Positions 1-64,000 of a stretch of DNA of 64,000 nt are shown piece by piece. The DNA lies in the NCBI RefSeq assembly GCF_013127955.1, contig NZ_CP053435.1, positions 3,757,001 to 3,821,000 on the forward strand. The letters run 5' to 3'. Position numbers and translations under genes: made by a program. The first letter of the stretch is position 1; each line of letters begins with the position of its first letter. The notes under the pieces were generated by a model, which was given only the letters and a program-made list of their open reading frames with translations, was not told the DNA's origin and did no database searches. This DNA is from Spirosoma taeanense (GTDB taxonomy: Bacteria; Bacteroidota; Bacteroidia; Cytophagales; Spirosomataceae).

Positions 1-1
1 G

Positions 2-1171
2 CTGCCATCGGTGTTCGTCATTATGGTGTACACCGTTTTTCTTTCTCCATCCTGGACCATTACGTTCAACCGGACCTGGCGGCTGGGCGCGGCCATCCTG
101 GTGAGCGTTTGTTTGTGGACGTTGCCAACCGGGTACCTGAAGAACATCGAAGTATTTGGCCATCCCATCGGTCCGCCGACGGCCCTGAAACACCAGTCGG
201 TGGAGCGGGCGGGTTCGCTGTCAAACCTGCTGGAGCAGGGCAGTCGGAACGTCGTGCGGTATGGCTACGATCACATTAATCTTGATGGCATCCGGAACGT
301 TGCCATTGGTGCCAGACTTAACCACGCCATGCGCCAGCCGCTAGTTGCGCTGGAAGATAAACTGCACATGCGGCTGGACGAAGAAACTGACTTTTCGATT
401 CAGCCCTTCGCGTTCGACCGGAAGTTCGTGTTTTATAACGCCAATCCCTACTGGGGTATCTTCGGCTTTGGCCTGGCGCTGCCCTTGGTGCTGCTGGTGC
501 TGATTGGTGTCGTGCGGTCAACACCCCATTTGTTTCTGGGGCTTGCCCTGCTGCTGCATTTCGCGGCCCTCTCCTACTCGGCTCCGTACGACCCGTTCAA
601 AGGGCGCTATTTTATCGAGACGGGCTTGTTTGGCATTACGTTTCTGGCGTTGATTTTTCTGCACGCCCGCACCTCCGTCGATGTTCCCGGCCGTACACTC
701 TGGAAAAGTTACGTCGGCCTGGTTACAGTACTGGGATGCGTTTCGGCGCTGATGTGCGTATTTCTGAATACCCGGGCCCTACCATTTGCCTGGACCCCTC
801 CCGATGGACATTCCTTTCCTTCGGCATTTAACTCCGACCGCATCCGGCAGATGACCCTCGGCCGACCCGATATTTACGTTCCCTACAAACGTTTCGACGA
901 ACTCGTGCCGGCTAATGCAACGGTCGCCCTCGGCACCATCAACGACGACTACGAGTATCCGCTCTACGGGCCTGATCTGTCGCGTCGGCTGATCGCTATC
1001 AACCCCTTCGAACAGGGACTACGGCCCATTCCAAAGGAAGCGGACTATCTGTTCTTTGCCAAGAGTGTAATTCAGCCGCAACCCGGCGATATTCGTCTGG
1101 GCACCGACACGACGATGCGTCAGGCCGTCATTGTGCCGGGCGAAGATTATTATTTACGTAAGTTGAAATAG
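2..1171 (+). CDS. Membrane protein, C-terminal part (5' end outside window)
   Basis: The reading frame is open to the left edge, so the gene begins outside the window and only its C-terminal 390 or so codons are present. There are hydrophobic, probably membrane-spanning stretches near visible residues 15-40, 150-170, 175-195, 205-220 and 235-255. A soluble tail of about 130 residues follows. The layout (multi-pass body, then a periplasmic tail) resembles GT39/ArnT-like or other dolichyl-mannosyltransferase-type membrane glycosyltransferases, but the catalytic N-terminal loop is not in view, so this is an inference from shape and from its place at the head of a polysaccharide locus. It ends 66 bp before the WbqC-like gene. 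Confidence 0.6.
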   Translation: MPSVFVIMVYTVFLSPSWTITFNRTWRLGAAILVSVCLWTLPTGYLKNIEVFGHPIGPPTALKHQSVERAGSLSNLLEQGSRNVVRYGYDHINLDGIRNVAIGARLNHAMRQPLVALEDKLHMRLDEETDFSIQPFAFDRKFVFYNANPYWGIFGFGLALPLVLLVLIGVVRSTPHLFLGLALLLHFAALSYSAPYDPFKGRYFIETGLFGITFLALIFLHARTSVDVPGRTLWKSYVGLVTVLGCVSALMCVFLNTRALPFAWTPPDGHSFPSAFNSDRIRQMTLGRPDIYVPYKRFDELVPANATVALGTINDDYEYPLYGPDLSRRLIAINPFEQGLRPIPKEADYLFFAKSVIQPQPGDIRLGTDTTMRQAVIVPGEDYYLRKLK

Positions 1172-1237
1172 GTTTGTAGTCCTGGTTGTCCGATTCAGGG
1201 ACTTAATACCGCAAACCGAACCCAAACCCGGAACCGA

Positions 1238-1936
1238 ATGACGCTTGCTATCATGCAACCCTATTTTTTGCCGTACATTGGCTATATGCAGCTGATGAAC
1301 GCCGTCGATACGTTTGTGCTGTACGACGACGTGGCGTTCATTAACCGGGGCTGGATCAATCGAAACAAGCTGCTGATCAACGGGCAGGAGTATCTGTTTA
1401 CCGTTCCGCTAAAGGATGCCAGCCAGAACAAACGCATCAACGAAGTACACCTGGCCGACGATCCGAAATGGCGCGGCAAACTGCTCAAAACAATTGAGCA
1501 GGGCTACCTTAAAGCGCCATACTATGGAACGGTTATGCCCCTGACCGAGAAAATCATCAATTTTGCGACTGATTCCATCGCCGATCTGGTGCATAACAGT
1601 CTGGTTGAACTGAATGGCTATCTGGGCATCGGCACGAAGCTGATTCCTTCCTCAGCCATATATAACAATACCCACCTGAAAGCGCAGGAGCGGATTCTGA
1701 ATATTTGCCAGCAGGAACACGCAGCCCGTTATATCAACCCGATTGGCGGCCTCGACCTGTACGACAAGCCAACCTTTGCGCAGGCGGGTATGGAACTGAA
1801 GTTTATTCAGGCGAAGCGGGTCGAGTATCCTCAGTTCAGGAATGAATTTATTCCCTGGCTATCTATTCTAGACGCGCTGATGTTCAACGACGTAGCAACG
1901 GTTCAGGCAATGCTAAATGAATATGAATTAGTGTAA
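1238..1936 (+). CDS. WbqC-like family protein
   Basis: This 232-residue protein matches the WbqC-like family. It begins with the characteristic MQPYFLPYIGY stretch (residues 6-16), followed by the DTFVLYDDV and INRGWINRNKL blocks. WbqC proteins occur in O-antigen and capsule clusters and are thought to help make modified sugars, but no reaction is firmly assigned. The cytosolic, signal-less sequence fits an enzyme acting on nucleotide sugars. A long perfect inverted repeat follows its stop codon and separates it from the acetyltransferase gene downstream. Confidence 0.85.
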   Translation: MTLAIMQPYFLPYIGYMQLMNAVDTFVLYDDVAFINRGWINRNKLLINGQEYLFTVPLKDASQNKRINEVHLADDPKWRGKLLKTIEQGYLKAPYYGTVMPLTEKIINFATDSIADLVHNSLVELNGYLGIGTKLIPSSAIYNNTHLKAQERILNICQQEHAARYINPIGGLDLYDKPTFAQAGMELKFIQAKRVEYPQFRNEFIPWLSILDALMFNDVATVQAMLNEYELV

Positions 1937-1938
1937 AC

Positions 1939-2004
1939 GTTGAATGATGCAGGATGAGTGATGAATAGACCAAAGCATTCATCACTCATCCTGCATCATT
2001 CAAC
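1939..2004. repeat. 28-bp perfect inverted repeat (intergenic hairpin)
   Basis: Two 28-bp arms (1939-1966 and 1977-2004) are exact reverse complements around a 10-nt loop. They fill almost the whole gap between the WbqC-like and acetyltransferase genes. The arms are built from TGA-rich units (TGAATGATGC, GGATGAGTGATGAAT). There is no T tract, so it is not a classical rho-independent terminator. It could be a dispersed intergenic palindrome or an mRNA-processing element. Confidence 0.9.
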
Positions 2005-2017
2005 ATTCTAAAAAAGC

Positions 2018-2671
2018 ATGGCAAAAGTTATCATTTTTGGGGTGATGGATACGGCCGAACTGGCTCACTTCTACCTCACCCACGACTCCGAACACGAAGT
2101 TGTCGCCTTCACCGTCAGCCGGGAGTATCTCAACAATACCGAGTTTCGGGGCCTGCCCCTGGTGGCGTTTGAAGAGGTTGAAACCTTATTCACCCCAAAG
2201 GAATACAAGTTCTTTGCGCCCATGACCGGCCGGAACATGAACCGCAACCGTGAGCGTATTTACCTGGAAGCCAAGGCAAAGGGATATGAGTTCATTTCGT
2301 ATATCAGCTCAAAAGCCACGCTGTTTGGGAATCAGATCGGTGAGAACTGCTTTATTCTGGAAGACAACACCATTCAGCCGTTTACGACCATTGGCAACAA
2401 CGTTGTGCTCTGGAGCGGCAACCATATTGGCCACCACGGGCAGATCAACGACCATGTCTTTTTTACGTCGCACGTTGTCATGTCGGGGCATTGCCTGATT
2501 GAACCGTACTGCTTCTTCGGGGTAAACAGCACCATCCGCGATTACCTGCATATCAAACAGGGTACGCTCGTTGGCATGGCCTCTGCTATTTATAAAGACA
2601 CCGACGAATGGGGCGTGTATATCGGCAATCCAGCCAAGAAACTTCCCAAACCCAGCCATGAAACGTATTAA
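2018..2671 (+). CDS. NeuD/PglD-like sugar acetyltransferase (left-handed beta-helix)
   Basis: This 217-residue protein has an N-terminal Rossmann-like part (MAKVIIFGVMD, then a D/E-rich binding segment) and a C-terminal series of hexapeptide repeats from about residue 100 to 200 (IGENCFI, IGNNVVLW, INDHVFF, IEPYCFF, IKQGTLVG). This is the layout of the NeuD/PglD family, which transfers acetyl groups from acetyl-CoA to sialic acid or 4-amino-UDP-sugars. It closes with the usual IGNPAKKL tail. The substrate cannot be told from sequence, but the location argues for acetylating a sugar of the polysaccharide made here. Confidence 0.8.
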   Translation: MAKVIIFGVMDTAELAHFYLTHDSEHEVVAFTVSREYLNNTEFRGLPLVAFEEVETLFTPKEYKFFAPMTGRNMNRNRERIYLEAKAKGYEFISYISSKATLFGNQIGENCFILEDNTIQPFTTIGNNVVLWSGNHIGHHGQINDHVFFTSHVVMSGHCLIEPYCFFGVNSTIRDYLHIKQGTLVGMASAIYKDTDEWGVYIGNPAKKLPKPSHETY

Positions 2672-2742
2672 AACTCGTCGCTCCCTGTTAGACTACTTAG
2701 CGGGTAGAGGGAATTGATGAGCGTAACGGCAGACCGTAACGA

Positions 2743-3936
2743 ATGACTATTTTATTGATCGGACATGATGCCAACCGCGCCGGCGCGCAGCTCGTCCTGC
2801 TGAACCTGATGCGTCTGCTGAAAGCAGAAGGTATCCGGATGCACCTGCTGCTGGGCGAGGGTGGGCCGCTGCTGGATGAGTACCGGGCGGCCTGTCCGGT
2901 CACCCTCTGGCCCGCGCCCGATCGGTACGTAATGGGAGCGCTGGCTGACAAGGTGCTGGGGAAATTGGGGCTCTGGCAGGGGTTTTACGACCGGCAACTG
3001 ACCAATCGGCAGCGGGCAATCCGGGATGAACTGGGGCTGGAAACCGTCGATCTGGTGCTGGTCAATACCGTGACGAGCAGCCGCTGGTTTAGCCAGCTAC
3101 CAGTTCCCGAACAAACGCCGGTCGTTACGTTCGTGCATGAACTCGATATGTCGGTTCGGATGTACACGCGCCCCGACGAGCTGGCCTTCCTGTTACGTCG
3201 GACGAATCATCTGCTGGCCGTATCGCGCGCAACGGCGCGGTACTACGAACAGCAGCACAGTTTCGACCCGACCCGCATCACCCTCTTTACGCTGATTGAC
3301 ACGCCAGCGCTGGAGCAGAATGTGAAACAGGCCCGGCAACAACCTTCTATCTACCAGACACTGGGTTTACCCGATAAGGCGCTGATTGTGGGCGGCTGCG
3401 GCAATGCCGAATGGCGTAAGGGCAACGATTTATTCGTGACGCTGGCCCGTCAGGTAATTGGCCGCGCGCCGGAAGACCTGGTGTCTGCCATTCATTTTGT
3501 GTGGGTAGGCGTGCCGCCCGGATCGCTGCACGACGATCTATTGTTAGACATTCGCAAGGCGGGTATGTCCGGACGTGTTCATCTGATTGCCCCTACACCC
3601 GACGTGCTGCGCTACATGAGTCGCTTTGACGTGTTTGTGCTCTGCTCCCGCGAAGACCCGTACCCGCTGGTTGTTTTTGAAGCGGGGCTGAGCGGGGTGC
3701 CGGTCGTGTGCTTCGATAGTGCAGGGGGCTCGCCCGAACTAGTCGAGACCGACGGGGGCTATGTGGTGCCTTATCTCGATCTGGACGCCATGAGCGAGCG
3801 TGTATTACAGCTTCTCCAGCAGCCCGATCTCCGCCGAACAATAGGACAACGACTCGGCCAGAAAATTCTGGAACGGCATCCGGCGCATCAAAGCGTCGAA
3901 ACGCTCGTAACTTTGTTCAATCAACTGACTGCCTGA
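2743..3936 (+). CDS. Glycosyltransferase family 4 (GT-B)
   Basis: This is a 397-residue GT-B glycosyltransferase of the GT1/GT4 superfamily. The N-terminal Rossmann domain starts MTILLIGHDANRAGAQ, with the glycine-and-alanine-rich acceptor-side loop. The C-terminal donor domain contains GCGNAEWRKGNDLF and the signature ED-PYPLVVFEAGLSGVPVV (about residues 300-325), whose E-x7-E-type acidic residues bind the nucleotide sugar. The family adds one sugar to a lipid-linked acceptor at the inner face of the cytoplasmic membrane. Its stop codon directly abuts the next start codon, which indicates translational coupling with the acyltransferase gene. Confidence 0.88.
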   Translation: MTILLIGHDANRAGAQLVLLNLMRLLKAEGIRMHLLLGEGGPLLDEYRAACPVTLWPAPDRYVMGALADKVLGKLGLWQGFYDRQLTNRQRAIRDELGLETVDLVLVNTVTSSRWFSQLPVPEQTPVVTFVHELDMSVRMYTRPDELAFLLRRTNHLLAVSRATARYYEQQHSFDPTRITLFTLIDTPALEQNVKQARQQPSIYQTLGLPDKALIVGGCGNAEWRKGNDLFVTLARQVIGRAPEDLVSAIHFVWVGVPPGSLHDDLLLDIRKAGMSGRVHLIAPTPDVLRYMSRFDVFVLCSREDPYPLVVFEAGLSGVPVVCFDSAGGSPELVETDGGYVVPYLDLDAMSERVLQLLQQPDLRRTIGQRLGQKILERHPAHQSVETLVTLFNQLTA

Positions 3937-5058
3937 ATGCCCACCACCCCTACCGGTCTGCCCCGATCCGGCCACATGCCTCAATTAGACGCCCTGCGGA
4001 CGTTCGCGGTCCTGCTGGTAGTCATTTACCACTGGTTTCCGACCGGTGAGGGCATTAACCGGCTTCCCAACGGCACCATCGGGGTCATGATCTTTTTCGT
4101 GATCAGCGGGTTTCTGATCACCCGGATTCTGCTGGAAAACCGCAACCAGATCCAGGCTGGCCAAAGTGAGCTGGGTGACACGTACCGAAATTTCTTTGCC
4201 CGGCGAGCGCTCCGGATTTTCCCGCTGTATTACCTGAGCATTACGTACGTCCTGTTTGCGTTGCCGCAGGCATCCGACATCGATGAACATCCCATCTATT
4301 ATTACCTCTACGGCTACAATATCCTGCTTCATCAGACTGGCAACTGGGCCGACCTGCTTTCGCCCTTCTGGACCCTGGGTGTCGAAGAGCAATTGTATCT
4401 CGTCTGGCCGTGGGTTGTCCTGTTAACACCCAAGGCGTATTTCCGTTGGGTTATTGTCGCCATGATTACGCTCGGCGTTGTCTTTCGAAGTTATGGCTAC
4501 AGTCAGGGCGATCTCGACGGGGTATTGACGCCTGCCAGTTTCGACGCTTTCGGGCTGGGTGCGCTCTGGGCCTATATAGTCACCGACCGTCCGCAAACGC
4601 TCAGCGGGTTTCTCGGCAAGCTGTCGGTAGCCGCTGGTTTGGCGCTGGTCGGTTTTGTGGGCTTGCTGCTCTTACCCGGTGATCATCTACTGGTTGTTCT
4701 ATTCCAGCGATTACTAATTTCGGTGCTGGCGCTGTTTGTGATTACGCGGGCGAGTACAGGCATTGGCGGTGTTGTCGGCTCCATTCTGAACAACGGAGCC
4801 TTACAGTATATTGGCCGGATCAGTTACGGCATCTACGTGTTCCATATGCTGGTGCCGGGATACGCCGTTCCTTTTTTATTGCGCGTAGCCAACCGATTTG
4901 GTTTTACCATAACGTTGGGCTACTGGTCACACCGGCTGTTTAGTCTGGCTGTGTTACTGATCCTGGCTTCGCTGTCGTGGTACGCTTTTGAAAAGCCAAT
5001 CAACAACCTGAAACGGTATTTTTCGTATAAACGAGTTGATAAGCTGGTCCGTTCGTAG
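3937..5058 (+). CDS. Membrane O-acyltransferase (acyltransferase family 3, OafA-like)
   Basis: This 373-residue integral membrane protein belongs to acyltransferase family 3. The N-terminal motif LDALRTFAVLLVVIYHW contains the conserved His, and a second block (FFARRALRIFPLYYL) carries the conserved Arg. GVEEQLYLVWPW at about residue 148 is also typical of the family. About ten hydrophobic helices follow. Such proteins acetylate or acylate sugars of O-antigen or exopolysaccharide using acyl groups passed through the membrane. The start codon touches the preceding stop; a second Met at residue 14 is a possible alternative start. Confidence 0.88.
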   Translation: MPTTPTGLPRSGHMPQLDALRTFAVLLVVIYHWFPTGEGINRLPNGTIGVMIFFVISGFLITRILLENRNQIQAGQSELGDTYRNFFARRALRIFPLYYLSITYVLFALPQASDIDEHPIYYYLYGYNILLHQTGNWADLLSPFWTLGVEEQLYLVWPWVVLLTPKAYFRWVIVAMITLGVVFRSYGYSQGDLDGVLTPASFDAFGLGALWAYIVTDRPQTLSGFLGKLSVAAGLALVGFVGLLLLPGDHLLVVLFQRLLISVLALFVITRASTGIGGVVGSILNNGALQYIGRISYGIYVFHMLVPGYAVPFLLRVANRFGFTITLGYWSHRLFSLAVLLILASLSWYAFEKPINNLKRYFSYKRVDKLVRS

Positions 5059-5088
5059 CGAACGCATCGGCTTATTGACCGCTTGCTT

Positions 5089-6072
5089 ATGACGCTCGCT
5101 TTTACAATCTGTTCGGTGAATTATCTGGCGCAGGCCCGAACCCTGGGTGACTCCCTGCGACAGACGAATCCGAACTATCAATACGTTATTGGGCTGGTTG
5201 ATAAGCTCAGCGTAGCCAGTCTCTCTCCTGAATTGATGCCGGAATACCCGATGGTAGAGGTCGACCAGATTGGCATTCCGGACTTCGCGGCTATGTGCGA
5301 CCGGTACGATATTACGGAGCTGAATACTGCCGTTAAACCTTTTTATATTGATTATTTCATTAAAAAGTCTCCTGATGTCACCGAAATCATTTATTTTGAC
5401 CCTGACATCATCGTTTTCCAGCCTCTCGATAAGTTGAATCGGGATCTGGCAGAACATAGTATAGTACTGACACCGCACACCTGTTCGCCAACGCCGGATT
5501 GGGAACGACCCAACGAGCAGCACCATCTGAACACGGGTATTTTCAACCTGGGTTTTATTGGTCTGCGGAACGATTCGACCGCCCAACAATTTGTTGACTG
5601 GTGGAAGCGACGGCTGGTGTATGAATGCCGGATTGACCTGTGCAACGGTTTATTTGTCGATCAGCACTGGGTCAATTTTGCACCAGTATACTATGATAAC
5701 GTTCTGATAGATCACTATTTAGGCTATAACGTGGCATACTGGAACCTGCACGAACGCTATCTGTCGACCGACGAAACCGGGCAGTGGCGCGTGAACGAAA
5801 CGGATTATTTGCATTTTTTTCATTACAGTGGATACAACCCTTACCGTCCAGATGAGGTCTCTAAATATCAAACGAGGTATACATTTCTGGAGCGTCCCGA
5901 CGCGCGGCCGCTATTTGATCTATACCGGGATCGGTTGCTGACGAACTTCAATGACCAGTATCGGCAGTATCCATGCGTTTATATCAAGCCCCCAGTGGTG
6001 CTGCGGTACCAGCGGGTGCGCCGGGCTCTGAAAGCCCCGTTCAACCGATTACTGGCTTTGTTAGAAACCTAA
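5089..6072 (+). CDS. Putative nucleotide-sugar glycosyltransferase (GT8-like, copy 1)
   Basis: This 327-residue protein probably starts at the ATG at 5089; a TTG six bases earlier is less likely. It opens with MTLAFTICSVNYLAQARTLGDSL, a GT-A-like first strand and helix, and carries YFDPDIIVF (about residue 103), a DxD metal-binding motif. WWKRRL and VDQHWVNF segments are typical of GT8-like enzymes of Bacteroidetes capsule clusters. It is paralogous to the gene at 8983. Its stop overlaps the next start (TAATG). The acceptor and donor are unknown. Confidence 0.72.
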   Translation: MTLAFTICSVNYLAQARTLGDSLRQTNPNYQYVIGLVDKLSVASLSPELMPEYPMVEVDQIGIPDFAAMCDRYDITELNTAVKPFYIDYFIKKSPDVTEIIYFDPDIIVFQPLDKLNRDLAEHSIVLTPHTCSPTPDWERPNEQHHLNTGIFNLGFIGLRNDSTAQQFVDWWKRRLVYECRIDLCNGLFVDQHWVNFAPVYYDNVLIDHYLGYNVAYWNLHERYLSTDETGQWRVNETDYLHFFHYSGYNPYRPDEVSKYQTRYTFLERPDARPLFDLYRDRLLTNFNDQYRQYPCVYIKPPVVLRYQRVRRALKAPFNRLLALLET

Positions 6073-7112
6073 TGCTTATGGCTTCATGGCCACACCAACG
6101 AGCCCTCTGGGCTCACCGCTATCATAAATACACCCATATTGCGGGAAAATACTGGACGTTTGCGCTGAAGTACCTTCGCATTCAATGGCTGAAACGGCAG
6201 GCCGGCAATCGCCCCTTTATTGCGATTATTCTGTCGGAACAGATGGGCGACATTATTGCCTGTGAGCCGGTTGCCCGCGAAGTGCGCCGACGCCATCCGG
6301 ATGGGTATATAATCTGGGTCGTGCGTCAGGCCTATGTCGATCTGGTCCGGCATCACCCCGATCTGGACGGCTATCTGGTCGAAAAGTGCCCCAGCGAACG
6401 GGTCCATCTGCTACGCGCGGGCGTTTTCGACCAGGTGTATAACCTGCACATCTCGCACCGCAAATGCAAATACTGCCCTGAAGACCCCGTCAACCCAACC
6501 GCCGACCAGATCGGGCTGACATTTGATAACTATTATCACCGGGGCGACCTGCTTTATATGTTTTCGCAGGCGGCTGGTCTGCCTGCCCTGACGGCCGACC
6601 CAAAAATGTATATTCCGGAGACTATTCGTCGGCAGGTAGCCGCTCTGAACCTGCCGGACAGATCCATTGTGATCCACTGCCAGTCCAGCCATGTCGCGCG
6701 CGACTGGCCGGCCGCCCACTGGAACCAGCTGGTACGCTGGCTGCTGGACACCTACGACTGCCCCGTAGTGGAAGTGGGGCTGCAACCCGTCGTAACGGTT
6801 CGGGACCCTCGCTTTCGAAACCTGTGCGGTCAGTTGAGTCTGCTTCAAACAGCCGAAGTGATTCGCAACGCCCGGCTGTTTATTGGCATCGACAGTGGTC
6901 CGGCGCATATGGCCAACGCCGTTGGTACTGAGGGCATTATTTTGCTGGGCCAGCTTTTCGATTTTGTAGAGTACATGCCCTATTCAGGTCGTTATAAACG
7001 GGGTGAAGGCATTACCATTCTGAATAATTACGGCCATCCCTGCGCCGAACTGCCCTACGACTGGGTACAGGAAGCGGCCTGGCAGCGGCTGGGCCAACCC
7101 AAACTTGTATGA
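6072..7112 (+). CDS. Glycosyltransferase family 9 (heptosyltransferase-like)
   Basis: I chose the ATG at 6072 (346 residues) because it overlaps the previous stop by one base. The open frame extends further upstream but lies inside the preceding gene. The donor-binding domain shows the GT9 signature IGIDSGPAHMANAVG followed by ILLGQ (about residues 275-300). The N-terminal acceptor domain has the EQMGDIIACEPVAREVRRRHP stretch that corresponds to the GT9 'GDxxxxxP' helix. In lipopolysaccharide systems GT9 enzymes add heptoses; here the sugar is unknown. The last codons overlap the DUF5672 gene by 4 bp. Confidence 0.88.
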   Translation: MLMASWPHQRALWAHRYHKYTHIAGKYWTFALKYLRIQWLKRQAGNRPFIAIILSEQMGDIIACEPVAREVRRRHPDGYIIWVVRQAYVDLVRHHPDLDGYLVEKCPSERVHLLRAGVFDQVYNLHISHRKCKYCPEDPVNPTADQIGLTFDNYYHRGDLLYMFSQAAGLPALTADPKMYIPETIRRQVAALNLPDRSIVIHCQSSHVARDWPAAHWNQLVRWLLDTYDCPVVEVGLQPVVTVRDPRFRNLCGQLSLLQTAEVIRNARLFIGIDSGPAHMANAVGTEGIILLGQLFDFVEYMPYSGRYKRGEGITILNNYGHPCAELPYDWVQEAAWQRLGQPKLV

Positions 7113-7936
7113 AGCAGCCAGCCCCAGCGAGCGTCGGCGTAGTAATCCCCGTTTACAAACCTGATCTAACTGATTACGAGCACATTGCCCTAACGCAATG
7201 CATGCGCGTACTAGGCCACTACCCGGTCTGGCTGGTGGCTCCCTACTCCCTCGATATTTCTCTTTACCAGAAATTATACCCTACTTTGCAGGCTCGAACG
7301 TTCGACGATCGGTTCTTCACCGACGTGCAGGCCTACAATCGGCTCATGCTGTCTGAAGAATTTTACGGGGCATTTCTGGACGTAGAATATATCCTGATTC
7401 ATCAGTTAGACGCTTTCGTTTTTCGGGATGAGCTAACCAACTGGTGTTTGCAGAACTACGATTATATTGGCGCCCCCTGGCTGCGCGACCGGGATTTTAT
7501 CAGTTGGCGCGATGAACAATGGTTCTGGATCAAACAACGAGTAGCAACGATGCTTGATTTAAAGAAACCAGATGGTGTAACGCCCCGCGAAATCATTAGT
7601 CTAAATCGCGTGGGCAATGGCGGGCTTTCGCTCCGGCGCATTCCGGCCATGCTCAAGTGGCTGCGTACGTTCAGACGGAAGATTGACAGGTATGAACAAT
7701 TACATCATCATCAATATAATGAAGACGTATTCTGGGGAATCGAAGTAAATCGCTACTGGCCGGTTTTACGTATTCCTTCCTATCGAACAGCCATGCAGTT
7801 CGCCGTTGAGTTTTACCCTCAGCGGGCTATCGAGCATTACAACGGTGGGCAACTACCGTTTGGCTGTCACGCCTGGGACATTCACGAAACGGCTTACTGG
7901 CGACCGATTTTTGCCCAATACGGCTTCGAAATTTAA
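7109..7936 (+). CDS. DUF5672 family protein, probable glycosyltransferase
   Basis: This 275-residue protein matches the DUF5672 family, commonly found in capsule and O-antigen loci. It starts GVVIPVYKP like a GT-A enzyme. It has the conserved YILIHQLDAFVF (about residue 100), where D-x-F resembles a DxD-type site, and the core YDYIGAPW-LRDR. Later blocks GNGGLSLR and NEDVFWG match the acceptor half of GT2/GT7-like enzymes. It overlaps the GT9 gene by 4 bp and is followed 7 bp later by a GT2 gene. The exact reaction is unknown. Confidence 0.8.
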   Translation: MKQPAPASVGVVIPVYKPDLTDYEHIALTQCMRVLGHYPVWLVAPYSLDISLYQKLYPTLQARTFDDRFFTDVQAYNRLMLSEEFYGAFLDVEYILIHQLDAFVFRDELTNWCLQNYDYIGAPWLRDRDFISWRDEQWFWIKQRVATMLDLKKPDGVTPREIISLNRVGNGGLSLRRIPAMLKWLRTFRRKIDRYEQLHHHQYNEDVFWGIEVNRYWPVLRIPSYRTAMQFAVEFYPQRAIEHYNGGQLPFGCHAWDIHETAYWRPIFAQYGFEI

Positions 7937-7943
7937 GCACAAT

Positions 7944-8966
7944 ATGACCAATATGGTTCGGCCAACGATTTCGGTAGCGTTGTGCACCTATAACGGCGAG
8001 GCTTATCTGGCCACGCAGTGGCAGAGCTTGATAGACCAGCAACTGCTGCCCGACGAGGTGGTTGTCTGTGATGACCGGTCAACAGACGGCACCGTTGCCC
8101 TGCTTCAGCGTCTGGCGGCCGAAGCACCGTTTCAGGTACGTATTCTGGTTAACCCGCAGCAGCTGGGGTTCAATAAAAATTTTGAGCGGGTACTATCGGA
8201 GTGTACGGGTGATCTGATTTTTATCTGCGACCAGGACGATTACTGGTTCCCGAATAAGATCAGCGTCATGACCCGGTATATGCAGGAACATCCGGACGAT
8301 CAGTTGGCCTTCTGCGATGCCTGGGTAACCGACGAACACCTACAGGGCCGTCAGAATCGGTTCTGGACCTGGATCCGGTTTGACGAGCTTACCCAGGTCC
8401 GCTGGAAAACCGGAGAAATGATGGAAGTCATGCTCGATGGTAACCGGGTAATGGGCTGCGCTACGGTTATCCGGCGCCCTTTCCTGGAGAAAGTTCTGCC
8501 TGTTCCCGAGTGTATTCCGGGTTATATTTATGACGGATGGATCGGTTTGGTAGCCGCTACTTACAACACCATTCAATTCATTGACCAGCCGCTGCAACTG
8601 TACCGCACCCACGTTAGACAACAGGTCGGCGTGCGCCAGGAAGAGCCTGCCCAACGGGTTCGATTACGTGACCGCTTTGCGCGGCACCGGGCGCTAAAAC
8701 TGGCACCTCTCCGGGAAAAACAGTCGCAACTAGCAATCATAAGCCGATTGCTGGCGGAACGCGTCCCGGCCGATGCGCCCGGTTTGGCGCAGTTACACCG
8801 GCGTTTGTGCCATTATACCATGCGGAGCTGCCTGCCGCATGACCGGTTAAAGCGACTGATACCTGTATTGCGTAGTTTACAGCAGGGGAATTACAACCGC
8901 TACGCCGACGCAGCGGCTAATTGGTATGCACCTTATCTGGCGGCTTTGGGGGATGTGCTCGAATGA
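7944..8966 (+). CDS. Glycosyltransferase family 2
   Basis: This 340-residue GT2 enzyme most likely starts at the ATG at 7944, just after the preceding stop; MVRP three codons later is an alternative. The GT-A fold begins TISVALCTYNGEAYLATQWQSL. DDRSTDGT is the nucleotide-binding aspartate region, and FICDQDDYWFPNK holds the DxD metal site (about residue 95). The C-terminal third is Arg-rich and helical. It is similar in layout to rhamnosyl- or galactosyltransferases of O-antigen clusters, but the donor sugar cannot be read from the sequence. Confidence 0.88.
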   Translation: MTNMVRPTISVALCTYNGEAYLATQWQSLIDQQLLPDEVVVCDDRSTDGTVALLQRLAAEAPFQVRILVNPQQLGFNKNFERVLSECTGDLIFICDQDDYWFPNKISVMTRYMQEHPDDQLAFCDAWVTDEHLQGRQNRFWTWIRFDELTQVRWKTGEMMEVMLDGNRVMGCATVIRRPFLEKVLPVPECIPGYIYDGWIGLVAATYNTIQFIDQPLQLYRTHVRQQVGVRQEEPAQRVRLRDRFARHRALKLAPLREKQSQLAIISRLLAERVPADAPGLAQLHRRLCHYTMRSCLPHDRLKRLIPVLRSLQQGNYNRYADAAANWYAPYLAALGDVLE

Positions 8967-8982
8967 TTAGTTTTGCCCCACT

Positions 8983-9984
8983 GTGTTAGTAACTCTTTGT
9001 ACGATTCGCCAACTACCCCAGGCACTGGCCCTGGGCGACAGTTTTTCGAAACAGACTTCCGGTGCCGGCTCGTCGCAGGTTGTCATTGGCTTAGCCGACG
9101 ACCCGGCCCACTTACCTGCTGGCTTTCAGTCGCCTTATCCGCTCTTTCCCCTAAGCGAGGTGCTGTCATCCGAGAAACTGGCCAGTCTTTCGGCCCGGTA
9201 TACGCCAACCGAATTTGCGGCTGCCTGTAAACCGGCCTTCCTTCAGGAAATAGTACGCCGATATCCCCAGGCCGATACGCTGGTATATGCCGACCCGAAT
9301 ATCTGTTTTTTAGGCTCTACAACGCCTATTTTCGAAAAACTCAGGGAAGCTAACCTGCTTCTGACGCCGTTTATCACCCAGGCGCCAGCCGACAGGCGCT
9401 GGCCCGACGAAAAGTTTTTCCAGAACGTGGGGCTCTACAGCTCTGATTTTATGGCCTTCCGGCGGTCGACAGAAACCGATCGATTCCTGGCCTGGTGGCA
9501 GGATCGAGTTGAACCCCGGGCCAATATAGCGTTCTGCGAAGGTCTCTGCACCGATCAGCTCTGGCTAATGCACGTGCCCGTTTTTTTCCTCGGAGTAGAC
9601 GTTGTGAAAGACCCCGCCTGGCATGTTGCGCTCTGGAACTTACCGCACCGTACACTACGGCTGGAAGCCACTGGCTGGAAGTTGGCCGATTCGGGCCGGC
9701 CCCTGCTGTTTGCCAATGTCAAGGGGTTGTATAATCCTGACGAAGGTTATTTCCCGAACCAGAACCGGCTTAGCCTCAGCAATCGCCCAGACGTAGGCGC
9801 TCTGATGACCTCCTACCGGCAGGCGCTGGCTCCCGTTAATGCATCAGCATTGACAATGGTCCGGCCAGCCTATGGCGAGCACCCCGAACCTGTAGTCCTG
9901 CGCGGCTGGCGACGGGCAACCGTGCAGTCACTGCGGGCCGTTACGCGCTTTCTGGATGAGCTACCATTACCCGTTCTGCGCTAG
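8983..9984 (+). CDS. Putative glycosyltransferase (GT8-like, copy 2) with altered DxD
   Basis: This 333-residue protein starts at GTG and is a paralogue of the gene at 5089. The shared blocks are the LVTLCTI first strand, ALGDSF, CKPAFLQEI, the WW motif with its following Arg (AWWQDRV), TDQLWLMHVPVFF, and a V-x-WNLPHR block. Where copy 1 has DPD, this copy reads ADPNICFL, so the second metal-binding Asp is Asn. It may have changed activity or bind metal differently. It lies 16 bp after the GT2 gene, and a promoter follows it. Confidence 0.68.
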   Translation: MLVTLCTIRQLPQALALGDSFSKQTSGAGSSQVVIGLADDPAHLPAGFQSPYPLFPLSEVLSSEKLASLSARYTPTEFAAACKPAFLQEIVRRYPQADTLVYADPNICFLGSTTPIFEKLREANLLLTPFITQAPADRRWPDEKFFQNVGLYSSDFMAFRRSTETDRFLAWWQDRVEPRANIAFCEGLCTDQLWLMHVPVFFLGVDVVKDPAWHVALWNLPHRTLRLEATGWKLADSGRPLLFANVKGLYNPDEGYFPNQNRLSLSNRPDVGALMTSYRQALAPVNASALTMVRPAYGEHPEPVVLRGWRRATVQSLRAVTRFLDELPLPVLR

Positions 9985-10013
9985 ACCACTGGCACGGATA
10001 GTCAGGGAACGTC

Positions 10014-10043
10014 TTGGTTTCAAGGCTATAAATCGTATTTTTG
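10014..10043 (+). promoter_or_regulatory. Bacteroidetes-type promoter upstream of GT4 gene
   Basis: A TTG at 10014-10016 is followed after 19 nt by TATTTTTG at 10036-10043. This matches the Bacteroidetes sigma-ABfr consensus (TTTG or TTG, about 19 nt, TAnnTTTG). It lies 53 nt before the start codon at 10097, in the only sizeable gap in this part of the locus, so a second transcript probably starts here. Confidence 0.65.
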
Positions 10044-10096
10044 CAGGCGTATTTTCCCAAAAAAGTACAAACGCTGTTTAGCTGCGTTCTTTATTC

Positions 10097-11200
10097 ATGA
10101 CTGTTTTATACGATCATCAGTGTTTTACGGGTTCGTCGTACGGTGGGGTATCCCGGTATTTTTTTGACCTGATGTGTTCGTTTGACAATCGCCCGGATAT
10201 TCAGTTTGAGTTATCATTGCGGTTATCCAATAATGAGTACCTCAATCAGACCTCCTTCAGTTCGCACCTGCGCTATCCCAGGCTGGCTCATCTGCGAAAC
10301 GTAAACCGGGCCGCGTCGCTTTTCAACCGGTTGTATAGCCTCCAGCGGGTTCAGGCGAGCCAGTTTGATGTCTTCCACCCGACCTATTACCACCGGTATT
10401 TTCTGAAGTCTATCGGCAGCAAGCCGTTCGTGATTACGTTTCACGATGCCACCAGTGAGCGATACGGTAAACAGTACCCGGAGGTAGGCGAAGGGCTCTA
10501 CGAAGCCAAAAAAGAATTGATGAAGCAGGCCAGCCGGATTATTTCAGTATCGGAGTTTTCGAAGCAGGAGATTCTGCGGTTCTTTCCGGTCAAGCCCGAA
10601 AAGATCAGCGTGATTCACCTCGGCACAAATTTTTCCAGTTTTTCGGGTCGTCAAACTTTGCGGACGCTCCCCTTTCCGTACCTGCTTTACGTTGGCAAAC
10701 GAGGGCTCTATAAGAACTTCAGCGGCTTCTTCCGGGCTATTCAACCAGTGCTGAGCCGCCATCCCGATCTGCATCTGGTATGCGCGGGCGGGGGCGCGTT
10801 TACCGTCGACGAGCAGGCATCGTTCCAGGCGAGCCAATTAAGCAAGCGCGTTCATTACCAGTTCATTACCGACGACAGCCTGTTTAGTTTATATCAACAC
10901 GCCCGGGCGTTTGTCTTTCCCTCGCTCAATGAAGGTTTCGGCATTCCGGTGCTGGAAGCCTTCAGCGCGGGTTGTCCGGTGATCCTGAGCGATCGCTCAT
11001 CGTTACCCGAAGTAGCGACCGATGCCGCCGTGTACTTCGACCCCGAAGCCGACGATTCTATTGCCAGCGCCGTGGAGCGCGTGATTACCAGCGAAGACCT
11101 GCGCACGGTGCTTAGCCGACGTGGCACGGAGCGTCTGCGCCAGTTTTCGTGTGAGCAGACCGCCCGGAAAACCCTGGCCGTTTATCAATCTTTAGTGTAA
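10097..11200 (+). CDS. Glycosyltransferase family 4 (mannosyltransferase-like)
   Basis: This 367-residue GT-B enzyme has FTGSSYGGVSRYFFDL near the N-terminus, the GG acceptor-side loop of WbaZ/mannosyltransferase-like GT4 proteins. It also has VVTFHDA-type and ISVSEFSKQEIL segments. The donor site is FPSLNEGFGIPVLEAFSAGCPV (about residues 274-295), the usual E-G-F-G-x-P-x-x-E. It is the first gene after a predicted promoter and is followed within 4 bp by a GT2 gene. The sugar specificity is not visible. Confidence 0.9.
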   Translation: MTVLYDHQCFTGSSYGGVSRYFFDLMCSFDNRPDIQFELSLRLSNNEYLNQTSFSSHLRYPRLAHLRNVNRAASLFNRLYSLQRVQASQFDVFHPTYYHRYFLKSIGSKPFVITFHDATSERYGKQYPEVGEGLYEAKKELMKQASRIISVSEFSKQEILRFFPVKPEKISVIHLGTNFSSFSGRQTLRTLPFPYLLYVGKRGLYKNFSGFFRAIQPVLSRHPDLHLVCAGGGAFTVDEQASFQASQLSKRVHYQFITDDSLFSLYQHARAFVFPSLNEGFGIPVLEAFSAGCPVILSDRSSLPEVATDAAVYFDPEADDSIASAVERVITSEDLRTVLSRRGTERLRQFSCEQTARKTLAVYQSLV

Positions 11201-11204
11201 GCCC

Positions 11205-12098
11205 ATGCCTCGTTCTTCTGAATCGCTCCGTTCGTTTGTTACCCAGCCCTTTCAACCTCAGCTCATCAACGATGGTCGGCCGTATCCCAAACTAACGGTT
11301 GTGACGCCTTCCTATAACCAGGTGGAGTATCTGGAACGTACGATTCTGAGCGTACTGAACCAGCAGTATCCCAATCTGGAATATTTCATCATGGACGGCG
11401 GTTCGACGGACGGTAGTCTGGAGCTCATCAAAAAATACGAACAGTATCTGGCCGGCTGGGTCAGTGAAAAAGACCGCGGCCAGACGGACGCTATCAATAA
11501 AGGGTTTCGGCTGGCTACCGGCGACTACCTCGCGTTTCAAAACTCCGACGACGTATTTGCGCCCAATGCATTCGCCCGCGTAGCCGACGCCTGGCGTAAA
11601 GCCCCGGATACCGACGTTTTTTTCGGGGACATGTACATTACCGACGAGCAGGACGTTATTCTGGAAGAACTGCGGGCGCCGGAGTTCTGCGCGGAGTGTC
11701 ATATTTACGAAGGCATGCAGGTATTCAACCAGTCACTGTTTATCCGGCGTAACCGGCTCGAACAGTTTGGATTACTCGACGAAAGTCTGCGGTTTGTCAT
11801 TGACTACGAAATTGTAGCAAGGCTGGGGGTTCAGCCGGGCGTTCTGTTTCGGCACGTTGATGGCTTCTGGGGTGGATTTCGGGTACAGCCCGACGCCAAA
11901 TCATCGAACATCGCCAAAACCGTTGGTCTTCAGGAGCACCAGCGGATTAAGGAAAAATACCAGCCGCAGCTGCGTTCGGCGCTGGGTCCCGGGTTCTGGC
12001 AACGGTACTGCCGTTTCCGTAAATTAGCGGCCTTCGCCCTTCAGGGGAAGTTTGGCTACGTTCGACACCGGCTGCAACTGCGTCGGGGCCGATTATAG
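11205..12098 (+). CDS. Glycosyltransferase family 2
   Basis: This 297-residue GT2 protein has a classical GT-A core: LTVVTPSYNQVEYLERTILSV, then YFIMDGGSTDGSLE, then SEKDRGQTDAINKGF, and FQNSDDVFAP as the DxD-equivalent (about residue 108). The VDGFWGGFRV segment is also seen in related enzymes. It is cytoplasmic with a basic C-terminus that may touch the membrane. It sits 4 bp after the GT4 gene and 13 bp before the polymerase-like gene, within one probable operon. Confidence 0.9.
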   Translation: MPRSSESLRSFVTQPFQPQLINDGRPYPKLTVVTPSYNQVEYLERTILSVLNQQYPNLEYFIMDGGSTDGSLELIKKYEQYLAGWVSEKDRGQTDAINKGFRLATGDYLAFQNSDDVFAPNAFARVADAWRKAPDTDVFFGDMYITDEQDVILEELRAPEFCAECHIYEGMQVFNQSLFIRRNRLEQFGLLDESLRFVIDYEIVARLGVQPGVLFRHVDGFWGGFRVQPDAKSSNIAKTVGLQEHQRIKEKYQPQLRSALGPGFWQRYCRFRKLAAFALQGKFGYVRHRLQLRRGRL

Positions 12099-12111
12099 AC
12101 TGACCGATACT

Positions 12112-13485
12112 ATGAGCAATTTTATCCGCTTTCTGCAAACGCTCGACTACATGCGCCTGGTGGTGGGCATCTGCATTCTTGTGGACGGTTACCCACTCAT
12201 CTTCTTTTTTCGGGAAACGCTGAAGCTCGCACCGGGCAGTACGGCCTTCACCGCAATTGCGCTGGCGGCAGGTCTGGTTCTGATGATTCCCTTTACAGTG
12301 CTGCGCCGGCTTTACCGACCGAATCTGACCATGTTCTGGATGGGAGTCGGTTTTCTCTTGCTCTGTATTTTCTACATGTTTGTGTATAATGGCGTTCCGG
12401 GTTTTAAGGAGTACGACAAAGACATGATTTACTTTGCCTATATCTTTATCTTCCTGTTTCTGCTCATTAACATTCCCAACGACGTTATCCGGGTCTTCAT
12501 CCCCGTCGTTATTCTCTTTACGCTGGTGTCGAACCTGGCGCTGGTGTATTCCCTGATGACCAACCCAAGCTGGGCCATTGGTCAGCGGGCGACGATTACC
12601 CTGGGCGATGGCGACGACGGTTCCGGGAACCCCCATGCCTTCGCACGCAATGCTTTCATGGGTGTTATTGCCTGCGTAATCTGGACGGTACGCCCCCAGA
12701 CCGGGTTTATTTTTCGCTTACTGGCCCTGTTTTCGGCCGTCTTTAACGTAGCAATTCTGGTGCTGACCCAAACACGCTCCAGTATCGTGGCCCTGATTCT
12801 GGCGCTGATGTTCTTCATGTTCTTCAACGTCCGGCCCGCCCAGATCCGCTCAACAGTTCGTGGGCTTTTCAAACCCGTCCCTATCATTACCATTATCGTC
12901 GGCATTGTTGGACTCATGTTCTTCTTCCGGAGGTATTACGATGCCTACGCGATTCTGTATGGCTACGTAATCGGCTTCGTGGAACGAAATATGGAGAACA
13001 TTTATGCGCTGCTGGGGATGAAAGTAAAAGGAACCCAGGCCACGCTGGACGCATCGGCGGCAAACCGCTCGGTGAGTGCGCTTTTCTTCTCAAACGTACT
13101 GGTTGGACACCTGCACATGCTGATTCTGGGCTTCGGCTACAAATTTCTGTATCTGGACGTGCCGATTATGGAAGCTCTTACGAACATGGGCGTTCTGGGC
13201 TTTATTCTTTTCGGCGGACTAAACATCATGATTCTATATCACAGCGTACGGATCATGCGTACTAATCCGAATCCACTGAACACCTTCCTGGCTTACTTCT
13301 ATATGCTGGTGCTGGTGCAATTGTTTACCAACGGCCGCCCGAACGAAATCGCCTTCTGGTTTCCGCTGGCACTGATGATCCGGTTTATGGGTGTCGAACA
13401 CCTGTTTCCGGCTTACCTGTCCGACCGCCCAGCCCTGATCGATTCGGAGCAGTTTGAGGTCGTGCCTACTACCCAGGCCACCTGA
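12112..13485 (+). CDS. O-antigen polymerase/ligase-like multi-pass membrane protein
   Basis: I place the start at the ATG at 12112 (457 residues) after the preceding stop; the open frame extends upstream only inside the GT2 gene. The protein has roughly eleven hydrophobic segments spread over its length. A segment ending in LTQTRSSIVALILAL resembles the T-x-S/T-R motif near the periplasmic loop of the Wzy/WaaL ligase superfamily. No clean Pfam-like signature is visible otherwise. In this context it is the best candidate for polymerising repeat units, or ligating them, at the outer face of the inner membrane. Its stop overlaps the next start (TGATG). Confidence 0.7.
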   Translation: MSNFIRFLQTLDYMRLVVGICILVDGYPLIFFFRETLKLAPGSTAFTAIALAAGLVLMIPFTVLRRLYRPNLTMFWMGVGFLLLCIFYMFVYNGVPGFKEYDKDMIYFAYIFIFLFLLINIPNDVIRVFIPVVILFTLVSNLALVYSLMTNPSWAIGQRATITLGDGDDGSGNPHAFARNAFMGVIACVIWTVRPQTGFIFRLLALFSAVFNVAILVLTQTRSSIVALILALMFFMFFNVRPAQIRSTVRGLFKPVPIITIIVGIVGLMFFFRRYYDAYAILYGYVIGFVERNMENIYALLGMKVKGTQATLDASAANRSVSALFFSNVLVGHLHMLILGFGYKFLYLDVPIMEALTNMGVLGFILFGGLNIMILYHSVRIMRTNPNPLNTFLAYFYMLVLVQLFTNGRPNEIAFWFPLALMIRFMGVEHLFPAYLSDRPALIDSEQFEVVPTTQAT

Positions 13486-14651
13486 TGCGGATTCTGATTG
13501 TTCATAACCTGCTGTGGGCGCACTACAAGTCCAGTGTTTTTCAGGCATTACAACGGTTGGCCGATCAGCAACCCGACGTAACCGTGCATGTCCTGCAGAT
13601 TGCCCGCAATGAACGCTCCCGCGCTGGTCTGGAAACCGTAACCGATACACACACGCCAACGTATTTATACAGCTACGAACTTCTGTTTGATCGGTTCCTG
13701 GAAGATGTAAGTCTGCGTGAACGGGCTGTGGCTCTGTTTCAGCGGGCGAAAGCCTTCCGGCCCGACGTCATCAACCTGACGGGATATTACGATCCGGCTC
13801 AGCTGCTGCTGCTGCTATGGGCGAAGGCCAATGGGATTCGGGTCGTTATGCAGAACGAAAGCACGGCCGCCGATCACCAGCGGGGAGGTTTGAAAGAATC
13901 GTTCAAGCGGTGGGTGTTTAGCCAGTGCGATGGTTTTTTCTGCTTCGGAAACCAATCCGCCGAATACCTGAACGGCTTAGGCGTTGCGCCGGAAAAAATT
14001 CTGCTCCGGAAAAACGCGGTCGACAACCACGCGCTCCGGACCGCCTACGAGCAGGCCCTGACGACCCGCTCTGAACAGCAGACAGCCCTCGGCTTGCGCC
14101 CCAATAATTTTATATTCGTTGGGCGTTTAATTGAGTTTAAAAATCTGCCTGCGCTGCTATCGGCCTTTGCCGAAGCCCTGGCGCAATCGGCGAATGCCGC
14201 TGACTGGGGCCTGCTTCTGCTGGGCGATGGCGCCGAAAAGGATGCGCTTACCAAACAGATCGCTGCGTTGGGACTGACCGACATCGTACAGATTCTGCCT
14301 GGTCGGCCCTGGTTCCTCGTTCCGGATATTCTCGCCCTAAGCAATGTACTGGTGCTGCCGAGCCGTTCAGAGCCGTGGGGACTGGTCGTCAATGAAGCAA
14401 TGGCCTGCGGCCTGCCCGTCATTGTGTCGGATCGCTGTGGCTGCGTACCCGACCTGGTTCGCGACGGCCAGAATGGGTTTATCTTCTCCCCCGATCAGCC
14501 AGCTCTGCTAACCCGCCTACTGCTCCGATTTATGAATAACGAGGTTAACGCCGAACAGATGGGACAGTCCGGACGGCAGACTATTGCTCCTTATGCGCCC
14601 GAGGCCGTTGCGCAGGAAATGCTCGATGGGTTTATGAAAATCACCGCGTAA
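13485..14651 (+). CDS. Glycosyltransferase family 4
   Basis: This is a 388-residue GT-B glycosyltransferase. The N-terminal domain begins MRILIVHNLLWAHYKSSVF. The donor domain has IFVGRLIEFKNLPALL, LLLGDGAEKDALTKQI and the PSRSEPWGLVVNEAMACGLPVI signature (about residues 288-310), with the catalytic-site acidic residues. The start codon overlaps the previous stop by one base, showing translational coupling with the polymerase-like gene. The sugar donor is unknown. Confidence 0.9.
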   Translation: MRILIVHNLLWAHYKSSVFQALQRLADQQPDVTVHVLQIARNERSRAGLETVTDTHTPTYLYSYELLFDRFLEDVSLRERAVALFQRAKAFRPDVINLTGYYDPAQLLLLLWAKANGIRVVMQNESTAADHQRGGLKESFKRWVFSQCDGFFCFGNQSAEYLNGLGVAPEKILLRKNAVDNHALRTAYEQALTTRSEQQTALGLRPNNFIFVGRLIEFKNLPALLSAFAEALAQSANAADWGLLLLGDGAEKDALTKQIAALGLTDIVQILPGRPWFLVPDILALSNVLVLPSRSEPWGLVVNEAMACGLPVIVSDRCGCVPDLVRDGQNGFIFSPDQPALLTRLLLRFMNNEVNAEQMGQSGRQTIAPYAPEAVAQEMLDGFMKITA

Positions 14652-14671
14652 GTGGTTATTTCGCGGCACTT

Positions 14672-15832
14672 ATGCGAATTCTGAATATCTGCGCTTACAC
14701 CTGGGAAGCTGGTGGTCCGCCCAAAATTATTTTCGACCACACGCAGGTTGCTCTGCGTTACGGCCATCAGGTAGACATTCTCAGTCCAATCTCCCCCGGC
14801 GAAAAAGCCTATCCGGTTCCGGAAGGCGCCCGATTGATTCTGTGTCAGCGCACGCCCATTATCAGCCGCTTCTTCCGGGAGGTTTCGGGTGATTTGTACC
14901 GCTATCTCCAGAAGCACATTCGCGAATACGACGTCATTCATTGCCACGGTCTATGGCATTTTGGCACCCTGGCTCCGTTTTTGCTCGACCAGACGGTGGC
15001 CAAAGTTATAACGATTCACGGTGTACTGGACCGCTGGGTCTACGCTCACAACAACTGGAAAAAGCAGTTGATCGACACGCTCGCGCAGAAGGCTTTTTTA
15101 CGCCGGGCCGATCTGGTGCAGATCAATAACATCGACGAGCGCGAGGATTTGCTGCGCTACCTGGGCACTCAACATCCCAACGTCGTCATTATCCCAAATG
15201 GCGTTAAGATGAGTGATTTTGCGCGGCTTCCCCCCAAAGGAACCTTCCGTAAAAAATTCAATCTCCCCACCGACCGGAAGCTGGTGCTGTTCATGAGCCG
15301 CCTGAACGTAAAGAAAGGGCTGGATTTGCTCTTACCTGCCTTTCGGGATTACGTTCAGACCCACCCCGACGCCATACTGGCCTTAGCCGGTTCGGACGAT
15401 GGGTATGAAGCCACCACCCGACAGTTTATAGAACAGCACAATCTGGGCGATTCCATACGGATGGTGGGGATGCTCACCGGCGATGATAAGAAAGCCGCCC
15501 TGGCCGATGCCGATTTGTTTACGCTTCCCTCCTACTCGGAAGGATTTTCGATGGCGGTTCTGGAAGCAATGGCGGCCGGAACGCCTGCGCTCGTTTCGGA
15601 TCGGGTGGGCTTCGGCGAAACCATCCGGGCGCACGAAGCGGCTGGTTTGTTGGAGGAGCTTACCCCCGAGGGCGTTCGGGCGGGGCTGGAACAGATGCTC
15701 AGCGATGACAGCCTGCGCCAGCGCGTCAGCCAGAACGCTACGGCGCTCCTTCGGGCGCAGTATGATATTGACGTTGTAGCCAAGCGGCTGCTGGATGAGT
15801 ATCAGAAGGTAGCGAAAACCAACCGAAATTAG
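14672..15832 (+). CDS. Glycosyltransferase family 4
   Basis: This is a 386-residue GT-B enzyme. The N-terminal domain reads ILNICAYTWEAGGPPK, with the glycine-rich acceptor loop. The donor domain shows LFMSRLNVKKGLDLLLPAF and SYSEGFSMAVLEAMAAGTPALVS (about residues 288-310), the E-x7-E signature of GT4. Its stop codon overlaps by 4 bp the stop of the convergent deacetylase gene, so it is the last gene of this + strand run. Confidence 0.9.
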   Translation: MRILNICAYTWEAGGPPKIIFDHTQVALRYGHQVDILSPISPGEKAYPVPEGARLILCQRTPIISRFFREVSGDLYRYLQKHIREYDVIHCHGLWHFGTLAPFLLDQTVAKVITIHGVLDRWVYAHNNWKKQLIDTLAQKAFLRRADLVQINNIDEREDLLRYLGTQHPNVVIIPNGVKMSDFARLPPKGTFRKKFNLPTDRKLVLFMSRLNVKKGLDLLLPAFRDYVQTHPDAILALAGSDDGYEATTRQFIEQHNLGDSIRMVGMLTGDDKKAALADADLFTLPSYSEGFSMAVLEAMAAGTPALVSDRVGFGETIRAHEAAGLLEELTPEGVRAGLEQMLSDDSLRQRVSQNATALLRAQYDIDVVAKRLLDEYQKVAKTNRN

Positions 15833-16683
15833 CGGATTGCTTCCCGACGAATAACCTTCGTCCAGTCAACCTGCTGCTCGGCCTCGGCCAGATCGACAAA
15901 AGCGAACTCCGTCAGAAGCTGTTTCAACTTAGGCAGGCAGCCCTTCAGACCGTAGTAGGACTTGAACTGCCGCGACCGGCTCAGTCCCGGTATCATGGGC
16001 TGACCAGCGTCGAAATCGCGGGGATGGAAATACGTCATAACGTAATTCGACCGCTGCATCAGGCCACGAATGGCGCGGTAAGGCAATAACCGGAAATAGC
16101 CGCCCCCCGAGAAAATCAGATCCTGCCCCAGAACAGCGGCCGTATTAATCGGAAATTCCTTCAGCAGCGTTCCGCCCACGTCGAGATAGCCCGGCTCAAA
16201 CATCGCCAGCGAGGCATCGCCCCCGTGCGCCCGACGCGCCGAAAAAACAGAGCAGTCAATTTCAATCCCCTGCTCAATGAGAATGGGGAACACCCAGCGG
16301 TTGAACTCTTTGATAGAAAACCCCGGTGCCCGGTACGCCCGGACCTTTTTACCCGTCAAATCCTGCAAATGCTTGATCGACCGCTCCAGATCAGCCTGAA
16401 ACTCGGCGGGGGTCTGCTCGTAAGCCAGTTGGTGCGCGTAAGAATGCGTCGCGACTTCGAATCCAGCCGCATCAATCCGTCGGATTACGTCCGGGTGCTT
16501 ATCGGCGACCCAGCCCAGACAGAAGAACGTGGCCCGGCTGTTAGTATCTTCCAGTAACTGAAAGATGAGGTCCATATTCTTATAAATCCGTGTTTCGTAA
16601 CGGCTCCACTCGGCTTCGGTCCGGGTTGAGGCATTGTCGAGAAGATGAAACCATTCTTCAATATCAAATGTCAGGATATTCAT
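15829..16683 (-). CDS. Polysaccharide deacetylase, XrtA/PEP-CTERM-type (NodB homology)
   Basis: I place the start at the ATG at 16683 because the protein then begins MNILTFDIEEWFHLLDN, the conserved first metal-site block of the family; the open frame runs 23 codons further upstream. ATFFCLGWVADKHPDVIRRI and HSYAHQ (the HxxxH metal site) follow, with YRAPGFS as the next active-site block. It removes N-acetyl groups from amino sugars of an exopolysaccharide, probably in the cytoplasm or at the membrane, since no signal peptide is visible. It is convergent with the GT4 gene and probably co-transcribed with the formyltransferase-like gene. Confidence 0.88.
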   Translation of the reverse strand: MNILTFDIEEWFHLLDNASTRTEAEWSRYETRIYKNMDLIFQLLEDTNSRATFFCLGWVADKHPDVIRRIDAAGFEVATHSYAHQLAYEQTPAEFQADLERSIKHLQDLTGKKVRAYRAPGFSIKEFNRWVFPILIEQGIEIDCSVFSARRAHGGDASLAMFEPGYLDVGGTLLKEFPINTAAVLGQDLIFSGGGYFRLLPYRAIRGLMQRSNYVMTYFHPRDFDAGQPMIPGLSRSRQFKSYYGLKGCLPKLKQLLTEFAFVDLAEAEQQVDWTKVIRREAIR

Positions 16684-16760
16684 GCGTACGGAAGGTGCGC
16701 TGTGAAAGGAACGGAGCATCCAACCGTTGCTCGCCCTCTTCAAAGCTTCCATCTTTCAGA

Positions 16761-17525
16761 TTAATAAAACCGCTTGCCGGCGGCCAGGAACGCCTTTACG
16801 TCCTCTCGGGTGGGAAAGGTAAAATAGGTCATCTGGGCGGCATCGTTTTCGATGAGCTCGTAATCGCCCGAATGGATTTTTTCGATGGATTCCAGAATAG
16901 CGTCCATACCCATCTTTTTGGTTACTTCGATCAGCTCGGCCTGACTCATGTTGCCAATAGGGAGCTTCTTCTGCACCAGAATCGGGCCACTGTCGATACC
17001 CTCATCCACGAAAAAGACCGATACGCCCGTGTGGGTTTCGCCGTTTTTAAGCACCCAGAACGAAGGCATCAGCCCCCGGTATTTGGGCAGCAGAGCCGTG
17101 TGCAGGTTGACGCAGCCGTGGGTGGCCGTATCGAGCAGTTTCTGCCGGAAAATCTGATTCCCCGCAATCGATACGAGCAGATCGGGTTTATAGGCCCGAA
17201 TTTTCTCCAGATTTTCGTCCTTATTGATGTTGCCTTCAATATGGATGAGTGGTATGTTCCGGTCGGCCAGAACCTTGCGAACGTTGTTGCGGCTGTCCAG
17301 CTTCGAGGCCACAAACTTGAATCCGTAGCGGATGAAAAACGGGAGCCCGAAAATATCGTAGGTCTTCTTTATCTTCTCGCTAAAGCTTTCCCGTTTGCCA
17401 AACGGCGACACCTCAAACACTACCGTTGCAACCACTTCAGCGTAGGGAGGAAGCTTTTTGAGTAGATAATCAATATTGCGGGCGAGGTAAAACGGGTCGT
17501 CCTGCGTCAGGATTACAAGGCGCAT
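16761..17525 (-). CDS. Formyltransferase-like protein (sugar N-formyltransferase candidate)
   Basis: This 254-residue protein has the Formyl_trans_N core. SIAGNQIF carries the catalytic Asn, NLHTALLPKYRG carries the catalytic His, and DEGIDSGPIL carries the Asp (about residues 135-195). It lacks the C-terminal RNA-binding domain of methionyl-tRNA formyltransferase. That form, next to polysaccharide genes, fits enzymes that transfer a formyl group from N10-formyltetrahydrofolate to an amino group on a nucleotide sugar. A divergent N-terminal segment of about 90 residues precedes the core. The substrate is inferred from context only. Confidence 0.75.
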   Translation of the reverse strand: MRLVILTQDDPFYLARNIDYLLKKLPPYAEVVATVVFEVSPFGKRESFSEKIKKTYDIFGLPFFIRYGFKFVASKLDSRNNVRKVLADRNIPLIHIEGNINKDENLEKIRAYKPDLLVSIAGNQIFRQKLLDTATHGCVNLHTALLPKYRGLMPSFWVLKNGETHTGVSVFFVDEGIDSGPILVQKKLPIGNMSQAELIEVTKKMGMDAILESIEKIHSGDYELIENDAAQMTYFTFPTREDVKAFLAAGKRFY

Positions 17526-17594
17526 AAATCGTCAGGTAGCGATGGTTGTGAGCACAAAACTAAGCAATCCGGTGTAAACAGATGAGGGGTTTAC

Positions 17595-19586
17595 TCAGCG
17601 GACTATAATCTTCTGCTGCTGCACCTGCCCATCAGCCGTTTGCAGTTCGGCCACGTACAAACCGGCCGTAACCTCGTCCAGCGTTATGGCCAGCTCCCGG
17701 GGCGCTTTCCCCTGCCAGTTCTTCACGGTCCGGCCCATAAGGTCCCGCACCGTCAGCGCGATAATCGTCCGCTGGCCCGCGTCCACACGTAACGTCCGGT
17801 CGGCGGCCAGCGGATTGGGATACAAACGTATCGCTGGTCCGGCTTCAGCAATCGTACCCAGCACCAGCGGCCGGGCCGTTACGACGTTGCTGTAGGCCGA
17901 CTCCGACACATCGCTGAACGCACGCAAGCGGTAAAAATAGGTACCGAATGGATCGGGCAGGTTCTCGTCGGTATAGGTTGCCTTACCGGCTTCCAGCGTC
18001 GCAAGGGTTTTAAACGTAGCGGGCGTTCCGTCGGCCCGTTCCAGCACCTGCCTCTGGGCGGTTGGGGGCGCAGTCCAGCTCAATTGAATCTGTTTTTCGG
18101 ACAGAGGTTTGGCCGCCAGTGTCGTGACGGTCGTAATCTGGTCGGAAATGGCTACGCCATCAAAGCTGAACGCCCGCATCCCGCGCGTGTTCCGTAAGGT
18201 TGGGCCGTTATAGAACGGCGACAGCGCGTCCGAAAAATAAGCAGGCAGGTAGCGAATCTGCTTGGCCGACGCGGGCTGCTTCAGGCGCAGCGTCACCCGG
18301 TTGCCACTGGCCGAGCCAGCCGTCACCCAGCCAGCTTCCCCGTCGAGGTAAAAATAATCTTTCAGATCGCGGCTGCCCAGCTTGGCACCCGTCGCGAAAT
18401 TGTAGTAGGCCGTATCTTTCCAGACCATCTGCATGCCTTCGTCAAAGACCAGCGTAATCGAATCTTTACGCGTGTTGTAAAACACCTTTTTAATATCGGG
18501 CGAGTTAATCTGAACCGTGTCTTTTGAGCCGTAGAAGTCGCGCGCAATCTGCCGGAACTGTTCATACGCCAGTTGCTGATGCCCCAGCGGATCGTAGTGA
18601 ATACCATCATATCCTCTGGCCCCGATGGTCGCAATCGTTTCTACGTTCTTAAACAGGTACTTGGTGCGTCGCTGAAAATCACGTAACGCAGCCGCGCCCT
18701 CCACCCGATCCGCCAGAATATTGATCTGACCGACGTAAATGCGGGCATTGCCGTAATCTTCACGCAGTTGGTTATACAGTGTTTTAAACTTTTCGTCGTA
18801 GCCATCTGCGCCGTTGCCGGCTTCGTCCTCGCCTTGTTTCCAGATAATCCCCTTCACCTGTTTAGCCACCCCTGCCCACTGCGCCCGGAATAGCAGTCGC
18901 CCATAGAACGTACTCAGATTCGCGTGGTTCACCGGATCTCGGGCCGATAGCGCGGCAATCCCCGTTCCGCCAAAGGCTCCGTTCAGGACCGCAGTGGGAA
19001 TCCCGTACTGCTCCATAATGAGCCGTTGCAGGGTGAGGCCAAAGCCACCAACATTGCCATACGGCTCTTTAGCGGCATACCATTTCATTTCGCCCGGTAT
19101 GTTCGACGAGCCATAGGGATAGGTGCAGTTTCTCAGGTATTTATCGTCGAAGTCAAACGAGTAATACGTGTCCAGCCCGGCCAGAGCCGAGGCATTCGAC
19201 TGCCCATGCAGGATATATACGTCCCCACAGACCACCCGTTTCCGGTCGGCCACCAGCATAGAATCAGCACCTCTGTAAAGAAATACCCGGAACTGGTACT
19301 CAGCCCGCTCGGCTTTGATCGGGGCGGTTAGGCGAAACGGAGTATTAGTAGCCGCCGGGCTCAGCGTCTGACTGACGACGCGGGCCAGCTTTCCCTCCCG
19401 CAGCACCTGCATACCAATTTTGGTGTATCCGGCCGCCGTAATCGTTCCACTAACGGGCACCTGGGCCTGGCTGGCCGTATCCCGCGGGTAAAGCTGTAAG
19501 TCATGCGGTAACTGGTCGAAACTGACCTGAGCGGAGGCCGTAAAATAGAATAAAAACAATACAGAGCAGGCGTAAAGTAGCTTCAT
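17595..19586 (-). CDS. Secreted sialate O-acetylesterase-like esterase with T9SS sorting domain
   Basis: I choose the ATG at 19586, which gives a signal peptide (MKLLYACSVLFLFYFTASAQ); the open frame starts 35 codons earlier. The 663-residue protein carries HGQSNA with the catalytic Ser, KQGEDEAG, and DGIHYDPLGH with the Asp-His pair. These are the marks of the SASA/DUF303 SGNH esterases that deacetylate glycans. A fibronectin-type III-like region lies near residues 490-590. The last 80 residues (RLYPNPLAADRTLRV to GLYVAELQTADG) are a type A type IX secretion sorting domain. It would be exported by T9SS and may trim acetyl groups on surface or external polysaccharide. Confidence 0.85.
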   Translation of the reverse strand: MKLLYACSVLFLFYFTASAQVSFDQLPHDLQLYPRDTASQAQVPVSGTITAAGYTKIGMQVLREGKLARVVSQTLSPAATNTPFRLTAPIKAERAEYQFRVFLYRGADSMLVADRKRVVCGDVYILHGQSNASALAGLDTYYSFDFDDKYLRNCTYPYGSSNIPGEMKWYAAKEPYGNVGGFGLTLQRLIMEQYGIPTAVLNGAFGGTGIAALSARDPVNHANLSTFYGRLLFRAQWAGVAKQVKGIIWKQGEDEAGNGADGYDEKFKTLYNQLREDYGNARIYVGQINILADRVEGAAALRDFQRRTKYLFKNVETIATIGARGYDGIHYDPLGHQQLAYEQFRQIARDFYGSKDTVQINSPDIKKVFYNTRKDSITLVFDEGMQMVWKDTAYYNFATGAKLGSRDLKDYFYLDGEAGWVTAGSASGNRVTLRLKQPASAKQIRYLPAYFSDALSPFYNGPTLRNTRGMRAFSFDGVAISDQITTVTTLAAKPLSEKQIQLSWTAPPTAQRQVLERADGTPATFKTLATLEAGKATYTDENLPDPFGTYFYRLRAFSDVSESAYSNVVTARPLVLGTIAEAGPAIRLYPNPLAADRTLRVDAGQRTIIALTVRDLMGRTVKNWQGKAPRELAITLDEVTAGLYVAELQTADGQVQQQKIIVR

Positions 19587-19717
19587 CGGCTTTTTCCCGT
19601 CTAAAAAAAGTGATAGTATTGCAGAACTTATCAGCGTAAACGTTCCAGTAAAAATAACCGCTTTTTGGGTATCTGCTGATGCCTGGGGCATTTTTAGCGA
19701 ACGTATCTTATTTGGGC

Positions 19718-20629
19718 ATGGCCGACGTATCAGTCATTATTCTGACGCATAACGAAGAAAAACACATCGCCCGGTGTTTGCAGAGTCTGCACCCGTTTAC
19801 CGATAAAATATTCATTGTCGACTCGTTCTCGACCGATCGCACCGTTGAGATTGCCCGTTCGCTGGGCGCCGTTGTTACACAGAATCCCTGGGTTAACTAT
19901 GCGACTCAGTTTAATTACGGCATTACGAACAACCCGTTCCAGACGACCTGGCTGATGCGGATGGATTCGGACGAGTACGTGCTGCCCGAACTGGCCGCCG
20001 AAATCAACCAGCGGCTGCCTGATCTGCCCGCTGACGTTTCGGGCATCTACGTTAAGCGTCGGGTGCTCTTCTTCGGGCACTGGATACGGCACGGGGCGTA
20101 TTATCCGATCTGGCTATTGCGGCTCTGGCGCCGGGATCAGGGCATTTGCGAAGAAACCTGGATGGACGAGCACATCAAACTAAGTCAGGGCAAAACCATT
20201 CAGTTTCAGAACGATCTGGTCGACCACAATCTGAACAACCTGACCTGGTGGACACAAAAGCATAACAATTACGCCATTCGGGAAGTCATTGATTTACTGA
20301 ACATAAACTATAATTTTGACGAGACGCAACGCGTCGAGCCTAAACTGTTTGGCTCACAGGAACAGCGAACCAGGTACTTTAAAATACAATACGCTTCCCT
20401 GCCGTTATTTACCCGGCCTTTTTTGTATTTTTTCTATCGGTACTTCATTCGCCTGGGCTTTCTGGACGGTCAGAAAGGTCTGATGTGGCATTTCCTGCAG
20501 GGACTTTGGTACCGCTTTTTAGTTGATGCAAAGCTGTTCGAAGTTTATTTCCACGCCGGACGTGAGAAACAGGCGATCATTCACTATTTCCGAACGCATT
20601 ATGGTAAAGACCTCAGCCCCGGCAACTAA
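19718..20629 (+). CDS. Glycosyltransferase family 2 (WaaE/KdtX-like)
   Basis: I place the start at the ATG at 19718, giving MADVSVIILTHNEEKHIARCL at the N-terminus (303 residues). The GT-A features are FIVDSFSTDRTVEIA and MRMDSDEYVLPEL, where D-S-D is the metal motif (about residue 87). The core resembles the WaaE/KdtX-like GT2 subgroup that adds glucose to lipopolysaccharide core. The C-terminal region contains aromatic-rich hydrophobic stretches that may bind the membrane. The gene is divergent from the esterase and overlaps the next gene by 29 bp. Confidence 0.85.
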   Translation: MADVSVIILTHNEEKHIARCLQSLHPFTDKIFIVDSFSTDRTVEIARSLGAVVTQNPWVNYATQFNYGITNNPFQTTWLMRMDSDEYVLPELAAEINQRLPDLPADVSGIYVKRRVLFFGHWIRHGAYYPIWLLRLWRRDQGICEETWMDEHIKLSQGKTIQFQNDLVDHNLNNLTWWTQKHNNYAIREVIDLLNINYNFDETQRVEPKLFGSQEQRTRYFKIQYASLPLFTRPFLYFFYRYFIRLGFLDGQKGLMWHFLQGLWYRFLVDAKLFEVYFHAGREKQAIIHYFRTHYGKDLSPGN

Positions 20630-21194
20630 TCCTGAGCAGATGGCTGGCCGAACCGATTTTTCGATCTACGATATCAGTTGGTATAAACCCGGACCGCGCT
20701 GGAAGCTCATCCTGTGGTTTCTAGCCAATTCATTAGTTCTGAATACCTACTTTCCAATCCCTATGGCGCTCAAACGATTCGTTTTGAAAGCCTTCGGGAC
20801 GAAAATGGGCGTTGGCGTTGTTATTAAGCCGGGCGTAAACATTAAATACCCCTGGTTTCTGACCTTGGGGGACCACGTCTGGATTGGCGAGCGGGTCTGG
20901 ATTGACAACCTGAGCGAAGTTGTCATTGGCAGCCACGTTTGTCTGTCGCAGGGCGCCATGCTGCTGACCGGCAACCATGATTATCGCCGGCCGACTTTCG
21001 ACCTGACCGCCCGTCCGATCACCCTCGATGATGGGGTTTGGATCGGTGCCAAGTCGGTGGTTTGTCCGGGCGTACGGTGTCATTCGCACTCCGTGCTGGC
21101 CGTCAATTCGGTCGCGACGCGGTCGCTGGACGAGTATGGTATTTATCAGGGAAACCCGGCGGTCTGGGTTCGTAAACGGGAAATCTTCGCTTAG
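20601..21194 (+). CDS. WcaF-like sugar O-acetyltransferase
   Basis: This 197-residue protein (start ATG 20601, overlapping the upstream gene; ATG 20640 is an alternative) resembles colanic-acid acetyltransferase WcaF. It has SWYKPGPRWKLILWFLANSL and PMALKRFVLKAFG at the N-terminus, then hexapeptide repeats with LTLGDHVWIGERVWIDN. LTGNHDYRRPTFDL contains the catalytic His. GVWIGAKSVVCPGV and the final YQGNPA tail follow. It acetylates a hydroxyl of a sugar from acetyl-CoA, presumably in the polysaccharide made by this locus. Confidence 0.85.
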   Translation: MVKTSAPATNPEQMAGRTDFSIYDISWYKPGPRWKLILWFLANSLVLNTYFPIPMALKRFVLKAFGTKMGVGVVIKPGVNIKYPWFLTLGDHVWIGERVWIDNLSEVVIGSHVCLSQGAMLLTGNHDYRRPTFDLTARPITLDDGVWIGAKSVVCPGVRCHSHSVLAVNSVATRSLDEYGIYQGNPAVWVRKREIFA

Positions 21195-21241
21195 TTAATT
21201 AAAACAGATAAGCCAGGAACCCCACATTTGTCCATCATTAC

Positions 21242-22036
21242 GTGAAAGTTTCAATTATTACCGTCGTTTACAACGGGGCCGAACACATCCGGGATTGTAT
21301 TGACTCAGTCCTGAACCAGACCTACCCGGACATTGAGTATATCCTTGTCGATGGGCAGTCAACAGATGGGACTATTGATATTATTAAATCTTATGGTACA
21401 AAAATTGCCAGATTCCTGTCAGAACCCGACAAAGGCCTGTACGACGCCATGAACAAAGGCATCCGCCTGGCAACCGGCGACGTAATCGGGCTCCTCAATG
21501 CCGATGATTTTTATCGACACAACGGAGTGATCGAAAATATGGTCTCTCTATTTAAACGTTCTGACAGCGACGCTGTCTATGGAGATATGCTCTACGTAGA
21601 TCGGCACGACACAAGTCAGCTGAAGCGTTACTGGCGGTCGGGCTGGTACAGCGAAAACGCGTTTCTGTGGGGTTGGATGCCTGGTCACCTGTCATTTTTT
21701 GCCAAACGATGGCTGTATGAGCGTTACGGTTTATTTCGGCTCGACTTGAAAAGTGCGGCCGACTACGAATTGATGCTTCGGTTCATTCATAAACACAAGG
21801 CTCGCCTTGCCTATATGAATGAGGTTACGATTGTGATGCGGGCGGGGGGTATCAGCAACAGCAGTCTGAAGAACCGCTTACGGGCGAATCAGGAAGACCG
21901 GGCGGCCTGGGACCTCAACGGGATGAAGCCATATTTCTTTACATTATGGCTGAAACCCCTGCGCAAATTGAAGCAGTATATCACGAAACCGCCGGAAATA
22001 CCGGGTCCGGTTAAGCGGGAGTCGAATACCGTTTGA
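21242..22036 (+). CDS. Glycosyltransferase family 2
   Basis: This 264-residue GT2 enzyme starts at GTG; no in-frame ATG lies between the preceding stop and this point. The motifs are VSIITVVYNGAEHIRDCIDSV, YILVDGQSTDGTIDII, SEPDKGLYDAMNKGI and LLNADDFYRH (the DxD-like site, about residue 88). These place it in the family of capsule GT2 proteins represented by WcaA/WcaE-type enzymes. The C-terminal region is basic. It lies 47 bp downstream of the acetyltransferase. Confidence 0.88.
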   Translation: MKVSIITVVYNGAEHIRDCIDSVLNQTYPDIEYILVDGQSTDGTIDIIKSYGTKIARFLSEPDKGLYDAMNKGIRLATGDVIGLLNADDFYRHNGVIENMVSLFKRSDSDAVYGDMLYVDRHDTSQLKRYWRSGWYSENAFLWGWMPGHLSFFAKRWLYERYGLFRLDLKSAADYELMLRFIHKHKARLAYMNEVTIVMRAGGISNSSLKNRLRANQEDRAAWDLNGMKPYFFTLWLKPLRKLKQYITKPPEIPGPVKRESNTV

Positions 22037-22204
22037 TCAGATTACGCTTGCCTTTTTGGCAAAACGAATCAAATTTATGCCCCACGTGAGCACGATATAC
22101 CCCTGAAAACCAGGGCTCAGGTTCAATGTGGAGGCCAGTCCGAACAGGTTTTGCCTGATTGTTTCCTCGAAGAGAGGCCAATTGGCTAATTAACTGACAG
22201 CCTT

Positions 22205-23413
22205 ATGAATGTGGATTTACTGATTGCCTACCTACAGAACAAACTGAACGACGAATTATTTACGCTCGGTTTATACCAGTGTATTTTGTCGTTTCTGGTC
22301 GCTTGTTTTGTCTCGGTAGTGTCGATTCCAGTCGTCATCAAGATATCCGAACTAAAGTCCTTAATGGAAAAGCCCGGCGAGCGCCGGTCCCACTCTACCC
22401 CAACCCCCACGTTTGGAGGGATTGCCATTTATGCTGCTATCCTGATTGCCTATTTCCTTTGGCCGAGCATTGATCAGACCGACATCTACCGGACAAACCT
22501 GTCGGTGGCGGGCATGACCATTCTGTTCTTTATTGGCATCAAGGATGACCTGGTCGGAATTGACCCCGCCAAGAAGATTCTGTTTCAGGTTCTGGCCGCT
22601 ATCATTCTGATTTTCTTCGGGAATCTGCGGGTCGACTACCTGTATGGTATCATGGGCTTTCATCATATTGAAGAAGTGATCAGTATTCTGCTCACCTGCT
22701 TTATCTTCATTGCCCTGACGAATGCGATAAACCTCATTGACGGCATCGACGGGCTGGCGGGCGGCATTGCCACCATCGCCAGCGGCACGTTCGGCGCGTG
22801 GTTTCTACTGACCAATCACTTTACGATGGCCTGCCTGGCCTTCACGCTGGCGGGCGCCCTGCTGGGTTTTCTGCGGTTTAACTTCTCGAAAACCAGCAAG
22901 ATTTTCATGGGCAATACCGGCTCGCTGATTATTGGGTTCATGCTGGCTTTCTTCGCCGTGCGGTTCGTTAATCTGAATGCATCGTTCCGGTTCGAACCAA
23001 CAGCTTTCTTCAACGCGCCCATTATCGCCATCGTCATTCTGATTGTGCCTATTTTCGATACGTTACGTGTCTTTCTGGTGCGTATTCTGGCGGGTCGGTC
23101 ACCGTTCTCGGCCGATCGGAATCACATGCATCATATTCTGCTGGATAATGGGCTCTCGCACATTCAGGCCACAGCCCTGCTTTGCGGAGCTTCGTTGCTG
23201 AATACGATACTTTTCTTCCTGCTGCACCGCAACATTTCCAACACACAGTCGCTGCTGATTCTGGGCTGTCTGTTTGGCCTGTATATGGTGGTAAGCTTCG
23301 TACTTAAGATGCGGGTTATGTATATCTCGACGCACCCGCGACGTCGGCGGGCCGTACTCCGCCGGGAATTACAGCACGGAATTGTCGGCCGACGTTTGAT
23401 CGATTATCTGTAA
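22205..23413 (+). CDS. Undecaprenyl-phosphate sugar-1-phosphate transferase (WecA/MraY family)
   Basis: This 402-residue multi-pass membrane protein initiates polysaccharide synthesis. It transfers a sugar-1-phosphate (typically GlcNAc-1-P) from a UDP-sugar to undecaprenyl phosphate at the cytoplasmic membrane. Family motifs are clear: the KPGERRSHSTPTPTFGG loop, GIKDDLVG with D114 and D115 (Mg2+ binding), NAINLIDGIDGLAGG at 173-187, GNTGSL, and the DRNHMHH loop near residue 300. About ten hydrophobic segments are visible. Its position at the end of the glycosyltransferase cluster and the strong terminator behind it fit a role as the lipid-carrier starter enzyme. The exact sugar is inferred. 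Confidence 0.9.
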   Translation: MNVDLLIAYLQNKLNDELFTLGLYQCILSFLVACFVSVVSIPVVIKISELKSLMEKPGERRSHSTPTPTFGGIAIYAAILIAYFLWPSIDQTDIYRTNLSVAGMTILFFIGIKDDLVGIDPAKKILFQVLAAIILIFFGNLRVDYLYGIMGFHHIEEVISILLTCFIFIALTNAINLIDGIDGLAGGIATIASGTFGAWFLLTNHFTMACLAFTLAGALLGFLRFNFSKTSKIFMGNTGSLIIGFMLAFFAVRFVNLNASFRFEPTAFFNAPIIAIVILIVPIFDTLRVFLVRILAGRSPFSADRNHMHHILLDNGLSHIQATALLCGASLLNTILFFLLHRNISNTQSLLILGCLFGLYMVVSFVLKMRVMYISTHPRRRRAVLRRELQHGIVGRRLIDYL

Positions 23414-23420
23414 TTCTTTT

Positions 23421-23462
23421 CAAATTAAAACCCCTTTGGCTTTCCGAAGGGGTTTTAATTTG
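23421..23462 (+). terminator. Rho-independent terminator after the polysaccharide locus
   Basis: A 16-bp perfect stem (23421-23436 with 23447-23462) with a 10-nt loop starts 7 nt after the WecA-like stop codon. The stem runs from A/T-rich ends through CCCC/GGGG, so it ends in a T-rich flank on both strands. Confidence 0.9.
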
Positions 23463-23533
23463 TCTGTTTGAGCGGCCCGAACCTATTCCAGGGTTCTCTG
23501 GAGCGTCCAGACGCAGCAAAACTAATTTAATTG

Positions 23534-23561
23534 ATAAATGAACAGCTGGCTGTTCATTTAT
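23534..23561. promoter_or_regulatory. Palindrome upstream of RsbQ-like gene, possible operator
   Basis: Two 13-bp arms (23534-23546 and 23549-23561; ATAAATGAACAGC and its complement) are separated by 2 nt. It lies 63 nt upstream of the RsbQ-like start codon. The short spacer and full dyad symmetry suit a dimeric repressor site better than a terminator. No regulator gene is adjacent. Confidence 0.55.
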
Positions 23562-23624
23562 TATGGAACCGTATAAGCCCGCCCGTTCGTTGCTTATATT
23601 CAGGTACTAAAAACCCATCGATCA

Positions 23625-24440
23625 ATGGCTCAGGATATATTGAAGCGTAATAACGTAAACGTATCAGGCAAGGGAACTCAGCCTATGCTGTTTGCTCATG
23701 GGTTCGGCTGCGATCAGAATATGTGGCGCTATGTTGCCCCGGCGTTTGAAGAGGACTACAAACTGATTCTGTTTGACTACGTAGGTTCCGGCCAATCCGA
23801 CGTAACGGCCTATAACCCTCAGCGGTACAACGAGCTAACTGGCTATGCTCAGGATATACTGGATATCTGCGAAGCGCTCCAGCTGAACAATATCATCTTT
23901 GTGGGCCACTCAGTCAGCTCCATGATTGGCATCCTGGCCGCCATTCAGCAGCCTCAGCGTTTTGAAAAGCTCATTATGATTGGGCCGTCTCCCCGCTACA
24001 TCAATGATCAGCCGGATTATATCGGCGGCTTTGAACGGGCCGACATTGACGAACTGCTCGACCTGATGGATCATAACTTCATCGGCTGGGCCAATACGCT
24101 GGCCCCGGCTATTATGGGCACCCCCGACAGGCCCGGTCTAGGGCAGGAACTAACGCAAAGCTTCTGTTCAACAGACCCCGTGATTATGCAGCAGTTCGCC
24201 CGCGCTACCCTGCTCTCCGACAATCGGCAGGATTTACATAAACTGCAGACACCATCACTCATTCTCCAGTGCGCCAATGACATCATTGCTCCCTTAGCGG
24301 TTGGTGAGTTTATGCATAGCCATCTTCCCCACAGCACCCTGCGCTACATGGATGCAACCGGTCATTGCCCTCATATGAGTGCCCCCACCGAAACAGTTAC
24401 CCTCATGAATGAGTATCTATTACGTACTCAACCGGTTTAG
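23625..24440 (+). CDS. rsbQ: RsbQ-like alpha/beta hydrolase
   Basis: This 271-residue alpha/beta hydrolase closely matches RsbQ. Its triad Ser96 (GHSVSS), Asp219 (CANDIIAP) and His247 (TGHCPHMS) falls at the same residue numbers as in Bacillus subtilis RsbQ. The FAHGFGCDQNMWR oxyanion-hole region is typical of RsbQ and plant D14/KAI2. RsbQ converts an unknown small hydrophobic ligand into the signal for the PAS-domain phosphatase RsbP. Here the next gene, 17 bp away, is a PAS sensor kinase instead, so it probably supplies that kinase's signal. A palindrome precedes it. Confidence 0.88.
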   Translation: MAQDILKRNNVNVSGKGTQPMLFAHGFGCDQNMWRYVAPAFEEDYKLILFDYVGSGQSDVTAYNPQRYNELTGYAQDILDICEALQLNNIIFVGHSVSSMIGILAAIQQPQRFEKLIMIGPSPRYINDQPDYIGGFERADIDELLDLMDHNFIGWANTLAPAIMGTPDRPGLGQELTQSFCSTDPVIMQQFARATLLSDNRQDLHKLQTPSLILQCANDIIAPLAVGEFMHSHLPHSTLRYMDATGHCPHMSAPTETVTLMNEYLLRTQPV

Positions 24441-24457
24441 ATGGTTATTACTCCCTT

Positions 24458-25708
24458 ATGGACGATTTGGTTAACCAGCTTCCCTGCGGTGTTATTCTGT
24501 TCAACGAAGCGGGCCTCATCACAACAATTAATCATACAGTTGAGCAACATCTGGACTATACCTCTGCTGAGCTATTGGGAAAGCCCTTCAGTGAAGTACT
24601 CACGGTAGCCAGTCGACTGTTTTACCAAACGCATTTTTATCCTCTCCTTAACCTGAACGGACGAGTTGACGAAGTAGTGCTAACCCTTCTGGGCCGAACA
24701 AATCAGCGGATTCCCATCTTACTCAATGCCGTAAGTCAGCCTCAGGAAGGGCATCTGTTAACGCTCTGTGCGTATTTACCACTTGGCCAGCGTCATAACT
24801 TTGAGACTGAGCTGATTCAGGCCCGCAAAGCTGCCGAACAGGCCCGGTCGGCCGTTCAGGAAAGCGAAGCCCGGTATCGGGCATTGGCGGCCGAACTTGA
24901 AGAACGTGTAGCCGAACGAACAAAAGAACTCAGTGTGGCCAACACAAACCTGCACTACCTGAATGCCGATCTGAAGCGGTCGAACGAGAACCTTCAGCAG
25001 TTTGCTTACATCGCCAGCCACGATTTGCAGGAGCCGCTTCGAAAAATTCAATCCTTCGGCGATATTCTGAAGAACCAGTATGCCACTCAGATTGGCGATG
25101 GAGTTGATCTGCTGGAACGTATGCAGTCGGCAGCCAGCCGGATGTCGATTCTGATCAAAGATCTATTGGCTTTTTCCCGTATTTCTACCCAGCAGGAGGT
25201 CAGCATGTCCGTTCCTCTGACTCAGGTCATCAATACCGTTCTGACGGACCTGGAACTTGTTATTCAGGAAACAAATGCCCTTGTAGAGATCGATCCATTG
25301 CCAATGGTGCAGGGCGACCCTTCTCAGCTAAGGCAGTTATTCCAGAATTTATTAAGCAATGCCCTGAAGTTCCGCCGACGGGCCTCCGATGGTACGCTGG
25401 AAAATCCGCAAATCCGGGTCAACGTATATCAGATACCGGCCAGTGATATGCCGCCTTTGGTAAAACCCACGCGTGCAGCCAGTGCCTATCACCGCATTGA
25501 TATATCCGATAATGGAATCGGCTTTGACGAGAAGTATGTTGACCGCATCTTTCAGGTTTTCCAGCGGCTGCACGGCAAAAATGAATTTGCCGGCACCGGC
25601 ATTGGGCTGGCCATCTGCGCCAAAGTAGCGACGAATCATGGCGGGGCCATTACGGCCACCAGCCAGCCTGGCCAGGGCGCTACGTTCAGGGTGTACCTGC
25701 CGGTATAA
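24458..25708 (+). CDS. PAS-domain sensor histidine kinase
   Basis: This 416-residue soluble kinase has an N-terminal PAS domain (about 1-110; GVILFNEAGLITTIN, ELLGKPFSEVL). A coiled coil follows (115-180; AAEQARSAVQESEARYRALAAEL). The HisKA dimerisation helix has phospho-acceptor His188 (ASHDLQEPLRKI). The C-terminal ATPase domain has N (LLSNALKFR), G1 (DISDNGIGF) and G2 (GTGIGLAI) boxes. There is no transmembrane segment and no receiver domain, so its response regulator is elsewhere. Being immediately downstream of rsbQ, it is likely to sense the product of that hydrolase. Nothing but attachment-site sequence follows before the integrated element. Confidence 0.88.
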   Translation: MDDLVNQLPCGVILFNEAGLITTINHTVEQHLDYTSAELLGKPFSEVLTVASRLFYQTHFYPLLNLNGRVDEVVLTLLGRTNQRIPILLNAVSQPQEGHLLTLCAYLPLGQRHNFETELIQARKAAEQARSAVQESEARYRALAAELEERVAERTKELSVANTNLHYLNADLKRSNENLQQFAYIASHDLQEPLRKIQSFGDILKNQYATQIGDGVDLLERMQSAASRMSILIKDLLAFSRISTQQEVSMSVPLTQVINTVLTDLELVIQETNALVEIDPLPMVQGDPSQLRQLFQNLLSNALKFRRRASDGTLENPQIRVNVYQIPASDMPPLVKPTRAASAYHRIDISDNGIGFDEKYVDRIFQVFQRLHGKNEFAGTGIGLAICAKVATNHGGAITATSQPGQGATFRVYLPV

Positions 25709-25794
25709 AGCAACCGTTTTACACAGACAATGGTCTTTTAGGATCCATACGTCTGCCTCCTCAAAAGAAGTACTTGTTTAAACAAAAACAAACG

Positions 25795-25875
25795 AGCCGA
25801 TCAGCACCTAGCTAACCGGCTCATTATCAAGTGACCCCGAAGCGATTCGAACGCTTGACCGTCTGCTTAGAAGGC
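25795..25875. repeat. attL: 81-bp copy of tRNA-Arg 3' half plus terminator
   Basis: This segment is 78/81 identical to 37741-37821, with an unbroken 40-bp match at 25836-25875. It contains 44 nt of the tRNA-Arg(UCU) 3' half (complement strand, 25832-25875) and the hairpin terminator that follows that tRNA (25795-25821). It is the displaced original 3' end of the tRNA gene, left behind when the element inserted. Confidence 0.92.
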
Positions 25876-25990
25876 TTACGACTTATTATCTTTATAAATT
25901 ATAACCGGTTGTTATTTTTACTGATAATGAACGAGTTACACAAAAGTACTTTATTATCATTTGTCGTAGGCACAACACTATTTATTATAT

Positions 25991-26033
25991 TTGTTGTACC
26001 TAATGTTGTACCCAAAAATGTTAGGTACAACAA
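25991..26033. promoter_or_regulatory. Integrase arm-type sites near attL, overlapping int start
   Basis: GTTGTACC occurs in direct orientation at 25993-26000 and 26005-26012 (12-bp period) and inverted (GGTACAAC) at 26024-26031, just before the ATG at 26033. The outer pair forms a 13-bp perfect inverted repeat (25991-26003 and 26021-26033). The same tandem pair recurs near attR. These are probably integrase or excisionase arm sites, and could let the protein regulate its own gene. Confidence 0.6.
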
Positions 26034-27400
26034 TGGCTCGTACTACTGAACACAAAGAAGGCAAGGCTACCGTTAGGATAATTTACCGTACAGCCAAAAC
26101 CCTTTCTGACGGATCACACCCATTCTGGGTTCGTATTACCAAAGATCGTAAAACGAAATTTGTTGCTACCGGTCTGAGCTTGGCCCCTAAATACTGGAAT
26201 GACAAGTACACGGGTTTTAAGGAAGCTATCCGAAAGAGCTATCCTGAACCTTATCGGGAAGAACTAATTAAAAAATTAACTAGCTGGGAGAACAAGTATG
26301 CTGATACAGCTGAAGCTTTAGCCAGTGCTGATGAGAAACACGATGCCCGTACCGTAGCCAGCAAAACTATTGAAGGCCGAAAAAGGACCCGTGATGCTAC
26401 CTTATTAGCTTATATTGATGAACTCGTAACGGCTATGATAGCAGCCCGACAAAAGGGAAACAGCATCATTTACCGTGACCTCAAAAACCAGCTTGCCGAC
26501 TTCTTACATAAGTTACACGGTCCTCAAAAAAAAGATGTACCATTCAGTCAGGTGACGGTACGATTCTGCAATCAGCTTGAAACCTTTCTCCGACAACGGG
26601 GCAATAGTGATACGACTTTATCTAATCGTTACCGAACGTTACGAGCCGTATTTAATAAAGCTATTGCAGAAGGTTTAGCTAAGCCTGATCATTACCCCTT
26701 TGCCCGTAATATCTCAGAAAAGCACAAGTTCAGTATTGGCAAGTTTGATACCTCCACTCAAAAACGGGCCATTAGCCGGGACGATATTCGTAAAATTGAA
26801 GCATTTATACCCATTGGAACGGCTACCGGCAAATCGGCTAACCTTAGAAATGCTATTGAAGTTGAACGACTAACATTAGCAAAGTCAGTATTCCTGTTTT
26901 CTTTCTACTGTGGTGGAATCAACTTTGTTGACCTGGCTAAACTCCGTTGGCATAACCTCAGCGTCGACAACGAAAGCAATCACCGGCTGACTTATATCCG
27001 GCAGAAAACAGGTGGCAAGTTCTCCATTCGTTTATTATCCCCTGCTGTTGCCATTATTGAGCAGTACCGGTCTTACACCTACACTAGTCCTGACAACTAC
27101 GTTTTCCCAATCTTAAACACCCAGAAGCATCAAACAGCTACCCAGGTTCATAACCGAACACATAAGGTTTCAGCAATGATCAATGCTGACTTAAAGATTT
27201 TGGGAGAACGAGTCGGTATCAGTACTCCTTTGACGACCTACGTAGCCCGGCATTCATTCGCTACAACCTTACGACAGAAAGGAACAGCTACGGCTGTAAT
27301 CAGTCAGGCTTTGGGTCATAAGACCGAAGCAGTTACCGCCATCTATCTGGATTCGTTCGCATCGGAAACTGTTGATTCGGCTTATGATGCTTTACTATAA
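26033..27400 (+). CDS. int: Tyrosine-type integrase of the tRNA-Arg element
   Basis: This 455-residue tyrosine recombinase (start ATG 26033, MARTTEHKEGK) has an N-terminal arm-binding region (YRTAKTLSDGSHPFWVRI), a SAM-like core-binding domain (about 130-230) and a catalytic domain. Catalytic residues visible are the Lys hairpin (RQKTGG), the R-H pair in ARHSFATTL, His in LGHKTEAV and the nucleophile Tyr in AIYLDSF. The first catalytic Arg box reads GGINFVDL, with no Arg where GxR is usual. It lies directly inside attL and should catalyse integration at tRNA-Arg(UCU). Confidence 0.9.
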   Translation: MARTTEHKEGKATVRIIYRTAKTLSDGSHPFWVRITKDRKTKFVATGLSLAPKYWNDKYTGFKEAIRKSYPEPYREELIKKLTSWENKYADTAEALASADEKHDARTVASKTIEGRKRTRDATLLAYIDELVTAMIAARQKGNSIIYRDLKNQLADFLHKLHGPQKKDVPFSQVTVRFCNQLETFLRQRGNSDTTLSNRYRTLRAVFNKAIAEGLAKPDHYPFARNISEKHKFSIGKFDTSTQKRAISRDDIRKIEAFIPIGTATGKSANLRNAIEVERLTLAKSVFLFSFYCGGINFVDLAKLRWHNLSVDNESNHRLTYIRQKTGGKFSIRLLSPAVAIIEQYRSYTYTSPDNYVFPILNTQKHQTATQVHNRTHKVSAMINADLKILGERVGISTPLTTYVARHSFATTLRQKGTATAVISQALGHKTEAVTAIYLDSFASETVDSAYDALL

Positions 27401-27412
27401 ACTTTTTAGGCC

Positions 27413-28444
27413 ATGACCGCTGAATATGACACTGACAAAAGCCAGCCCGCTTTAATTGTGTTAAGCATAACACAAAAGGTCTTTGACGAAATCCGTCTTC
27501 TTTATACTGTATTCGGTAGTGATCCTTTAAAAGGGATAGATTTACTACGTGATGACCCGACGGCCATACAATACCTAAAGAATGAATATGATAGGCTTGA
27601 ACGCATGAAACAAAATCCACATGAAGGTTCGTGCAGGATTGTGTTTTTAGGCATTCGTCGCCTTCCTGACGGGCCTCGTCCAAATTCTGGGGATGACGTA
27701 CGCCGTTGGTTATATAGTTGCCGAATAGAAAAAGTTTTGCAGTATCAGCTTACCCACTTCCGGAATGAATTAAGACAAGCCCGTAATGAAGTTGAAAAAG
27801 AAAACCGTTCAGTGAGCTTACAGTCCTACCGAAAAACCTTAGATGACTTATGTACACAGCTATCAGCTTTTGAAAGGAAAACAGCCGATCAATTTCCCGA
27901 ATTGAATGAAGCACCTACCGTGAATTGGCCTGAAATTTATGAGCGATTAAATGACTTCATGTTCTTAGTTCGAGATGCCATTGAACAATACATAGGTGAG
28001 ATTAAGCCCTATCTTAAAGATAGTCAGCATAATGACTCAGACACCTCAACGCCAGCGGCTATTGATGATCAAAAGAACAACTTCAACAGTATGGCATTGC
28101 AGGAGGTCAGACAATGGTTTATAAAGTTGGCAGACAACAATAGTAAGAACGGTAAACCATTCCTAACGGCCGAACAGGTTGAGCAGTTTATCGAACGTGC
28201 TTTTGTTGGTAGCGCCAACATACCAAAACTCACCTTTAACATAGCAAAAAGTGAGCGCACATCAGTTACTAAACTATTCTATCTATACTATCAGCGCTGT
28301 ACACAGGATTACGCAGTTGAGTCAACAAAGCACTGTAAACAGAAGTACGTCCAGTTATTGACAGACCATTTTACCAATTATGAGTACAAAACTGTTTTCG
28401 ATACATTTAATAATTCTCAAAACGCTAAGAAGGACTGGAAATAA
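27413..28444 (+). CDS. Unknown protein of the integrative element
   Basis: I do not recognise this 343-residue protein. It follows the integrase after 12 bp and is probably co-transcribed with it. The middle third (about residues 105-220) is charged and helical, likely a coiled coil, and the sequence has no signal peptide or membrane segment. The C-terminal part (about 225-343) contains LFYLYYQRCTQDYAVESTKHC and reads like a compact alpha-helical domain. It may be an element-specific regulatory or maintenance protein, but no function is shown. Confidence 0.75.
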   Translation: MTAEYDTDKSQPALIVLSITQKVFDEIRLLYTVFGSDPLKGIDLLRDDPTAIQYLKNEYDRLERMKQNPHEGSCRIVFLGIRRLPDGPRPNSGDDVRRWLYSCRIEKVLQYQLTHFRNELRQARNEVEKENRSVSLQSYRKTLDDLCTQLSAFERKTADQFPELNEAPTVNWPEIYERLNDFMFLVRDAIEQYIGEIKPYLKDSQHNDSDTSTPAAIDDQKNNFNSMALQEVRQWFIKLADNNSKNGKPFLTAEQVEQFIERAFVGSANIPKLTFNIAKSERTSVTKLFYLYYQRCTQDYAVESTKHCKQKYVQLLTDHFTNYEYKTVFDTFNNSQNAKKDWK

Positions 28445-28489
28445 CTGTTTAACAACTGCTGCTACTTTTTTTCAACTGCTATAACTGCT
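28443..28489. repeat. Four short AACTGYT direct repeats
   Basis: AACTGTT at 28443 and AACTGCT at 28454, 28474 and 28483 lie in the gap before the HTH gene. Start-to-start spacing is 11, 20 and 9 bp, close to whole helical turns. Such iteron-like repeats often bind an excisionase or replication initiator, here perhaps the product of the next gene. Confidence 0.4.
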
Positions 28490-28554
28490 TCTCAAACCCT
28501 ACCTATGCGCCCTACTAGTATTGCTGGAAGTTTCACAAAAACGCCTTACCAGCA

Positions 28555-28851
28555 ATGCAAAAGCAACCTATCACTTTTGACCAACTCCCAGAATATGTTT
28601 ATGAGTTAGGCCGTAAGGTTGACTATCTGACGACCTTATTATCTATCCCTTCCGCCCCCCCCGATGAAACAGGAGGCATTGAATTGGCCCGGCAAGTCAC
28701 CAGACTATCAGCTGCCAGAATTTACACGCTCGTATCACAGCGGGCTATTCCTCACAAGAAACGTGGTAACCGCCTGACGTTTAGACGTTCTGAATTGTTA
28801 GCATGGCTGGATGAGGGCAACCGGGAAACGAAAGGAGGTTTGCCAGCATGA
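28555..28851 (+). CDS. HTH/excisionase-family DNA-binding protein
   Basis: This 98-residue protein contains a winged-helix MerR/excisionase-type HTH_17 domain in its C-terminal half. It reads IELARQVTRLSAARIYTLVSQ, then RAIPHKKRGNRLTFRRSELLAWL. Excisionases of integrative elements use this fold to bend DNA at att sites and favour excision over integration. The N-terminal 45 residues form a helix with the sequence YVYELGRKVDYL. Its last 4 bp overlap the nuclease gene. Four short direct repeats upstream may be its binding sites. Confidence 0.75.
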   Translation: MQKQPITFDQLPEYVYELGRKVDYLTTLLSIPSAPPDETGGIELARQVTRLSAARIYTLVSQRAIPHKKRGNRLTFRRSELLAWLDEGNRETKGGLPA

Positions 28852-29297
28852 ACGCCCTGCAACACCTCAACGCCCTTGCCGATCAGCGCAAGGCTGAACG
28901 AAGCCCTAACTTTCCGGCTAAGCTCATACCCAAAAGCAAATATAATGACCGGGACGCTAACGGCTTAACTACGGCTATAATTGCCTGTATTGAGTTGCAC
29001 GGCGGCTATGCCGTTCGCATCAATACACAAGGCCAATACAATGAGAAGTTGGGACGATGGACTAAAAGTCAGACCCGCAAGGGAACTGCCGATGTTCACG
29101 CCGTTCTGAACGGCCAACACCTCAGTATTGAAGTCAAAGTAAGCAAAGATCGACTAAGCGACGACCAGCGTAAAACCGCTTACCTGGTTGAAAAAGCTGG
29201 GGGACGGTACTACGTTGCCCGTGACTTTGAAGCTTTCTGGCAGTGGTTTACCGCTCAGTTTCTCATCAAATCAAGCGCCTATTCGTCTTGTGCTTAA
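28848..29297 (+). CDS. VRR-NUC-like nuclease
   Basis: This 149-residue protein has a PD-(D/E)XK-type VRR-NUC core. The motif KGTADVHAVLNGQ carries Asp82, and SIEVKVSKDRLSDDQ carries Glu95 and Lys97, in the usual spacing. The LHGGYAVRINTQGQ segment upstream forms the first strand-helix unit. Phages and mobile elements carry such small nucleases, probably to process replication or recombination intermediates. The gene overlaps the HTH gene by 4 bp, so both are translated from one transcript. Confidence 0.78.
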   Translation: MNALQHLNALADQRKAERSPNFPAKLIPKSKYNDRDANGLTTAIIACIELHGGYAVRINTQGQYNEKLGRWTKSQTRKGTADVHAVLNGQHLSIEVKVSKDRLSDDQRKTAYLVEKAGGRYYVARDFEAFWQWFTAQFLIKSSAYSSCA

Positions 29298-29311
29298 TCC
29301 AATTAAACGAA

Positions 29312-29342
29312 AACCGCTTTCGGGTTGCAGCCGAAAGCGGTT
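29312..29342 (+). terminator. Hairpin after nuclease gene
   Basis: A 12-bp perfect stem (29312-29323 with 29331-29342) has a 7-nt loop and lies 15 nt after the nuclease stop codon and 15 nt before the helicase start. No long T tract follows, so it could be a weak terminator or attenuator separating the two parts of the operon. Confidence 0.5.
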
Positions 29343-29356
29343 AACTCCCTATTACT

Positions 29357-30832
29357 ATGAGTAAAGCACCCAAAAATACAATCACAGTAGCTGGTTTACA
29401 AGACGCTATCAATGCTGATGCCCAACGCTTAAAACAGAACGCCTTTGTTTATCAAACGCACGATCAGGTTATGCAAATCCTGCTTTTGCAAGTCCTAAAG
29501 GTTGACTTTCGAGAATTAGCCGAATTGCCCCCCGACAATGAGGACGCCAAACTAAAGAAAGAACACTACATAGTGATTACCGTCGAACAGGTACTCGAAC
29601 TAGCCCAACGGAATCAATGGGGTCTTTGTCGCCGGGATGCCTTTTTCTACGCCTACAATGGAGCCTTCTGGAAAACGATTGATAAAGACGACCTAAAGGC
29701 GTTTTTGCGAAAGGCAGCCGAACGAATGGGCATTGACAAGTTTAAAGCCCGCTATGTGGAATTTTCTAAAAGCTTATTCGAGCAATTTACCGAAACAGCT
29801 TACTTACCCGCCCCAGTGGCTGACCGCACTATTGTTAAGATCAATTTGACCAACGGAACCTTTGACATCAGCACAGAAAGTCAGGACTTGCGCGCTCCGG
29901 ATCCGGCTGACTTTCTGACGCATCAACTCCCATTTGCTTATGACCCTACTGCTAAGGCCCCACTATTTGAGCAGTTTCTAAACCGAGTGCAGCCCGACCT
30001 GGACTGCCAAAAAATTCTGGCTGAATATATTGGTTACCTGTTCGTTTCACCGGTCAAACTCAAGCTGGAAAAGACCTTATTGCTGTATGGTTCGGGAGCC
30101 AATGGAAAGTCTGTTTTCTTCGAGATCGTTACCGCGTTGTTAGGTTCGGACAACGTTAGCCACTATTCTTTGCAATCACTGACCGAGGAAAAAGGCTATC
30201 ACCGGGCGAACCTGGCTAATAAGTTAGTCAACTATGCCAGTGAGATCAGCGGTAAGCTGGAAGCTAATTTATTCAAGCAACTTGTTTCAGGCGAACCGAT
30301 AGAAGCCCGTTTACCGTATGGGCAACCCTTCATCCTGAAGGACTACGCCAAACTGATTTTTAACTGTAACGAGCTACCCGCCGATGTGGAACACACCCCG
30401 GCTTACTTTCGTCGGTTCCTGATTGTACCTTTTGGCGTCACCATTCTTGAAGCGGAGCAAGACAAACAACTAGCCGCTAAAATCATACAAGCCGAATTAT
30501 CGGGCGTCTTTAATTGGGTGTTGGATGGGTTACGCCGTTTATTAGCGCAAGGACGGTTTACCGACAGTGAAGCGGTACGGGGGCAAGTTGAAGCCTACAA
30601 ACGTCAATCTGATACGGTACGGGTGTTTCTGGATGAGCACGACTATCAAGCCCATACCGACTACTCAACCCCGTTGAAAGAGCTGTATCGAGAGTATAAG
30701 GCGTTTTGTTCGGAAGACAACTACCGCCCAGTGAATAGCCGCAACTTCAAGAAACGGCTGGACAGCTACGGCTTTCATATCATCCGAAAAACTGGGGGAT
30801 GGGTCGTTTATGTGACAAGGACGACTTTTTAA
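29357..30832 (+). CDS. SF3/D5-type DNA helicase (P4 alpha-like ATPase)
   Basis: This 491-residue protein is a superfamily 3 helicase of the phage/plasmid primase family. Walker A is GSGANGKS (residues 245-252). LFKQLVSGEPIEARLPYG marks the motif B' region. KLIFNCNELP is sensor motif C, and AYFRRFLIVPF holds the Arg finger. The D5_N domain precedes the ATPase (about 150-235). A C-terminal winged-helix-like segment (about 430-485) may bind the origin. The N-terminal primase part typical of P4 alpha is missing. The Zn-ribbon/Toprim-like protein encoded next may supply it. Confidence 0.87.
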   Translation: MSKAPKNTITVAGLQDAINADAQRLKQNAFVYQTHDQVMQILLLQVLKVDFRELAELPPDNEDAKLKKEHYIVITVEQVLELAQRNQWGLCRRDAFFYAYNGAFWKTIDKDDLKAFLRKAAERMGIDKFKARYVEFSKSLFEQFTETAYLPAPVADRTIVKINLTNGTFDISTESQDLRAPDPADFLTHQLPFAYDPTAKAPLFEQFLNRVQPDLDCQKILAEYIGYLFVSPVKLKLEKTLLLYGSGANGKSVFFEIVTALLGSDNVSHYSLQSLTEEKGYHRANLANKLVNYASEISGKLEANLFKQLVSGEPIEARLPYGQPFILKDYAKLIFNCNELPADVEHTPAYFRRFLIVPFGVTILEAEQDKQLAAKIIQAELSGVFNWVLDGLRRLLAQGRFTDSEAVRGQVEAYKRQSDTVRVFLDEHDYQAHTDYSTPLKELYREYKAFCSEDNYRPVNSRNFKKRLDSYGFHIIRKTGGWVVYVTRTTF

Positions 30833-30856
30833 AAATTGTTATTCCTCCTACATTAC

Positions 30857-30916
30857 CTGCATTTGCTACATTGTCCTGCCGGTTATCAGCGGCCTCTATT
30901 CATGTAGCAAATGCAG
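30857..30916. repeat. 14-bp inverted repeat between helicase and primase-like genes
   Basis: CTGCATTTGCTACA at 30857-30870 and its exact complement at 30903-30916 are separated by 32 nt. Similarity extends outward (CTACA..TT and TGTAGC copies), so each arm carries two related half-sites. The repeats lie in the 121-bp gap between the two replication genes. They could be origin iterons or a repressor site. Confidence 0.5.
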
Positions 30917-30953
30917 AATGTGTAGCTGCAAACAAACTATTATTTTTATACCA

Positions 30954-32159
30954 ATGGCCGCTACTGCTTATCGCTATCAACTCCCGAAGAAATCCATCAA
31001 AGGTGACTGTCCCCAGTGCGGGCCCAAGCACCGCAAGACGCTGAGCCGGTACGTCGATACGCAGACGGGTGAACCCTTACCCGACATCTATGGGTGTTGC
31101 GACCGGGAAAGTAATTGCGGCTATCACCTCAACCCTTACCACAAAGGCCCGTCTGGCCTCTCCTACCATGATGAGGTGAAAGCCCGTTACAGCGTTGGAC
31201 CGATTCCTAAAGCCTGGTTTAAACAGGGGGCTAAGCAGAAGCGGAACGGCCTATCCAAACAGGGCATTATAACGGGTTTGATTCAAATGGAAGGCGCAAC
31301 CCTTGAGCAAGCTGAGCGAGTAGCTTCATTTCTGTTTGATAAGCCATCTTCCCGGTCGGCTAAAGTAGCGACAACCAGCCCACAAGACCAGGTGTACACC
31401 ATACCCGATGAGGTATTTGAGCAGTCGTTGGGTCACTACGACCGGAATCAGTTTGCCTATCTGCTTCGGCGGCATTTTGGCGTTAGTGTAGCCGATGAGC
31501 TGTTAAAGCAGTTTCAGATTGGTACGTCGGGGCGTTGGCCGGGGGCTTGTGTATTCTGGTATATTGATGAGCAGAGCCGAATACGCGGGGGACAGATCAA
31601 GCTGTTTGATGATACGTTTCATACGGTTAAGTACGTGGTCAAAAACGGCGAAAAACGCAGCCGAACCAGTTGGGTGCATTCGGCTTATGCCCGGCGTTGC
31701 GATCAGCTCAAACAGCCTTACCCGGCCTGGCTGACGGCTTATCTGGATGAGCGGAATGAGGTACAAAAGTCACCTTGTCTGTTCGGCTTGCCGCAACTAC
31801 TTACCGCTCCGGTAGATCAGCCGGTAGCGATTGTCGAAGCCCCTAAAACAGCCGTGATCAGTACGCCGTATTTTCCCGGCTTTATCTGGCTGGCAGTAGG
31901 GGCGTTGTCTTACCTCAACGCCGAACGGTTGGCTCCGGTACGCGGCCGAAAGATCGAGCTGTTCCCTGACCTGTCGAAGGATGGAAAGGCCTTTGAGCGA
32001 TGGAACCAAGTAGCCGCTGAGTTGATAGGACAGGGCTTTCAAATTACGGTATCAGCCTACCTGGAAGACAACGCCACCGCTGAGGAAAAAGCCGCCGGTT
32101 TGGACTTGGCTGATTTCTTACTGGAGCAATGGCGTGAGTACCCACCCGAATGGGATTAA
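30954..32159 (+). CDS. DUF6371 protein with zinc ribbon and Toprim-like region (primase candidate)
   Basis: I start this 401-residue protein at ATG 30954 (MAATAYRYQLPKK). Near the N-terminus C19-P-Q-C22 and C48/C49 with C55 form a zinc-ribbon-like cluster, as in DnaG-type primases. The middle contains YVVKNGEKRSRTSWVHS and FGLPQLL. The C-terminal half has VAIVEAPKTAVIST (with a Toprim-like Glu) and LFPDLSKDGKAFERW (with a DxxxD-like acidic pair). This is the DUF6371 layout, common next to SF3 helicases on Bacteroidetes elements. Primase activity is inferred from fold and neighbour, not shown. Confidence 0.75.
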   Translation: MAATAYRYQLPKKSIKGDCPQCGPKHRKTLSRYVDTQTGEPLPDIYGCCDRESNCGYHLNPYHKGPSGLSYHDEVKARYSVGPIPKAWFKQGAKQKRNGLSKQGIITGLIQMEGATLEQAERVASFLFDKPSSRSAKVATTSPQDQVYTIPDEVFEQSLGHYDRNQFAYLLRRHFGVSVADELLKQFQIGTSGRWPGACVFWYIDEQSRIRGGQIKLFDDTFHTVKYVVKNGEKRSRTSWVHSAYARRCDQLKQPYPAWLTAYLDERNEVQKSPCLFGLPQLLTAPVDQPVAIVEAPKTAVISTPYFPGFIWLAVGALSYLNAERLAPVRGRKIELFPDLSKDGKAFERWNQVAAELIGQGFQITVSAYLEDNATAEEKAAGLDLADFLLEQWREYPPEWD

Positions 32160-32176
32160 GGCAAGGAAAGAAATGG

Positions 32177-32225
32177 CGGAACGGTTGCAGTCTTATCTCA
32201 GATGCTAAAGATTGCAACCGTTCCG
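32177..32225. terminator. Convergent intergenic hairpin
   Basis: Arms of 18 bp (32177-32194 and 32208-32225) pair with one G-T wobble around a 13-nt loop. It lies 17 nt after the primase-like stop codon and 57 nt before the convergent AbiGi-like stop, so it can end both transcripts. It has no T tract. Confidence 0.55.
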
Positions 32226-32282
32226 TAAGATGAAGTAGTTAAGACATAATCAGACAAATTAATAGTAAATATACTATCCTGA

Positions 32283-33122
32283 TTAAAAGTCTTCTTTTAT
32301 CTGTTTACAAGTAACTATTGTTGTAGTTAAATATTGAATGTCGTTAGTTGAAAATTTTTTTGGAAATCTTGAACTAATATTTTGTAATCCTTTTATAAAC
32401 CAGTCAATCTCATTACTATTATCTAATATAATATACTTAACATCCTTAGCTTTGAATGTAAGGGACTTACTCACTAACCTTTCATTAAAATTTTGAATAT
32501 CATTAGCTATATTCTCAAACAATATCAAAAACTCACTTAATATAATGTTTGTTAAAGGCGGAACATACCTCCACTCTTTTTCATTATAATATTTATATTC
32601 TGGATACTTTTTCCTATAAGCTCCTTTTGACATATAGGGCTTTAAAAATGATAAAATAGCATAAGTTAGTTTCGCTTTTTCGTAGGAATTATCAGACTTT
32701 TTAACACTATCAATAATAGACTTGACCGATGGCCTATGTCCATGTTCAAGCATAAATTCCTCAACAAACAATGACCGGCTCAGAAGAACTAAGTCATTTA
32801 CGTTTTTACGATATGTACTGATAACACTAGCTTTAGTTTGTAGATAATTAACTGGGTTCAATCCCTTATTCTGCCCCCATTTTCTAGATAGCCCTATCCC
32901 ATAATGGTCATAAATATCTAAGTGGTTTTCAACACTTGAAAGGGGAATGTCACAAAAACAAACCATTGGAATATAAATATCCTTAATATCTGTGAAATAG
33001 TCAGGATCAACCTCAGGTGTAAATTCGCGACTGTATCTTGGAAAGAAACCATTCTCTATTATATTTAATAGAAACTCTTTTTTTGTGAAGTGGAATAATG
33101 TATTTGCACTTAATAATGCCAT
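32283..33122 (-). CDS. AbiGi-like abortive-infection protein
   Basis: This 279-residue protein resembles the AbiGi family of abortive phage-resistance proteins. The block VCFCDIPLSSVENHLDIYDHYGIGLSRKWG (30 residues; short key pieces are CFCDIPLS and YGIGLSRKWG) is the family's core, and NEKEWRYVP is the second conserved motif. Its reaction is not established; the Lactococcus AbiG pair acts together with a partner protein AbiGii. The gene is very A/T-rich compared with its neighbours, suggesting recent transfer. It lies 26 bp downstream of the type IIG-like gene in the same orientation and is probably co-transcribed with it. Confidence 0.65.
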   Translation of the reverse strand: MALLSANTLFHFTKKEFLLNIIENGFFPRYSREFTPEVDPDYFTDIKDIYIPMVCFCDIPLSSVENHLDIYDHYGIGLSRKWGQNKGLNPVNYLQTKASVISTYRKNVNDLVLLSRSLFVEEFMLEHGHRPSVKSIIDSVKKSDNSYEKAKLTYAILSFLKPYMSKGAYRKKYPEYKYYNEKEWRYVPPLTNIILSEFLILFENIANDIQNFNERLVSKSLTFKAKDVKYIILDNSNEIDWFIKGLQNISSRFPKKFSTNDIQYLTTTIVTCKQIKEDF

Positions 33123-33148
33123 AGTCTTAATTATTTGTTAGTTCCTGA

Positions 33149-36100
33149 TTACTCAACAATCGCAATCTCCTCATCTGTCAGCCCATACAGGGCGTAAACC
33201 AACCGGTCTACTTCAGCTTCTAACGCTGAAGTATCGGCGATTGGATCGGTAGCTTTGGCGGTCATTATTCTGTCAGCTACTACTTCTAAACTGTAACGCT
33301 GTGCTTCGGTCATTGCAGGAATAGGTATTTGTTCAAGATATTGCCGAATAAACCTTAGATATCCCCCCCTAATGGATGAGGTAATACTAGCATAGAAATA
33401 CAAAACAACACTTGAGTTTAAAATAGCTAACAAGCTTTTATCGTCGCTAGCAATAATATAAGCAGTGTTCACACTATATGAGCCAGTTTCGTCGTGAATA
33501 ACTTGGTTCTTAACGGCAATATCCGGCAGCATTAGTTTCGGCTTCTCAAATTCTTTATAGTAATCAACTGCATCCTGTATTTCATACCATTTGTACGTTC
33601 CCGCCTTACGGCCTTTCCAGTCACCTTTCCAGTCTTTAGGACAAGGCATTAGTCGTTCTTTGAATTGTTCCAAGTGTCTTAAAATCGCCGGGTAATATTC
33701 AATGTTAATGCCCCGCCGAGTAAAGATCAGGTGCTTATCCACCTTTGGCGTTTGATACCGCTTAATGTCCCTTCCAGCCAGAAATGGCTTTATTACGTTA
33801 GCACTACGAGGGTCTTCTGCAATTAACCTGTCTTTCGTCGCTGCATCAATTACAAACGCTTCATTAAGTCCGGTCTTTATGCCGTAATAGATTTTCCCTT
33901 CTACGTATTCGCCGAGTGGCATGCCGCCTTTTCTGAGCTTCGCCATGAGCCGCTGAACGGCTACGTTGGTTAGTTGCCAACCCTCATCCTGTAAACTTTC
34001 GGTTTCTACTTCAAAACGATTTGTCTGAATGTAAGCCGCCAGGCCATCGGCGTATTGCAGTGTATCTACCAATGCCACCTGGAACCGTTCAACGGCCATA
34101 GCCTTCTGAATGCTTAGGATACTTGGATAAGTGGTTGCTTCATCAAAAATGGGCAAGTCCCCAAAGTCAACAATCTGCTCAATTGCCAACGTTTTTAGCC
34201 ATCTACGCAGGCTTACCCCATAACCCGCCCTCATCCATTTATTCGGGATAATAAAGACGAACTGACCATTAGGCCGCAGAATCCGTAAGCCATGTTCAAC
34301 AAACATGACGTAAAGATCAGCCGTACCTGCGTAGGTTTTTGGAAAGTCCTTTTTCAAAAGCGTCTTGGATTCGCCTAACTCCTCCTGTCGGATATACGGC
34401 GGGTTGCCGATCACAGCATCAAAGCCTACAAAGTCACCTTTATCGTCCAATACTTCCGGGAACTCGAACCGCCATTCAAACGATCCCCGATATAGGGCGT
34501 TGTTTTCAATACTGGAAATTTCGGTTTCTACCTGTTCAATGAGCTTGTCGTACCGTTTCTTCTCAAAGGCGATTACCTTCGGATCCTTGACAGTCTCGAA
34601 AATACTTAGCTCACTATCCAGAAGTATGCGTTCCCCCCGTAGCTTGGACAGTCTCGCCCGGCGCGGGTCGCGGTTAAAGACGGTTTCGCGAAACTGGCTT
34701 TTGATTTCATTGATGAACCGCAACAGATCAGCTTTGGCGTCTTTGCTTCTGGCTTCTTTGTAGGCTTTTACGGCATCCTTGTACGTGCGTAGGCTGAACT
34801 TCTGCTTGCGGAATACCTCGCTGAGGTCTTCTGTCAAACTAAACTTACTGAGCAGGCTATTTCCCTGTTTGATGTTGATGTCAATGTTAGGCAAAGTTTC
34901 CAGTTCACTAAAGCCTGATTCGTCGGTGTAGTAGGCATTCTTCAGCAGCTCAATCCACAGCCGTAAGCGGCAAATCTTCACCGAGTTGGGGTTGATGTCC
35001 ACCCCGAACAAACAGTTTTCAATGATGGTCTGCTTTTCGCGGAACAAGGTCTTTTGCACCCGCTGGCGTTCAGGCGTTGGTTTGCCCGTCGCTTGCAGCA
35101 CATAGCTAAAGGGTTCGTCGTCCTCATCTTGTACCACCAACTCATCATTCAGAATGCTGACCTGATAGCCTTTTAGCCGCTTGCCGCTGTCATCCTGCAA
35201 CAGCTTCAGGTCGGATTTAATGGCAATCAGCTCATTGAGGCCCGATACCAGAAAGTGCCCCGAACCAACCGCCGGGTCACAGATGCGGATTTCGTTGATC
35301 AGGGCGTTGGCCTCATCCCGGTCAAGGTCTTTGTCTTCCAGGGCTTCAAAGTCCTTACAGTTCCAGCCTTTCGCATCGTTGAACTTCTGCACCACCGCTT
35401 TGCGAATGGCTTCCCGGCACATATACTCGGTAATGAAGCCCGGCGTATAGAATGACCCATCTTTGTAGCCGTTGATCTTCTCAAAGATCAGCCCCAGCAC
35501 ACTGGCGTTGATCAGGGTACGGTTCTTCTCCTGAATGTCTTCCCGGCTTTCGGACGAAAAATCATAGGCGTCCAGAAACGCAAACAGATAGGAAAGCGTC
35601 CCTAAATCTTTGGCGTCCCGATAAGCTGAATTGTCCTTTAGGACGCTATTACGCAGAACGGGTAAGGTCAGACTGTTATCTAACTGGCTGACGGGTAAGG
35701 TATCGTTTTCTAGCTCAGTCAGCTCGAATAGCGAACTGTTGAGGTAGGGAATACGCCCGAACTTGGCCTGAATGGATACCTGCCGTTCGGACGGTTTACG
35801 AGCCAACACCCGAAAGAACAGCTTGTTTAGTTCATCAAAATCGGGTATGGTTTCCCCGTTCAAGAAAGCGTAATCCCTGTTACCGTTGTGATACTTGACT
35901 AACTGCGATTCCAGTAGCTTTAGGAACAAGACCCGGTTAACCCAGGTAATGCACAGTTCCAGGGCTACGCTGAACAGTTGTTCGTCAGTTGTGGCCCCGT
36001 ACTGGCTCCGGTCGTGAAGCTGATAGAACTTGCCCGATGTGTCCAGCTCAATAAGGGTGTTTTCCAGTAGTGACCCCTCATCCCGCTTACCCGCTTCTTT

Positions 36101-36922
36101 ACGCCGGATCACCTTCTTACCGCCTTCCTTGACTTCTTCCAGGCCGATCAGGTGCAACAGCTCCGAATAGAACTTTGGATTGAGCCGATTGCTGTCGGTA
36201 GCCGCTGGCAGCTTCAGCAGGTGCGTCGGTGACAGAATCTTATAGAGCGACAGCAGGGCTTTGTCATTGGCCTTGTCGGCATCGGCTACAATGGTCTGAT
36301 AGTCGCGTAGGTCGAAATAGGTAAACGTGATTTCGTCGGTCAGCTCCGCCAGAAACGGCTTGACAATCTCATTATAGAACAGGTCATTGTTTTTGCTCAC
36401 TTTCTGCCCCGCTGCCCAGGCTTTGTATTCTTTGGTCAGATGGGCATTGCGGTAGAACAGCCGGTCAATCAGGGCCGCGTCAAAGATGAACCACTCATAA
36501 ACGTTCGTAATGACACAATGGCGAATGTCGCTGTTCTTGGCCCGCTGGCGTTCCTGAAAGTAGTACAGCAGCAGTTCGTGAAAGGCTTTGGTGTTGAGGT
36601 TCTGGCGGGTCACCATTTCGCCCTTGTTGAGTGGCCGCTTGACCTCAAACAGCACCCCGGCGGGTGTAGTGGCGTCTTTGCCTAAGTGAATGACAAAATC
36701 GGTTTTGCCTTTTGGCGCAACCACGTAAGCCTCCTTGTAATAGACTTCTTTTAAGAAGTCCATCAAGTGATCCTTAACGTTCTCCTCACTTTCCTTTTCG
36801 TTAATGTGGCTCAGCAGCCGGATAAACTGCGCTTTGAACTGCTCAATCTGTTCGCGGTTACCGGGTTGTAGATTATAGGTTGGATCAAGGGATTTAGCGG
36901 GTTTGCGGATAGTAAGCAGCAT
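33149..36922 (-). CDS. Type IIG-like restriction-modification enzyme (Eco57I-type)
   Basis: This 1257-residue single-chain enzyme starts best at ATG 36922 (MLLTIRKPAK); the open frame continues 18 codons upstream. The N-terminal domain has a PD-(D/E)XK nuclease site, Asp75 (KTDFVIHL) and Glu93-Val-Lys95 (LFEVKRP). The central Eco57I-type N6-adenine methyltransferase has motif I (DPAVGSGHFL, near residue 550) and motif IV (GNPPYI, near 840). The C-terminal part (about 1000-1240) is a TaqI-like target-recognition region. It would cut unmodified DNA and methylate host DNA. No separate specificity or BREX gene lies nearby. Confidence 0.85.
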   Translation of the reverse strand: MLLTIRKPAKSLDPTYNLQPGNREQIEQFKAQFIRLLSHINEKESEENVKDHLMDFLKEVYYKEAYVVAPKGKTDFVIHLGKDATTPAGVLFEVKRPLNKGEMVTRQNLNTKAFHELLLYYFQERQRAKNSDIRHCVITNVYEWFIFDAALIDRLFYRNAHLTKEYKAWAAGQKVSKNNDLFYNEIVKPFLAELTDEITFTYFDLRDYQTIVADADKANDKALLSLYKILSPTHLLKLPAATDSNRLNPKFYSELLHLIGLEEVKEGGKKVIRRKEAGKRDEGSLLENTLIELDTSGKFYQLHDRSQYGATTDEQLFSVALELCITWVNRVLFLKLLESQLVKYHNGNRDYAFLNGETIPDFDELNKLFFRVLARKPSERQVSIQAKFGRIPYLNSSLFELTELENDTLPVSQLDNSLTLPVLRNSVLKDNSAYRDAKDLGTLSYLFAFLDAYDFSSESREDIQEKNRTLINASVLGLIFEKINGYKDGSFYTPGFITEYMCREAIRKAVVQKFNDAKGWNCKDFEALEDKDLDRDEANALINEIRICDPAVGSGHFLVSGLNELIAIKSDLKLLQDDSGKRLKGYQVSILNDELVVQDEDDEPFSYVLQATGKPTPERQRVQKTLFREKQTIIENCLFGVDINPNSVKICRLRLWIELLKNAYYTDESGFSELETLPNIDINIKQGNSLLSKFSLTEDLSEVFRKQKFSLRTYKDAVKAYKEARSKDAKADLLRFINEIKSQFRETVFNRDPRRARLSKLRGERILLDSELSIFETVKDPKVIAFEKKRYDKLIEQVETEISSIENNALYRGSFEWRFEFPEVLDDKGDFVGFDAVIGNPPYIRQEELGESKTLLKKDFPKTYAGTADLYVMFVEHGLRILRPNGQFVFIIPNKWMRAGYGVSLRRWLKTLAIEQIVDFGDLPIFDEATTYPSILSIQKAMAVERFQVALVDTLQYADGLAAYIQTNRFEVETESLQDEGWQLTNVAVQRLMAKLRKGGMPLGEYVEGKIYYGIKTGLNEAFVIDAATKDRLIAEDPRSANVIKPFLAGRDIKRYQTPKVDKHLIFTRRGINIEYYPAILRHLEQFKERLMPCPKDWKGDWKGRKAGTYKWYEIQDAVDYYKEFEKPKLMLPDIAVKNQVIHDETGSYSVNTAYIIASDDKSLLAILNSSVVLYFYASITSSIRGGYLRFIRQYLEQIPIPAMTEAQRYSLEVVADRIMTAKATDPIADTSALEAEVDRLVYALYGLTDEEIAIVE

Positions 36923-37082
36923 TCTATTTTGTATCTTTAAAGGGCGTTCAAGTAACGTAAAAAACGTTCTATCCACAAACGAAGGAAGGGAAATTCAATA
37001 AGCGGTCATTGTCTTACATTCAGTGATACCGTTGAGAACTTCCCTAAAGATTTAGGCTATAACCGTGTTTTCAACTGTCACT

Positions 37083-37694
37083 ATGCCACGAACACCCACG
37101 TTCCGATGGAATTACAATGATCTAAGAACGCTAACAATGGCCGATCTTAAACGGATGAAACTGCTAATAGGCTGGGCCTCGACTGTTATAACGTGGAGGA
37201 ACAATAGCGATGAAGTACGAGCTGCTATTGAAGTAACCGTCAATTTGAACTGCCTATATCCAGGCGACTATATTGAGTTGAAATACAGGGCAAGGGAGGA
37301 GTTAATAAATTATAAAATTCAGCTAGTGCAGGTTGCAAGCAATCTGGGTAAGAAAGGAGGAATCTGGTATTTCATCTGCCCCAGCACTGGAAAACGATGC
37401 CGTACCTTATATTCGGATGGTAGGTACTTTGTTAGTCGCCATGCTTTTAAAGGAACACTGTATGAAAGTCAGACTTATTCAAAAACGTATCGTTCAATAG
37501 CAAGCATGTATGGACCAATCTATAAGGTTAGGGAAGCTTTCGATGAATTAAAAAAGCCCTATGCCAAAACATTTTACCGAGGCAAGCTTACACCTAAAGC
37601 CCGGAAATTATTCAAGTGGCAGCAACTTTATAATGTGAAGCATGATATAGAGTTAAGAAGTATTGAAGATTATCTACTTAGTACCGTATCGTAA
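37083..37694 (+). CDS. Unknown protein of the integrative element
   Basis: I do not recognise this protein. ATG 37083 gives 203 residues; a GTG start six codons earlier is possible. The central segment GIWYFICPSTGKRCRTLY-SDGRYF, then SRHAFKGTLYESQ, resembles a conserved 'WYFICP...LY...F.CR.C..L.Y.SQ' pattern of small mobile-element proteins. In that family this region is a zinc ribbon, but here the second Cys pair is replaced (SRHAF). The rest is basic, consistent with nucleic-acid binding. It lies between the restriction gene and attR, transcribed divergently from the restriction gene. Confidence 0.7.
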   Translation: MPRTPTFRWNYNDLRTLTMADLKRMKLLIGWASTVITWRNNSDEVRAAIEVTVNLNCLYPGDYIELKYRAREELINYKIQLVQVASNLGKKGGIWYFICPSTGKRCRTLYSDGRYFVSRHAFKGTLYESQTYSKTYRSIASMYGPIYKVREAFDELKKPYAKTFYRGKLTPKARKLFKWQQLYNVKHDIELRSIEDYLLSTVS

Positions 37695-37706
37695 GTTGGC
37701 TTATAA

Positions 37707-37728
37707 TTGTTGTACCTAGTGTTGTACC
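37707..37728. promoter_or_regulatory. Tandem arm-type sites near attR
   Basis: GTTGTACC occurs at 37709-37716 and again at 37721-37728, a 12-bp period. Within a 22-bp block it differs by one base from 25991-26012 near the integrase. It lies 49 nt from the tRNA-Arg 3' end. It probably binds integrase or excisionase at this end of the element. Confidence 0.6.
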
Positions 37729-37740
37729 TAACAACAAAAA

Positions 37741-37767
37741 AGCCGATTAGCACTTAGCTAACCGGCT
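37741..37767 (-). terminator. tRNA-Arg terminator (element-borne)
   Basis: On the minus strand an 11-bp stem with one wobble and a 5-nt loop is followed by a T tract (TTTTTGTTG). It sits 10 nt after the 3' end of tRNA-Arg. The copy in attL has the same stem with two wobbles, so both sides of the integration keep a terminator. Confidence 0.8.
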
Positions 37768-37821
37768 CATTATCAAGTGATCCCGAAGCGATTCGAACGC
37801 TTGACCGTCTGCTTAGAAGGC
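37741..37821. repeat. attR: 81-bp repeat overlapping tRNA-Arg
   Basis: This is the right copy of the 81-bp repeat at 25795-25875, 78/81 identical with a 40-bp exact core (37782-37821). The 3' half of the tRNA in this copy came from the element and rebuilds the gene. It also brings a terminator (37741-37767) for the tRNA on the minus strand. Confidence 0.92.
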
Positions 37822-37851
37822 AGATGCTCTATCCAGCTGAGCTACGGGACC
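37778..37851 (-). tRNA. tRNA-Arg (UCU), integration target
   Basis: This 74-nt tRNA folds cleanly. The acceptor stem GGTCCCG pairs with CGGGATC with one G-U. The D-arm is GCTC..GAGC. The anticodon stem TCTGC/GCAGA has loop CTTCTAA, hence anticodon UCU. The T-arm is AAGCG-TTCGAAT-CGCTT, and the discriminator is A. No CCA is encoded. Positions 37778-37821 derive from the integrated element; the 5' part is chromosomal. Confidence 0.95.
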
Positions 37852-37915
37852 TTTTTGTATTCCTATCGACCGCAATAGCAATGTACTTGAATTGACAGGC
37901 CGATCTAAACTGCGT

Positions 37916-37947
37916 CAAAAGTACGTTGATTGCTATTATTTTACAAA
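37916..37947 (-). promoter_or_regulatory. Promoter of tRNA-Arg
   Basis: On the minus strand TTTG (37944-37947) is followed after 20 nt by TACTTTTG (37916-37923). This is a full match to the Bacteroidetes TTTG/TAnnTTTG promoter. It ends 64 nt upstream of the tRNA 5' end. Confidence 0.75.
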
Positions 37948-38149
37948 GAACTACGCTTAAATCGACTATTGTGTAGCTTTCGATACGTATCTGAACGCCT
38001 TCCCATTGTGATCAATCTCCCTGGCTGTCCCGTTATACAACATTCCTTACGTAGGGTGTTTTATACGGTTAGGCCTACGATGCTACTTCGTAACATTTCC
38101 GCTTATCGGCAGTTAGCCCTGTATACACGATAAACTCTTGACAGCTCCC

Positions 38150-38482
38150 ATGGCTAAAGAATCTGATTTGAAAGTAATTTTCTACGAGCCAGGCTCGGAC
38201 AGTAAAGAGGGATCAATTATAGCCGATGGCTATTTCAGCTTCGTTCCTACCTTTAGAGAAGGCGACGCAATCAATATCACTCACTCCCGAAAAGGAGAGA
38301 AAACCAGCCTAGTTAATAACCCGATTAGTCATAAGACGCATAAAGTGCTGGCGACAGATTGGGTTGTAACAGTGAATGATACAGCTAAAGAAGCGCTGGC
38401 CACACTGATTGTTTCTGTATCCAGGCTGGAAGTAACGCCCACTCCCTCCGATTTTCCCGATATAGTCGGTACACATTCGTAG
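38150..38482 (+). CDS. Unknown small protein
   Basis: ATG 38150 gives 110 residues (MAKESDLKVIFYEP); a TTG four codons upstream is less likely. The sequence has alternating hydrophobic residues suggesting a small beta-rich domain, with no signal peptide and no Cys. I do not recognise a family. It stands alone between the tRNA-Arg promoter and the tRNA-Pro relic and is followed by a bidirectional terminator. It could be a leftover of an earlier integration event. Confidence 0.55.
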   Translation: MAKESDLKVIFYEPGSDSKEGSIIADGYFSFVPTFREGDAINITHSRKGEKTSLVNNPISHKTHKVLATDWVVTVNDTAKEALATLIVSVSRLEVTPTPSDFPDIVGTHS

Positions 38483-38544
38483 AGTGCGCTACTGGCAAGT
38501 ATGCAGTAAATTTTTGCGAAGTGATTACCTTTAAAGGCATAAAA

Positions 38545-38578
38545 AAAAAGGTTCTGTTCAATGAAACAGAACCTTTTT
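38545..38578. terminator. Bidirectional terminator
   Basis: A perfect 14-bp stem (38545-38558 with 38565-38578) and 6-nt loop has T-rich ends on both strands. It can end the + strand gene at 38150 and would once have ended the tRNA-Pro relic on the minus strand. Confidence 0.85.
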
Positions 38579-38627
38579 AGTGTCGGGGTGGCAGAATTTG
38601 AACCTATGACCTCCTTCTCCCAAAGCA
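38577..38627 (-). pseudogene. Decayed tRNA-Pro 3' fragment (probable old attL)
   Basis: This 51-nt stretch is 47/51 identical to 54502-54552, which is the 3' half and trailer of the intact tRNA-Pro(UGG). It includes the discriminator, acceptor 3' strand, T-arm and the anticodon loop TTTGGGA, then breaks off. Four substitutions disrupt pairing (for example the T-arm). The 5' half is absent, so it is not a functional tRNA. Its orientation relative to the intact tRNA is the same as attL/attR of the tRNA-Arg element. Confidence 0.85.
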
Positions 38628-38669
38628 CTATATTATCTTTTCCATGAATACTAAAAAAAATACAACTCC

Positions 38670-39071
38670 CTATTCAGAAAGCTGATACTGTTGATCGGTT
38701 ACCTTCTCCAGCCACTCCACTTGTTTGCCGTTCAGGTTTTCCTGGATGGCAATGTGCGTCATCCCTGTGGTTACCGTAGCACCATGCCAGTGCTTCTCGT
38801 TGGGTTCGAACCAGATTATATCCCCAGGGTGGATTTCTTCGACTGAGCCACCCTCCCGCTGTACCCACCCGCACCCAGCGGTAACGATGAGCGTCTGACC
38901 AAGTGGATGGGTATGCCAGGCAGTTCGCGCCCCGGGTTCAAATGTAACGCTGGCGGCTGCTCCACGTCTCGCATTATTGGCGGCAAACAATGGATCGATA
39001 CGCACCGATCCTGTAAACCATTCTTCTGGCCCTTTATTCGAGGGTTGAGACCCTACTTTTGTGATTTCCAT
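38670..39071 (-). CDS. Cupin-domain protein (cytoplasmic)
   Basis: This 133-residue protein is a single cupin. Motif 1 is [23 protein letters not shown] (metal-binding His pair and following Gln; 23 residues, key piece HTHPLGQ), and motif 2 is [17 protein letters not shown] with the last His. No signal peptide is visible. Small cupins of this type often sit beside carboxymuconolactone decarboxylase-like and aldo/keto reductase genes, but the reaction is unknown. It resembles the exported cupin at 40065, sharing the GARxxWHxHPxGQ core and the W-L-x-x-VTD tail. Confidence 0.85.
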
Positions 39072-39144
39072 AACGTTTTAAATCCTAGTCTAATAAATCC
39101 ATGTTCTCCCTTTAGCTCTATTAGATAGAGCTTAATGACAACCT

Positions 39145-40005
39145 TTATTTCCGGCCGAATACGGGAAAGATGCTAGCCTCTCCATAATGCTCGATTTGTT
39201 CTATATTGCTTAGGCGTTCCATATCCTCCTCCGAAATAACGAAAGCTACTTCGGCATTGGTTTTCATATGCTCTGGATTGGCCGTCTTTGGTAGTGGCAA
39301 CAGACCAAGCTGTAGGCAATAGCGGATACTTAACTGGGCCACCGAAACGCCGTAGTTTTGGGCTATAGCCGTTATGGACTTGTTCTTCAACAATTCACCG
39401 TGGCCAATGGGGGAATAAGCCTCTACCAGCATGCCGTTTTCCTGCGAATAGTGAATCAACTCGGTAGGAGTGTTGCTGATATGCGCCAAAATCTGATTGA
39501 CCACTGGTTTCACCGAGCAGGAGCCCAGAATGTTATCAATGTCTGCCTGTTCGAAGTTCGAGAGGCCAATGGCACGAAGTTTCCCCGCCGTATAGGCTTC
39601 TTCAAGCGCTCGCCATGCTTCACGATTTCCATCAAAATAAGGGTCAGGGCCACTAAATTCCGCCCATGGTTTAGGGCTGTGAATGATCATCAAGTCAATG
39701 TACTCAAGGCCTAATCGGTGAAGGGAGCCATCAATGGATGCTACGGCTTCTTTGTACGATTTTACCTCAGCAGCCAGCTTGGTGGTCACAAACAACTCCT
39801 CCCGGTTCACACCACAGGCCCGGATGCCTTCGCCAACTCCGCTTTCATTCTGGTAGGCCTGAGCCGTGTCAATATGGCGGTAACCGATTTGTACTGCATC
39901 CTTGACGGCCTGTACGACCGCTTCATTAGTGATGAACCAGGTTCCCAGACCTAGTTTGGGTATCTCCACGCCATTCGATAGCGTATAGGTTTCGTTTAAA
40001 ATCAT
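39145..40005 (-). CDS. Aldo/keto reductase
   Basis: This 286-residue protein is an NADPH-dependent aldo/keto reductase (TIM barrel). The catalytic tetrad is visible: Asp46 and Tyr51 in HIDTAQAYQNE, Lys76 in TTKLAAEV, and His109 in MIIHSPKP. GLGTW marks the start of the barrel. Such enzymes reduce small aldehydes and ketones, for example methylglyoxal or 2,5-diketogluconate-like substrates; the substrate here is unknown. It lies between two cupin genes on the same strand and may be co-transcribed with them. Confidence 0.9.
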   Translation of the reverse strand: MILNETYTLSNGVEIPKLGLGTWFITNEAVVQAVKDAVQIGYRHIDTAQAYQNESGVGEGIRACGVNREELFVTTKLAAEVKSYKEAVASIDGSLHRLGLEYIDLMIIHSPKPWAEFSGPDPYFDGNREAWRALEEAYTAGKLRAIGLSNFEQADIDNILGSCSVKPVVNQILAHISNTPTELIHYSQENGMLVEAYSPIGHGELLKNKSITAIAQNYGVSVAQLSIRYCLQLGLLPLPKTANPEHMKTNAEVAFVISEEDMERLSNIEQIEHYGEASIFPVFGRK

Positions 40006-40064
40006 CCTCTTTTCTAGTTTACAGTAAACGTGAGTTTTGGTAATGGTCGCTGCCTTGTGTATAG

Positions 40065-40568
40065 CTACCGCGCCCCATTGTATTCAGCATCCGTGACGGC
40101 CTGAAGCCAGTTGACAATGCCTTTTTCGGTATTCGGTACAATATGAATGTGGGTCATGGAACTGTCAGCCGAAGCGCCGTGCCAGTGGGGCGTATTCGGC
40201 GGACACTTCACCACGTCCCCCTTCCGAATGATCTGCCGGGGTTTTCCTTTCAACTGGTGGTAGCCGACCCCATCCGTTACCAGCAGAATCTGCCCACTCG
40301 GATGAGCATGCCAAAAGCTGCGGGCTCCCGGCTCGAACGTAACGCTGCCACTGGCCAACTGATAAATGGAATCGCTTGCTACCAGATTCTGGACCCATAC
40401 CGTACCGGTAAAGGTTTGGGTGGGGCCTTTTTCCCCTTTAGGAAAAATAGCGCTCGCCATGGTGGATTTTGCCCCGCTTGTCCTCATTTGCGCCTGGCAG
40501 GGGCTTAGGCAAAGACTCACTAGGCCAAGTATGATGATAAAGCCTGTTCGTGTCCGTACGTGTTTCAT
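40065..40568 (-). CDS. Exported cupin-domain protein
   Basis: This 167-residue protein starts with a signal peptide (MKHVRTRTGFIIILGLVSLC to SPCQAQ), so it is probably periplasmic. A single cupin follows, with motif 1 in GARSFWHAHPSGQ and motif 2 in KGDVVKCPPNTPHWHGA. It is homologous to the cytoplasmic cupin at 38670. Its reaction is unknown. It is the first gene of the three-gene minus-strand group and is preceded by an AraC-type regulator gene. Confidence 0.85.
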   Translation of the reverse strand: MKHVRTRTGFIIILGLVSLCLSPCQAQMRTSGAKSTMASAIFPKGEKGPTQTFTGTVWVQNLVASDSIYQLASGSVTFEPGARSFWHAHPSGQILLVTDGVGYHQLKGKPRQIIRKGDVVKCPPNTPHWHGASADSSMTHIHIVPNTEKGIVNWLQAVTDAEYNGAR

Positions 40569-40717
40569 GTGTTTAGCCGTTTTAATTTGAACTCTTCCAG
40601 TCGGTTGAGCAGGTCCTGGTCGGTAATGGGGTTAGTAGCACAAGCCGATTGCCCTGGTCAAGATTACCCAGGGCTTTCTAATCTAATTGAGGCAGGTACG
40701 ACCGGTTTCACCCAGTG

Positions 40718-41608
40718 CTAGTTCAACCCATTTCGATACGCAATGGGTGTCGTGCCAACCTGTTGTTTGAAGAAGCGCGTAAAATGCTGCGGGTATTTGA
40801 AGCCTAGTTCATAGGAAATTTCACTGATGGATTTACCCGTATCAAAAATCCGTTCTTTGGCCAGATCGATCAGCCGGAGCTGGATGAATTCCAGGGCCGA
40901 CTTGCCGGTTTCCTTTTTTATTAGGTCACCAAAGTAATTGGGCGACAGGTGCAACGCCTGGGCAAAGTAGGAAACCGTTGGAATCCCATCAGTACGTAGC
41001 TTTTCGCTCACTAGATAGTCCGTAAGCTTCTGTTCAAACTGCTCCAGAATGCCATGATTGATATGCTCACGGGTAATGAACTGGCGGTCGTAAAAACGGG
41101 AACAATACTTCAGGAGCAATTCCAGATTAGCCACAATCAGCGCTTTACTGTGGCGGTCAATGTTTTGGCCCACTTCAGTGGCAATGTTGCCAAAACAGGT
41201 CGTTACAACCTCCCGCTCTTTCTCCGACAGATGCAGGGCCTCGTGGGATTGATAGCTGAAAAACGAATATTCGTGAATCTGTCTGCCTAAACTCGTGCCT
41301 TTGATCAGATCGGGGTGAACGATGAGGGCCTTCCCGTAAGGCTGATGCAGCTCGCCTTCGGGTTCATTGGTAATGACCTGGCCAGGTCCAAAAAAGACCA
41401 TCGTTCCTTCGGCATAGTCATAATACTGGTTGCCATACCGCAAATCACCACAGCGGGTTTCTTTGAGGATAATGGCATAGAAACTGATCGTAAACTTCGC
41501 CCTTGGGAGCGGGTTTGACTGGTTAAAATCAACCAGGCTGATCAGCGGATGCTGCGTCTTGTTGTTGAACGCATCCGCATATTTTTTTATCGTGTCGTAG
41601 ACTAGCAT
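40718..41608 (-). CDS. AraC-family transcriptional regulator (copy 1)
   Basis: This 296-residue regulator has an N-terminal effector-binding cupin-like domain (about 1-185). The C-terminal AraC/XylS DNA-binding domain has two HTH motifs (VSYFAQALHLSPNYFGDLIKKE and ISEISYELGFKYPQHFTRFFKQ; key pieces LSPNYFGDL and YPQHFTRFF). It ends with TTPIAYR. It probably controls the cupin/aldo-keto reductase group downstream on the same strand, or the divergent lipoprotein gene. It is a paralogue of the regulator at 50648. Confidence 0.9.
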   Translation of the reverse strand: MLVYDTIKKYADAFNNKTQHPLISLVDFNQSNPLPRAKFTISFYAIILKETRCGDLRYGNQYYDYAEGTMVFFGPGQVITNEPEGELHQPYGKALIVHPDLIKGTSLGRQIHEYSFFSYQSHEALHLSEKEREVVTTCFGNIATEVGQNIDRHSKALIVANLELLLKYCSRFYDRQFITREHINHGILEQFEQKLTDYLVSEKLRTDGIPTVSYFAQALHLSPNYFGDLIKKETGKSALEFIQLRLIDLAKERIFDTGKSISEISYELGFKYPQHFTRFFKQQVGTTPIAYRNGLN

Positions 41609-41770
41609 CGCGTAGGGTTCGGTGCGGAGCGCGACGGTCAGTCGTTGCTGGGACTCCTGCCAGCCGATTTTTAGTCAAATCTACAGCCCGAAACCATCCA
41701 TCATTAGGGTATCAGTAAAAGTGGTAAGTAAAACCGTAAAATGTATAAAAGCCGGGGTATGGCTGTGGGG

Positions 41771-41778
41771 TAATTTTG
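41771..41778 (+). promoter_or_regulatory. Possible -7 element (TAnnTTTG)
   Basis: TAATTTTG at 41771-41778 matches the Bacteroidetes -7 element and lies 62 nt before the cyclophilin-like gene. No good -33 TTTG is found at the right distance, so the call is weak. Confidence 0.35.
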
Positions 41779-41840
41779 TCCTGTGATTAACGAAATGCAG
41801 ACTAAATACCTGTCCATGAAGTAGATCGATCTCAACACGT

Positions 41841-42338
41841 ATGAAACAGACCCAATTACTCCTGCTGCCTATCTTGTTATTTATTGTTGGCAGTATGGCT
41901 TGCAAAACAGATAACCTGATTCCCGTTGATCAACCGACTATGTCCAACCCAGCCAGCCCCGATCCAAACCTGATTACGGATAGTTCTTCCAACCGGCTAC
42001 GCGTTCGGGTTGGCTCCAGCACCTTTACCGCGACGCTGCTCAGCAACCCAACCGTAACCGCTTTTAAAGCCCGGCTGCCGCTCACGCTGTCGATGAAAGA
42101 GCTGAACGGGAATGAAAAGTTTGCTGATCTGCCGAATGGCTTACCCACGAATGCGACCAATCCCGGCACCATTCAGGCGGGGGATCTGATGCTGTACGGT
42201 TCCAGTACGCTGGTGCTCTTCTATGAATCCTTCCGAACCTCCTATAGCTATACCAAACTTGGCCGGATTGATAATCCAGCGGGGCTGGCGGCTGCCCTGG
42301 GTAGGGGAAGCGTAACGGTCAGCTTTACCTTGGAATAA
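41841..42338 (+). CDS. Cyclophilin-like domain lipoprotein
   Basis: This 165-residue protein begins with a lipoprotein signal (ILLFIVGSMACKTD, lipobox Cys21). The mature part matches the cyclophilin-like fold often seen in Bacteroidetes (formerly DUF). The marks are LPLTLSMKELNGNEKF, GDLMLYGSSTLVLFYESF, YTKLGRIDNPAGLAAALG, and a final VTVSF strand. The role of the family is unknown; peptidyl-prolyl isomerase activity is not established. It is encoded divergently from the AraC gene. Confidence 0.8.
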   Translation: MKQTQLLLLPILLFIVGSMACKTDNLIPVDQPTMSNPASPDPNLITDSSSNRLRVRVGSSTFTATLLSNPTVTAFKARLPLTLSMKELNGNEKFADLPNGLPTNATNPGTIQAGDLMLYGSSTLVLFYESFRTSYSYTKLGRIDNPAGLAAALGRGSVTVSFTLE

Positions 42339-42461
42339 GCTTATTTCCTTCCGAAGGCGTTACAATCTACCTGACCTCAGGCACTTTACAGTACGAGTCG
42401 GATTTGACTCTGGCTCCCAACGCGGCAATGGTCGTTCAACAACATTACTAAACCTCATCCT

Positions 42462-43097
42462 ATGGCTCAGCCTGAACATCCCAATGACGAGTTAGAAAGC
42501 CCGGACACATCCCGGCGGGTTTTTCTCAAACAGTCTTCCGCCCTGGCGGCCTGGGCATTAACCCCCCCCGCTGCGGTAAAAGCGGTTGACAGCGGTCTCC
42601 ATGAGAAAATGGCGCGGGCCGTTGAGCAGATGCCGCTTCGGCTGACCGTCAACGGGAAAGCCCAGCAAATCAGCATCGAACCCAGAGTCACGCTGCTGGA
42701 TTTGCTTAGGGAACAGTTGCACCTGACGGGCACCAAGAAAGGTTGTGATCATGGCCAATGCGGAGCCTGCACGGTCCACGTCGACGGGCAGCGGATCAAT
42801 TCGTGTTTGACACTAGCCATGACCACCGAAGGCAGCAACGTAACGACAATTGAAGGCCTGGCCGATGGAGACCAGCTGCACCCGATGCAGGAAGCGTTTA
42901 TCAAACACGACGGCTTCCAGTGCGGCTACTGCACCCCCGGACAAATCATGTCGGCGGTGGCCTGTATTCGGGAAGGCCACGCCCATTCGCCGGAAGAAAT
43001 CCGCGAGTACATGAGCGGCAACATCTGCCGGTGCGGGGCATACGCCAATATTGTCGAGGCCATCATGGACGTAAAAAAAGGAGGAGCCAAGGTATGA
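42462..43097 (+). CDS. paoA: Aldehyde oxidoreductase [2Fe-2S] subunit (PaoA-like), Tat-exported
   Basis: This 211-residue protein is the iron-sulfur subunit of a xanthine-oxidase-family enzyme. A twin-arginine signal SRRVFLK (Arg18, Arg19) targets it to the periplasm. The first plant-type [2Fe-2S] cluster uses CDHGQCGAC and a following Cys in RINSC. The second is in CGYCTPGQ and ICRCGAY. It passes electrons from the molybdenum subunit to the FAD subunit. It overlaps the FAD-subunit gene by 4 bp, and the three genes form an operon like E. coli paoABC. Confidence 0.88.
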   Translation: MAQPEHPNDELESPDTSRRVFLKQSSALAAWALTPPAAVKAVDSGLHEKMARAVEQMPLRLTVNGKAQQISIEPRVTLLDLLREQLHLTGTKKGCDHGQCGACTVHVDGQRINSCLTLAMTTEGSNVTTIEGLADGDQLHPMQEAFIKHDGFQCGYCTPGQIMSAVACIREGHAHSPEEIREYMSGNICRCGAYANIVEAIMDVKKGGAKV

Positions 43098-44128
43098 ATC
43101 CGTTTCAGTTTACGCGGGTTACGGACCCTAAAGCCGCTATTTCGGCGATCTCTAGAGAAGCGGGCACGTACTTTCTGGCCGGTGGCACCAACCTCATCGA
43201 TCTGATGAAGCGCGAAGTCATTATTCCCCAGCGGCTCATCGATATCAATAAACTACCCCTGGCAACGATTGAGAAAACGAGCAGTGGTTTGCGCATTGGT
43301 GCCCTGGCCAAAAACTCAGCCGTTGCGGATAACGAGTTGGTAAAAAAGCACTTTCCTCTGCTCTCGATGGCGCTCAACGCGGGTGCTTCAGCCCAACTGC
43401 GCAACATGGCCACGGTGGGTGGTAATATGATGCAACGCACGCGCTGCCCGTATTTCTATGATACGTCGATGCCCTGTAACAAGCGAAGCCCGGTGCAGGC
43501 GGGTATCGACAAAGGGCAGGTAAACGGGCCAACGGGTTGTGGCGCGCTGGGCGGTCATAATCGGATGCACGCCATTTTCGGGACCGCATCGGCGGACCGA
43601 AGTGCTAAGTGCATTGCCGTACACCCCAGCGATATGTGCATTGCGCTGGTGGCTCTGGACGCAACGGTGAACGTATCGGGGCCCAACGGTGACCGTAAAA
43701 TCCCATTCAGCGAGTTCCATCGGCTACCTGGCGACAGCCCACAAAAAGACACTACGCTGGCACCCGGCGAACTGATTATGTCGGTGGATCTGCCAACGAA
43801 TCGTTTTGCTGATAATTCCTACTATCTCAAAGTGCGGGACCGGGCTTCGTATGCCTTCGCGCTGGTGTCGGTAGGTGTGGGTCTGACAATGAAAGGAAAG
43901 ACCATTCAGGACGTCCGGCTGGCAATGGGTGGTGTAGCGCATAAGCCCTGGCGGTTGACCGCAGCCGAGCAGTTTTTAACTGGCAAAGAAGCTACCGAAG
44001 CCAACTTCAAACAAGCTGCCACGCTGGCTATGCAGGGCGCCAAAGGCTACGGTGAGAACGACTTTAAACTAACGCTGGCCCCCAACTCGATTGTTGACGC
44101 GTTGAAAACCGCCACAAAAACCGCCTGA
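43094..44128 (+). CDS. paoB: Aldehyde oxidoreductase FAD/[4Fe-4S] subunit (PaoB-like)
   Basis: ATG 43094 overlaps the preceding stop by 4 bp and gives 344 residues. The FAD-binding site is FLAGGTNLIDLMK, and LRNMATVGGNMMQRTRCPYF is also typical. PaoB-type subunits carry an extra [4Fe-4S] cluster. Cys residues in RCPYFYDTSMPCNKRSP, GPTGCGALGG and KCIAVHPSDMC fit it. The C-terminal CO_deh_flav_C domain (about 225-335) follows. It takes electrons from the [2Fe-2S] subunit and passes them to an acceptor. Confidence 0.88.
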   Translation: MNPFQFTRVTDPKAAISAISREAGTYFLAGGTNLIDLMKREVIIPQRLIDINKLPLATIEKTSSGLRIGALAKNSAVADNELVKKHFPLLSMALNAGASAQLRNMATVGGNMMQRTRCPYFYDTSMPCNKRSPVQAGIDKGQVNGPTGCGALGGHNRMHAIFGTASADRSAKCIAVHPSDMCIALVALDATVNVSGPNGDRKIPFSEFHRLPGDSPQKDTTLAPGELIMSVDLPTNRFADNSYYLKVRDRASYAFALVSVGVGLTMKGKTIQDVRLAMGGVAHKPWRLTAAEQFLTGKEATEANFKQAATLAMQGAKGYGENDFKLTLAPNSIVDALKTATKTA

Positions 44129-44130
44129 TC

Positions 44131-46368
44131 ATGAGCAAAGACCTAAAAAACCCGCCCATTGACAGGATTGATGGACGACTGAAAGTGACCGGCGGGGCCA
44201 ACTACTTCGCTGATTTCAACTTGCCGGGCATGGCCTATTGCGTCCTGGTGGGCAGCGAGATCGGTCGGGGCACCATCACCAGCCTGGATACGAAAAAAGC
44301 GCAGGGTGCACCGGGTGTGCTGGGCGTGTTTACCCACCAGAACATGCCGCCCATTCCGGGTTGGAATGCGCCCGTGGGCGGTGAAGCCGACGGCCCGCCC
44401 CCACGGCCCAGAGAAGAGCAATATCGAATCCTGAGCAGCCCCAAAATCTTCTTCGATGGGCAGCCTATTGCCATCGTTGTAGCCGACACCTTTGAACGGG
44501 CCACCTACGCGGCTTCGCTGGTTAAAGCAACCTATAACAAACAGACTGCCCGAACCGATTTGCAAAAACACGTAGCCGAGGGCATTGCGCCCAAAGGAGC
44601 GGAGGGAGGTAATTATTCACGGGGAAAAGCCGATGCCTATCAAACGGCTCCGGTAACGCTGGAGGCTAATTACATCATACCGATTGAGGTGCACAACCCG
44701 ATGGAACTCCACGGTATTCTGGCCCACTGGACTGGCGATAAGCAGTTGATGATTTACGCCAAAACGCAGGGAGTAAACGCCACCCAAAACGCAATGGCGC
44801 AAGCGTTTAAAATCGACCCAAAAAATATCCATGTACATACCGAGTTCATGGGTGGAGGATTTGGTATGGGCCTCAGAACCTGGCCGCAGGAAACGGCAGT
44901 CGTCGCCATTGCCAAAAAAATTGGCCGACCGCTGAAACTGGTGGTGAACCGCAGTCAGATGTTTACGCTGGTGGGCCACCGGCCCTATACGGTGCAGACC
45001 ATTCAGATGGGTGCAGACAAAGACGGTAAGCTGGTCAGTATTGCCCATGCCGCTACCGCAGAGACCGCCCGATATGAAGACTTCACCGAAGCGACCGTCA
45101 ACATGACCAAGTTCATGTACGCCTGTCCCAACGTCAGCACCCGCTACCGCCTGGTCCGGCTCGACCGGAGCGTGCCCATCTGGATGCGGGGGCCGGGTGA
45201 AGCAACGGGCGCTTTTGCGCTGGAATCCGCCATGGACGAGATGGCTCATAAGCTGAATTTAGACCCCATTGAATTCCGCTTACGGAACTACTCCGAAACC
45301 GACCCCGAGCATAACCGACCGTATTCGAGCAAGCACCTCAGGGAAGCTTACCAACGCGGGGCCGACGCTATTGGCTGGACCAATCGGAAGGCCCAACCGC
45401 TCAGTCAGCGGGAAGGCGACTGGCAAATTGGCTACGGCATGAGTACGGGCGTATTCAGCGCCTTTCGGTGGGAAGCCAGCGCCCGCGCGCTGTTGAAGGC
45501 TGACGGATCTCTGACCGTTCAAAGTGCGGTGACTGATATCGGACCAGGAACCGGAACGGCCCTAACGATGATCGCTCATAACGTGCTGGGTGTACCCATC
45601 AACCGGATTAAGGTGGAATACGGGGATACATCGCTACCCAAAGCACCAACGCAGGGTGGTTCGGCCATCATTTCGGCGGTGGGCTCGGCGGTGTTCGATG
45701 CCTGTACGGCCATCAAACAGGCGTTGGTCGAGCTGGCCAGTAAAGACGGTGGCCCTTTGGCTGGTCGTCAGGCGGAAGAACTGACCCTAACGGATGGTGT
45801 CCTTTCGGTGGAGAAAGAGCCGGCCAAAAAAGTAGCCGTCAACGAGTTGATGCGGACCAATAACCTGACCGTCATTGACAAAACAAAAGACTCGAAAGGC
45901 GGGCCGGAACAGGCCAAGTACTCCATGTATTCCTTCTCGGTGCATTTTGTGCAGGTGCGGGTCAACCCCTTAACGGGCGTAGTACGGGTCACTAAGGCCG
46001 TTAGCGTAGCCGATTCGGGCCGGATCGTGAGTCCTAAAACGGCGGCCAGTCAGATGATTGGTGGGGTGGCCGGTGGCATCGGCATGGCCTTAACAGAAGA
46101 AGCCCTGATCGACCATCGATTCGGTCGGTTTGTGAATAATAACCTGGCCGATTACCACGTAGCGGTGAACGCCGACGTACCGGCTATCGAGACCATCACG
46201 ATTGATAAGCCCGATCCTATCATCAACCCGATGGGGGCGAAAGGCATGGGTGAAATTGCCTTGATCGGGTTTGCTGCGGCCGTCGCTAATGCGGTCTTCA
46301 ACGCTACCGGTCAGCGCGTCCGCGATCTGCCCATCACCCCCGATAAAGTCATGCAGAAGCTGGTTTAA
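44131..46368 (+). CDS. paoC: Aldehyde oxidoreductase molybdenum subunit (PaoC-like)
   Basis: This 745-residue protein is the molybdopterin-binding catalytic subunit, close in length to PaoC. The substrate-side domain is N-terminal. Cofactor-binding blocks include FMGGGFGMGLRTWPQE, RGPGEATGAFALE, and the active-site Glu in GAKGMGEIALIG near the C-terminus. It hydroxylates aldehydes to acids using water, with electrons leaving through PaoA and PaoB. There is no Tat signal on this subunit, so it should travel with PaoA as in E. coli. No PaoD/XdhC-like chaperone gene follows; an acetyltransferase gene does. Confidence 0.9.
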   Translation: MSKDLKNPPIDRIDGRLKVTGGANYFADFNLPGMAYCVLVGSEIGRGTITSLDTKKAQGAPGVLGVFTHQNMPPIPGWNAPVGGEADGPPPRPREEQYRILSSPKIFFDGQPIAIVVADTFERATYAASLVKATYNKQTARTDLQKHVAEGIAPKGAEGGNYSRGKADAYQTAPVTLEANYIIPIEVHNPMELHGILAHWTGDKQLMIYAKTQGVNATQNAMAQAFKIDPKNIHVHTEFMGGGFGMGLRTWPQETAVVAIAKKIGRPLKLVVNRSQMFTLVGHRPYTVQTIQMGADKDGKLVSIAHAATAETARYEDFTEATVNMTKFMYACPNVSTRYRLVRLDRSVPIWMRGPGEATGAFALESAMDEMAHKLNLDPIEFRLRNYSETDPEHNRPYSSKHLREAYQRGADAIGWTNRKAQPLSQREGDWQIGYGMSTGVFSAFRWEASARALLKADGSLTVQSAVTDIGPGTGTALTMIAHNVLGVPINRIKVEYGDTSLPKAPTQGGSAIISAVGSAVFDACTAIKQALVELASKDGGPLAGRQAEELTLTDGVLSVEKEPAKKVAVNELMRTNNLTVIDKTKDSKGGPEQAKYSMYSFSVHFVQVRVNPLTGVVRVTKAVSVADSGRIVSPKTAASQMIGGVAGGIGMALTEEALIDHRFGRFVNNNLADYHVAVNADVPAIETITIDKPDPIINPMGAKGMGEIALIGFAAAVANAVFNATGQRVRDLPITPDKVMQKLV

Positions 46369-46479
46369 GAGGCTCAGAAAGCCCTGTATGGCCCCAATCC
46401 GGATTAACTAAATTGCCGCGTTCTAAGGCCAAAAAACTGCTTTAGAACGGAATGAATACATATAGTTTTTGCGAAAAAA

Positions 46480-47070
46480 ATGATTGAAATTGCTGATAAA
46501 CAATCGCTTGCCAGTTCAGGCCTTTTAGAGCGGCTACGAGCGGGAGAACTGCTGCGAAAGGATGACCCGGAATACGGAAAATTTGGTGAAGTTGTTTCCC
46601 GCACCATTCGGCTTTGCGTCCAGATGAATGCCACCGCTACCGACGTTGACCAGGTAAGAAATCAGTTGAGTGCCATCATTGGGGATGAGATCGACGAGTC
46701 AACAACGATTTTTCCGCCGTTTTACACCAACTTCGGCCAGTTTCTCAAAATAGGCAGAAACGTCTTTATCAACCACGCCTGTTCGTTGCTGGATATTGGC
46801 GGTATCACTATCGAGGACGATGTACAGATTGGCCCCCGCGTCAATCTGACGTCGGAAAACCACCCGCTCGACCCTGGCGACCGCCAGACGCTGATTCCAC
46901 GTCCCATTGTGGTGAAGCGCAACGCCTGGATTGGAGCGGGTGCTACGGTGCTACCCGGTGTTACCATCGGAGAGAACGCCGTTGTAGCGGCCGGGGCGAT
47001 CGTCAGCCGCGATGTACCGGCGAATACGGTGGTGGCCGGGATTCCGGCAAAGGTTGTCAAACACCTGTAG
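46480..47070 (+). CDS. Maltose/galactoside O-acetyltransferase-like enzyme (LbH)
   Basis: This 196-residue protein has an N-terminal Mac-type domain (LLRKDDPEYGKFGEVV) and a left-handed beta-helix. The catalytic His is in LTSENHPLDPGDR, and the coenzyme-A-side motif IGAGATVLPGVTIGENAVVAAGAIVSRDV (29 residues; key piece IGAGATVLPG) and the final GIPAKVVK are visible. The closest well-known proteins are LacA and Maa, which acetylate sugars for detoxification. It is probably a separate transcript from the molybdoenzyme operon 111 bp upstream. Confidence 0.85.
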   Translation: MIEIADKQSLASSGLLERLRAGELLRKDDPEYGKFGEVVSRTIRLCVQMNATATDVDQVRNQLSAIIGDEIDESTTIFPPFYTNFGQFLKIGRNVFINHACSLLDIGGITIEDDVQIGPRVNLTSENHPLDPGDRQTLIPRPIVVKRNAWIGAGATVLPGVTIGENAVVAAGAIVSRDVPANTVVAGIPAKVVKHL

Positions 47071-47255
47071 CCAGCGAAACTATTTTTCGGTTCACAAACG
47101 GCTTGTCTGGTTCTTTGTAATCTGCACCCAGAGACTACCTATTATCGGGAGTCTGGTAACCAATTAAGCTTGTTCGACAGCGATGAACTGTTATAAGGCT
47201 TCAGTTACCAGCCGTGTTCGGTGAAATCAATAGTAAATCTGTTTCAAGTAAGACG

Positions 47256-48239
47256 ATGAAATCCTCTGTTTTTTCCTTATTCGCCTGTCTTTTGGCCGTC
47301 AAGAGCCTGGCCCAAATAAGCCCGACGATTCCGCCCAAACCCTACACCTATGCCGATTTTCCGGAATCGAAGGCTTCGTCTACAACCATGAAAGTCGTCT
47401 CGATTGACCGGGATAGTTCCCTGGTAACGTATCGACCGAATGTAAAATACATCACCCGCGATGGGCTGGATCTGACCTTACAGATAATTGAGCCAACATT
47501 CGCCAAAGGCAAAAGGCCCTGTATCGTTTACGTGCAGGGGTCTGCCTGGATGAAGCAAAATGTCTACGCCAATTTGCCGCAACTGGCCGAATTTGCCCGG
47601 CGGGGATATGTCATCGCCGTGGTGGAGTATCGTCCTTCGTCGGTAGCCAGCTTTCCCGCGCAACTTCAGGACACCAAAACCGCGATCCGTTTCATGCGGG
47701 AACAGGCCGCTACGTATCATGTCGACGTAAACAACGTGTTTATCTGGGGCGATTCATCCGGCGGGCATACGGCACTAATGGTCGGCTTAACGCAAAACAA
47801 CCCGGAGCTGGATACCAAAGAGCTGGGCAACTACCCTATAACGGTGAATGCCGTTGTCGATTTCTATGGTCCGACGGACATTACGCAGATGAATTTAGAG
47901 CCGTCTATTTTTGATCATATTGGTCCCAAGAGCCCCGAAGGCCAGTTGCTGGGCGGGAAGAATGTGCTGGAAAATAAAGAACTGGCCGCTGCAACCAATC
48001 CTATCAATTACATCAAAAGCGCCAAAAATGGAGCACCCATCCTCCTAATTCATGGCTCCAAAGACCGGTTAGTACCCTTTCAGCAAAGTGTGCTGCTGGC
48101 CGATGCCCTCGAAAAGAATAACTATCGGTATCAGTTTTACCAGTTAAAAGGGGCCGACCACGGCAGCCCGGAATTCTGGAGCCGGAAAACGTTCGATCTG
48201 GTGGAAGCTTTTCTCAAACAATACACCGTAAAAAACTGA
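47256..48239 (+). CDS. Secreted alpha/beta hydrolase (BD-FAE/esterase-like)
   Basis: ATG 47256 yields a signal peptide (MKSSVFSLFACLLAVKSLAQ) and 327 residues. The alpha/beta hydrolase triad is the Ser in IWGDSSGGHTA, the Asp in HGSKDRLVP and the His in GADHGSPEFW. YVQGSAWMKQN is the oxyanion-hole region. It resembles BD-FAE-type carboxylesterases that remove acetyl groups from plant polysaccharides, but the substrate is unknown. Export suggests it works in the periplasm or outside. Confidence 0.87.
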   Translation: MKSSVFSLFACLLAVKSLAQISPTIPPKPYTYADFPESKASSTTMKVVSIDRDSSLVTYRPNVKYITRDGLDLTLQIIEPTFAKGKRPCIVYVQGSAWMKQNVYANLPQLAEFARRGYVIAVVEYRPSSVASFPAQLQDTKTAIRFMREQAATYHVDVNNVFIWGDSSGGHTALMVGLTQNNPELDTKELGNYPITVNAVVDFYGPTDITQMNLEPSIFDHIGPKSPEGQLLGGKNVLENKELAAATNPINYIKSAKNGAPILLIHGSKDRLVPFQQSVLLADALEKNNYRYQFYQLKGADHGSPEFWSRKTFDLVEAFLKQYTVKN

Positions 48240-48329
48240 ATTCAGTGCCTACAGGCAGAGGATGGGTAAGCGACTATCCGATATGCTTGCGTTGGCCAGC
48301 CAATCCTACCCGACCGATCCATCTATCAA

Positions 48330-49079
48330 ATGAAGAAACAACTACTCGTCTTACTTTTGAGCGGGCTCCCCGGCCTTGCTTTTGCCCAACAGACCGATAG
48401 CCTGCAACAGCAACTGCCGCAGCAGAAAACCTTTACAGGAGCGGTAACCGTAACCAACAATGGTATCTCCCTGATCCCAACGTTCAACCTGGGCCGGCCA
48501 GCCGCCATCTTTGATGTGACCGCCCGCCGGGGCCGCTTCAGCTTCGAGCCCCAGCTGACGTTCGCCCTGGAAAATGCCAAGCCCTGGTTCTTTATTTTCT
48601 GGGTACGCTACAAAGCGATAGAAACCCCAAAATTCAGCATGAACGTGGGGGTTCACCCCTCGGTGGTATTCACCAATACGGTGCTCCCTCCAGGTGGCCC
48701 CACGGGTGAAGCACTGACGGCTGTCCGGTATTTCGTAGGTGAACTTGCCCCCACCTATCACCTGTCGAAGCGAGCCAGCCTGGGCATGTATTACCTCCAT
48801 TCAAGAGGATTTTCCGGTGCGCCCAGGGCAACCAATTTTATGTCGCTTACCGGCAATTTTTCCCAGATTCCGCTGGTGAACGGGGCAGAACTGCGGATTG
48901 CTCCCCAACTGTATCTGGTGACCATCGATGCGCTGAAAGGCTACTACGCTACGTCGGCCTTTACACTGACCCGGAACCGCTTCCCGCTGGCGGTTTCAGC
49001 AATCGTCAATCAGAAAATCCAGTCGACTATCCCAAGTGATGATTTTATCTGGAACGTAAGTTTGACGTATGCGTACTGA
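48330..49079 (+). CDS. Exported beta-barrel-like protein of unknown function
   Basis: This 249-residue protein has a signal peptide (MKKQLLVLLLSGLPGLAFA). The rest consists of alternating strands, with a terminal aromatic residue (LTYAY), as in outer-membrane beta-barrels. No catalytic motif is visible. I do not recognise the family beyond this shape. It is flanked by a secreted esterase and an SDR gene and may be co-expressed with the esterase. Confidence 0.7.
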   Translation: MKKQLLVLLLSGLPGLAFAQQTDSLQQQLPQQKTFTGAVTVTNNGISLIPTFNLGRPAAIFDVTARRGRFSFEPQLTFALENAKPWFFIFWVRYKAIETPKFSMNVGVHPSVVFTNTVLPPGGPTGEALTAVRYFVGELAPTYHLSKRASLGMYYLHSRGFSGAPRATNFMSLTGNFSQIPLVNGAELRIAPQLYLVTIDALKGYYATSAFTLTRNRFPLAVSAIVNQKIQSTIPSDDFIWNVSLTYAY

Positions 49080-49196
49080 GTGGGTTACGATTGATCGTTC
49101 GTTCCTAACGCTTAGTTATCCATCGGCTTTTACCTGGTAGTGACCTGAAAACGGCAGAGAATGCCAAACAAGGATTTGTATACAACGAACCTGTTT

Positions 49197-49254
49197 TTGT
49201 GTTAACACCAACTACCTCATTCAGCGGACATTTGTGTTATAAATAATAACACAA
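49197..49254. promoter_or_regulatory. Two palindromic TTGTGTTA sites upstream of SDR gene
   Basis: Site A (49197-49211) is a near-perfect palindrome, TTGTGTTAACACCAA. Site B (49232-49254) has 9-bp perfect arms, TTGTGTTAT and ATAACACAA, around 5 nt. Both lie within 65 nt of the SDR start codon and share TTGTGTTA. They look like operators of a dimeric regulator. Confidence 0.55.
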
Positions 49255-49258
49255 CAAC

Positions 49259-50077
49259 ATGAACAAAGTAGCGCTGGTAACCGGAGCCTCTTCCGGGATG
49301 GGCGAATCGACCGCCATACTATTGAGCCAACAAGGGTATAAAGTGTATGGCGCAGCCCGAAGAACGAACGAAATGAAACCGCTGGAAAGCCAGGGTATTT
49401 CGGTTGTTTCGTTAGACCTCACGCAAGACGAATCAATCGTCAACTGCGTCAACACCATTTTGGGCCAGGAAGGCCGAATTGACGTATTAATCAACAATGC
49501 CGGTTATGGCTCATACGGGGCGGTTGAAGATGTGCCCATTGAGGAAGCCCGCCGGCAATTTGAGGTGAATATATTCGGACTGGCCCGGTTAACGCAATTG
49601 GTTTTGCCCACGATGCGCGAGCAAAAATCAGGTCGAATCATCAACATATCGTCCATGGGGGGCAAGATCTATACGCCCTACGGTGCCTGGTATCATGCCA
49701 CCAAACATGCCCTGGAAGGCTGGTCCGACTGCCTGCGACTGGAAGTAAAGCCATTCGGCATTGACGTCGTGGTCGTTGAACCAGGGGGCGTTAAAACAGC
49801 CTGGGGAGTCATTGCCGCCGAAGGCTTGAAAAAAGTATCGGGCCGCGGAGCGTATGCCGAAGGCGCAACAAAAGCAGCCGATAGTATGGCCAATATGTAT
49901 GCAACCGGAAAAAACCTGACCGATCAGGACGTACTGGCCAAAGAAATCGTGAAAGCAGCCACTACGTCGAAACCGAACACAAGGTACGTAAAAGGGTTTA
50001 TGGCCAAACCCATGATTCTGATGCGTCAATGGCTGGGTGACCGGGCATTCGACAAGATCATTACGAGCGCAGCTTAA
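49259..50077 (+). CDS. Short-chain dehydrogenase/reductase (SDR)
   Basis: This 272-residue classical SDR has the NAD(P) motif TGASSGMG at residues 8-15, NNAG in VLINNAGYGSYG, Ser in ISSMGG, and the catalytic Tyr-x3-Lys in WYHATKHALEG. It is cytosolic. The AARRT after the first strand suggests NADP preference. The substrate is unknown; the palindromic sites just upstream suggest regulated expression. Confidence 0.92.
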   Translation: MNKVALVTGASSGMGESTAILLSQQGYKVYGAARRTNEMKPLESQGISVVSLDLTQDESIVNCVNTILGQEGRIDVLINNAGYGSYGAVEDVPIEEARRQFEVNIFGLARLTQLVLPTMREQKSGRIINISSMGGKIYTPYGAWYHATKHALEGWSDCLRLEVKPFGIDVVVVEPGGVKTAWGVIAAEGLKKVSGRGAYAEGATKAADSMANMYATGKNLTDQDVLAKEIVKAATTSKPNTRYVKGFMAKPMILMRQWLGDRAFDKIITSAA

Positions 50078-50125
50078 AGTCGAAAGTACCTAAAAGTAAG
50101 GAGTTAAGTAGAGACGTTAAAACGC

Positions 50126-50623
50126 ATGGAATTTATCGATAACACGGTGGCCTGGATCAAGGGCGAGTTGTTCGAGGCTACCCTGGTTCTTCTGTTTGGT
50201 ATAGCTACCGTCATCGCAGGGCTGTTGTTCTGGAAGATGGGGTCAACCCCAGGGGCCAAAGCGTTGTTGCTGCCGTTGGTCATTACCGGCCTTGTCTACA
50301 TAGGGGTTGGCGGGAGTATGCTGGTTTCCAACAACAAGCGAATGACCCAGCTTCCGGCCGCTTACCAGACAGGCAAGAGAGCCTTCATGGAAGCCGAAAA
50401 AAAGCGGGTGGAAGACTTTCAGTATCAATACCGGATATCAAAAATTGTAGCCACTCTCTGTTTCGCGCTAACCGTAGGCCTGTTTTGGTTGACTAAAAGC
50501 CCAACCTGGCAGGGCGCGGGAATCGGTCTGGCCCTGTTTGGCCTGGCAGGTCTGGCGGTCGATTATTTTTCTGAGCAGAGAGCCGCCATCTATTACGCCA
50601 GCATTCTGAGATCCCTACAATAG
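50126..50623 (+). CDS. Small membrane protein of unknown function
   Basis: This 165-residue protein has about four hydrophobic segments (residues 15-33, 45-65, 105-122 and 128-146). A charged cytoplasmic-looking loop with EAEKKRVEDFQ lies between the second and third. No family motif is visible. It lies 48 bp after the SDR and 24 bp before the AraC gene, so it may be part of that unit. Confidence 0.7.
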   Translation: MEFIDNTVAWIKGELFEATLVLLFGIATVIAGLLFWKMGSTPGAKALLLPLVITGLVYIGVGGSMLVSNNKRMTQLPAAYQTGKRAFMEAEKKRVEDFQYQYRISKIVATLCFALTVGLFWLTKSPTWQGAGIGLALFGLAGLAVDYFSEQRAAIYYASILRSLQ

Positions 50624-50647
50624 ATTTCCCGGACCGAGTCAAAAACC

Positions 50648-51559
50648 ATGAGCAATGTTATTCATCTGGAGACCATCAGCGACATGCATAAACTGCTGCC
50701 GCAGGCCTCGGTTAAGCACCCCTTAGTGGCCGTCATTGACTTCTCTGCGTATCGGGACCAAATTAATTCGGGCCTCAAACTCACGCTGGGCTGTTACGCC
50801 GTGATGTTCAAAAACGCGTGCGAATACAAAATCAAGTATGGCCAGCAAGCGTGCGATTTTCAGGACGGCAGTTTAGTCTGTATTGCCCCCCGACAGGTTA
50901 TCTCCTTAGATGAGCCGTCGGATAGACCGAGCGCTATTTCCGGCTGGGGCCTGTTCTTTCACCCCGATTTGATACGCGGCACTACGCTGGGGAGCCGAAT
51001 CAGGGAGTATACTTTTTTCGGCTACGAAACGGCTGAAGCCCTGCATCTATCCAACAAGGAACAAAATACCCTGGGTGAGATTGTGCAAAAAATAGATTCC
51101 GAGCTATCGGAAAACATCGACAGGCACAGCCAGACGTTGATTGTATCCAACATCGAATTGCTGCTCAACTACTGCATTCGGTATTACGACCGGCAGTTTA
51201 TCACCCGCAAACAGGTTAACGGCGACATCCTGGCTAAAGTGGAAGCCGTTTTAACGGCCCATTACCAGCAGGCTGACCTGCGTGAAAAAGGTTTGCCAAC
51301 GGTTAAGTATCTGGCTGATCAGGTTCACTTATCGCCCGACTATCTGAGCGATTTGTTAAAGCGGGAAACAGGCATGAACGCCCAGGATCGCATTCATTAT
51401 TATCTGATTGAGGAAGCCAAGAACTTACTGTTGAGTACGAATCACTCGGTGGGCGAGCTGGCTTTTGGCTTGGGCTTTGACTATCCGCAATATTTCTCGC
51501 GTTTATTCAAGTCCAAAACCGGTATGACGCCCCTGGAATACCGAACCTCGTTTAATTGA
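50648..51559 (+). CDS. AraC-family transcriptional regulator (copy 2)
   Basis: This 303-residue regulator is a paralogue of the one at 40718 over its full length. They share IDRHS-x-TLIV-N-ELLL, YYDRQFITR and the C-terminal HTH pair. The DNA-binding domain contains KYLADQVHLSPDYLSDLLKRE (21 residues; key piece LSPDYLSDL) and AFGLGFDYPQYFSRLFK, and ends TPLEYRT. The N-terminal half differs most, consistent with another ligand. It probably regulates the SDR or the neighbouring genes. Confidence 0.9.
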   Translation: MSNVIHLETISDMHKLLPQASVKHPLVAVIDFSAYRDQINSGLKLTLGCYAVMFKNACEYKIKYGQQACDFQDGSLVCIAPRQVISLDEPSDRPSAISGWGLFFHPDLIRGTTLGSRIREYTFFGYETAEALHLSNKEQNTLGEIVQKIDSELSENIDRHSQTLIVSNIELLLNYCIRYYDRQFITRKQVNGDILAKVEAVLTAHYQQADLREKGLPTVKYLADQVHLSPDYLSDLLKRETGMNAQDRIHYYLIEEAKNLLLSTNHSVGELAFGLGFDYPQYFSRLFKSKTGMTPLEYRTSFN

Positions 51560-51715
51560 TGCTATCCACGGACAGGCCAAGGGTATAACGAACGGCGCTC
51601 CAACGGCCTGTTAGTCCCTGACCTGGACAGAATCGCCAGGCTATTGTTCTAACTAATTTTCGCAGGCGGTTTGCGTGCTGCCCAAAACAGCACATAAACC
51701 AGCTGGCAGTTTATC

Positions 51716-52839
51716 ATGAAAAAATCGTTGCGCGTCACCAGCCAGTGGCTCGGTGGCCTCGCTCTACTGCTACTGGTGGGCACGGTATCTTGCCAGCTCA
51801 ACGCCCAGATGGGCGGTACACCCACCCAGGCAGATGAGCAGGTGTTTGCTCAGTCGGGGCACTATCACGACGGCCAGTTTGTGAATGGGCAACCTACCCA
51901 GTTAATGACTGGGGGAACTCAGCTAGGAGCCATGCGGCAGCTATTATTTCATCGAAGCCCGCAGGTCAATCCGCCGGGACCCTTGCCCATGCACTCTCTG
52001 GATTCACTGACGTTGACGCGGCCCACCCCGGGGCTGGCGCAGGTGACGTGGTTCGGGCACTCGGCCAGCCTGGTCGAGTTAGCTGGCCGTCGGGTGCTGC
52101 TCGACCCCGTGCTCAGCATTAAAATGGGCCCCATACGGGGCGTAGCGCCGGTTCGCTATAACCCCCAGGTGCCCATTACGGCGGAGAAACTACCGTTTAT
52201 CGACGCCGTTCTGATCTCGCATGACCATTACGACCACCTTGACTACCAAACGATTCAGACGATTAAGGACAAAGTGGGCGTATTCTGTGTGCCGCTGGGG
52301 GTAGGAGCCCATTTCCGGCGCTGGGGCGTGGCCGATAGCCACATCCGCGAGGTAAGCTGGGGGATTCGATCCAGCTGCCGGGGCTACTACTCGTCAGCCA
52401 GCCCGCGCGGCACTATGCCGGTCGGGGGCTAACCAACCGCAACAGCACGTTCTGGTCATCGTGGGTGATAATGGGTGGCGGTAAGCGCCTGTTTTATAGC
52501 GGTGACGGCGGCTATGGCGATCACTTCCAGGCGATTGGTGCCAAGTACGGACCGTTTGATCTGGCAATCATGGAATGCGGGCAGTATAATAAGAACTGGG
52601 CCCATATTCATTTGATGCCCGAAGAGAGCGTACAAGCTGCCCTTGACGTGCGAGCCCGCGCCATGCTGCCCGTGCACTGGGGTGCTTTCTCCGAGGCTCT
52701 GCACGCCTGGAACGAGCCCGTGCGTCGCGCCAGTGCCGAGGCCACCCGTCGCCAGTTACTCCTGGCGACCCCCGAGCTGGGCCAGCCCATTCGGCTGGAT
52801 ACGGGCGAGCCGCTGCCGCAACAGCGGTGGTGGGAGTAG
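51716..52839 (+). pseudogene. Metallo-beta-lactamase-fold lipoprotein, broken by one frameshift
   Basis: Frames +2 (51716 to about 52363) and +1 (52363 to 52839) together encode one MBL-fold hydrolase of about 374 residues, like UlaG/NAPE-PLD enzymes. The N-terminal lipoprotein signal ends in VGTVSCQLN. Metal ligands are in SHDHYDHLD, with the second-half blocks FYSGDGGYG and LPVHWGAFSE. At the G-run 52359-52363 (5 G) one G seems missing: adding it restores SWGDSIQLPGLLLVSQPARH in continuous frame. The gene is either a recent pseudogene or carries a sequencing error; the rest is undamaged. Confidence 0.85.
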
Positions 52840-52969
52840 CCAATACCGTGGGGCGGCTGCAACCTGGAAGTACTACGGACTTCTTCCTTGAAAGCACAGG
52901 CTGCTAACTATGCATTCACAGGAGGGCTAAAAAAGCGTAAGAGTTATCTATTTATTTAAAGAAACGATC

Positions 52970-53626
52970 ATGAACGTTATTCTCACCGGAGCAACGGGTA
53001 TGGTAGGCGAAGGCGTATTACTACAGTGCCTGGCCAATCCGACTGTTAAACAGGTTTTATCCGTCAGTAGAAAATCTTGCGGCAGGAAGCACCCTAAGTT
53101 GAAAGAGCTGCTTGTCGACGATTTCCTTCAACTATCCGCTGACAATCCCAACCTGAAAGGTTATGACGCCTGTTTCTACTGCGCGGGCATCAGCTCCAAT
53201 GGGATGAGTGAGCAGGAATATACGCATATCACCTATGACACCACACTCCACTTCGCCCAGGTTGTGCTGCAACTAAACCCGCAGATCACGTTTAATTTTG
53301 TCTCTGGGGCAGGCACTAATTCTTCCGAAAAAGGCGGGATGATGTGGGCCAGAGTCAAAGGCAGAACCGAGAATGCCCTGCAACGAATGGGGTTCAAAGC
53401 CGTTTTCTGCTTTCGCCCCGGTCTGTTAAAGCCTGATCCAGAGCAACGGTACGTGACGGGGACCAACAAGTTTATGGCCACGATCTACCCTGTTCTCAGC
53501 CTGCTGGTCCCCCACTGCACCACCCGGGAAGTTGGGCTGGCCATGATCCATGTGGCAGAGTATGGTTTTCCTAAAACGATTCTCTCTTCCAAGGATATCA
53601 GAAAAGCCGCTGAGAAAGGAAACTGA
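52970..53626 (+). CDS. NAD(P)-binding Rossmann-fold epimerase-like protein
   Basis: This 218-residue protein begins MNVILTGATGMVGEGVLLQCL, the extended-SDR/NmrA-type dinucleotide motif TGATGMVG (residues 6-13). YCAGISSNGMSEQEY and WARVKGRTENAL follow; its Lys occupies the catalytic position of atypical SDRs. The small size and lack of the Tyr-x3-Lys pattern suggest a non-classical oxidoreductase, similar to HTATIP2-like proteins. Function is unknown. It is the last gene before an eroded, gene-free stretch. Confidence 0.82.
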   Translation: MNVILTGATGMVGEGVLLQCLANPTVKQVLSVSRKSCGRKHPKLKELLVDDFLQLSADNPNLKGYDACFYCAGISSNGMSEQEYTHITYDTTLHFAQVVLQLNPQITFNFVSGAGTNSSEKGGMMWARVKGRTENALQRMGFKAVFCFRPGLLKPDPEQRYVTGTNKFMATIYPVLSLLVPHCTTREVGLAMIHVAEYGFPKTILSSKDIRKAAEKGN

Positions 53627-54430
53627 GCATTGTATAGTTGATTTCTTGTAGCTCTATCATGAACAGTTCAACAAATCGCCAACCTAAAGAGGGTAGATAG
53701 TAGAGTAAAACTGATCCGCTTCGGTTTATTGTAATTTCTGATATATATATACGATCTCCTCAAACGCCCCATTTAAGCGACGGTCGGTGAACTTCTATTA
53801 TTTGCGTTAAACCTAGCTTCGTTTGATCTCAACCGGGTCGCCGGAGCTATTGCCTCATACTAACTGACGCTCAGCGGCTTCTACTGTTTAGTCATTGCGT
53901 CGCATCTTGGTCGATACAAAAATGACTCGACGCCCAGCCTTTACCAGTTCCCAAACACGTTCTTATAACAATAGCAACTACCAGGCGCAAATTAAGGACC
54001 CGCAAGCCCCTCAAGGTGAAACTGCTTAATGCTGCGGGGCAGGTCATTAAGGGACTGATACCTTCTGGTTAACCAGCTAGCGAAGACCCAGGCTTAGCCA
54101 TCGCCCAGGATTTGAGTAAACATAAACACCTAGAGCCCACTCTCCTACCTTCTGCTGGCGCGACTTTTTATTTAGTTTAGCGTAATAATCAAACACTACA
54201 TAGCTAGTGGATTAGCTACGAATATAAGTCACAATGGCACTAATCCATTAGTATATAGACCACTTCTGGGATGGTACCCTAGCCACTGACTTAGTCGGCT
54301 GACGACCGGATAGGCACAATATCCTGCTTTAAGGCGTCTTCGTAAGCTTCTTGTCAAACACAGACTGTGGACGTACAAGCATTTTTAGCTTACTATTTTG
54401 AGGTCAGCTTATAATTCATACAAGCCAAGA
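53627..54430. other. Gene-free stretch, probably eroded sequence
   Basis: About 800 bp holds no gene-length open frame. Short frames that look protein-like remain: 53922-54029 on the + strand encodes 35 residues starting MTRRPAFTSSQ and ending in GETA. In another frame 54000-54072 reads as a tail with LLNAAGQVIKG, similar to type IX sorting-domain ends. These are more likely remnants than genes. It fits the decayed right end of the relict island. Confidence 0.5.
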
Positions 54431-54438
54431 ATGAAATT

Positions 54439-54459
54439 GTGTAAACCAGAGTGTAAACC
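54439..54459. promoter_or_regulatory. Tandem GTGTAAACC repeats, integrase-arm-like
   Basis: GTGTAAACC occurs at 54439-54447 and 54451-54459, a 12-bp period. They end 48 nt from the 3' end of tRNA-Pro. This repeats the layout of the GTTGTACC pair near tRNA-Arg (12-bp period, 49 nt). It is probably an arm-type site from a lost integrase. Confidence 0.5.
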
Positions 54460-54468
54460 GAAAACAAA

Positions 54469-54496
54469 AAGCACTTACCATTGCTGATAAGTGCTT
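54469..54496 (-). terminator. Terminator of tRNA-Ser/tRNA-Pro transcript
   Basis: On the minus strand a 9-bp stem (54488-54496 with 54469-54477) and 10-nt loop is followed by TTTTTGTTTT. It starts 11 nt after the 3' end of tRNA-Pro. Confidence 0.8.
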
Positions 54497-54507
54497 GATT
54501 CTTAGTG

Positions 54508-54581
54508 TCGGGGTGGCAGGATTCGAACCTACGACCTCCTGCTCCCAAAGCAGGCGCGATACCGGGCTACGCTACACCCCG
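54508..54581 (-). tRNA. tRNA-Pro (UGG)
   Basis: This 74-nt tRNA has acceptor CGGGGTG/CACCCCG, D-arm GCGT..., anticodon stem CCTGC/GCAGG with loop TTTGGGA (anticodon UGG), T-arm GTAGG-TTCGAAT-CCTGC and discriminator A. No CCA is encoded. It lies 23 bp downstream of tRNA-Ser and shares its promoter. Its 3' half is duplicated in decayed form at 38577-38627. Confidence 0.95.
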
Positions 54582-54604
54582 AAGTGCAGACTACGTTCAA
54601 TCAG

Positions 54605-54691
54605 CGGAGAGAGAGGGATTCGAACCCTCGGTACCGTTACCAGTACGACAGTTTAGCAAACTGTTCCTTTCGGCCTCTCAGGCATCTCTCC
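54605..54691 (-). tRNA. tRNA-Ser (GCU)
   Basis: This 87-nt class II tRNA has acceptor GGAGAGA/TCTCTCC and discriminator G. The anticodon arm ACAGT-TTGCTAA-ACTGT gives anticodon GCU. It has a long variable arm (GTACTGGTAACGGTAC) and T-arm GAGGG-TTCGAAT-CCCTC. It is the first gene of the tRNA pair on the minus strand. Confidence 0.95.
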
Positions 54692-54726
54692 GTAGCCAAC
54701 CATTCGCTTGCTGGACGATTGGGACA

Positions 54727-54757
54727 CAAAGATAGGGGTAATCATCGTTTACAACAA
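54727..54757 (-). promoter_or_regulatory. Promoter of tRNA-Ser/tRNA-Pro
   Basis: On the minus strand TTG (54752-54754; another at 54755-54757) precedes TATCTTTG (54727-54734) by 17 (or 20) nt. This is a clear Bacteroidetes promoter 36 nt upstream of the tRNA-Ser 5' end. Confidence 0.8.
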
Positions 54758-54859
54758 GAGGGTACGCGTAAAATCTTTTAAGAATTACTACTTTCGCCTT
54801 TTTCAAATACCACCTACCGCCGACGAAGTTCGTCAGCATCAGGCTGATTGCTGCTTTTC

Positions 54860-55822
54860 ATGAATTGGCTGTATTCGTTTTCAAGCACTGATTTTTTTTT
54901 AATTGGTCTGTTTATTGGACTGTATGCGCTCTATATTTTTCGCACATTCCGGCTCGCGCGGCAGCTGAATACGTCCGCCTGGGGAGTTATCCCGAAGTTT
55001 TTTCTACGCAGTAGCTATCTGGCACTGCTCCTGATTGCGCTGCTGGGCCCTTCGTTTGGGGAGGCCGAACGCAATGCTTCAACAACTGGCCGCGATGTTT
55101 ACCTGCTGGTTGATGTGTCACGGTCCATGAACGCCGGCGATGTAGTCCCTACGCGACTCGAACGGGTGAAATATGACATCCAGCAACTGTGCGATACGCT
55201 GCCCGCCGACCGATTCGGTTTAATCCTGACGGCCGGAGAATCGTTTGTGCTTTCGCCCCTAACGGCCGACCACGATGCGCTCAAGCGCTTTGTGCGGGAT
55301 ATTCGAACCAATGCAGCGGCCAGCAGCGGTACGGACCTCTGCACGGCATTGGAGCTGGCCCGTCAGAAATTTCTCACCGATTCATCAACGCAACAAAGCG
55401 CCCGAGCGCTCGTCTTATTCAGTGATGGCGAGAATTTCGGCACCTGCGATCGTATGACACTGATGCAGCTCCGCACGGCTAGCCTACCCCTTATTACGGT
55501 CGGCGTTGGGACAGAAGCAGGCGCGTCGATTCGGGAAGGCCGTGATTTTGTCCGCGACGACGCCCGGCAGATTGTTCGAAGCCGGTTGAATCGAACATTT
55601 TTGCAGGAACTGGCCCGCGCCGGACGCGGACAGTACATTGAGGCTGATGCCAGCGGTCAATACGTCAATGAACTGGCTTCTGTTCTGCGCGCGCAACAGG
55701 GCCGGGTATCCGATCAGAATCAGGTGGCCGTTTCAACCAACAAATATTATTATTTTCTGCTGGCCGCGCTGGTGCTGCTCGCCTTCGATCTGATCATCAC
55801 CGTGCGGACGTTCCGGCTGTGA
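54860..55822 (+). CDS. batB: VWA-domain membrane protein (BatB-like)
   Basis: ATG 54860 gives 320 residues; a start 4 codons upstream is less likely. The N-terminal helices (about 8-27 and 50-66) are followed by a von Willebrand A domain with MIDAS motif LLVDVSRSMNAGD (D-x-S-x-S). ASSGTDLCTAL and VLFSDGENFG follow, and a C-terminal membrane helix lies near residues 295-315. This is the BatA/BatB layout of Bacteroidetes aerotolerance operons, in which the VWA domain is periplasmic and works with BatC/D/E. The TPR gene directly downstream supports this. Confidence 0.82.
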   Translation: MNWLYSFSSTDFFLIGLFIGLYALYIFRTFRLARQLNTSAWGVIPKFFLRSSYLALLLIALLGPSFGEAERNASTTGRDVYLLVDVSRSMNAGDVVPTRLERVKYDIQQLCDTLPADRFGLILTAGESFVLSPLTADHDALKRFVRDIRTNAAASSGTDLCTALELARQKFLTDSSTQQSARALVLFSDGENFGTCDRMTLMQLRTASLPLITVGVGTEAGASIREGRDFVRDDARQIVRSRLNRTFLQELARAGRGQYIEADASGQYVNELASVLRAQQGRVSDQNQVAVSTNKYYYFLLAALVLLAFDLIITVRTFRL

Positions 55823-55874
55823 TCGTAACCTAAACTTTCGTTTTTAATTTTGACGATCCGTTCTGTATACACGT

Positions 55875-56561
55875 ATGGTTTACCTGTTCATTCTCCTGTG
55901 GCTCTGGTGGAGTCAGCCGAATTCCTTAATTCAGATTTCAGAGAACAATCGGGCACGTCGGGAGGCTGAAGCGGCCTATCAGGCCGGCAATTACGGCCGG
56001 GCGCTCAGCCTGTATGCTGCCCTAAGCCGCACGACAACCACCATCGATCCAGCCGTTCGGCTGAATTTGGGACATACGTATTTTCAACTGAAACGATACG
56101 ACAAAGCACGCCCCCAATACGAAACTCTGCTCCGGTCCGACCGCCCCGATCTGCGAACGGTGGCAGCTACGCAGTTGGGTGTCATGGCCTGTCTGCAAGG
56201 CGACAGTGCAGCGGCTCTGCTGCTGTTTGAACAGGCCCTGCTGGAAGACCCTAACAATGAACCGGCGCGGTATGATTTTGAGTTAATCAAGAAGCAGTTT
56301 TCCGGTAAGCTGCCCGATCCGAACCAGCGGCAGAAATCGGCAAAGTCCAGGTCGGCCAGCCAGTCGCGGCCCGTGGGGCAGCAGGTAGAACAGTCGGCCC
56401 GGCAGGATGAATTGCTGCGCCGGTTCCGTCGGTTAAACTTAAGCGAAGAACAGGCTATTCAACTGCTCGATGCAATGCAGGACGATGATTTACCGTATGC
56501 CCTGACCCGGTCGGCCCGACGGTCAAACGCAAAATCGACAAGCCGTAGCAACCACTGGTAG
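55875..56561 (+). CDS. batC: TPR protein (BatC-like)
   Basis: This 228-residue protein begins with a hydrophobic segment (MVYLFILLWLWW). Tetratricopeptide repeats follow from about residue 25 to 140 (EAAYQAGNYGRALSLYAALSR, YFQLKRYDKARPQYETLL, CLQGDSAAALLLFEQALLED; the first is 21 residues, key piece AGNYGRALSLY). The C-terminal tail is basic and low-complexity, and ends RSNHW. BatC proteins follow BatB in Bacteroidetes and Leptospira and are thought to scaffold the Bat complex at the membrane. BatD and BatE homologues are not in view. Confidence 0.78.
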   Translation: MVYLFILLWLWWSQPNSLIQISENNRARREAEAAYQAGNYGRALSLYAALSRTTTTIDPAVRLNLGHTYFQLKRYDKARPQYETLLRSDRPDLRTVAATQLGVMACLQGDSAAALLLFEQALLEDPNNEPARYDFELIKKQFSGKLPDPNQRQKSAKSRSASQSRPVGQQVEQSARQDELLRRFRRLNLSEEQAIQLLDAMQDDDLPYALTRSARRSNAKSTSRSNHW

Positions 56562-56618
56562 CCCACTGCCATAGCGAGCTATTTATTCCAGATCACGTTA
56601 ATCAACAAAACCACATTC

Positions 56619-57794
56619 ATGAACGAAGTTGTTATTATTTCCGCCGTCCGGACACCAATTGGCAGTTTCGGGGGCGTCTTATCGAGCTTATCGGCCACCG
56701 ATCTGGGGGCAGCCGCCATTCGCGGGGCACTAAGCCGGGCTGGTGTTCAGCCTGATCAGGTGCAGGAAGTATATATGGGCAATGTTGTCTCGGCAAATGT
56801 TGGCCAGGCCCCCGCCAAACAGGCGGCTCTGAAAGCTGGCTTACCCGCACATATCCCTTGTACAACCATCAATAAAGTATGCGCATCAGGAGCCAAAGCG
56901 ATTATGCTGGCTGCCCAGACGATCCAGTTGGGCCAGGCCGACGTGATTATTGCAGGCGGGATGGAGAGTATGTCCAATACGCCTTATTATGTACCGAAAG
57001 CTCGGTTTGGGTATAAATACGGCAACGCCGAACTCGTGGACGGTCTGGCCCGCGACGGTCTTATTGACGCCTATGACCAGTGTGCCATGGGTGTTTTTGC
57101 GGATCAGACGGCCAGTCACTACGCCATCAGTCGGGAAGCGCAGGACGCCTTTACGGTGCAGTCGTATCGCCGGTCTGAAGCCAGCACGCAGGGCGGTCAG
57201 TTTGGAGCCGAAATTGTGCCGGTCGAAGTCGCCAGCCGGAAAGGCAGCGTAACGGTGAGCGAAGACGAAGAATACAAAAATGTAATTTACGACAAGATTC
57301 CAACCCTGAAACCGGCCTTTTCGCCAGCCGGAACCGTAACGCCCGCCAGTTCGTCGCCGATTAGCGATGGGGCATCAGCGCTGGTCATCATGAGCCGACG
57401 AAAAGCCGACGAGCTGGGCGTGAAGCCGCTGGCCCGGATTCTGGCCTATGCCGATGCGGAGCAGGAGCCGCAGTGGTTTACGACTGCCCCAACCAAGGCC
57501 GTGCCACTCGCCCTCGAACGCGCCGGACTGAAAATCGACGACGTCGATTTCTACGAGGTCAATGAAGCGTTCGCCGTGGTGCCGCTGGCATTCAGCGAGG
57601 TGCTGCACGTTCCGCAGGAGAAACTGAACGTATTTGGCGGAGCTGTTTCCATCGGGCACCCGCTGGGGGCATCAGGCGCCCGGATCGTAACGACGCTGAC
57701 GAACGTTCTGCAACAGAAGGGCGGTCGCTACGGCGCAGCCGGAATTTGCAACGGGGGCGGTGGCGCGTCGGCCATTGTGCTGGAAAAGGTATAG
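56619..57794 (+). CDS. Acetyl-CoA C-acyltransferase (thiolase)
   Basis: This 391-residue thiolase carries Cys88 (KVCASGAKA), the His in GHPLGASG and the second Cys in ICNGGGGAS, as in acetyl-CoA acetyltransferases. It joins two acetyl-CoA into acetoacetyl-CoA, or cleaves 3-ketoacyl-CoA in beta-oxidation; sequence alone does not decide between these. It is cytosolic and tetrameric in the family. The gene stands alone with a hairpin behind it. Confidence 0.93.
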   Translation: MNEVVIISAVRTPIGSFGGVLSSLSATDLGAAAIRGALSRAGVQPDQVQEVYMGNVVSANVGQAPAKQAALKAGLPAHIPCTTINKVCASGAKAIMLAAQTIQLGQADVIIAGGMESMSNTPYYVPKARFGYKYGNAELVDGLARDGLIDAYDQCAMGVFADQTASHYAISREAQDAFTVQSYRRSEASTQGGQFGAEIVPVEVASRKGSVTVSEDEEYKNVIYDKIPTLKPAFSPAGTVTPASSSPISDGASALVIMSRRKADELGVKPLARILAYADAEQEPQWFTTAPTKAVPLALERAGLKIDDVDFYEVNEAFAVVPLAFSEVLHVPQEKLNVFGGAVSIGHPLGASGARIVTTLTNVLQQKGGRYGAAGICNGGGGASAIVLEKV

Positions 57795-57812
57795 TTGCGC
57801 TAGTTCATAAAC

Positions 57813-57870
57813 AGTCCTGCTGATTTGGCTCGTGTTACCTGATTGGTGTACGGGTTAAATCGGCAGGACT
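57813..57870 (+). terminator. Long-loop hairpin after thiolase gene
   Basis: Arms of 14 bp (57813-57826 and 57857-57870, one G-T wobble) enclose a 30-nt loop, 18 nt after the thiolase stop. No proper T tract follows, so termination is likely but not certain. Confidence 0.5.
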
Positions 57871-58036
57871 ATTTGTGTATCCTGTTTTTCGGGCGTTACG
57901 TCTCCCGGAGCAGCTCACCTCAGGCCAGCGCATAGATGATGCGTAATTACCAAAAACCCGCCTTTTCCAGCTTACCACACAAAACAATCACATAACCAAA
58001 CGGTTTATGATACAAATAAAACATAAAGTCAACGTT

Positions 58037-58399
58037 ATGAAGATTGAAATAGAAAAAGGTCAGGACAAGCCGCTGCTATCCGATGGACAGCACCACGTCA
58101 CGATAACCGATATTGAAGAGGGCGAAAGTGAGAACAAAGGGATTCCTTTCTTCGCCGTTCGTTTTGAAAATGAAGACGGTTACGTATCGCACCGTTTTTA
58201 TCAGTCGCGGGCGGGCATGTCAAACATTATCAGCCTGTTTGAGCGGGTCGGCATTGATGTTAACGAAGGCATTGAGTTAGACACCAAACAACTGATGGGT
58301 AAGGAACTGGATATTGAAGTAGGCGAACGGTCCTATAGCGATCCGAACACGGGTAGTGAGCGGACGCTGAAACAGGCTATGGACTTTGTAGCTATTTAA
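58037..58399 (+). CDS. Small acidic protein of unknown function
   Basis: ATG 58037 gives 120 residues; an ATG ten codons upstream (58007) is possible. The protein is acidic, with a beta-rich look (DGQHHVTITDIEEGES, FFAVRFENEDGYVSHRFY, LDTKQLMGKELDIEVGERSY). The pattern G-I-P-F/E-D-G-Y/L-x-G-K-x-L resembles small phage or recombination-associated proteins, but I cannot name a family. It is convergent with the lipoprotein gene and shares a hairpin terminator with it. Confidence 0.7.
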   Translation: MKIEIEKGQDKPLLSDGQHHVTITDIEEGESENKGIPFFAVRFENEDGYVSHRFYQSRAGMSNIISLFERVGIDVNEGIELDTKQLMGKELDIEVGERSYSDPNTGSERTLKQAMDFVAI

Positions 58400-58404
58400 G
58401 TGAC

Positions 58405-58465
58405 GGTCTGGTTGTCCAGCTTTTGAACTGTTTACACGTAAGCAATTCTACCGGGCAACCAGACC
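58405..58465. terminator. Bidirectional hairpin between convergent genes
   Basis: GGTCTGGTTG (58405-58414) pairs with its complement at 58456-58465 around a 41-nt loop, with the T-rich TTATTTTTT following on the + strand. It fills the gap between two convergent stop codons. Confidence 0.65.
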
Positions 58466-59302
58466 TTATTTTTTATACCTGAATTTGAGAATATACCCGT
58501 TCTTTCCATCGCCTTCACTGGCTACAAACAGGTCGCCGTTGGGCGCAAAGCAGATTCCTTCGGGCTGCCGAAACAGCTTTGCATCCAGCGGTACAGAGTA
58601 CAGGATTTTAGCCTGACGGTTCGTAACGAGCAGACGTTTACCGGTCGAGGTTAGCACGTACCACTCCCCCGTAACCGGATGCACGGCGATACCCGACGGC
58701 TTATAAGTTTTTGGGTCTATCCCAGCTCCAGTTAGCTGTTCGTCGTTCAGGCCCATATCCCTGAAAACCGCCCGGTTCAACAGGTCGAACGAATACACGG
58801 CTTTGTCGCTCGATGCTCCTCCCCCATTTTTGACGGCAATCAGCAGGCGTTTGGTTTTGGGGTCGTATCCCAGTCCTTCTACTTCGGTTTTAGCTGGCAG
58901 GCCGGTTTTCGTTCGCCCAATCTGCGTCGATTCGGGCTTGAACCGAAACAGGTTTCCGGTACTTTCCAGTACGTACACCTCGCCGTTAACGTATTCAATT
59001 CCTTCAAAATCGCCGTAGCCGCCAAAGCCGAAATCCTGCACCACCTTCTTTTTCTCCGTATCGAACACATACACTACAGCTTCTTCATCCTGGACGCACA
59101 GGAGTTGGTTCGGTTTGTAATAGGTTAGCCCCGAGATTTCCCGCAGACTGGCGGGCAGGGAAAAATTCGCGTCGGGTGCGTCGAGTTTATACGGCAGACT
59201 GAAGGGCGGAGCCATCTTTCCAGCCTCTGGCTTGTCATTCTGATTTGACGACGTACCACAACCCGCCAGCAGCAGGGCTAATCCAACAAGAAGGCGATTC
59301 AT
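58466..59302 (-). CDS. SdiA-regulated-like/beta-propeller lipoprotein
   Basis: This 278-residue protein has a lipoprotein signal (LALLLAGCGTSSN, lipobox Cys15). The mature part is a repetitive six-bladed propeller-like fold: REISGLTYY, LLCVQDEEAVVYVFD, FEGIEYVNGEVYVLE, VEGLGYDPKTKRLLI, PSGIAVHPVTGEWYVL and PEGICFAPNGDLFVASEGD. This matches the SdiA-regulated/esterase-like phytase family, of unknown physiological role. Upstream a TTG and TACTTTTA spaced 18 nt form a near-consensus promoter. Confidence 0.82.
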   Translation of the reverse strand: MNRLLVGLALLLAGCGTSSNQNDKPEAGKMAPPFSLPYKLDAPDANFSLPASLREISGLTYYKPNQLLCVQDEEAVVYVFDTEKKKVVQDFGFGGYGDFEGIEYVNGEVYVLESTGNLFRFKPESTQIGRTKTGLPAKTEVEGLGYDPKTKRLLIAVKNGGGASSDKAVYSFDLLNRAVFRDMGLNDEQLTGAGIDPKTYKPSGIAVHPVTGEWYVLTSTGKRLLVTNRQAKILYSVPLDAKLFRQPEGICFAPNGDLFVASEGDGKNGYILKFRYKK

Positions 59303-59456
59303 TGACGAATGAGTTTACGGGTAAAAGTACACTTTTAGGCAGGATGTCAAGCCGTTTGGGAAGTTAAGCAACGGTTACGGCAGAAAACCAGCCATCGGCT
59401 CGAAAACCAATTCGGGGCACTCAGACTTTAGAATCCGGCATTCCGCCCGATTCTTT

Positions 59457-59486
59457 TTTGTTCGGTAAACACTATCTTTAGTTTTG
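59457..59486 (+). promoter_or_regulatory. Promoter of LytS-type kinase gene
   Basis: TTTG at 59457-59460, then 18 nt, then TAGTTTTG at 59479-59486, is a full match to the Bacteroidetes promoter. It lies 21 nt before the start codon, giving a very short leader. Confidence 0.75.
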
Positions 59487-59507
59487 CTATAAATCAAAAA
59501 CTGGATT

Positions 59508-60665
59508 ATGACGTACCGCCTGACGAACCGACAGAAATGGCAACTCGCCCTGAGCGTGTTCGTCGTATACTGGCCTATTCGCATATACGTTAACACAGGC
59601 ACTTTCACGCAGGCGTTAGTTATTCGGAGTCTGCCCTTCTGGCTGCTGGAAATTCTGCTGAGTGTACTGTTCTTTTACGCCTGGATTACCGTAACCGAAT
59701 GGATTCAGCAGGGGTTGTTTAAACGATTTGGGGAAGACTTTCTGATCGAATTCAAGTTACCGACCCAACTGGCCACCTTAGCCGTTGCGAGTGCGCTGGC
59801 CGTTGTGTTTAACATTGGCTTCTATATGCTCTGGCACGGCCTGGATGCCACCCTGGAAAATCGGTTCGGCTTCTACCGCGAGCAGGAATCGCGTCCGGCC
59901 CGTATGAACCCGCGTCCGGTATCGGAAGAACGTCTTCGTAACCGCGAACAGCGCCGGCGGGCCAATAATGGCCTGACCGTAATGGCGATGCTCGCGGCCT
60001 TTTACCTGGCTGCCAACCGCCGGGCCAACCAACGACTGGAAGATGTTCAGGTGCGGGCCGAACGACTCGAAAAAGAGAACCTACAGGCGCAGTTTGCCGC
60101 CCTGAAGAGTCAGGTCAACCCGCATTTCCTGTTCAACAGCTTAAGTATTCTTTCCTCACTGGTACACGCCGACGCCGATCTGTCGGAACGGTTTATTGAC
60201 CAGTTGTCGCGGGCTTACCGGTATATTCTGGAGCAGAAAGATAACGAACGGGTGCTGCTCAGGACCGAACTAGAGTTTATTCAGGCCTACCGATTTTTGC
60301 TCAACATCCGCTTCGAAAACAAATTTGATGTGGTTATCAACGTTCCCGAAGCCGATCAGAACCGGTACAGCATTGCGCCCCTGACGCTGCAGCTTCTGGT
60401 CGAAAACGCCGTTAAGCACAACCGCATGTCGGCCAAAGAACCGCTGCAGGTGCATATTCACCTCGACGGCGAATCGTTGCTGGTGCATAATAATTTCCAG
60501 CCCCGCCCGCAGTCGGAAACCTCAACGGGCGTTGGTCTGCAGAATATTGTGAACCGCTATGCCCTGCTCACCGACCGGCCTGTCTGGATTGGCGAGAACG
60601 AAGGCAGTTTTATTGTTAAAATTCCGCTGCTCAGCGAACGCGTCAAGGAGCCGGTGAGCGCCTGA
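59508..60665 (+). CDS. LytS/YehU-type sensor histidine kinase
   Basis: This 385-residue kinase has four hydrophobic helices (about residues 10-28, 42-62, 84-106 and 155-170). A long coiled segment carries RLEDVQVRAERLEKENL, followed by the His_kinase domain with the phospho-acceptor in QVNPHFLFNSLSILSSL. The HATPase_c domain has LLVENAVKHN and STGVGLQNI. It is paired with the LytTR regulator 40 bp downstream. The N-terminal region has no recognised ligand-binding motif. Confidence 0.9.
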   Translation: MTYRLTNRQKWQLALSVFVVYWPIRIYVNTGTFTQALVIRSLPFWLLEILLSVLFFYAWITVTEWIQQGLFKRFGEDFLIEFKLPTQLATLAVASALAVVFNIGFYMLWHGLDATLENRFGFYREQESRPARMNPRPVSEERLRNREQRRRANNGLTVMAMLAAFYLAANRRANQRLEDVQVRAERLEKENLQAQFAALKSQVNPHFLFNSLSILSSLVHADADLSERFIDQLSRAYRYILEQKDNERVLLRTELEFIQAYRFLLNIRFENKFDVVINVPEADQNRYSIAPLTLQLLVENAVKHNRMSAKEPLQVHIHLDGESLLVHNNFQPRPQSETSTGVGLQNIVNRYALLTDRPVWIGENEGSFIVKIPLLSERVKEPVSA

Positions 60666-60705
60666 TCACGGCTGTTCTTTTATTTGCTCTTCTTACTCTT
60701 TGCCC

Positions 60706-61476
60706 ATGAACGTTGTCATTATTGAAGATGAAAACCTGACCGCCAAACGCCTGGAAGGATTACTCCATAAGTACGACCCAGCCATACATGTTCTGACCCG
60801 CATTCCGTCGGTAGCCGACGCGGTAGCCTGGCTGGATGCTCCTCACCCCAGCCTTGATCTGGTCTTCATGGACATCCACCTCGAAGACGATCTGGGGTTT
60901 CGCATCTTCGAGCAGGCCAGCCTGACAACGCCGGTCATTTTTACGACGGCCTACGATGAGTACATGATTCAGGCCTTCAAGGTTAACAGCATCGATTACC
61001 TGCTCAAACCCATTAATTACAATGAGTTGGTGGCTGCTATCGAAAAATTCAAGTCGTTCAAGCAGCAGTTTGGACAGACCAGCGCCCCCGATCTGGAAAC
61101 GCTGCTGAGCTTGCTGGGCAAATCCAACCAGACCGACTTCAAGGATCGGTTCATGATTACGGTCGGTAACAAGATCCGGAGTATTGAAACAACCGATATC
61201 GCTTATTTCTACCTCGAAGAGAAAGTTGTGTTTCTGGTCACCAAAGAGGGACTGAACCTGCCGGTTGACTACAGCCTGGACAAACTGACGCAGTTGCTCA
61301 ATCCCCGGCAGTTTTTCCGGATCAGTCGTCAGTTTCTGGTTTCGCTGCCGGCCATTCAGACCATCCATACGTTTTCAGCGGGCAAGCTCAAACTCGATCT
61401 ACAGCCTAAATCCCGCCACGAAGTCTTCGTCAGTGGCGACCGAATCTCTGAGTTTAAGGAATGGCTGGGGAAATAA
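60706..61476 (+). CDS. LytTR-type response regulator
   Basis: ATG 60706 gives 256 residues (the frame opens 2 codons earlier). The receiver domain has acidic Glu7-Asp8-Glu9 (VIIEDEN), phospho-acceptor Asp56 (LVFMDIHL) and Lys in YLLKPINY. The C-terminal LytTR DNA-binding domain (about 140-250) has FMITVGNKIRSIETTDI, YFYLEEKVVFL and FFRISRQFLVSL. It is the partner of the upstream kinase. Regulated genes are unknown. Confidence 0.93.
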   Translation: MNVVIIEDENLTAKRLEGLLHKYDPAIHVLTRIPSVADAVAWLDAPHPSLDLVFMDIHLEDDLGFRIFEQASLTTPVIFTTAYDEYMIQAFKVNSIDYLLKPINYNELVAAIEKFKSFKQQFGQTSAPDLETLLSLLGKSNQTDFKDRFMITVGNKIRSIETTDIAYFYLEEKVVFLVTKEGLNLPVDYSLDKLTQLLNPRQFFRISRQFLVSLPAIQTIHTFSAGKLKLDLQPKSRHEVFVSGDRISEFKEWLGK

Positions 61477-61502
61477 GTAGTGGGTTATGCGCCGGGCTGC
61501 CG

Positions 61503-61510
61503 TACCTTTG
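61503..61510 (+). promoter_or_regulatory. -7 element upstream of RluA-like gene
   Basis: TACCTTTG fits TAnnTTTG and lies 50 nt before the pseudouridine-synthase start. A good -33 TTG at the right distance is not visible, so the call rests on the -7 element only. Confidence 0.45.
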
Positions 61511-61560
61511 CGTTACGTTTCTGACCGGCTGCCGGTTAGTACGGACTTACTGACAACGCA

Positions 61561-62469
61561 ATGAACAATCAGCCCGAAAAGCCACAACGGCAGCGCGGCC
61601 AGCGCACGGACCAGCAATTTACCGTTTCGGAACCCGCCGAACTGATGGCGTTTTTACTTGCCAAACTACCGCACAAGAACCGGAACAACATAAAATCGCT
61701 GCTCAGCAACAAGCAGATTCTGGTTGAGGGGAAGGTTTATACGCAGTTCAACCATCCGCTACAGTCCGGTCAGATCGTGACGGTGGCGGCCAACCGGGCG
61801 CCACAAACTACGCAGTACCGGGGACTGACGCTGCTTTACGAAGATGCCTACCTGATTATTATCAACAAACAGGCAGGCCTGCTTTCAATGGCGACCGACA
61901 AAGAACGGGATCGCACGGCGTACAGCATCCTGAGCGATTATACCAAGAAAGAAAATCCGCGCAACAAGATCTTCATTATTCACCGGCTCGACCGCGAAAC
62001 CTCGGGCGTAATGATGTTCGCCAAGAGCGAAAAGGTGCAGCGGCTGATGCAGGAGTCCTGGAATGCCACCACCAAGCAGCGAACCTACGTAGCCCTGGTA
62101 GAAGGGGTGCCGGAGCCGCCCAGGGGAACAATTACGTCGTATCTGCGGGAGAGCAAGGCCCTGATCGTGTATTCGAGCCAGAACCCCGACAACGGGCAGC
62201 TGTCCGTCACCAATTACAACGTTCTGAAAGCCTCAGCCGATTACGCCCTGCTGGAACTGGAGCTGGAAACGGGTCGTAAAAACCAGATTCGGGTACACAT
62301 GCAGGACCTTGGCCACCCCGTTGTGGGCGACGCAAAATACGGCGCAACTACCGACCCAATCGGGCGACTGGGACTGCACGCCGAAACGCTGTCGTTCGAG
62401 CACCCTATTACCGGCGAGCTGATGCGGTTCGATGCGCCCATACCAAAGGTGTTTCTGCGGGTCTTTTAG
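61561..62469 (+). CDS. RluA-family pseudouridine synthase
   Basis: This 302-residue protein has an N-terminal S4-like RNA-binding region (LPHKNRNNIKSLLSNKQILVEGK; 23 residues, key piece NNIKSLLSNKQILV). The RluA catalytic domain has YLIIINKQAG and HRLDRETSG with the catalytic Asp, and ends with ETGRKNQIRVHMQ and GHPVVGDAKYG. It isomerises uridines in ribosomal or transfer RNA; the target position is not predictable here. Confidence 0.92.
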   Translation: MNNQPEKPQRQRGQRTDQQFTVSEPAELMAFLLAKLPHKNRNNIKSLLSNKQILVEGKVYTQFNHPLQSGQIVTVAANRAPQTTQYRGLTLLYEDAYLIIINKQAGLLSMATDKERDRTAYSILSDYTKKENPRNKIFIIHRLDRETSGVMMFAKSEKVQRLMQESWNATTKQRTYVALVEGVPEPPRGTITSYLRESKALIVYSSQNPDNGQLSVTNYNVLKASADYALLELELETGRKNQIRVHMQDLGHPVVGDAKYGATTDPIGRLGLHAETLSFEHPITGELMRFDAPIPKVFLRVF

Positions 62470-62509
62470 CGCAGGATTCTCTCCGGTTACGGGCTTTGCC
62501 AATCGCTTT

Positions 62510-63541
62510 TTAACGGTCTATCTCATTGTTCTGCTCAGCCGCTTCATTGGTCAGATTAGTCAGGAATGATTGTGATAACGGTGTTTCGCTGTCTTTACCC
62601 AAGGCACGCTGTTCACCTATACCACCTGGATCGGGCAGGAACGTGTTGAGAACGCCCATGGTCTCACCAATCAGGTTAGGGGCCAACCCCTCCAGAGCGG
62701 CCCCGATCTTTGCTGTCAGGGTAATAATTCGTTCGGCCTCGCCATACCGACAGGCGTCGATAACCTCGCGGGCGCACTCGCCGGAATCGATCGTGACGAA
62801 CGGCAGCGAATCGCCAATCTTGAAAACAGCGTATTCCTTTTCGTTCTGCCCTTTGTAGATGGCGTTACGTGGGCTACCCGTCCGGATCAGGCCGGGGCAG
62901 ATTGTGGTTACGTAAATATCATCTTTCAGCAACTCGGCCCGAATACCTTCCGAATACCCAACGAGCGCAAACTTGCTGACGGAATACGGAATCAGATGGG
63001 GTATGGCCACCTTACCCCCGAAGGAAGCAATATTAACGATCCTTCCCGACTTCCTCATCCACATATGGGGCAACACCGCATTGATCATGTGAAAAGCCGA
63101 CCAGAAATTAGTATCCATCGCTTCGCGGAAGTCGTCTTCGGTGGCGTGTTCGTAGGGTGTTACGACGATTATACCTGCGTTGTTGATCAGCACATCCACC
63201 GGGCCAATGGCCTGCCGGGTGGCTTCAACGAACCACTCCACCTGCAGCTTATCCGTAATGTCGCAAACCTGCGTGAAAACCGTTACGCCGTACTGCTCTA
63301 ACTCCGACTTGGCGCGATCCAGTTCGTCGCCGTCGCGGGCGCAAATCGCCAGGTTGGCTCCCTCCTGAGCCAGTAGCCGGGCCATTTCGAGACCTAAACC
63401 GCGCGATCCGCCAGTGATAATAACCGTTTTGTTACGAAAGTCAGTCTTTCGCTTCTGGGCCAGAAAGGATTTGGTTGCGGCCCATGCACCCACACCGGCC
63501 AGCCCCCACAACAGGGCTTTTGTTTGAACAGAGACACTCAT
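62510..63541 (-). CDS. Short-chain dehydrogenase/reductase with N-terminal anchor
   Basis: This 343-residue SDR carries a hydrophobic N-terminal helix (about 9-22), so it is probably membrane-anchored. The cofactor motif is TGGSRGLG (about residue 44), then NNAGIIV, Ser in NIASFGG and the catalytic Tyr-x3-Lys in PYSVSKFALVG. An extra C-terminal part of about 70 residues, rich in acidic residues, is longer than classical SDRs. The substrate is unknown. It converges with the RluA-like gene, 40 bp apart. Confidence 0.88.
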   Translation of the reverse strand: MSVSVQTKALLWGLAGVGAWAATKSFLAQKRKTDFRNKTVIITGGSRGLGLEMARLLAQEGANLAICARDGDELDRAKSELEQYGVTVFTQVCDITDKLQVEWFVEATRQAIGPVDVLINNAGIIVVTPYEHATEDDFREAMDTNFWSAFHMINAVLPHMWMRKSGRIVNIASFGGKVAIPHLIPYSVSKFALVGYSEGIRAELLKDDIYVTTICPGLIRTGSPRNAIYKGQNEKEYAVFKIGDSLPFVTIDSGECAREVIDACRYGEAERIITLTAKIGAALEGLAPNLIGETMGVLNTFLPDPGGIGEQRALGKDSETPLSQSFLTNLTNEAAEQNNEIDR

Positions 63542-63679
63542 GGCTTTTTTGCTTCGTTGCTGTATGTTTAACGAGCTGGTAGCCGGAAGGTTACGACTCT
63601 GAGTGAATGGAGCGTTCCTGAAAGCTACACTGCCCTGATTATTTGTCTCTGCTTATAGTCCATATTACGCATTCGGAGG

Positions 63680-63943
63680 TTAACGGTTCAGAATAACCAG
63701 ATTGGCGGGCGGTTGCCAGGCCCCATTTGACCAGGTAAACTCAAACGACTCGGGCCCGATGCTCCACAGAACCCATTTACCGGCGTTGATGGTCTGGCTG
63801 GTATTCTGTCGGTACTGCCGGGCGGTGATGTTTACCGACTGAGCCTTCTGATTATCTGTACCCGCTTTGGGTAAACTGTTACAGGCCGTTTCATACGCTT
63901 CCTGCGTCACGATGTATTCAATCTGGGGGTCCTGGCGAGCCAT
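63680..63943 (-). CDS. Small protein of unknown function
   Basis: This 87-residue protein has no recognised motif. It starts MARQDPQIEYIVTQEAYET. It contains two Trp-rich strands (KWVLWSIGPE, FTWSNGAWQPP) suggesting a small beta domain, and ends NLVILNR. It lies 138 bp from the SDR gene and near the window edge. Confidence 0.6.
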   Translation of the reverse strand: MARQDPQIEYIVTQEAYETACNSLPKAGTDNQKAQSVNITARQYRQNTSQTINAGKWVLWSIGPESFEFTWSNGAWQPPANLVILNR

Positions 63944-64000
63944 TTTTATTCGGGTGATTTACCTACTAACACACGATATGCCGGAGTGTTCTTCCGGGCA

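Follow-up and report, generated by a model that had tools for sequence, protein, structure and literature searches.

P4 integrates at tRNA genes and replicates with an SF3 helicase/primase, and the markers of P4-like satellites are the alpha primase-helicase, the sid, psu and delta genes and P2 cos; a terminase small subunit is typical of PICIs. Both groups carry immune genes, located in a hotspot of anti-phage genes in P4-like satellites (PMC9122126) and in accessory regions, one of them adjoining pri, in PICIs (PMC11364771). The published PICMI model combines an integrase, AlpA, DUF5906/DUF3987 and Fis (PMC10803314). Among the PLEs, satellites of the Vibrio cholerae phage ICP1, PLE11 contributes its own TMP, chaperone and hub to chimeric tails, and putative tmp genes have already been reported in PLE-like elements and cf-PICIs (PMC12987554). 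The Bacteroidota constitute a major phylum, with members in gut, soil, freshwater and marine habitats; among the literature matches listed, we found no report of phage satellites from it.

The window considered here is the whole 64,000-nucleotide stretch of Spirosoma taeanense DNA that was analysed. It contains an integrated element, delimited by its crossovers at 25876-37821 (11,946 bp, ~11.9 kb; Table 1), which is probably an integrated phage satellite, PICI- and PICMI-like, of a new family widespread in Bacteroidota. The 81-bp direct repeat described in the sequence-only reading was recovered exactly, with 78 of 81 positions identical between 25795-25875 and 37741-37821, and the match extends beyond this core. 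The start formerly placed at 25836 falls inside the left repeat. With only two matches in the whole 5.72-Mb genome (E <= 0.001), the repeats are confined to this locus. ARAGORN found a single intact tRNA-Arg(TCT), located at the right end. The right repeat therefore makes this tRNA whole and the left copy represents the displaced 3' part, in agreement with the insertion into tRNA-Arg(UCU) proposed earlier. The GC content of the element is 45%, against 53% and 52% in its flanks. The left-flank kinase has full-length homologues (62%) in two genomes of the same genus; no tRNA-Arg was present at these two loci, which did not provide an empty site, and the window element was not observed as an excised circle.

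Table 1. Features of the element and its borders in the window
Feature	Coordinates	Strand	Evidence
Left attachment repeat: displaced tRNA-Arg 3' part and downstream sequence	25784-25875		86/92 identical to 37730-37821
Putative left arm-type sites	25985-26030		TGTACC at 25995 and 26007; inverted GGTACA at 26024; D3
Tyrosine integrase	25991-27400	+	Pfam Arm-DNA-bind_5 9.7e-14, SAM_5 6.2e-21, Phage_integrase 4.1e-14
ORF2, orphan (343 aa), between integrase and HTH	27413-28444	+	no Pfam match; five similar proteins elsewhere, one a duplicate
HTH_17, AlpA/excisionase-like	28555-28851	+	PF12728 33.7 bits (cut-off 27); phrog_66 excisionase/regulator 2.1e-3
VRR-NUC nuclease	28848-29297	+	PF08774 27.4 bits (cut-off 23.8)
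SF3-type replicative helicase, D5_N + DUF5906	29357-30832	+	Pfam 3.1e-13, 8.7e-20; phrog_864 'DNA primase' 3e-84
Zn_ribbon_16 + DUF6371 protein, directly 3' of helicase	30918-32159	+	Pfam 2.5e-20, 2.4e-45
AbiGi-like abortive-infection protein, cargo	32283-33122	-	PF10899 7.9e-27; PADLOC AbiGi 3.2e-46
Type IIG restriction-methylase, cargo	33149-36976	-	PADLOC REase_MTase_IIG 9e-285
ORFX, conserved orphan, distal end, 82 bp from tRNA	37065-37694	+	relatives in other loci
Putative right arm-type sites	37701-37734		TGTACC at 37711 and 37723; D3
Right attachment repeat, gives 3' part of intact tRNA	37730-37821		86/92 identical to left copy
Intact tRNA-Arg(TCT), integration target	37777-37851	-	ARAGORN

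All nine ORFs of the element are open. Their identities are above Pfam cut-offs or rest on strong PADLOC matches, except for two orphans, and the gene list of the sequence-only reading stands in all but the Toprim-like assignment. In that case, Pfam gives DUF6371, and a profile search of the PDB returned one meaningless match and no solved structure. The DUF6371 protein is a probable primase, to judge from the slot after the helicase in relatives (numbered L hereafter), which holds a PriCT_2 primase in L103 and a weakly primase-like gene in L077. As claimed earlier, families for packaging, structure or transfer had no match at E <= 0.1 (nine proteins each with Pfam and PHROGs, eight with PADLOC); large terminase, portal, capsid and relaxase families were among those without a match in the nine proteins. 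In being att-flanked, encoding an integrase, a regulator and replication genes and lacking a virion gene set, the element shows one of the general hallmarks of phage satellites.

Like the PICMIs of Vibrionaceae, the element is small and encodes an integrase, an AlpA-type HTH protein (PF12728) and a DUF5906-type replication gene (PMC10803314), so that Pfam recovers three (PF00589, PF12728, PF19263) of the four model genes. However, PICMIs require Fis, and none of the nine proteins matched the corresponding family (PF02954) at E <= 0.1, which places the element outside this model; PICMIs also inhabit another host phylum, and DUF6371 is not mentioned for them in the available portions of the article. 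The integrase, regulator and replication module are common to PICIs (PMC11364771), and the terminase small subunit occurs in some relatives (L064, L176) but not in the window copy. The P4-like satellites share tRNA integration and SF3 helicase replication with the window element, whereas in the window the helicase and the probable primase each have a gene of their own and the families for capsid sizing (sid), psu and delta had no match (Pfam, PHROGs). The likeness to PLEs (PMC12987554) concerns relatives with a tape measure gene, one of them also with a probable hub; the window copy itself has no tail genes.

The best 80 of 380 confirmed stretches were read as relatives, 7 of which duplicate other loci. 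The helicase-DUF6371 order is kept in 70 of the 77 evaluable loci, mostly from Bacteroidota, and in 17 of the 26 family loci having a helicase. Relatives with this pair also occupy further tRNA genes, again with direct repeats; the sequence-only reading had proposed to look for the same gene order at other tRNA-Arg sites. Direct repeats overlapping a tRNA occur in 13 of the 80 loci and measure at least 46 bp in seven, in a scan reaching up to ~10 kb right of the helicase without a shuffle control; the repeats of 15-20 bp (L127, L174, L184 and L185 among the 13) are weak. Among 40 family loci, they are also present in L063, L064, L074 and L079, with a tRNA-like one in L065. In a midpoint-rooted FastTree of the helicases, from which the seven duplicates and fragments of up to 400 aa (including L068 and L078) had been left out, the window falls in a clade with L063-L067, L071, L074 and L111 (support 0.989). 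The faecal record L103, whose helicase is 51% identical, was set aside as an element relative: it carries eight opposite-strand genes, including one for an OmpA/TPR protein, and may be host DNA. Against the satellite reading, close relatives are rare in IMG/VR, where L190 reaches 60% helicase identity and the rest of the best 80, among the matches listed, at most 37%; a single-protein scan of this database, which reaches close relatives only, returned no DUF6371 protein, yet L190 has one. Taken as a whole, this is seemingly an undescribed family of small mobile elements widespread in Bacteroidota. Decay of a prophage that retained its integrase along with its replication genes and acquired a defence cassette could be considered, since relatives of the SF3 helicase and the integrase occur in phages too. 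This origin is most improbable: the nine ORFs are open, the compact gene block persists where helicase identity is 35-73% and independent decay would hardly yield one layout at many tRNA genes.

Genes of the type that exploits a helper, none of which matched in the window copy, were found in the relatives L064, L074, L176 and the circular L190. L064 has a terminase small subunit inside the element (2.6e-49) matching annotated phage terminase small subunits, and in L176 such a gene (3.2e-36) lies between 67-bp tRNA-Asn repeats, a position that was verified. The tape-measure protein inside L074 (6.3e-166) matches annotated tape measures of Riemerella and Bacteroides phages. In L071 and L078, genes of the helper-exploiting type lie at contig edges. 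We did not count as terminase small subunits the genes of 170-224 aa after DUF6371 in L063, L111, L143 and L189 (E 3e-4 or worse), nor the gene in this position in L170 (no match); a phrog_1482 match in the genome of L117 lies beyond the end of the L117 contig and was likewise left aside. A 675-aa protein in one relative is suggestive of a tail hub. Its profile aligned with that of the gene which follows the tape measure of two prophages (probability 68, E 4.9e-5; 5.7 for the best of 120 random decoys), with a template chosen after a scan of 45 candidates (best E 2.5e-4) and an aligned region that differed between two runs. Its AlphaFold model (pLDDT 38) was useless. L190 is an IMG/VR contig of 4734 bases whose 125-base terminal repeat and helicase spanning both ends indicate a circle of ~4.6 kb. 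Besides the helicase and the DUF6371 protein, it encodes a product of 154 aa that matches the terminase small subunit of Flavobacterium phage 1/32 (1e-16); its ORFs of at least 60 aa include no integrase. This circular molecule with a terminase-like gene slightly strengthens the satellite reading. Structural genes in related copies had been thought to speak against a satellite; the few packaging and tail genes found there fit satellites, and none of the 11 genomes tested had a large terminase (phrog_2) within its element range.

The sequence-only reading had left the choice between a new satellite and a mobilizable family. The family itself is borne out by relatives at other tRNAs, and the terminase small subunit or tape measure of some of them supports the satellite. 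The alternative would be an integrative mobilisable element devoid of a relaxase, with NBU-like integration and replication, and transferred by conjugation through an oriT read by the relaxase of another element. In the human faecal contigs L104 and L106, DUF6371 occurs beside DUF3987-type and Mob_Pre/Relaxase genes; relaxase-bearing elements thus share the probable primase, and the window copy has no phage-specific gene. With their DUF6371 homologue and integrase-like genes, these contigs presumably resemble the NBU-type elements of Bacteroides; they combine DUF3987-type genes with a relaxase, whereas the window copy has an SF3 helicase and no relaxase. Across 27 family genomes, no PF03432 relaxase fell within the element ranges fetched, and the window genome (G000) contains none anywhere; PF03432 was also absent from the inside of relatives with matchable coordinates, compared by hand, some contigs not being tied to a locus. 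In G186, a relaxase lies on the same contig as the element, 3.5 Mb off. BLAST with two relaxases labelled none in the 80 loci, and members of the same helicase clade have terminase small subunit or tape-measure genes, leaving the mobilisable element an unlikely explanation.

A resident helper was not recognised in the window genome, where PF20155 and phrog_309 gave 0 matches. TerL phrog_2 had one weak match (3.2e-5) ~0.97 Mb from the element, and the same profile range was also weakly matched in the ten related genomes tested. Tycheposons offer a comparison for tRNA-integrating islands without a dedicated helper, moved by natural transformation, vesicles or generalised transduction. The window, with its integrase, helicase and cargo, no transfer gene and no recognised helper prophage, would suit such an island, but the terminase small subunit and tail genes of relatives make sense with a helper phage, and we hold this route to be very unlikely.

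As a phage satellite, the element would function as follows. Integration would start from an 11.9-kb circle, which the integrase would recombine into tRNA-Arg(UCU) at its 3' part, as the repeats suggest, the element bringing the replacement tRNA 3' end seen in them. Upon infection by a helper, excision and expression would be under the control of the AlpA-like HTH protein. Replication of the excised circle would fall to the SF3 helicase together with the zinc-ribbon/DUF6371 primase, and the circle would be packaged into helper phage particles. For this step, some relatives may use a protein of their own (terminase small subunit, tape measure, probable tail hub), while the window copy would have to depend on a helper whose packaging recognises its DNA, or on ORFX/ORF2. 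The swappable defence cassette between the primase and ORFX would protect the host, and hence the satellite, from other phages.

The slot after the primase is best read as holding either a defence cassette, here AbiGi and type IIG, or a partial packaging/tail kit. The type IIG enzyme has homologues in other loci (identity 75% in L068, 77% in L307 and 61% in L305), after DUF6371 or near ORFX; AbiGii had no match among the scanned proteins. Scans of the cargo families covered 55 and 73 proteins (the latter of 170 listed) and give the first 25 families with members unnamed, which rarer structural families could escape. The window cargo likely protects the host from other viruses, and the family would account for the spread of AbiGi, type IIG enzymes and further defence genes among Bacteroidota. 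More tentatively, it is conceivable that throughout the phylum the slot is filled in some members by a defence cassette and in others by a partial virion kit (terminase small subunit, tape measure, tail hub), that kit members redirect packaging and build chimeric tails, that window-type members trade the kit for defence, that ORFX, in many cases the final gene ahead of the tRNA, is a transfer or excision factor specific to the family and that L190 is a stripped circular member that does not integrate. If true, satellites with chimeric tails would be the mirror image of capsid-forming PICIs and a parallel to PLEs, and relatives with their own tape measures would provide a test case for the repeated evolution of satellite tail remodelling. 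The recognisable core, defined ends and tRNA targets lend themselves to search models for a Bacteroidota satellite family.

Both orphans recur in relatives. The ORF2 slot is often occupied by very variable sequences, and no Pfam family was found in more than one of 34 scanned proteins. For ORFX, whose AlphaFold model (pLDDT 83) had no structural match in the PDB and BFVD at E <= 0.001, 22 relatives were found in the first fetched loci and 22 of 222 family genomes, including that of the window, have one. In 9 of its 36 places a tRNA is found no more than 250 bp away; of 414 other genes, 10 are as close to one.

Near both ends of the element, we also observed pairs of TTGTACC with a spacing of 12 bp, which did not figure in the sequence-only reading and might be arm-type sites of the integrase, a gene whose true start is probably downstream of the listed TTG. 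A 34-nt direct repeat (D3) accompanies these pairs and is 88% identical between the left and right ends.

The element in the window is real, integrated and a member of a widespread family, and this family consists most probably of phage satellites, a reading supported at the level of the family by packaging and tail genes in its kin and by one circular relative. In the window itself we observe integration at a tRNA gene, open genes, a conserved core and a cargo slot. The 78/81 direct repeat claimed in the sequence-only reading was borne out, and the genome contains no match beyond its two copies. With the right copy the tRNA-Arg(TCT) gene is complete and intact; the left one is the displaced 3' part. 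The 11,946 bp between the crossovers have a GC content of 45%, compared with 53% and 52% for the flanking DNA. Just inside each end stand two TTGTACC sites with a spacing of 12 bp, which are probably arm sites of the integrase. Searches of the window's genome recognised no helper prophage.

Features of the window element, with its nine genes in order, and of two gene pairs on contig C1 of genome G164
Feature	Coordinates	Strand
Window element	25876-37821	
1, integrase		
2, ORF2 (orphan, 343 aa)		
3, HTH_17		
4, VRR-NUC		
5, SF3 helicase		
6, Zn_ribbon_16/DUF6371		
7, AbiGi		opposite to other genes
8, type IIG restriction-methylase		opposite to other genes
9, ORFX (distal orphan)	37065..37694	+
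G164:C1, terminase small subunit with tape measure, first pair	1937-2506 with 15320-15715	
G164:C1, terminase small subunit with tape measure, second pair	49440-50009 with 62825-63220	

Counting the window genome, relatives of the DUF6371 gene occur in 71 of the 222 genomes of the host family and relatives of the helicase in 30. Scanning genome contigs with an alignment of 26 helicase sequences yielded 380 confirmed stretches. The best 80 were taken, 7 of them being loci already fetched from host-family genomes; their hosts include Spirosoma, Larkinella, Rudanella, Hymenobacter, Flavobacterium, Maribacter, Polaribacter, Chitinophaga, Alistipes and others, with a few gammaproteobacterial records such as Legionella longbeachae. 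DUF6371 directly follows the helicase in 70 of the 77 loci with enough sequence among these 80; in host-family loci with a helicase it is next in 17 of 26 and not next in 9. An upstream integrase, a variable gene in the ORF2 slot and small HTH-type genes recur in the relatives. The DUF6371 slot is occupied by a PriCT_2 primase at one locus (L103) and by a weakly primase-like gene at another (L077), and 3 of 55 cargo proteins, counted without naming members, matched DNA primase families in an alignment-wide scan. Its position, the conserved zinc ribbon and the primase genes that fill this slot at other loci suggest that the DUF6371 protein is a primase.

In the helicase tree, the window groups with loci L063, L064, L065, L066, L067, L071, L074 and L111 (support 0.989). 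Within this clade, L064 carries a strong terminase small subunit and L071 and L074 strong tape measures; weak terminase-like genes are found in L065 and L111, L063 carries a relative of that of L111, and no such gene was seen in the scanned part of the cargo of L066 and L067. In L064, from Rudanella, DUF6371 is followed by the terminase small subunit (2.6e-49), which matches annotated phage ones, then by a protein of 1044 aa that weakly resembles tape measures (3.2e-6) and one of 675 aa. The latter has relatives in L111, L289 and two IMG/VR contigs, on one of which it adjoins a relative of the 1044-aa protein, and it aligns with the protein after the tape measure in two prophages. These alignments suggest a tail-hub protein; the predicted structure model was useless. 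The tape measure of L074 (1558 aa) lies within tRNA-Thr repeats, and those of L071 and L078 stand downstream, at loci where no element ends were seen. In L176 (Legionella longbeachae NCTC11477), a terminase small subunit was verified to lie within 67-bp tRNA-Asn repeats; this 10-kb element, with its helicase relative, has a host outside Bacteroidota.

The islands L286 (G158:C28) and L289 (G134:C16) are also satellite-like, with replication genes of other kinds; one carries a tape measure of 1411 aa that is close to the one in L074, the other a terminase small subunit and a 675-aa-type protein. The G164:C1 pairs, of equal scores and about 47.5 kb apart near the contig start, are perhaps two tandem prophages.

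The circular relative, L190 (IMGVR_UViG_3300024510_000176), is a contig of 4734 bases bounded by a terminal repeat of 125 bases. The helicase spans the contig ends, with residues 167-484 encoded at the start and 1-207 at the end, and the two features together indicate a circle of some 4.6 kb. Beside the helicase, L190 encodes DUF6371 and two proteins of 195 and 154 aa; the latter has matches to the terminase small subunit of Flavobacterium phage 1/32 (35%, 1e-16) and to a hypothetical protein of phage PJN03 (9e-19). An integrase is absent, and by its gene content L190 is possibly a minimal, non-integrating relative. With a helicase at 60%, it is the only close IMG/VR relative among the best 80 matches listed, the others reaching at most 37%. 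Since close helicase relatives are thus rare in IMG/VR and common in genomes, virus finders seem to miss the family.

Of 27 host-family genomes tested, 17 have relaxases of profile PF03432, all of them outside the fetched element ranges; so do 17 of 49 further genomes, where no relaxase could be placed in an element by the partial contig-to-locus matching of coordinates. Likewise, no large terminase (phrog_2) fell within the fetched element ranges of 11 genomes. Two human faecal contigs deposited as bacteriophage (L104, L106; MT836828, MT836643) carry DUF6371 with Mob_Pre or Relaxase genes and resemble NBU-type mobilisable elements.

In 13 of the 80 loci, a direct repeat overlaps a tRNA gene (Met, Arg, Thr, Asn, Lys, Leu, Ala, Phe); seven of these repeats measure at least 46 bp, and several others are short. 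Among 40 host-family loci such repeats occur in L063 (Asn, 47 bp), L064 (Leu, 18 bp), L074 (Thr, 21/23) and L079 (Glu, 93 bp), with a 34-bp tRNA-like repeat in L065. L131 and L165 use tRNA-Arg, their repeats ending 1-5 bases from the end point of the window's. As L075, L098 and L099 have non-tRNA repeats and no repeat was found in most loci searched, tRNA targeting is common, not universal.

ORFX occurs in 22 of the 222 host-family genomes. The loci fetched first contain 22 relatives; 20 of these follow DUF6371, or another gene of the primase slot, either immediately or after one intervening ORF. Over all loci, a tRNA lies 78-184 bp past the 3' end of 9 of 36 ORFX genes, the window's counted, against 10 of 414 other ORFs of at least 150 aa with a tRNA within 250 bp in the same loci. 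Its fold is predicted well (pLDDT 83) and had no match in a structure search. Several kb of other genes separate DUF6371 from ORFX in L297-L299 and L304; a IIG enzyme 77% identical to the window's adjoins ORFX in L307, and one 61% identical stands beside it in L305, with a 68-aa ORF between. The window's defence cassette therefore sits in a recurrent cargo slot. Other defence cargo comprises a type I-like methylase protein (L063), a helicase/methylase/AAA set (L065), an abortive-infection protein with a IIG enzyme (75%; L068) and a GajB-like UvrD helicase (L075 and one more element). Just past ORFX, L296 (G186) and L302 (G211) have a tape-measure gene, then a gene of about 270 aa; the tape measures share 67% identity over 627 aa, and that of L296 stands behind a second integrase.

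In such a satellite, the element would be excised under the HTH protein, replicated by the helicase and primase and packaged by a helper phage, and its cargo would give protection. The PICMI search model (PMC10803314) combines PF00589, PF12728, DUF5906 and Fis; the window has the first three, but not Fis. According to PMC12987554, PLE11 encodes a tape measure, a chaperone and a hub of its own and forms chimeric tails, a precedent for the kit seen in L064. A legend there lists putative tmp genes for PLE-like elements and cf-PICIs, so the presence of a tape measure in a satellite is not in itself a novelty. Our literature search found no description of Bacteroidota satellites among the matches listed; because it covered few subscription papers and matches were listed in part, this is weak evidence that the Bacteroidota family is new.

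The window's DUF6371 has a history other than the helicase's: it nests in a clade of solitary chromosomal copies (support 0.973; further out 0.996; inner nodes weak), a placement that points to exchange with such a solitary copy. Solitary DUF6371 genes with 73-81% identity to that of the window stand at twelve loci (L083-L094), from ten genomes of the same genus and two of other genera in the host family; in the 13.6-20 kb fetched, no relative of the helicase or integrase was labelled. Four of these loci share a conserved neighbour of about 220 aa that resembles an arginyl-tRNA-protein transferase.
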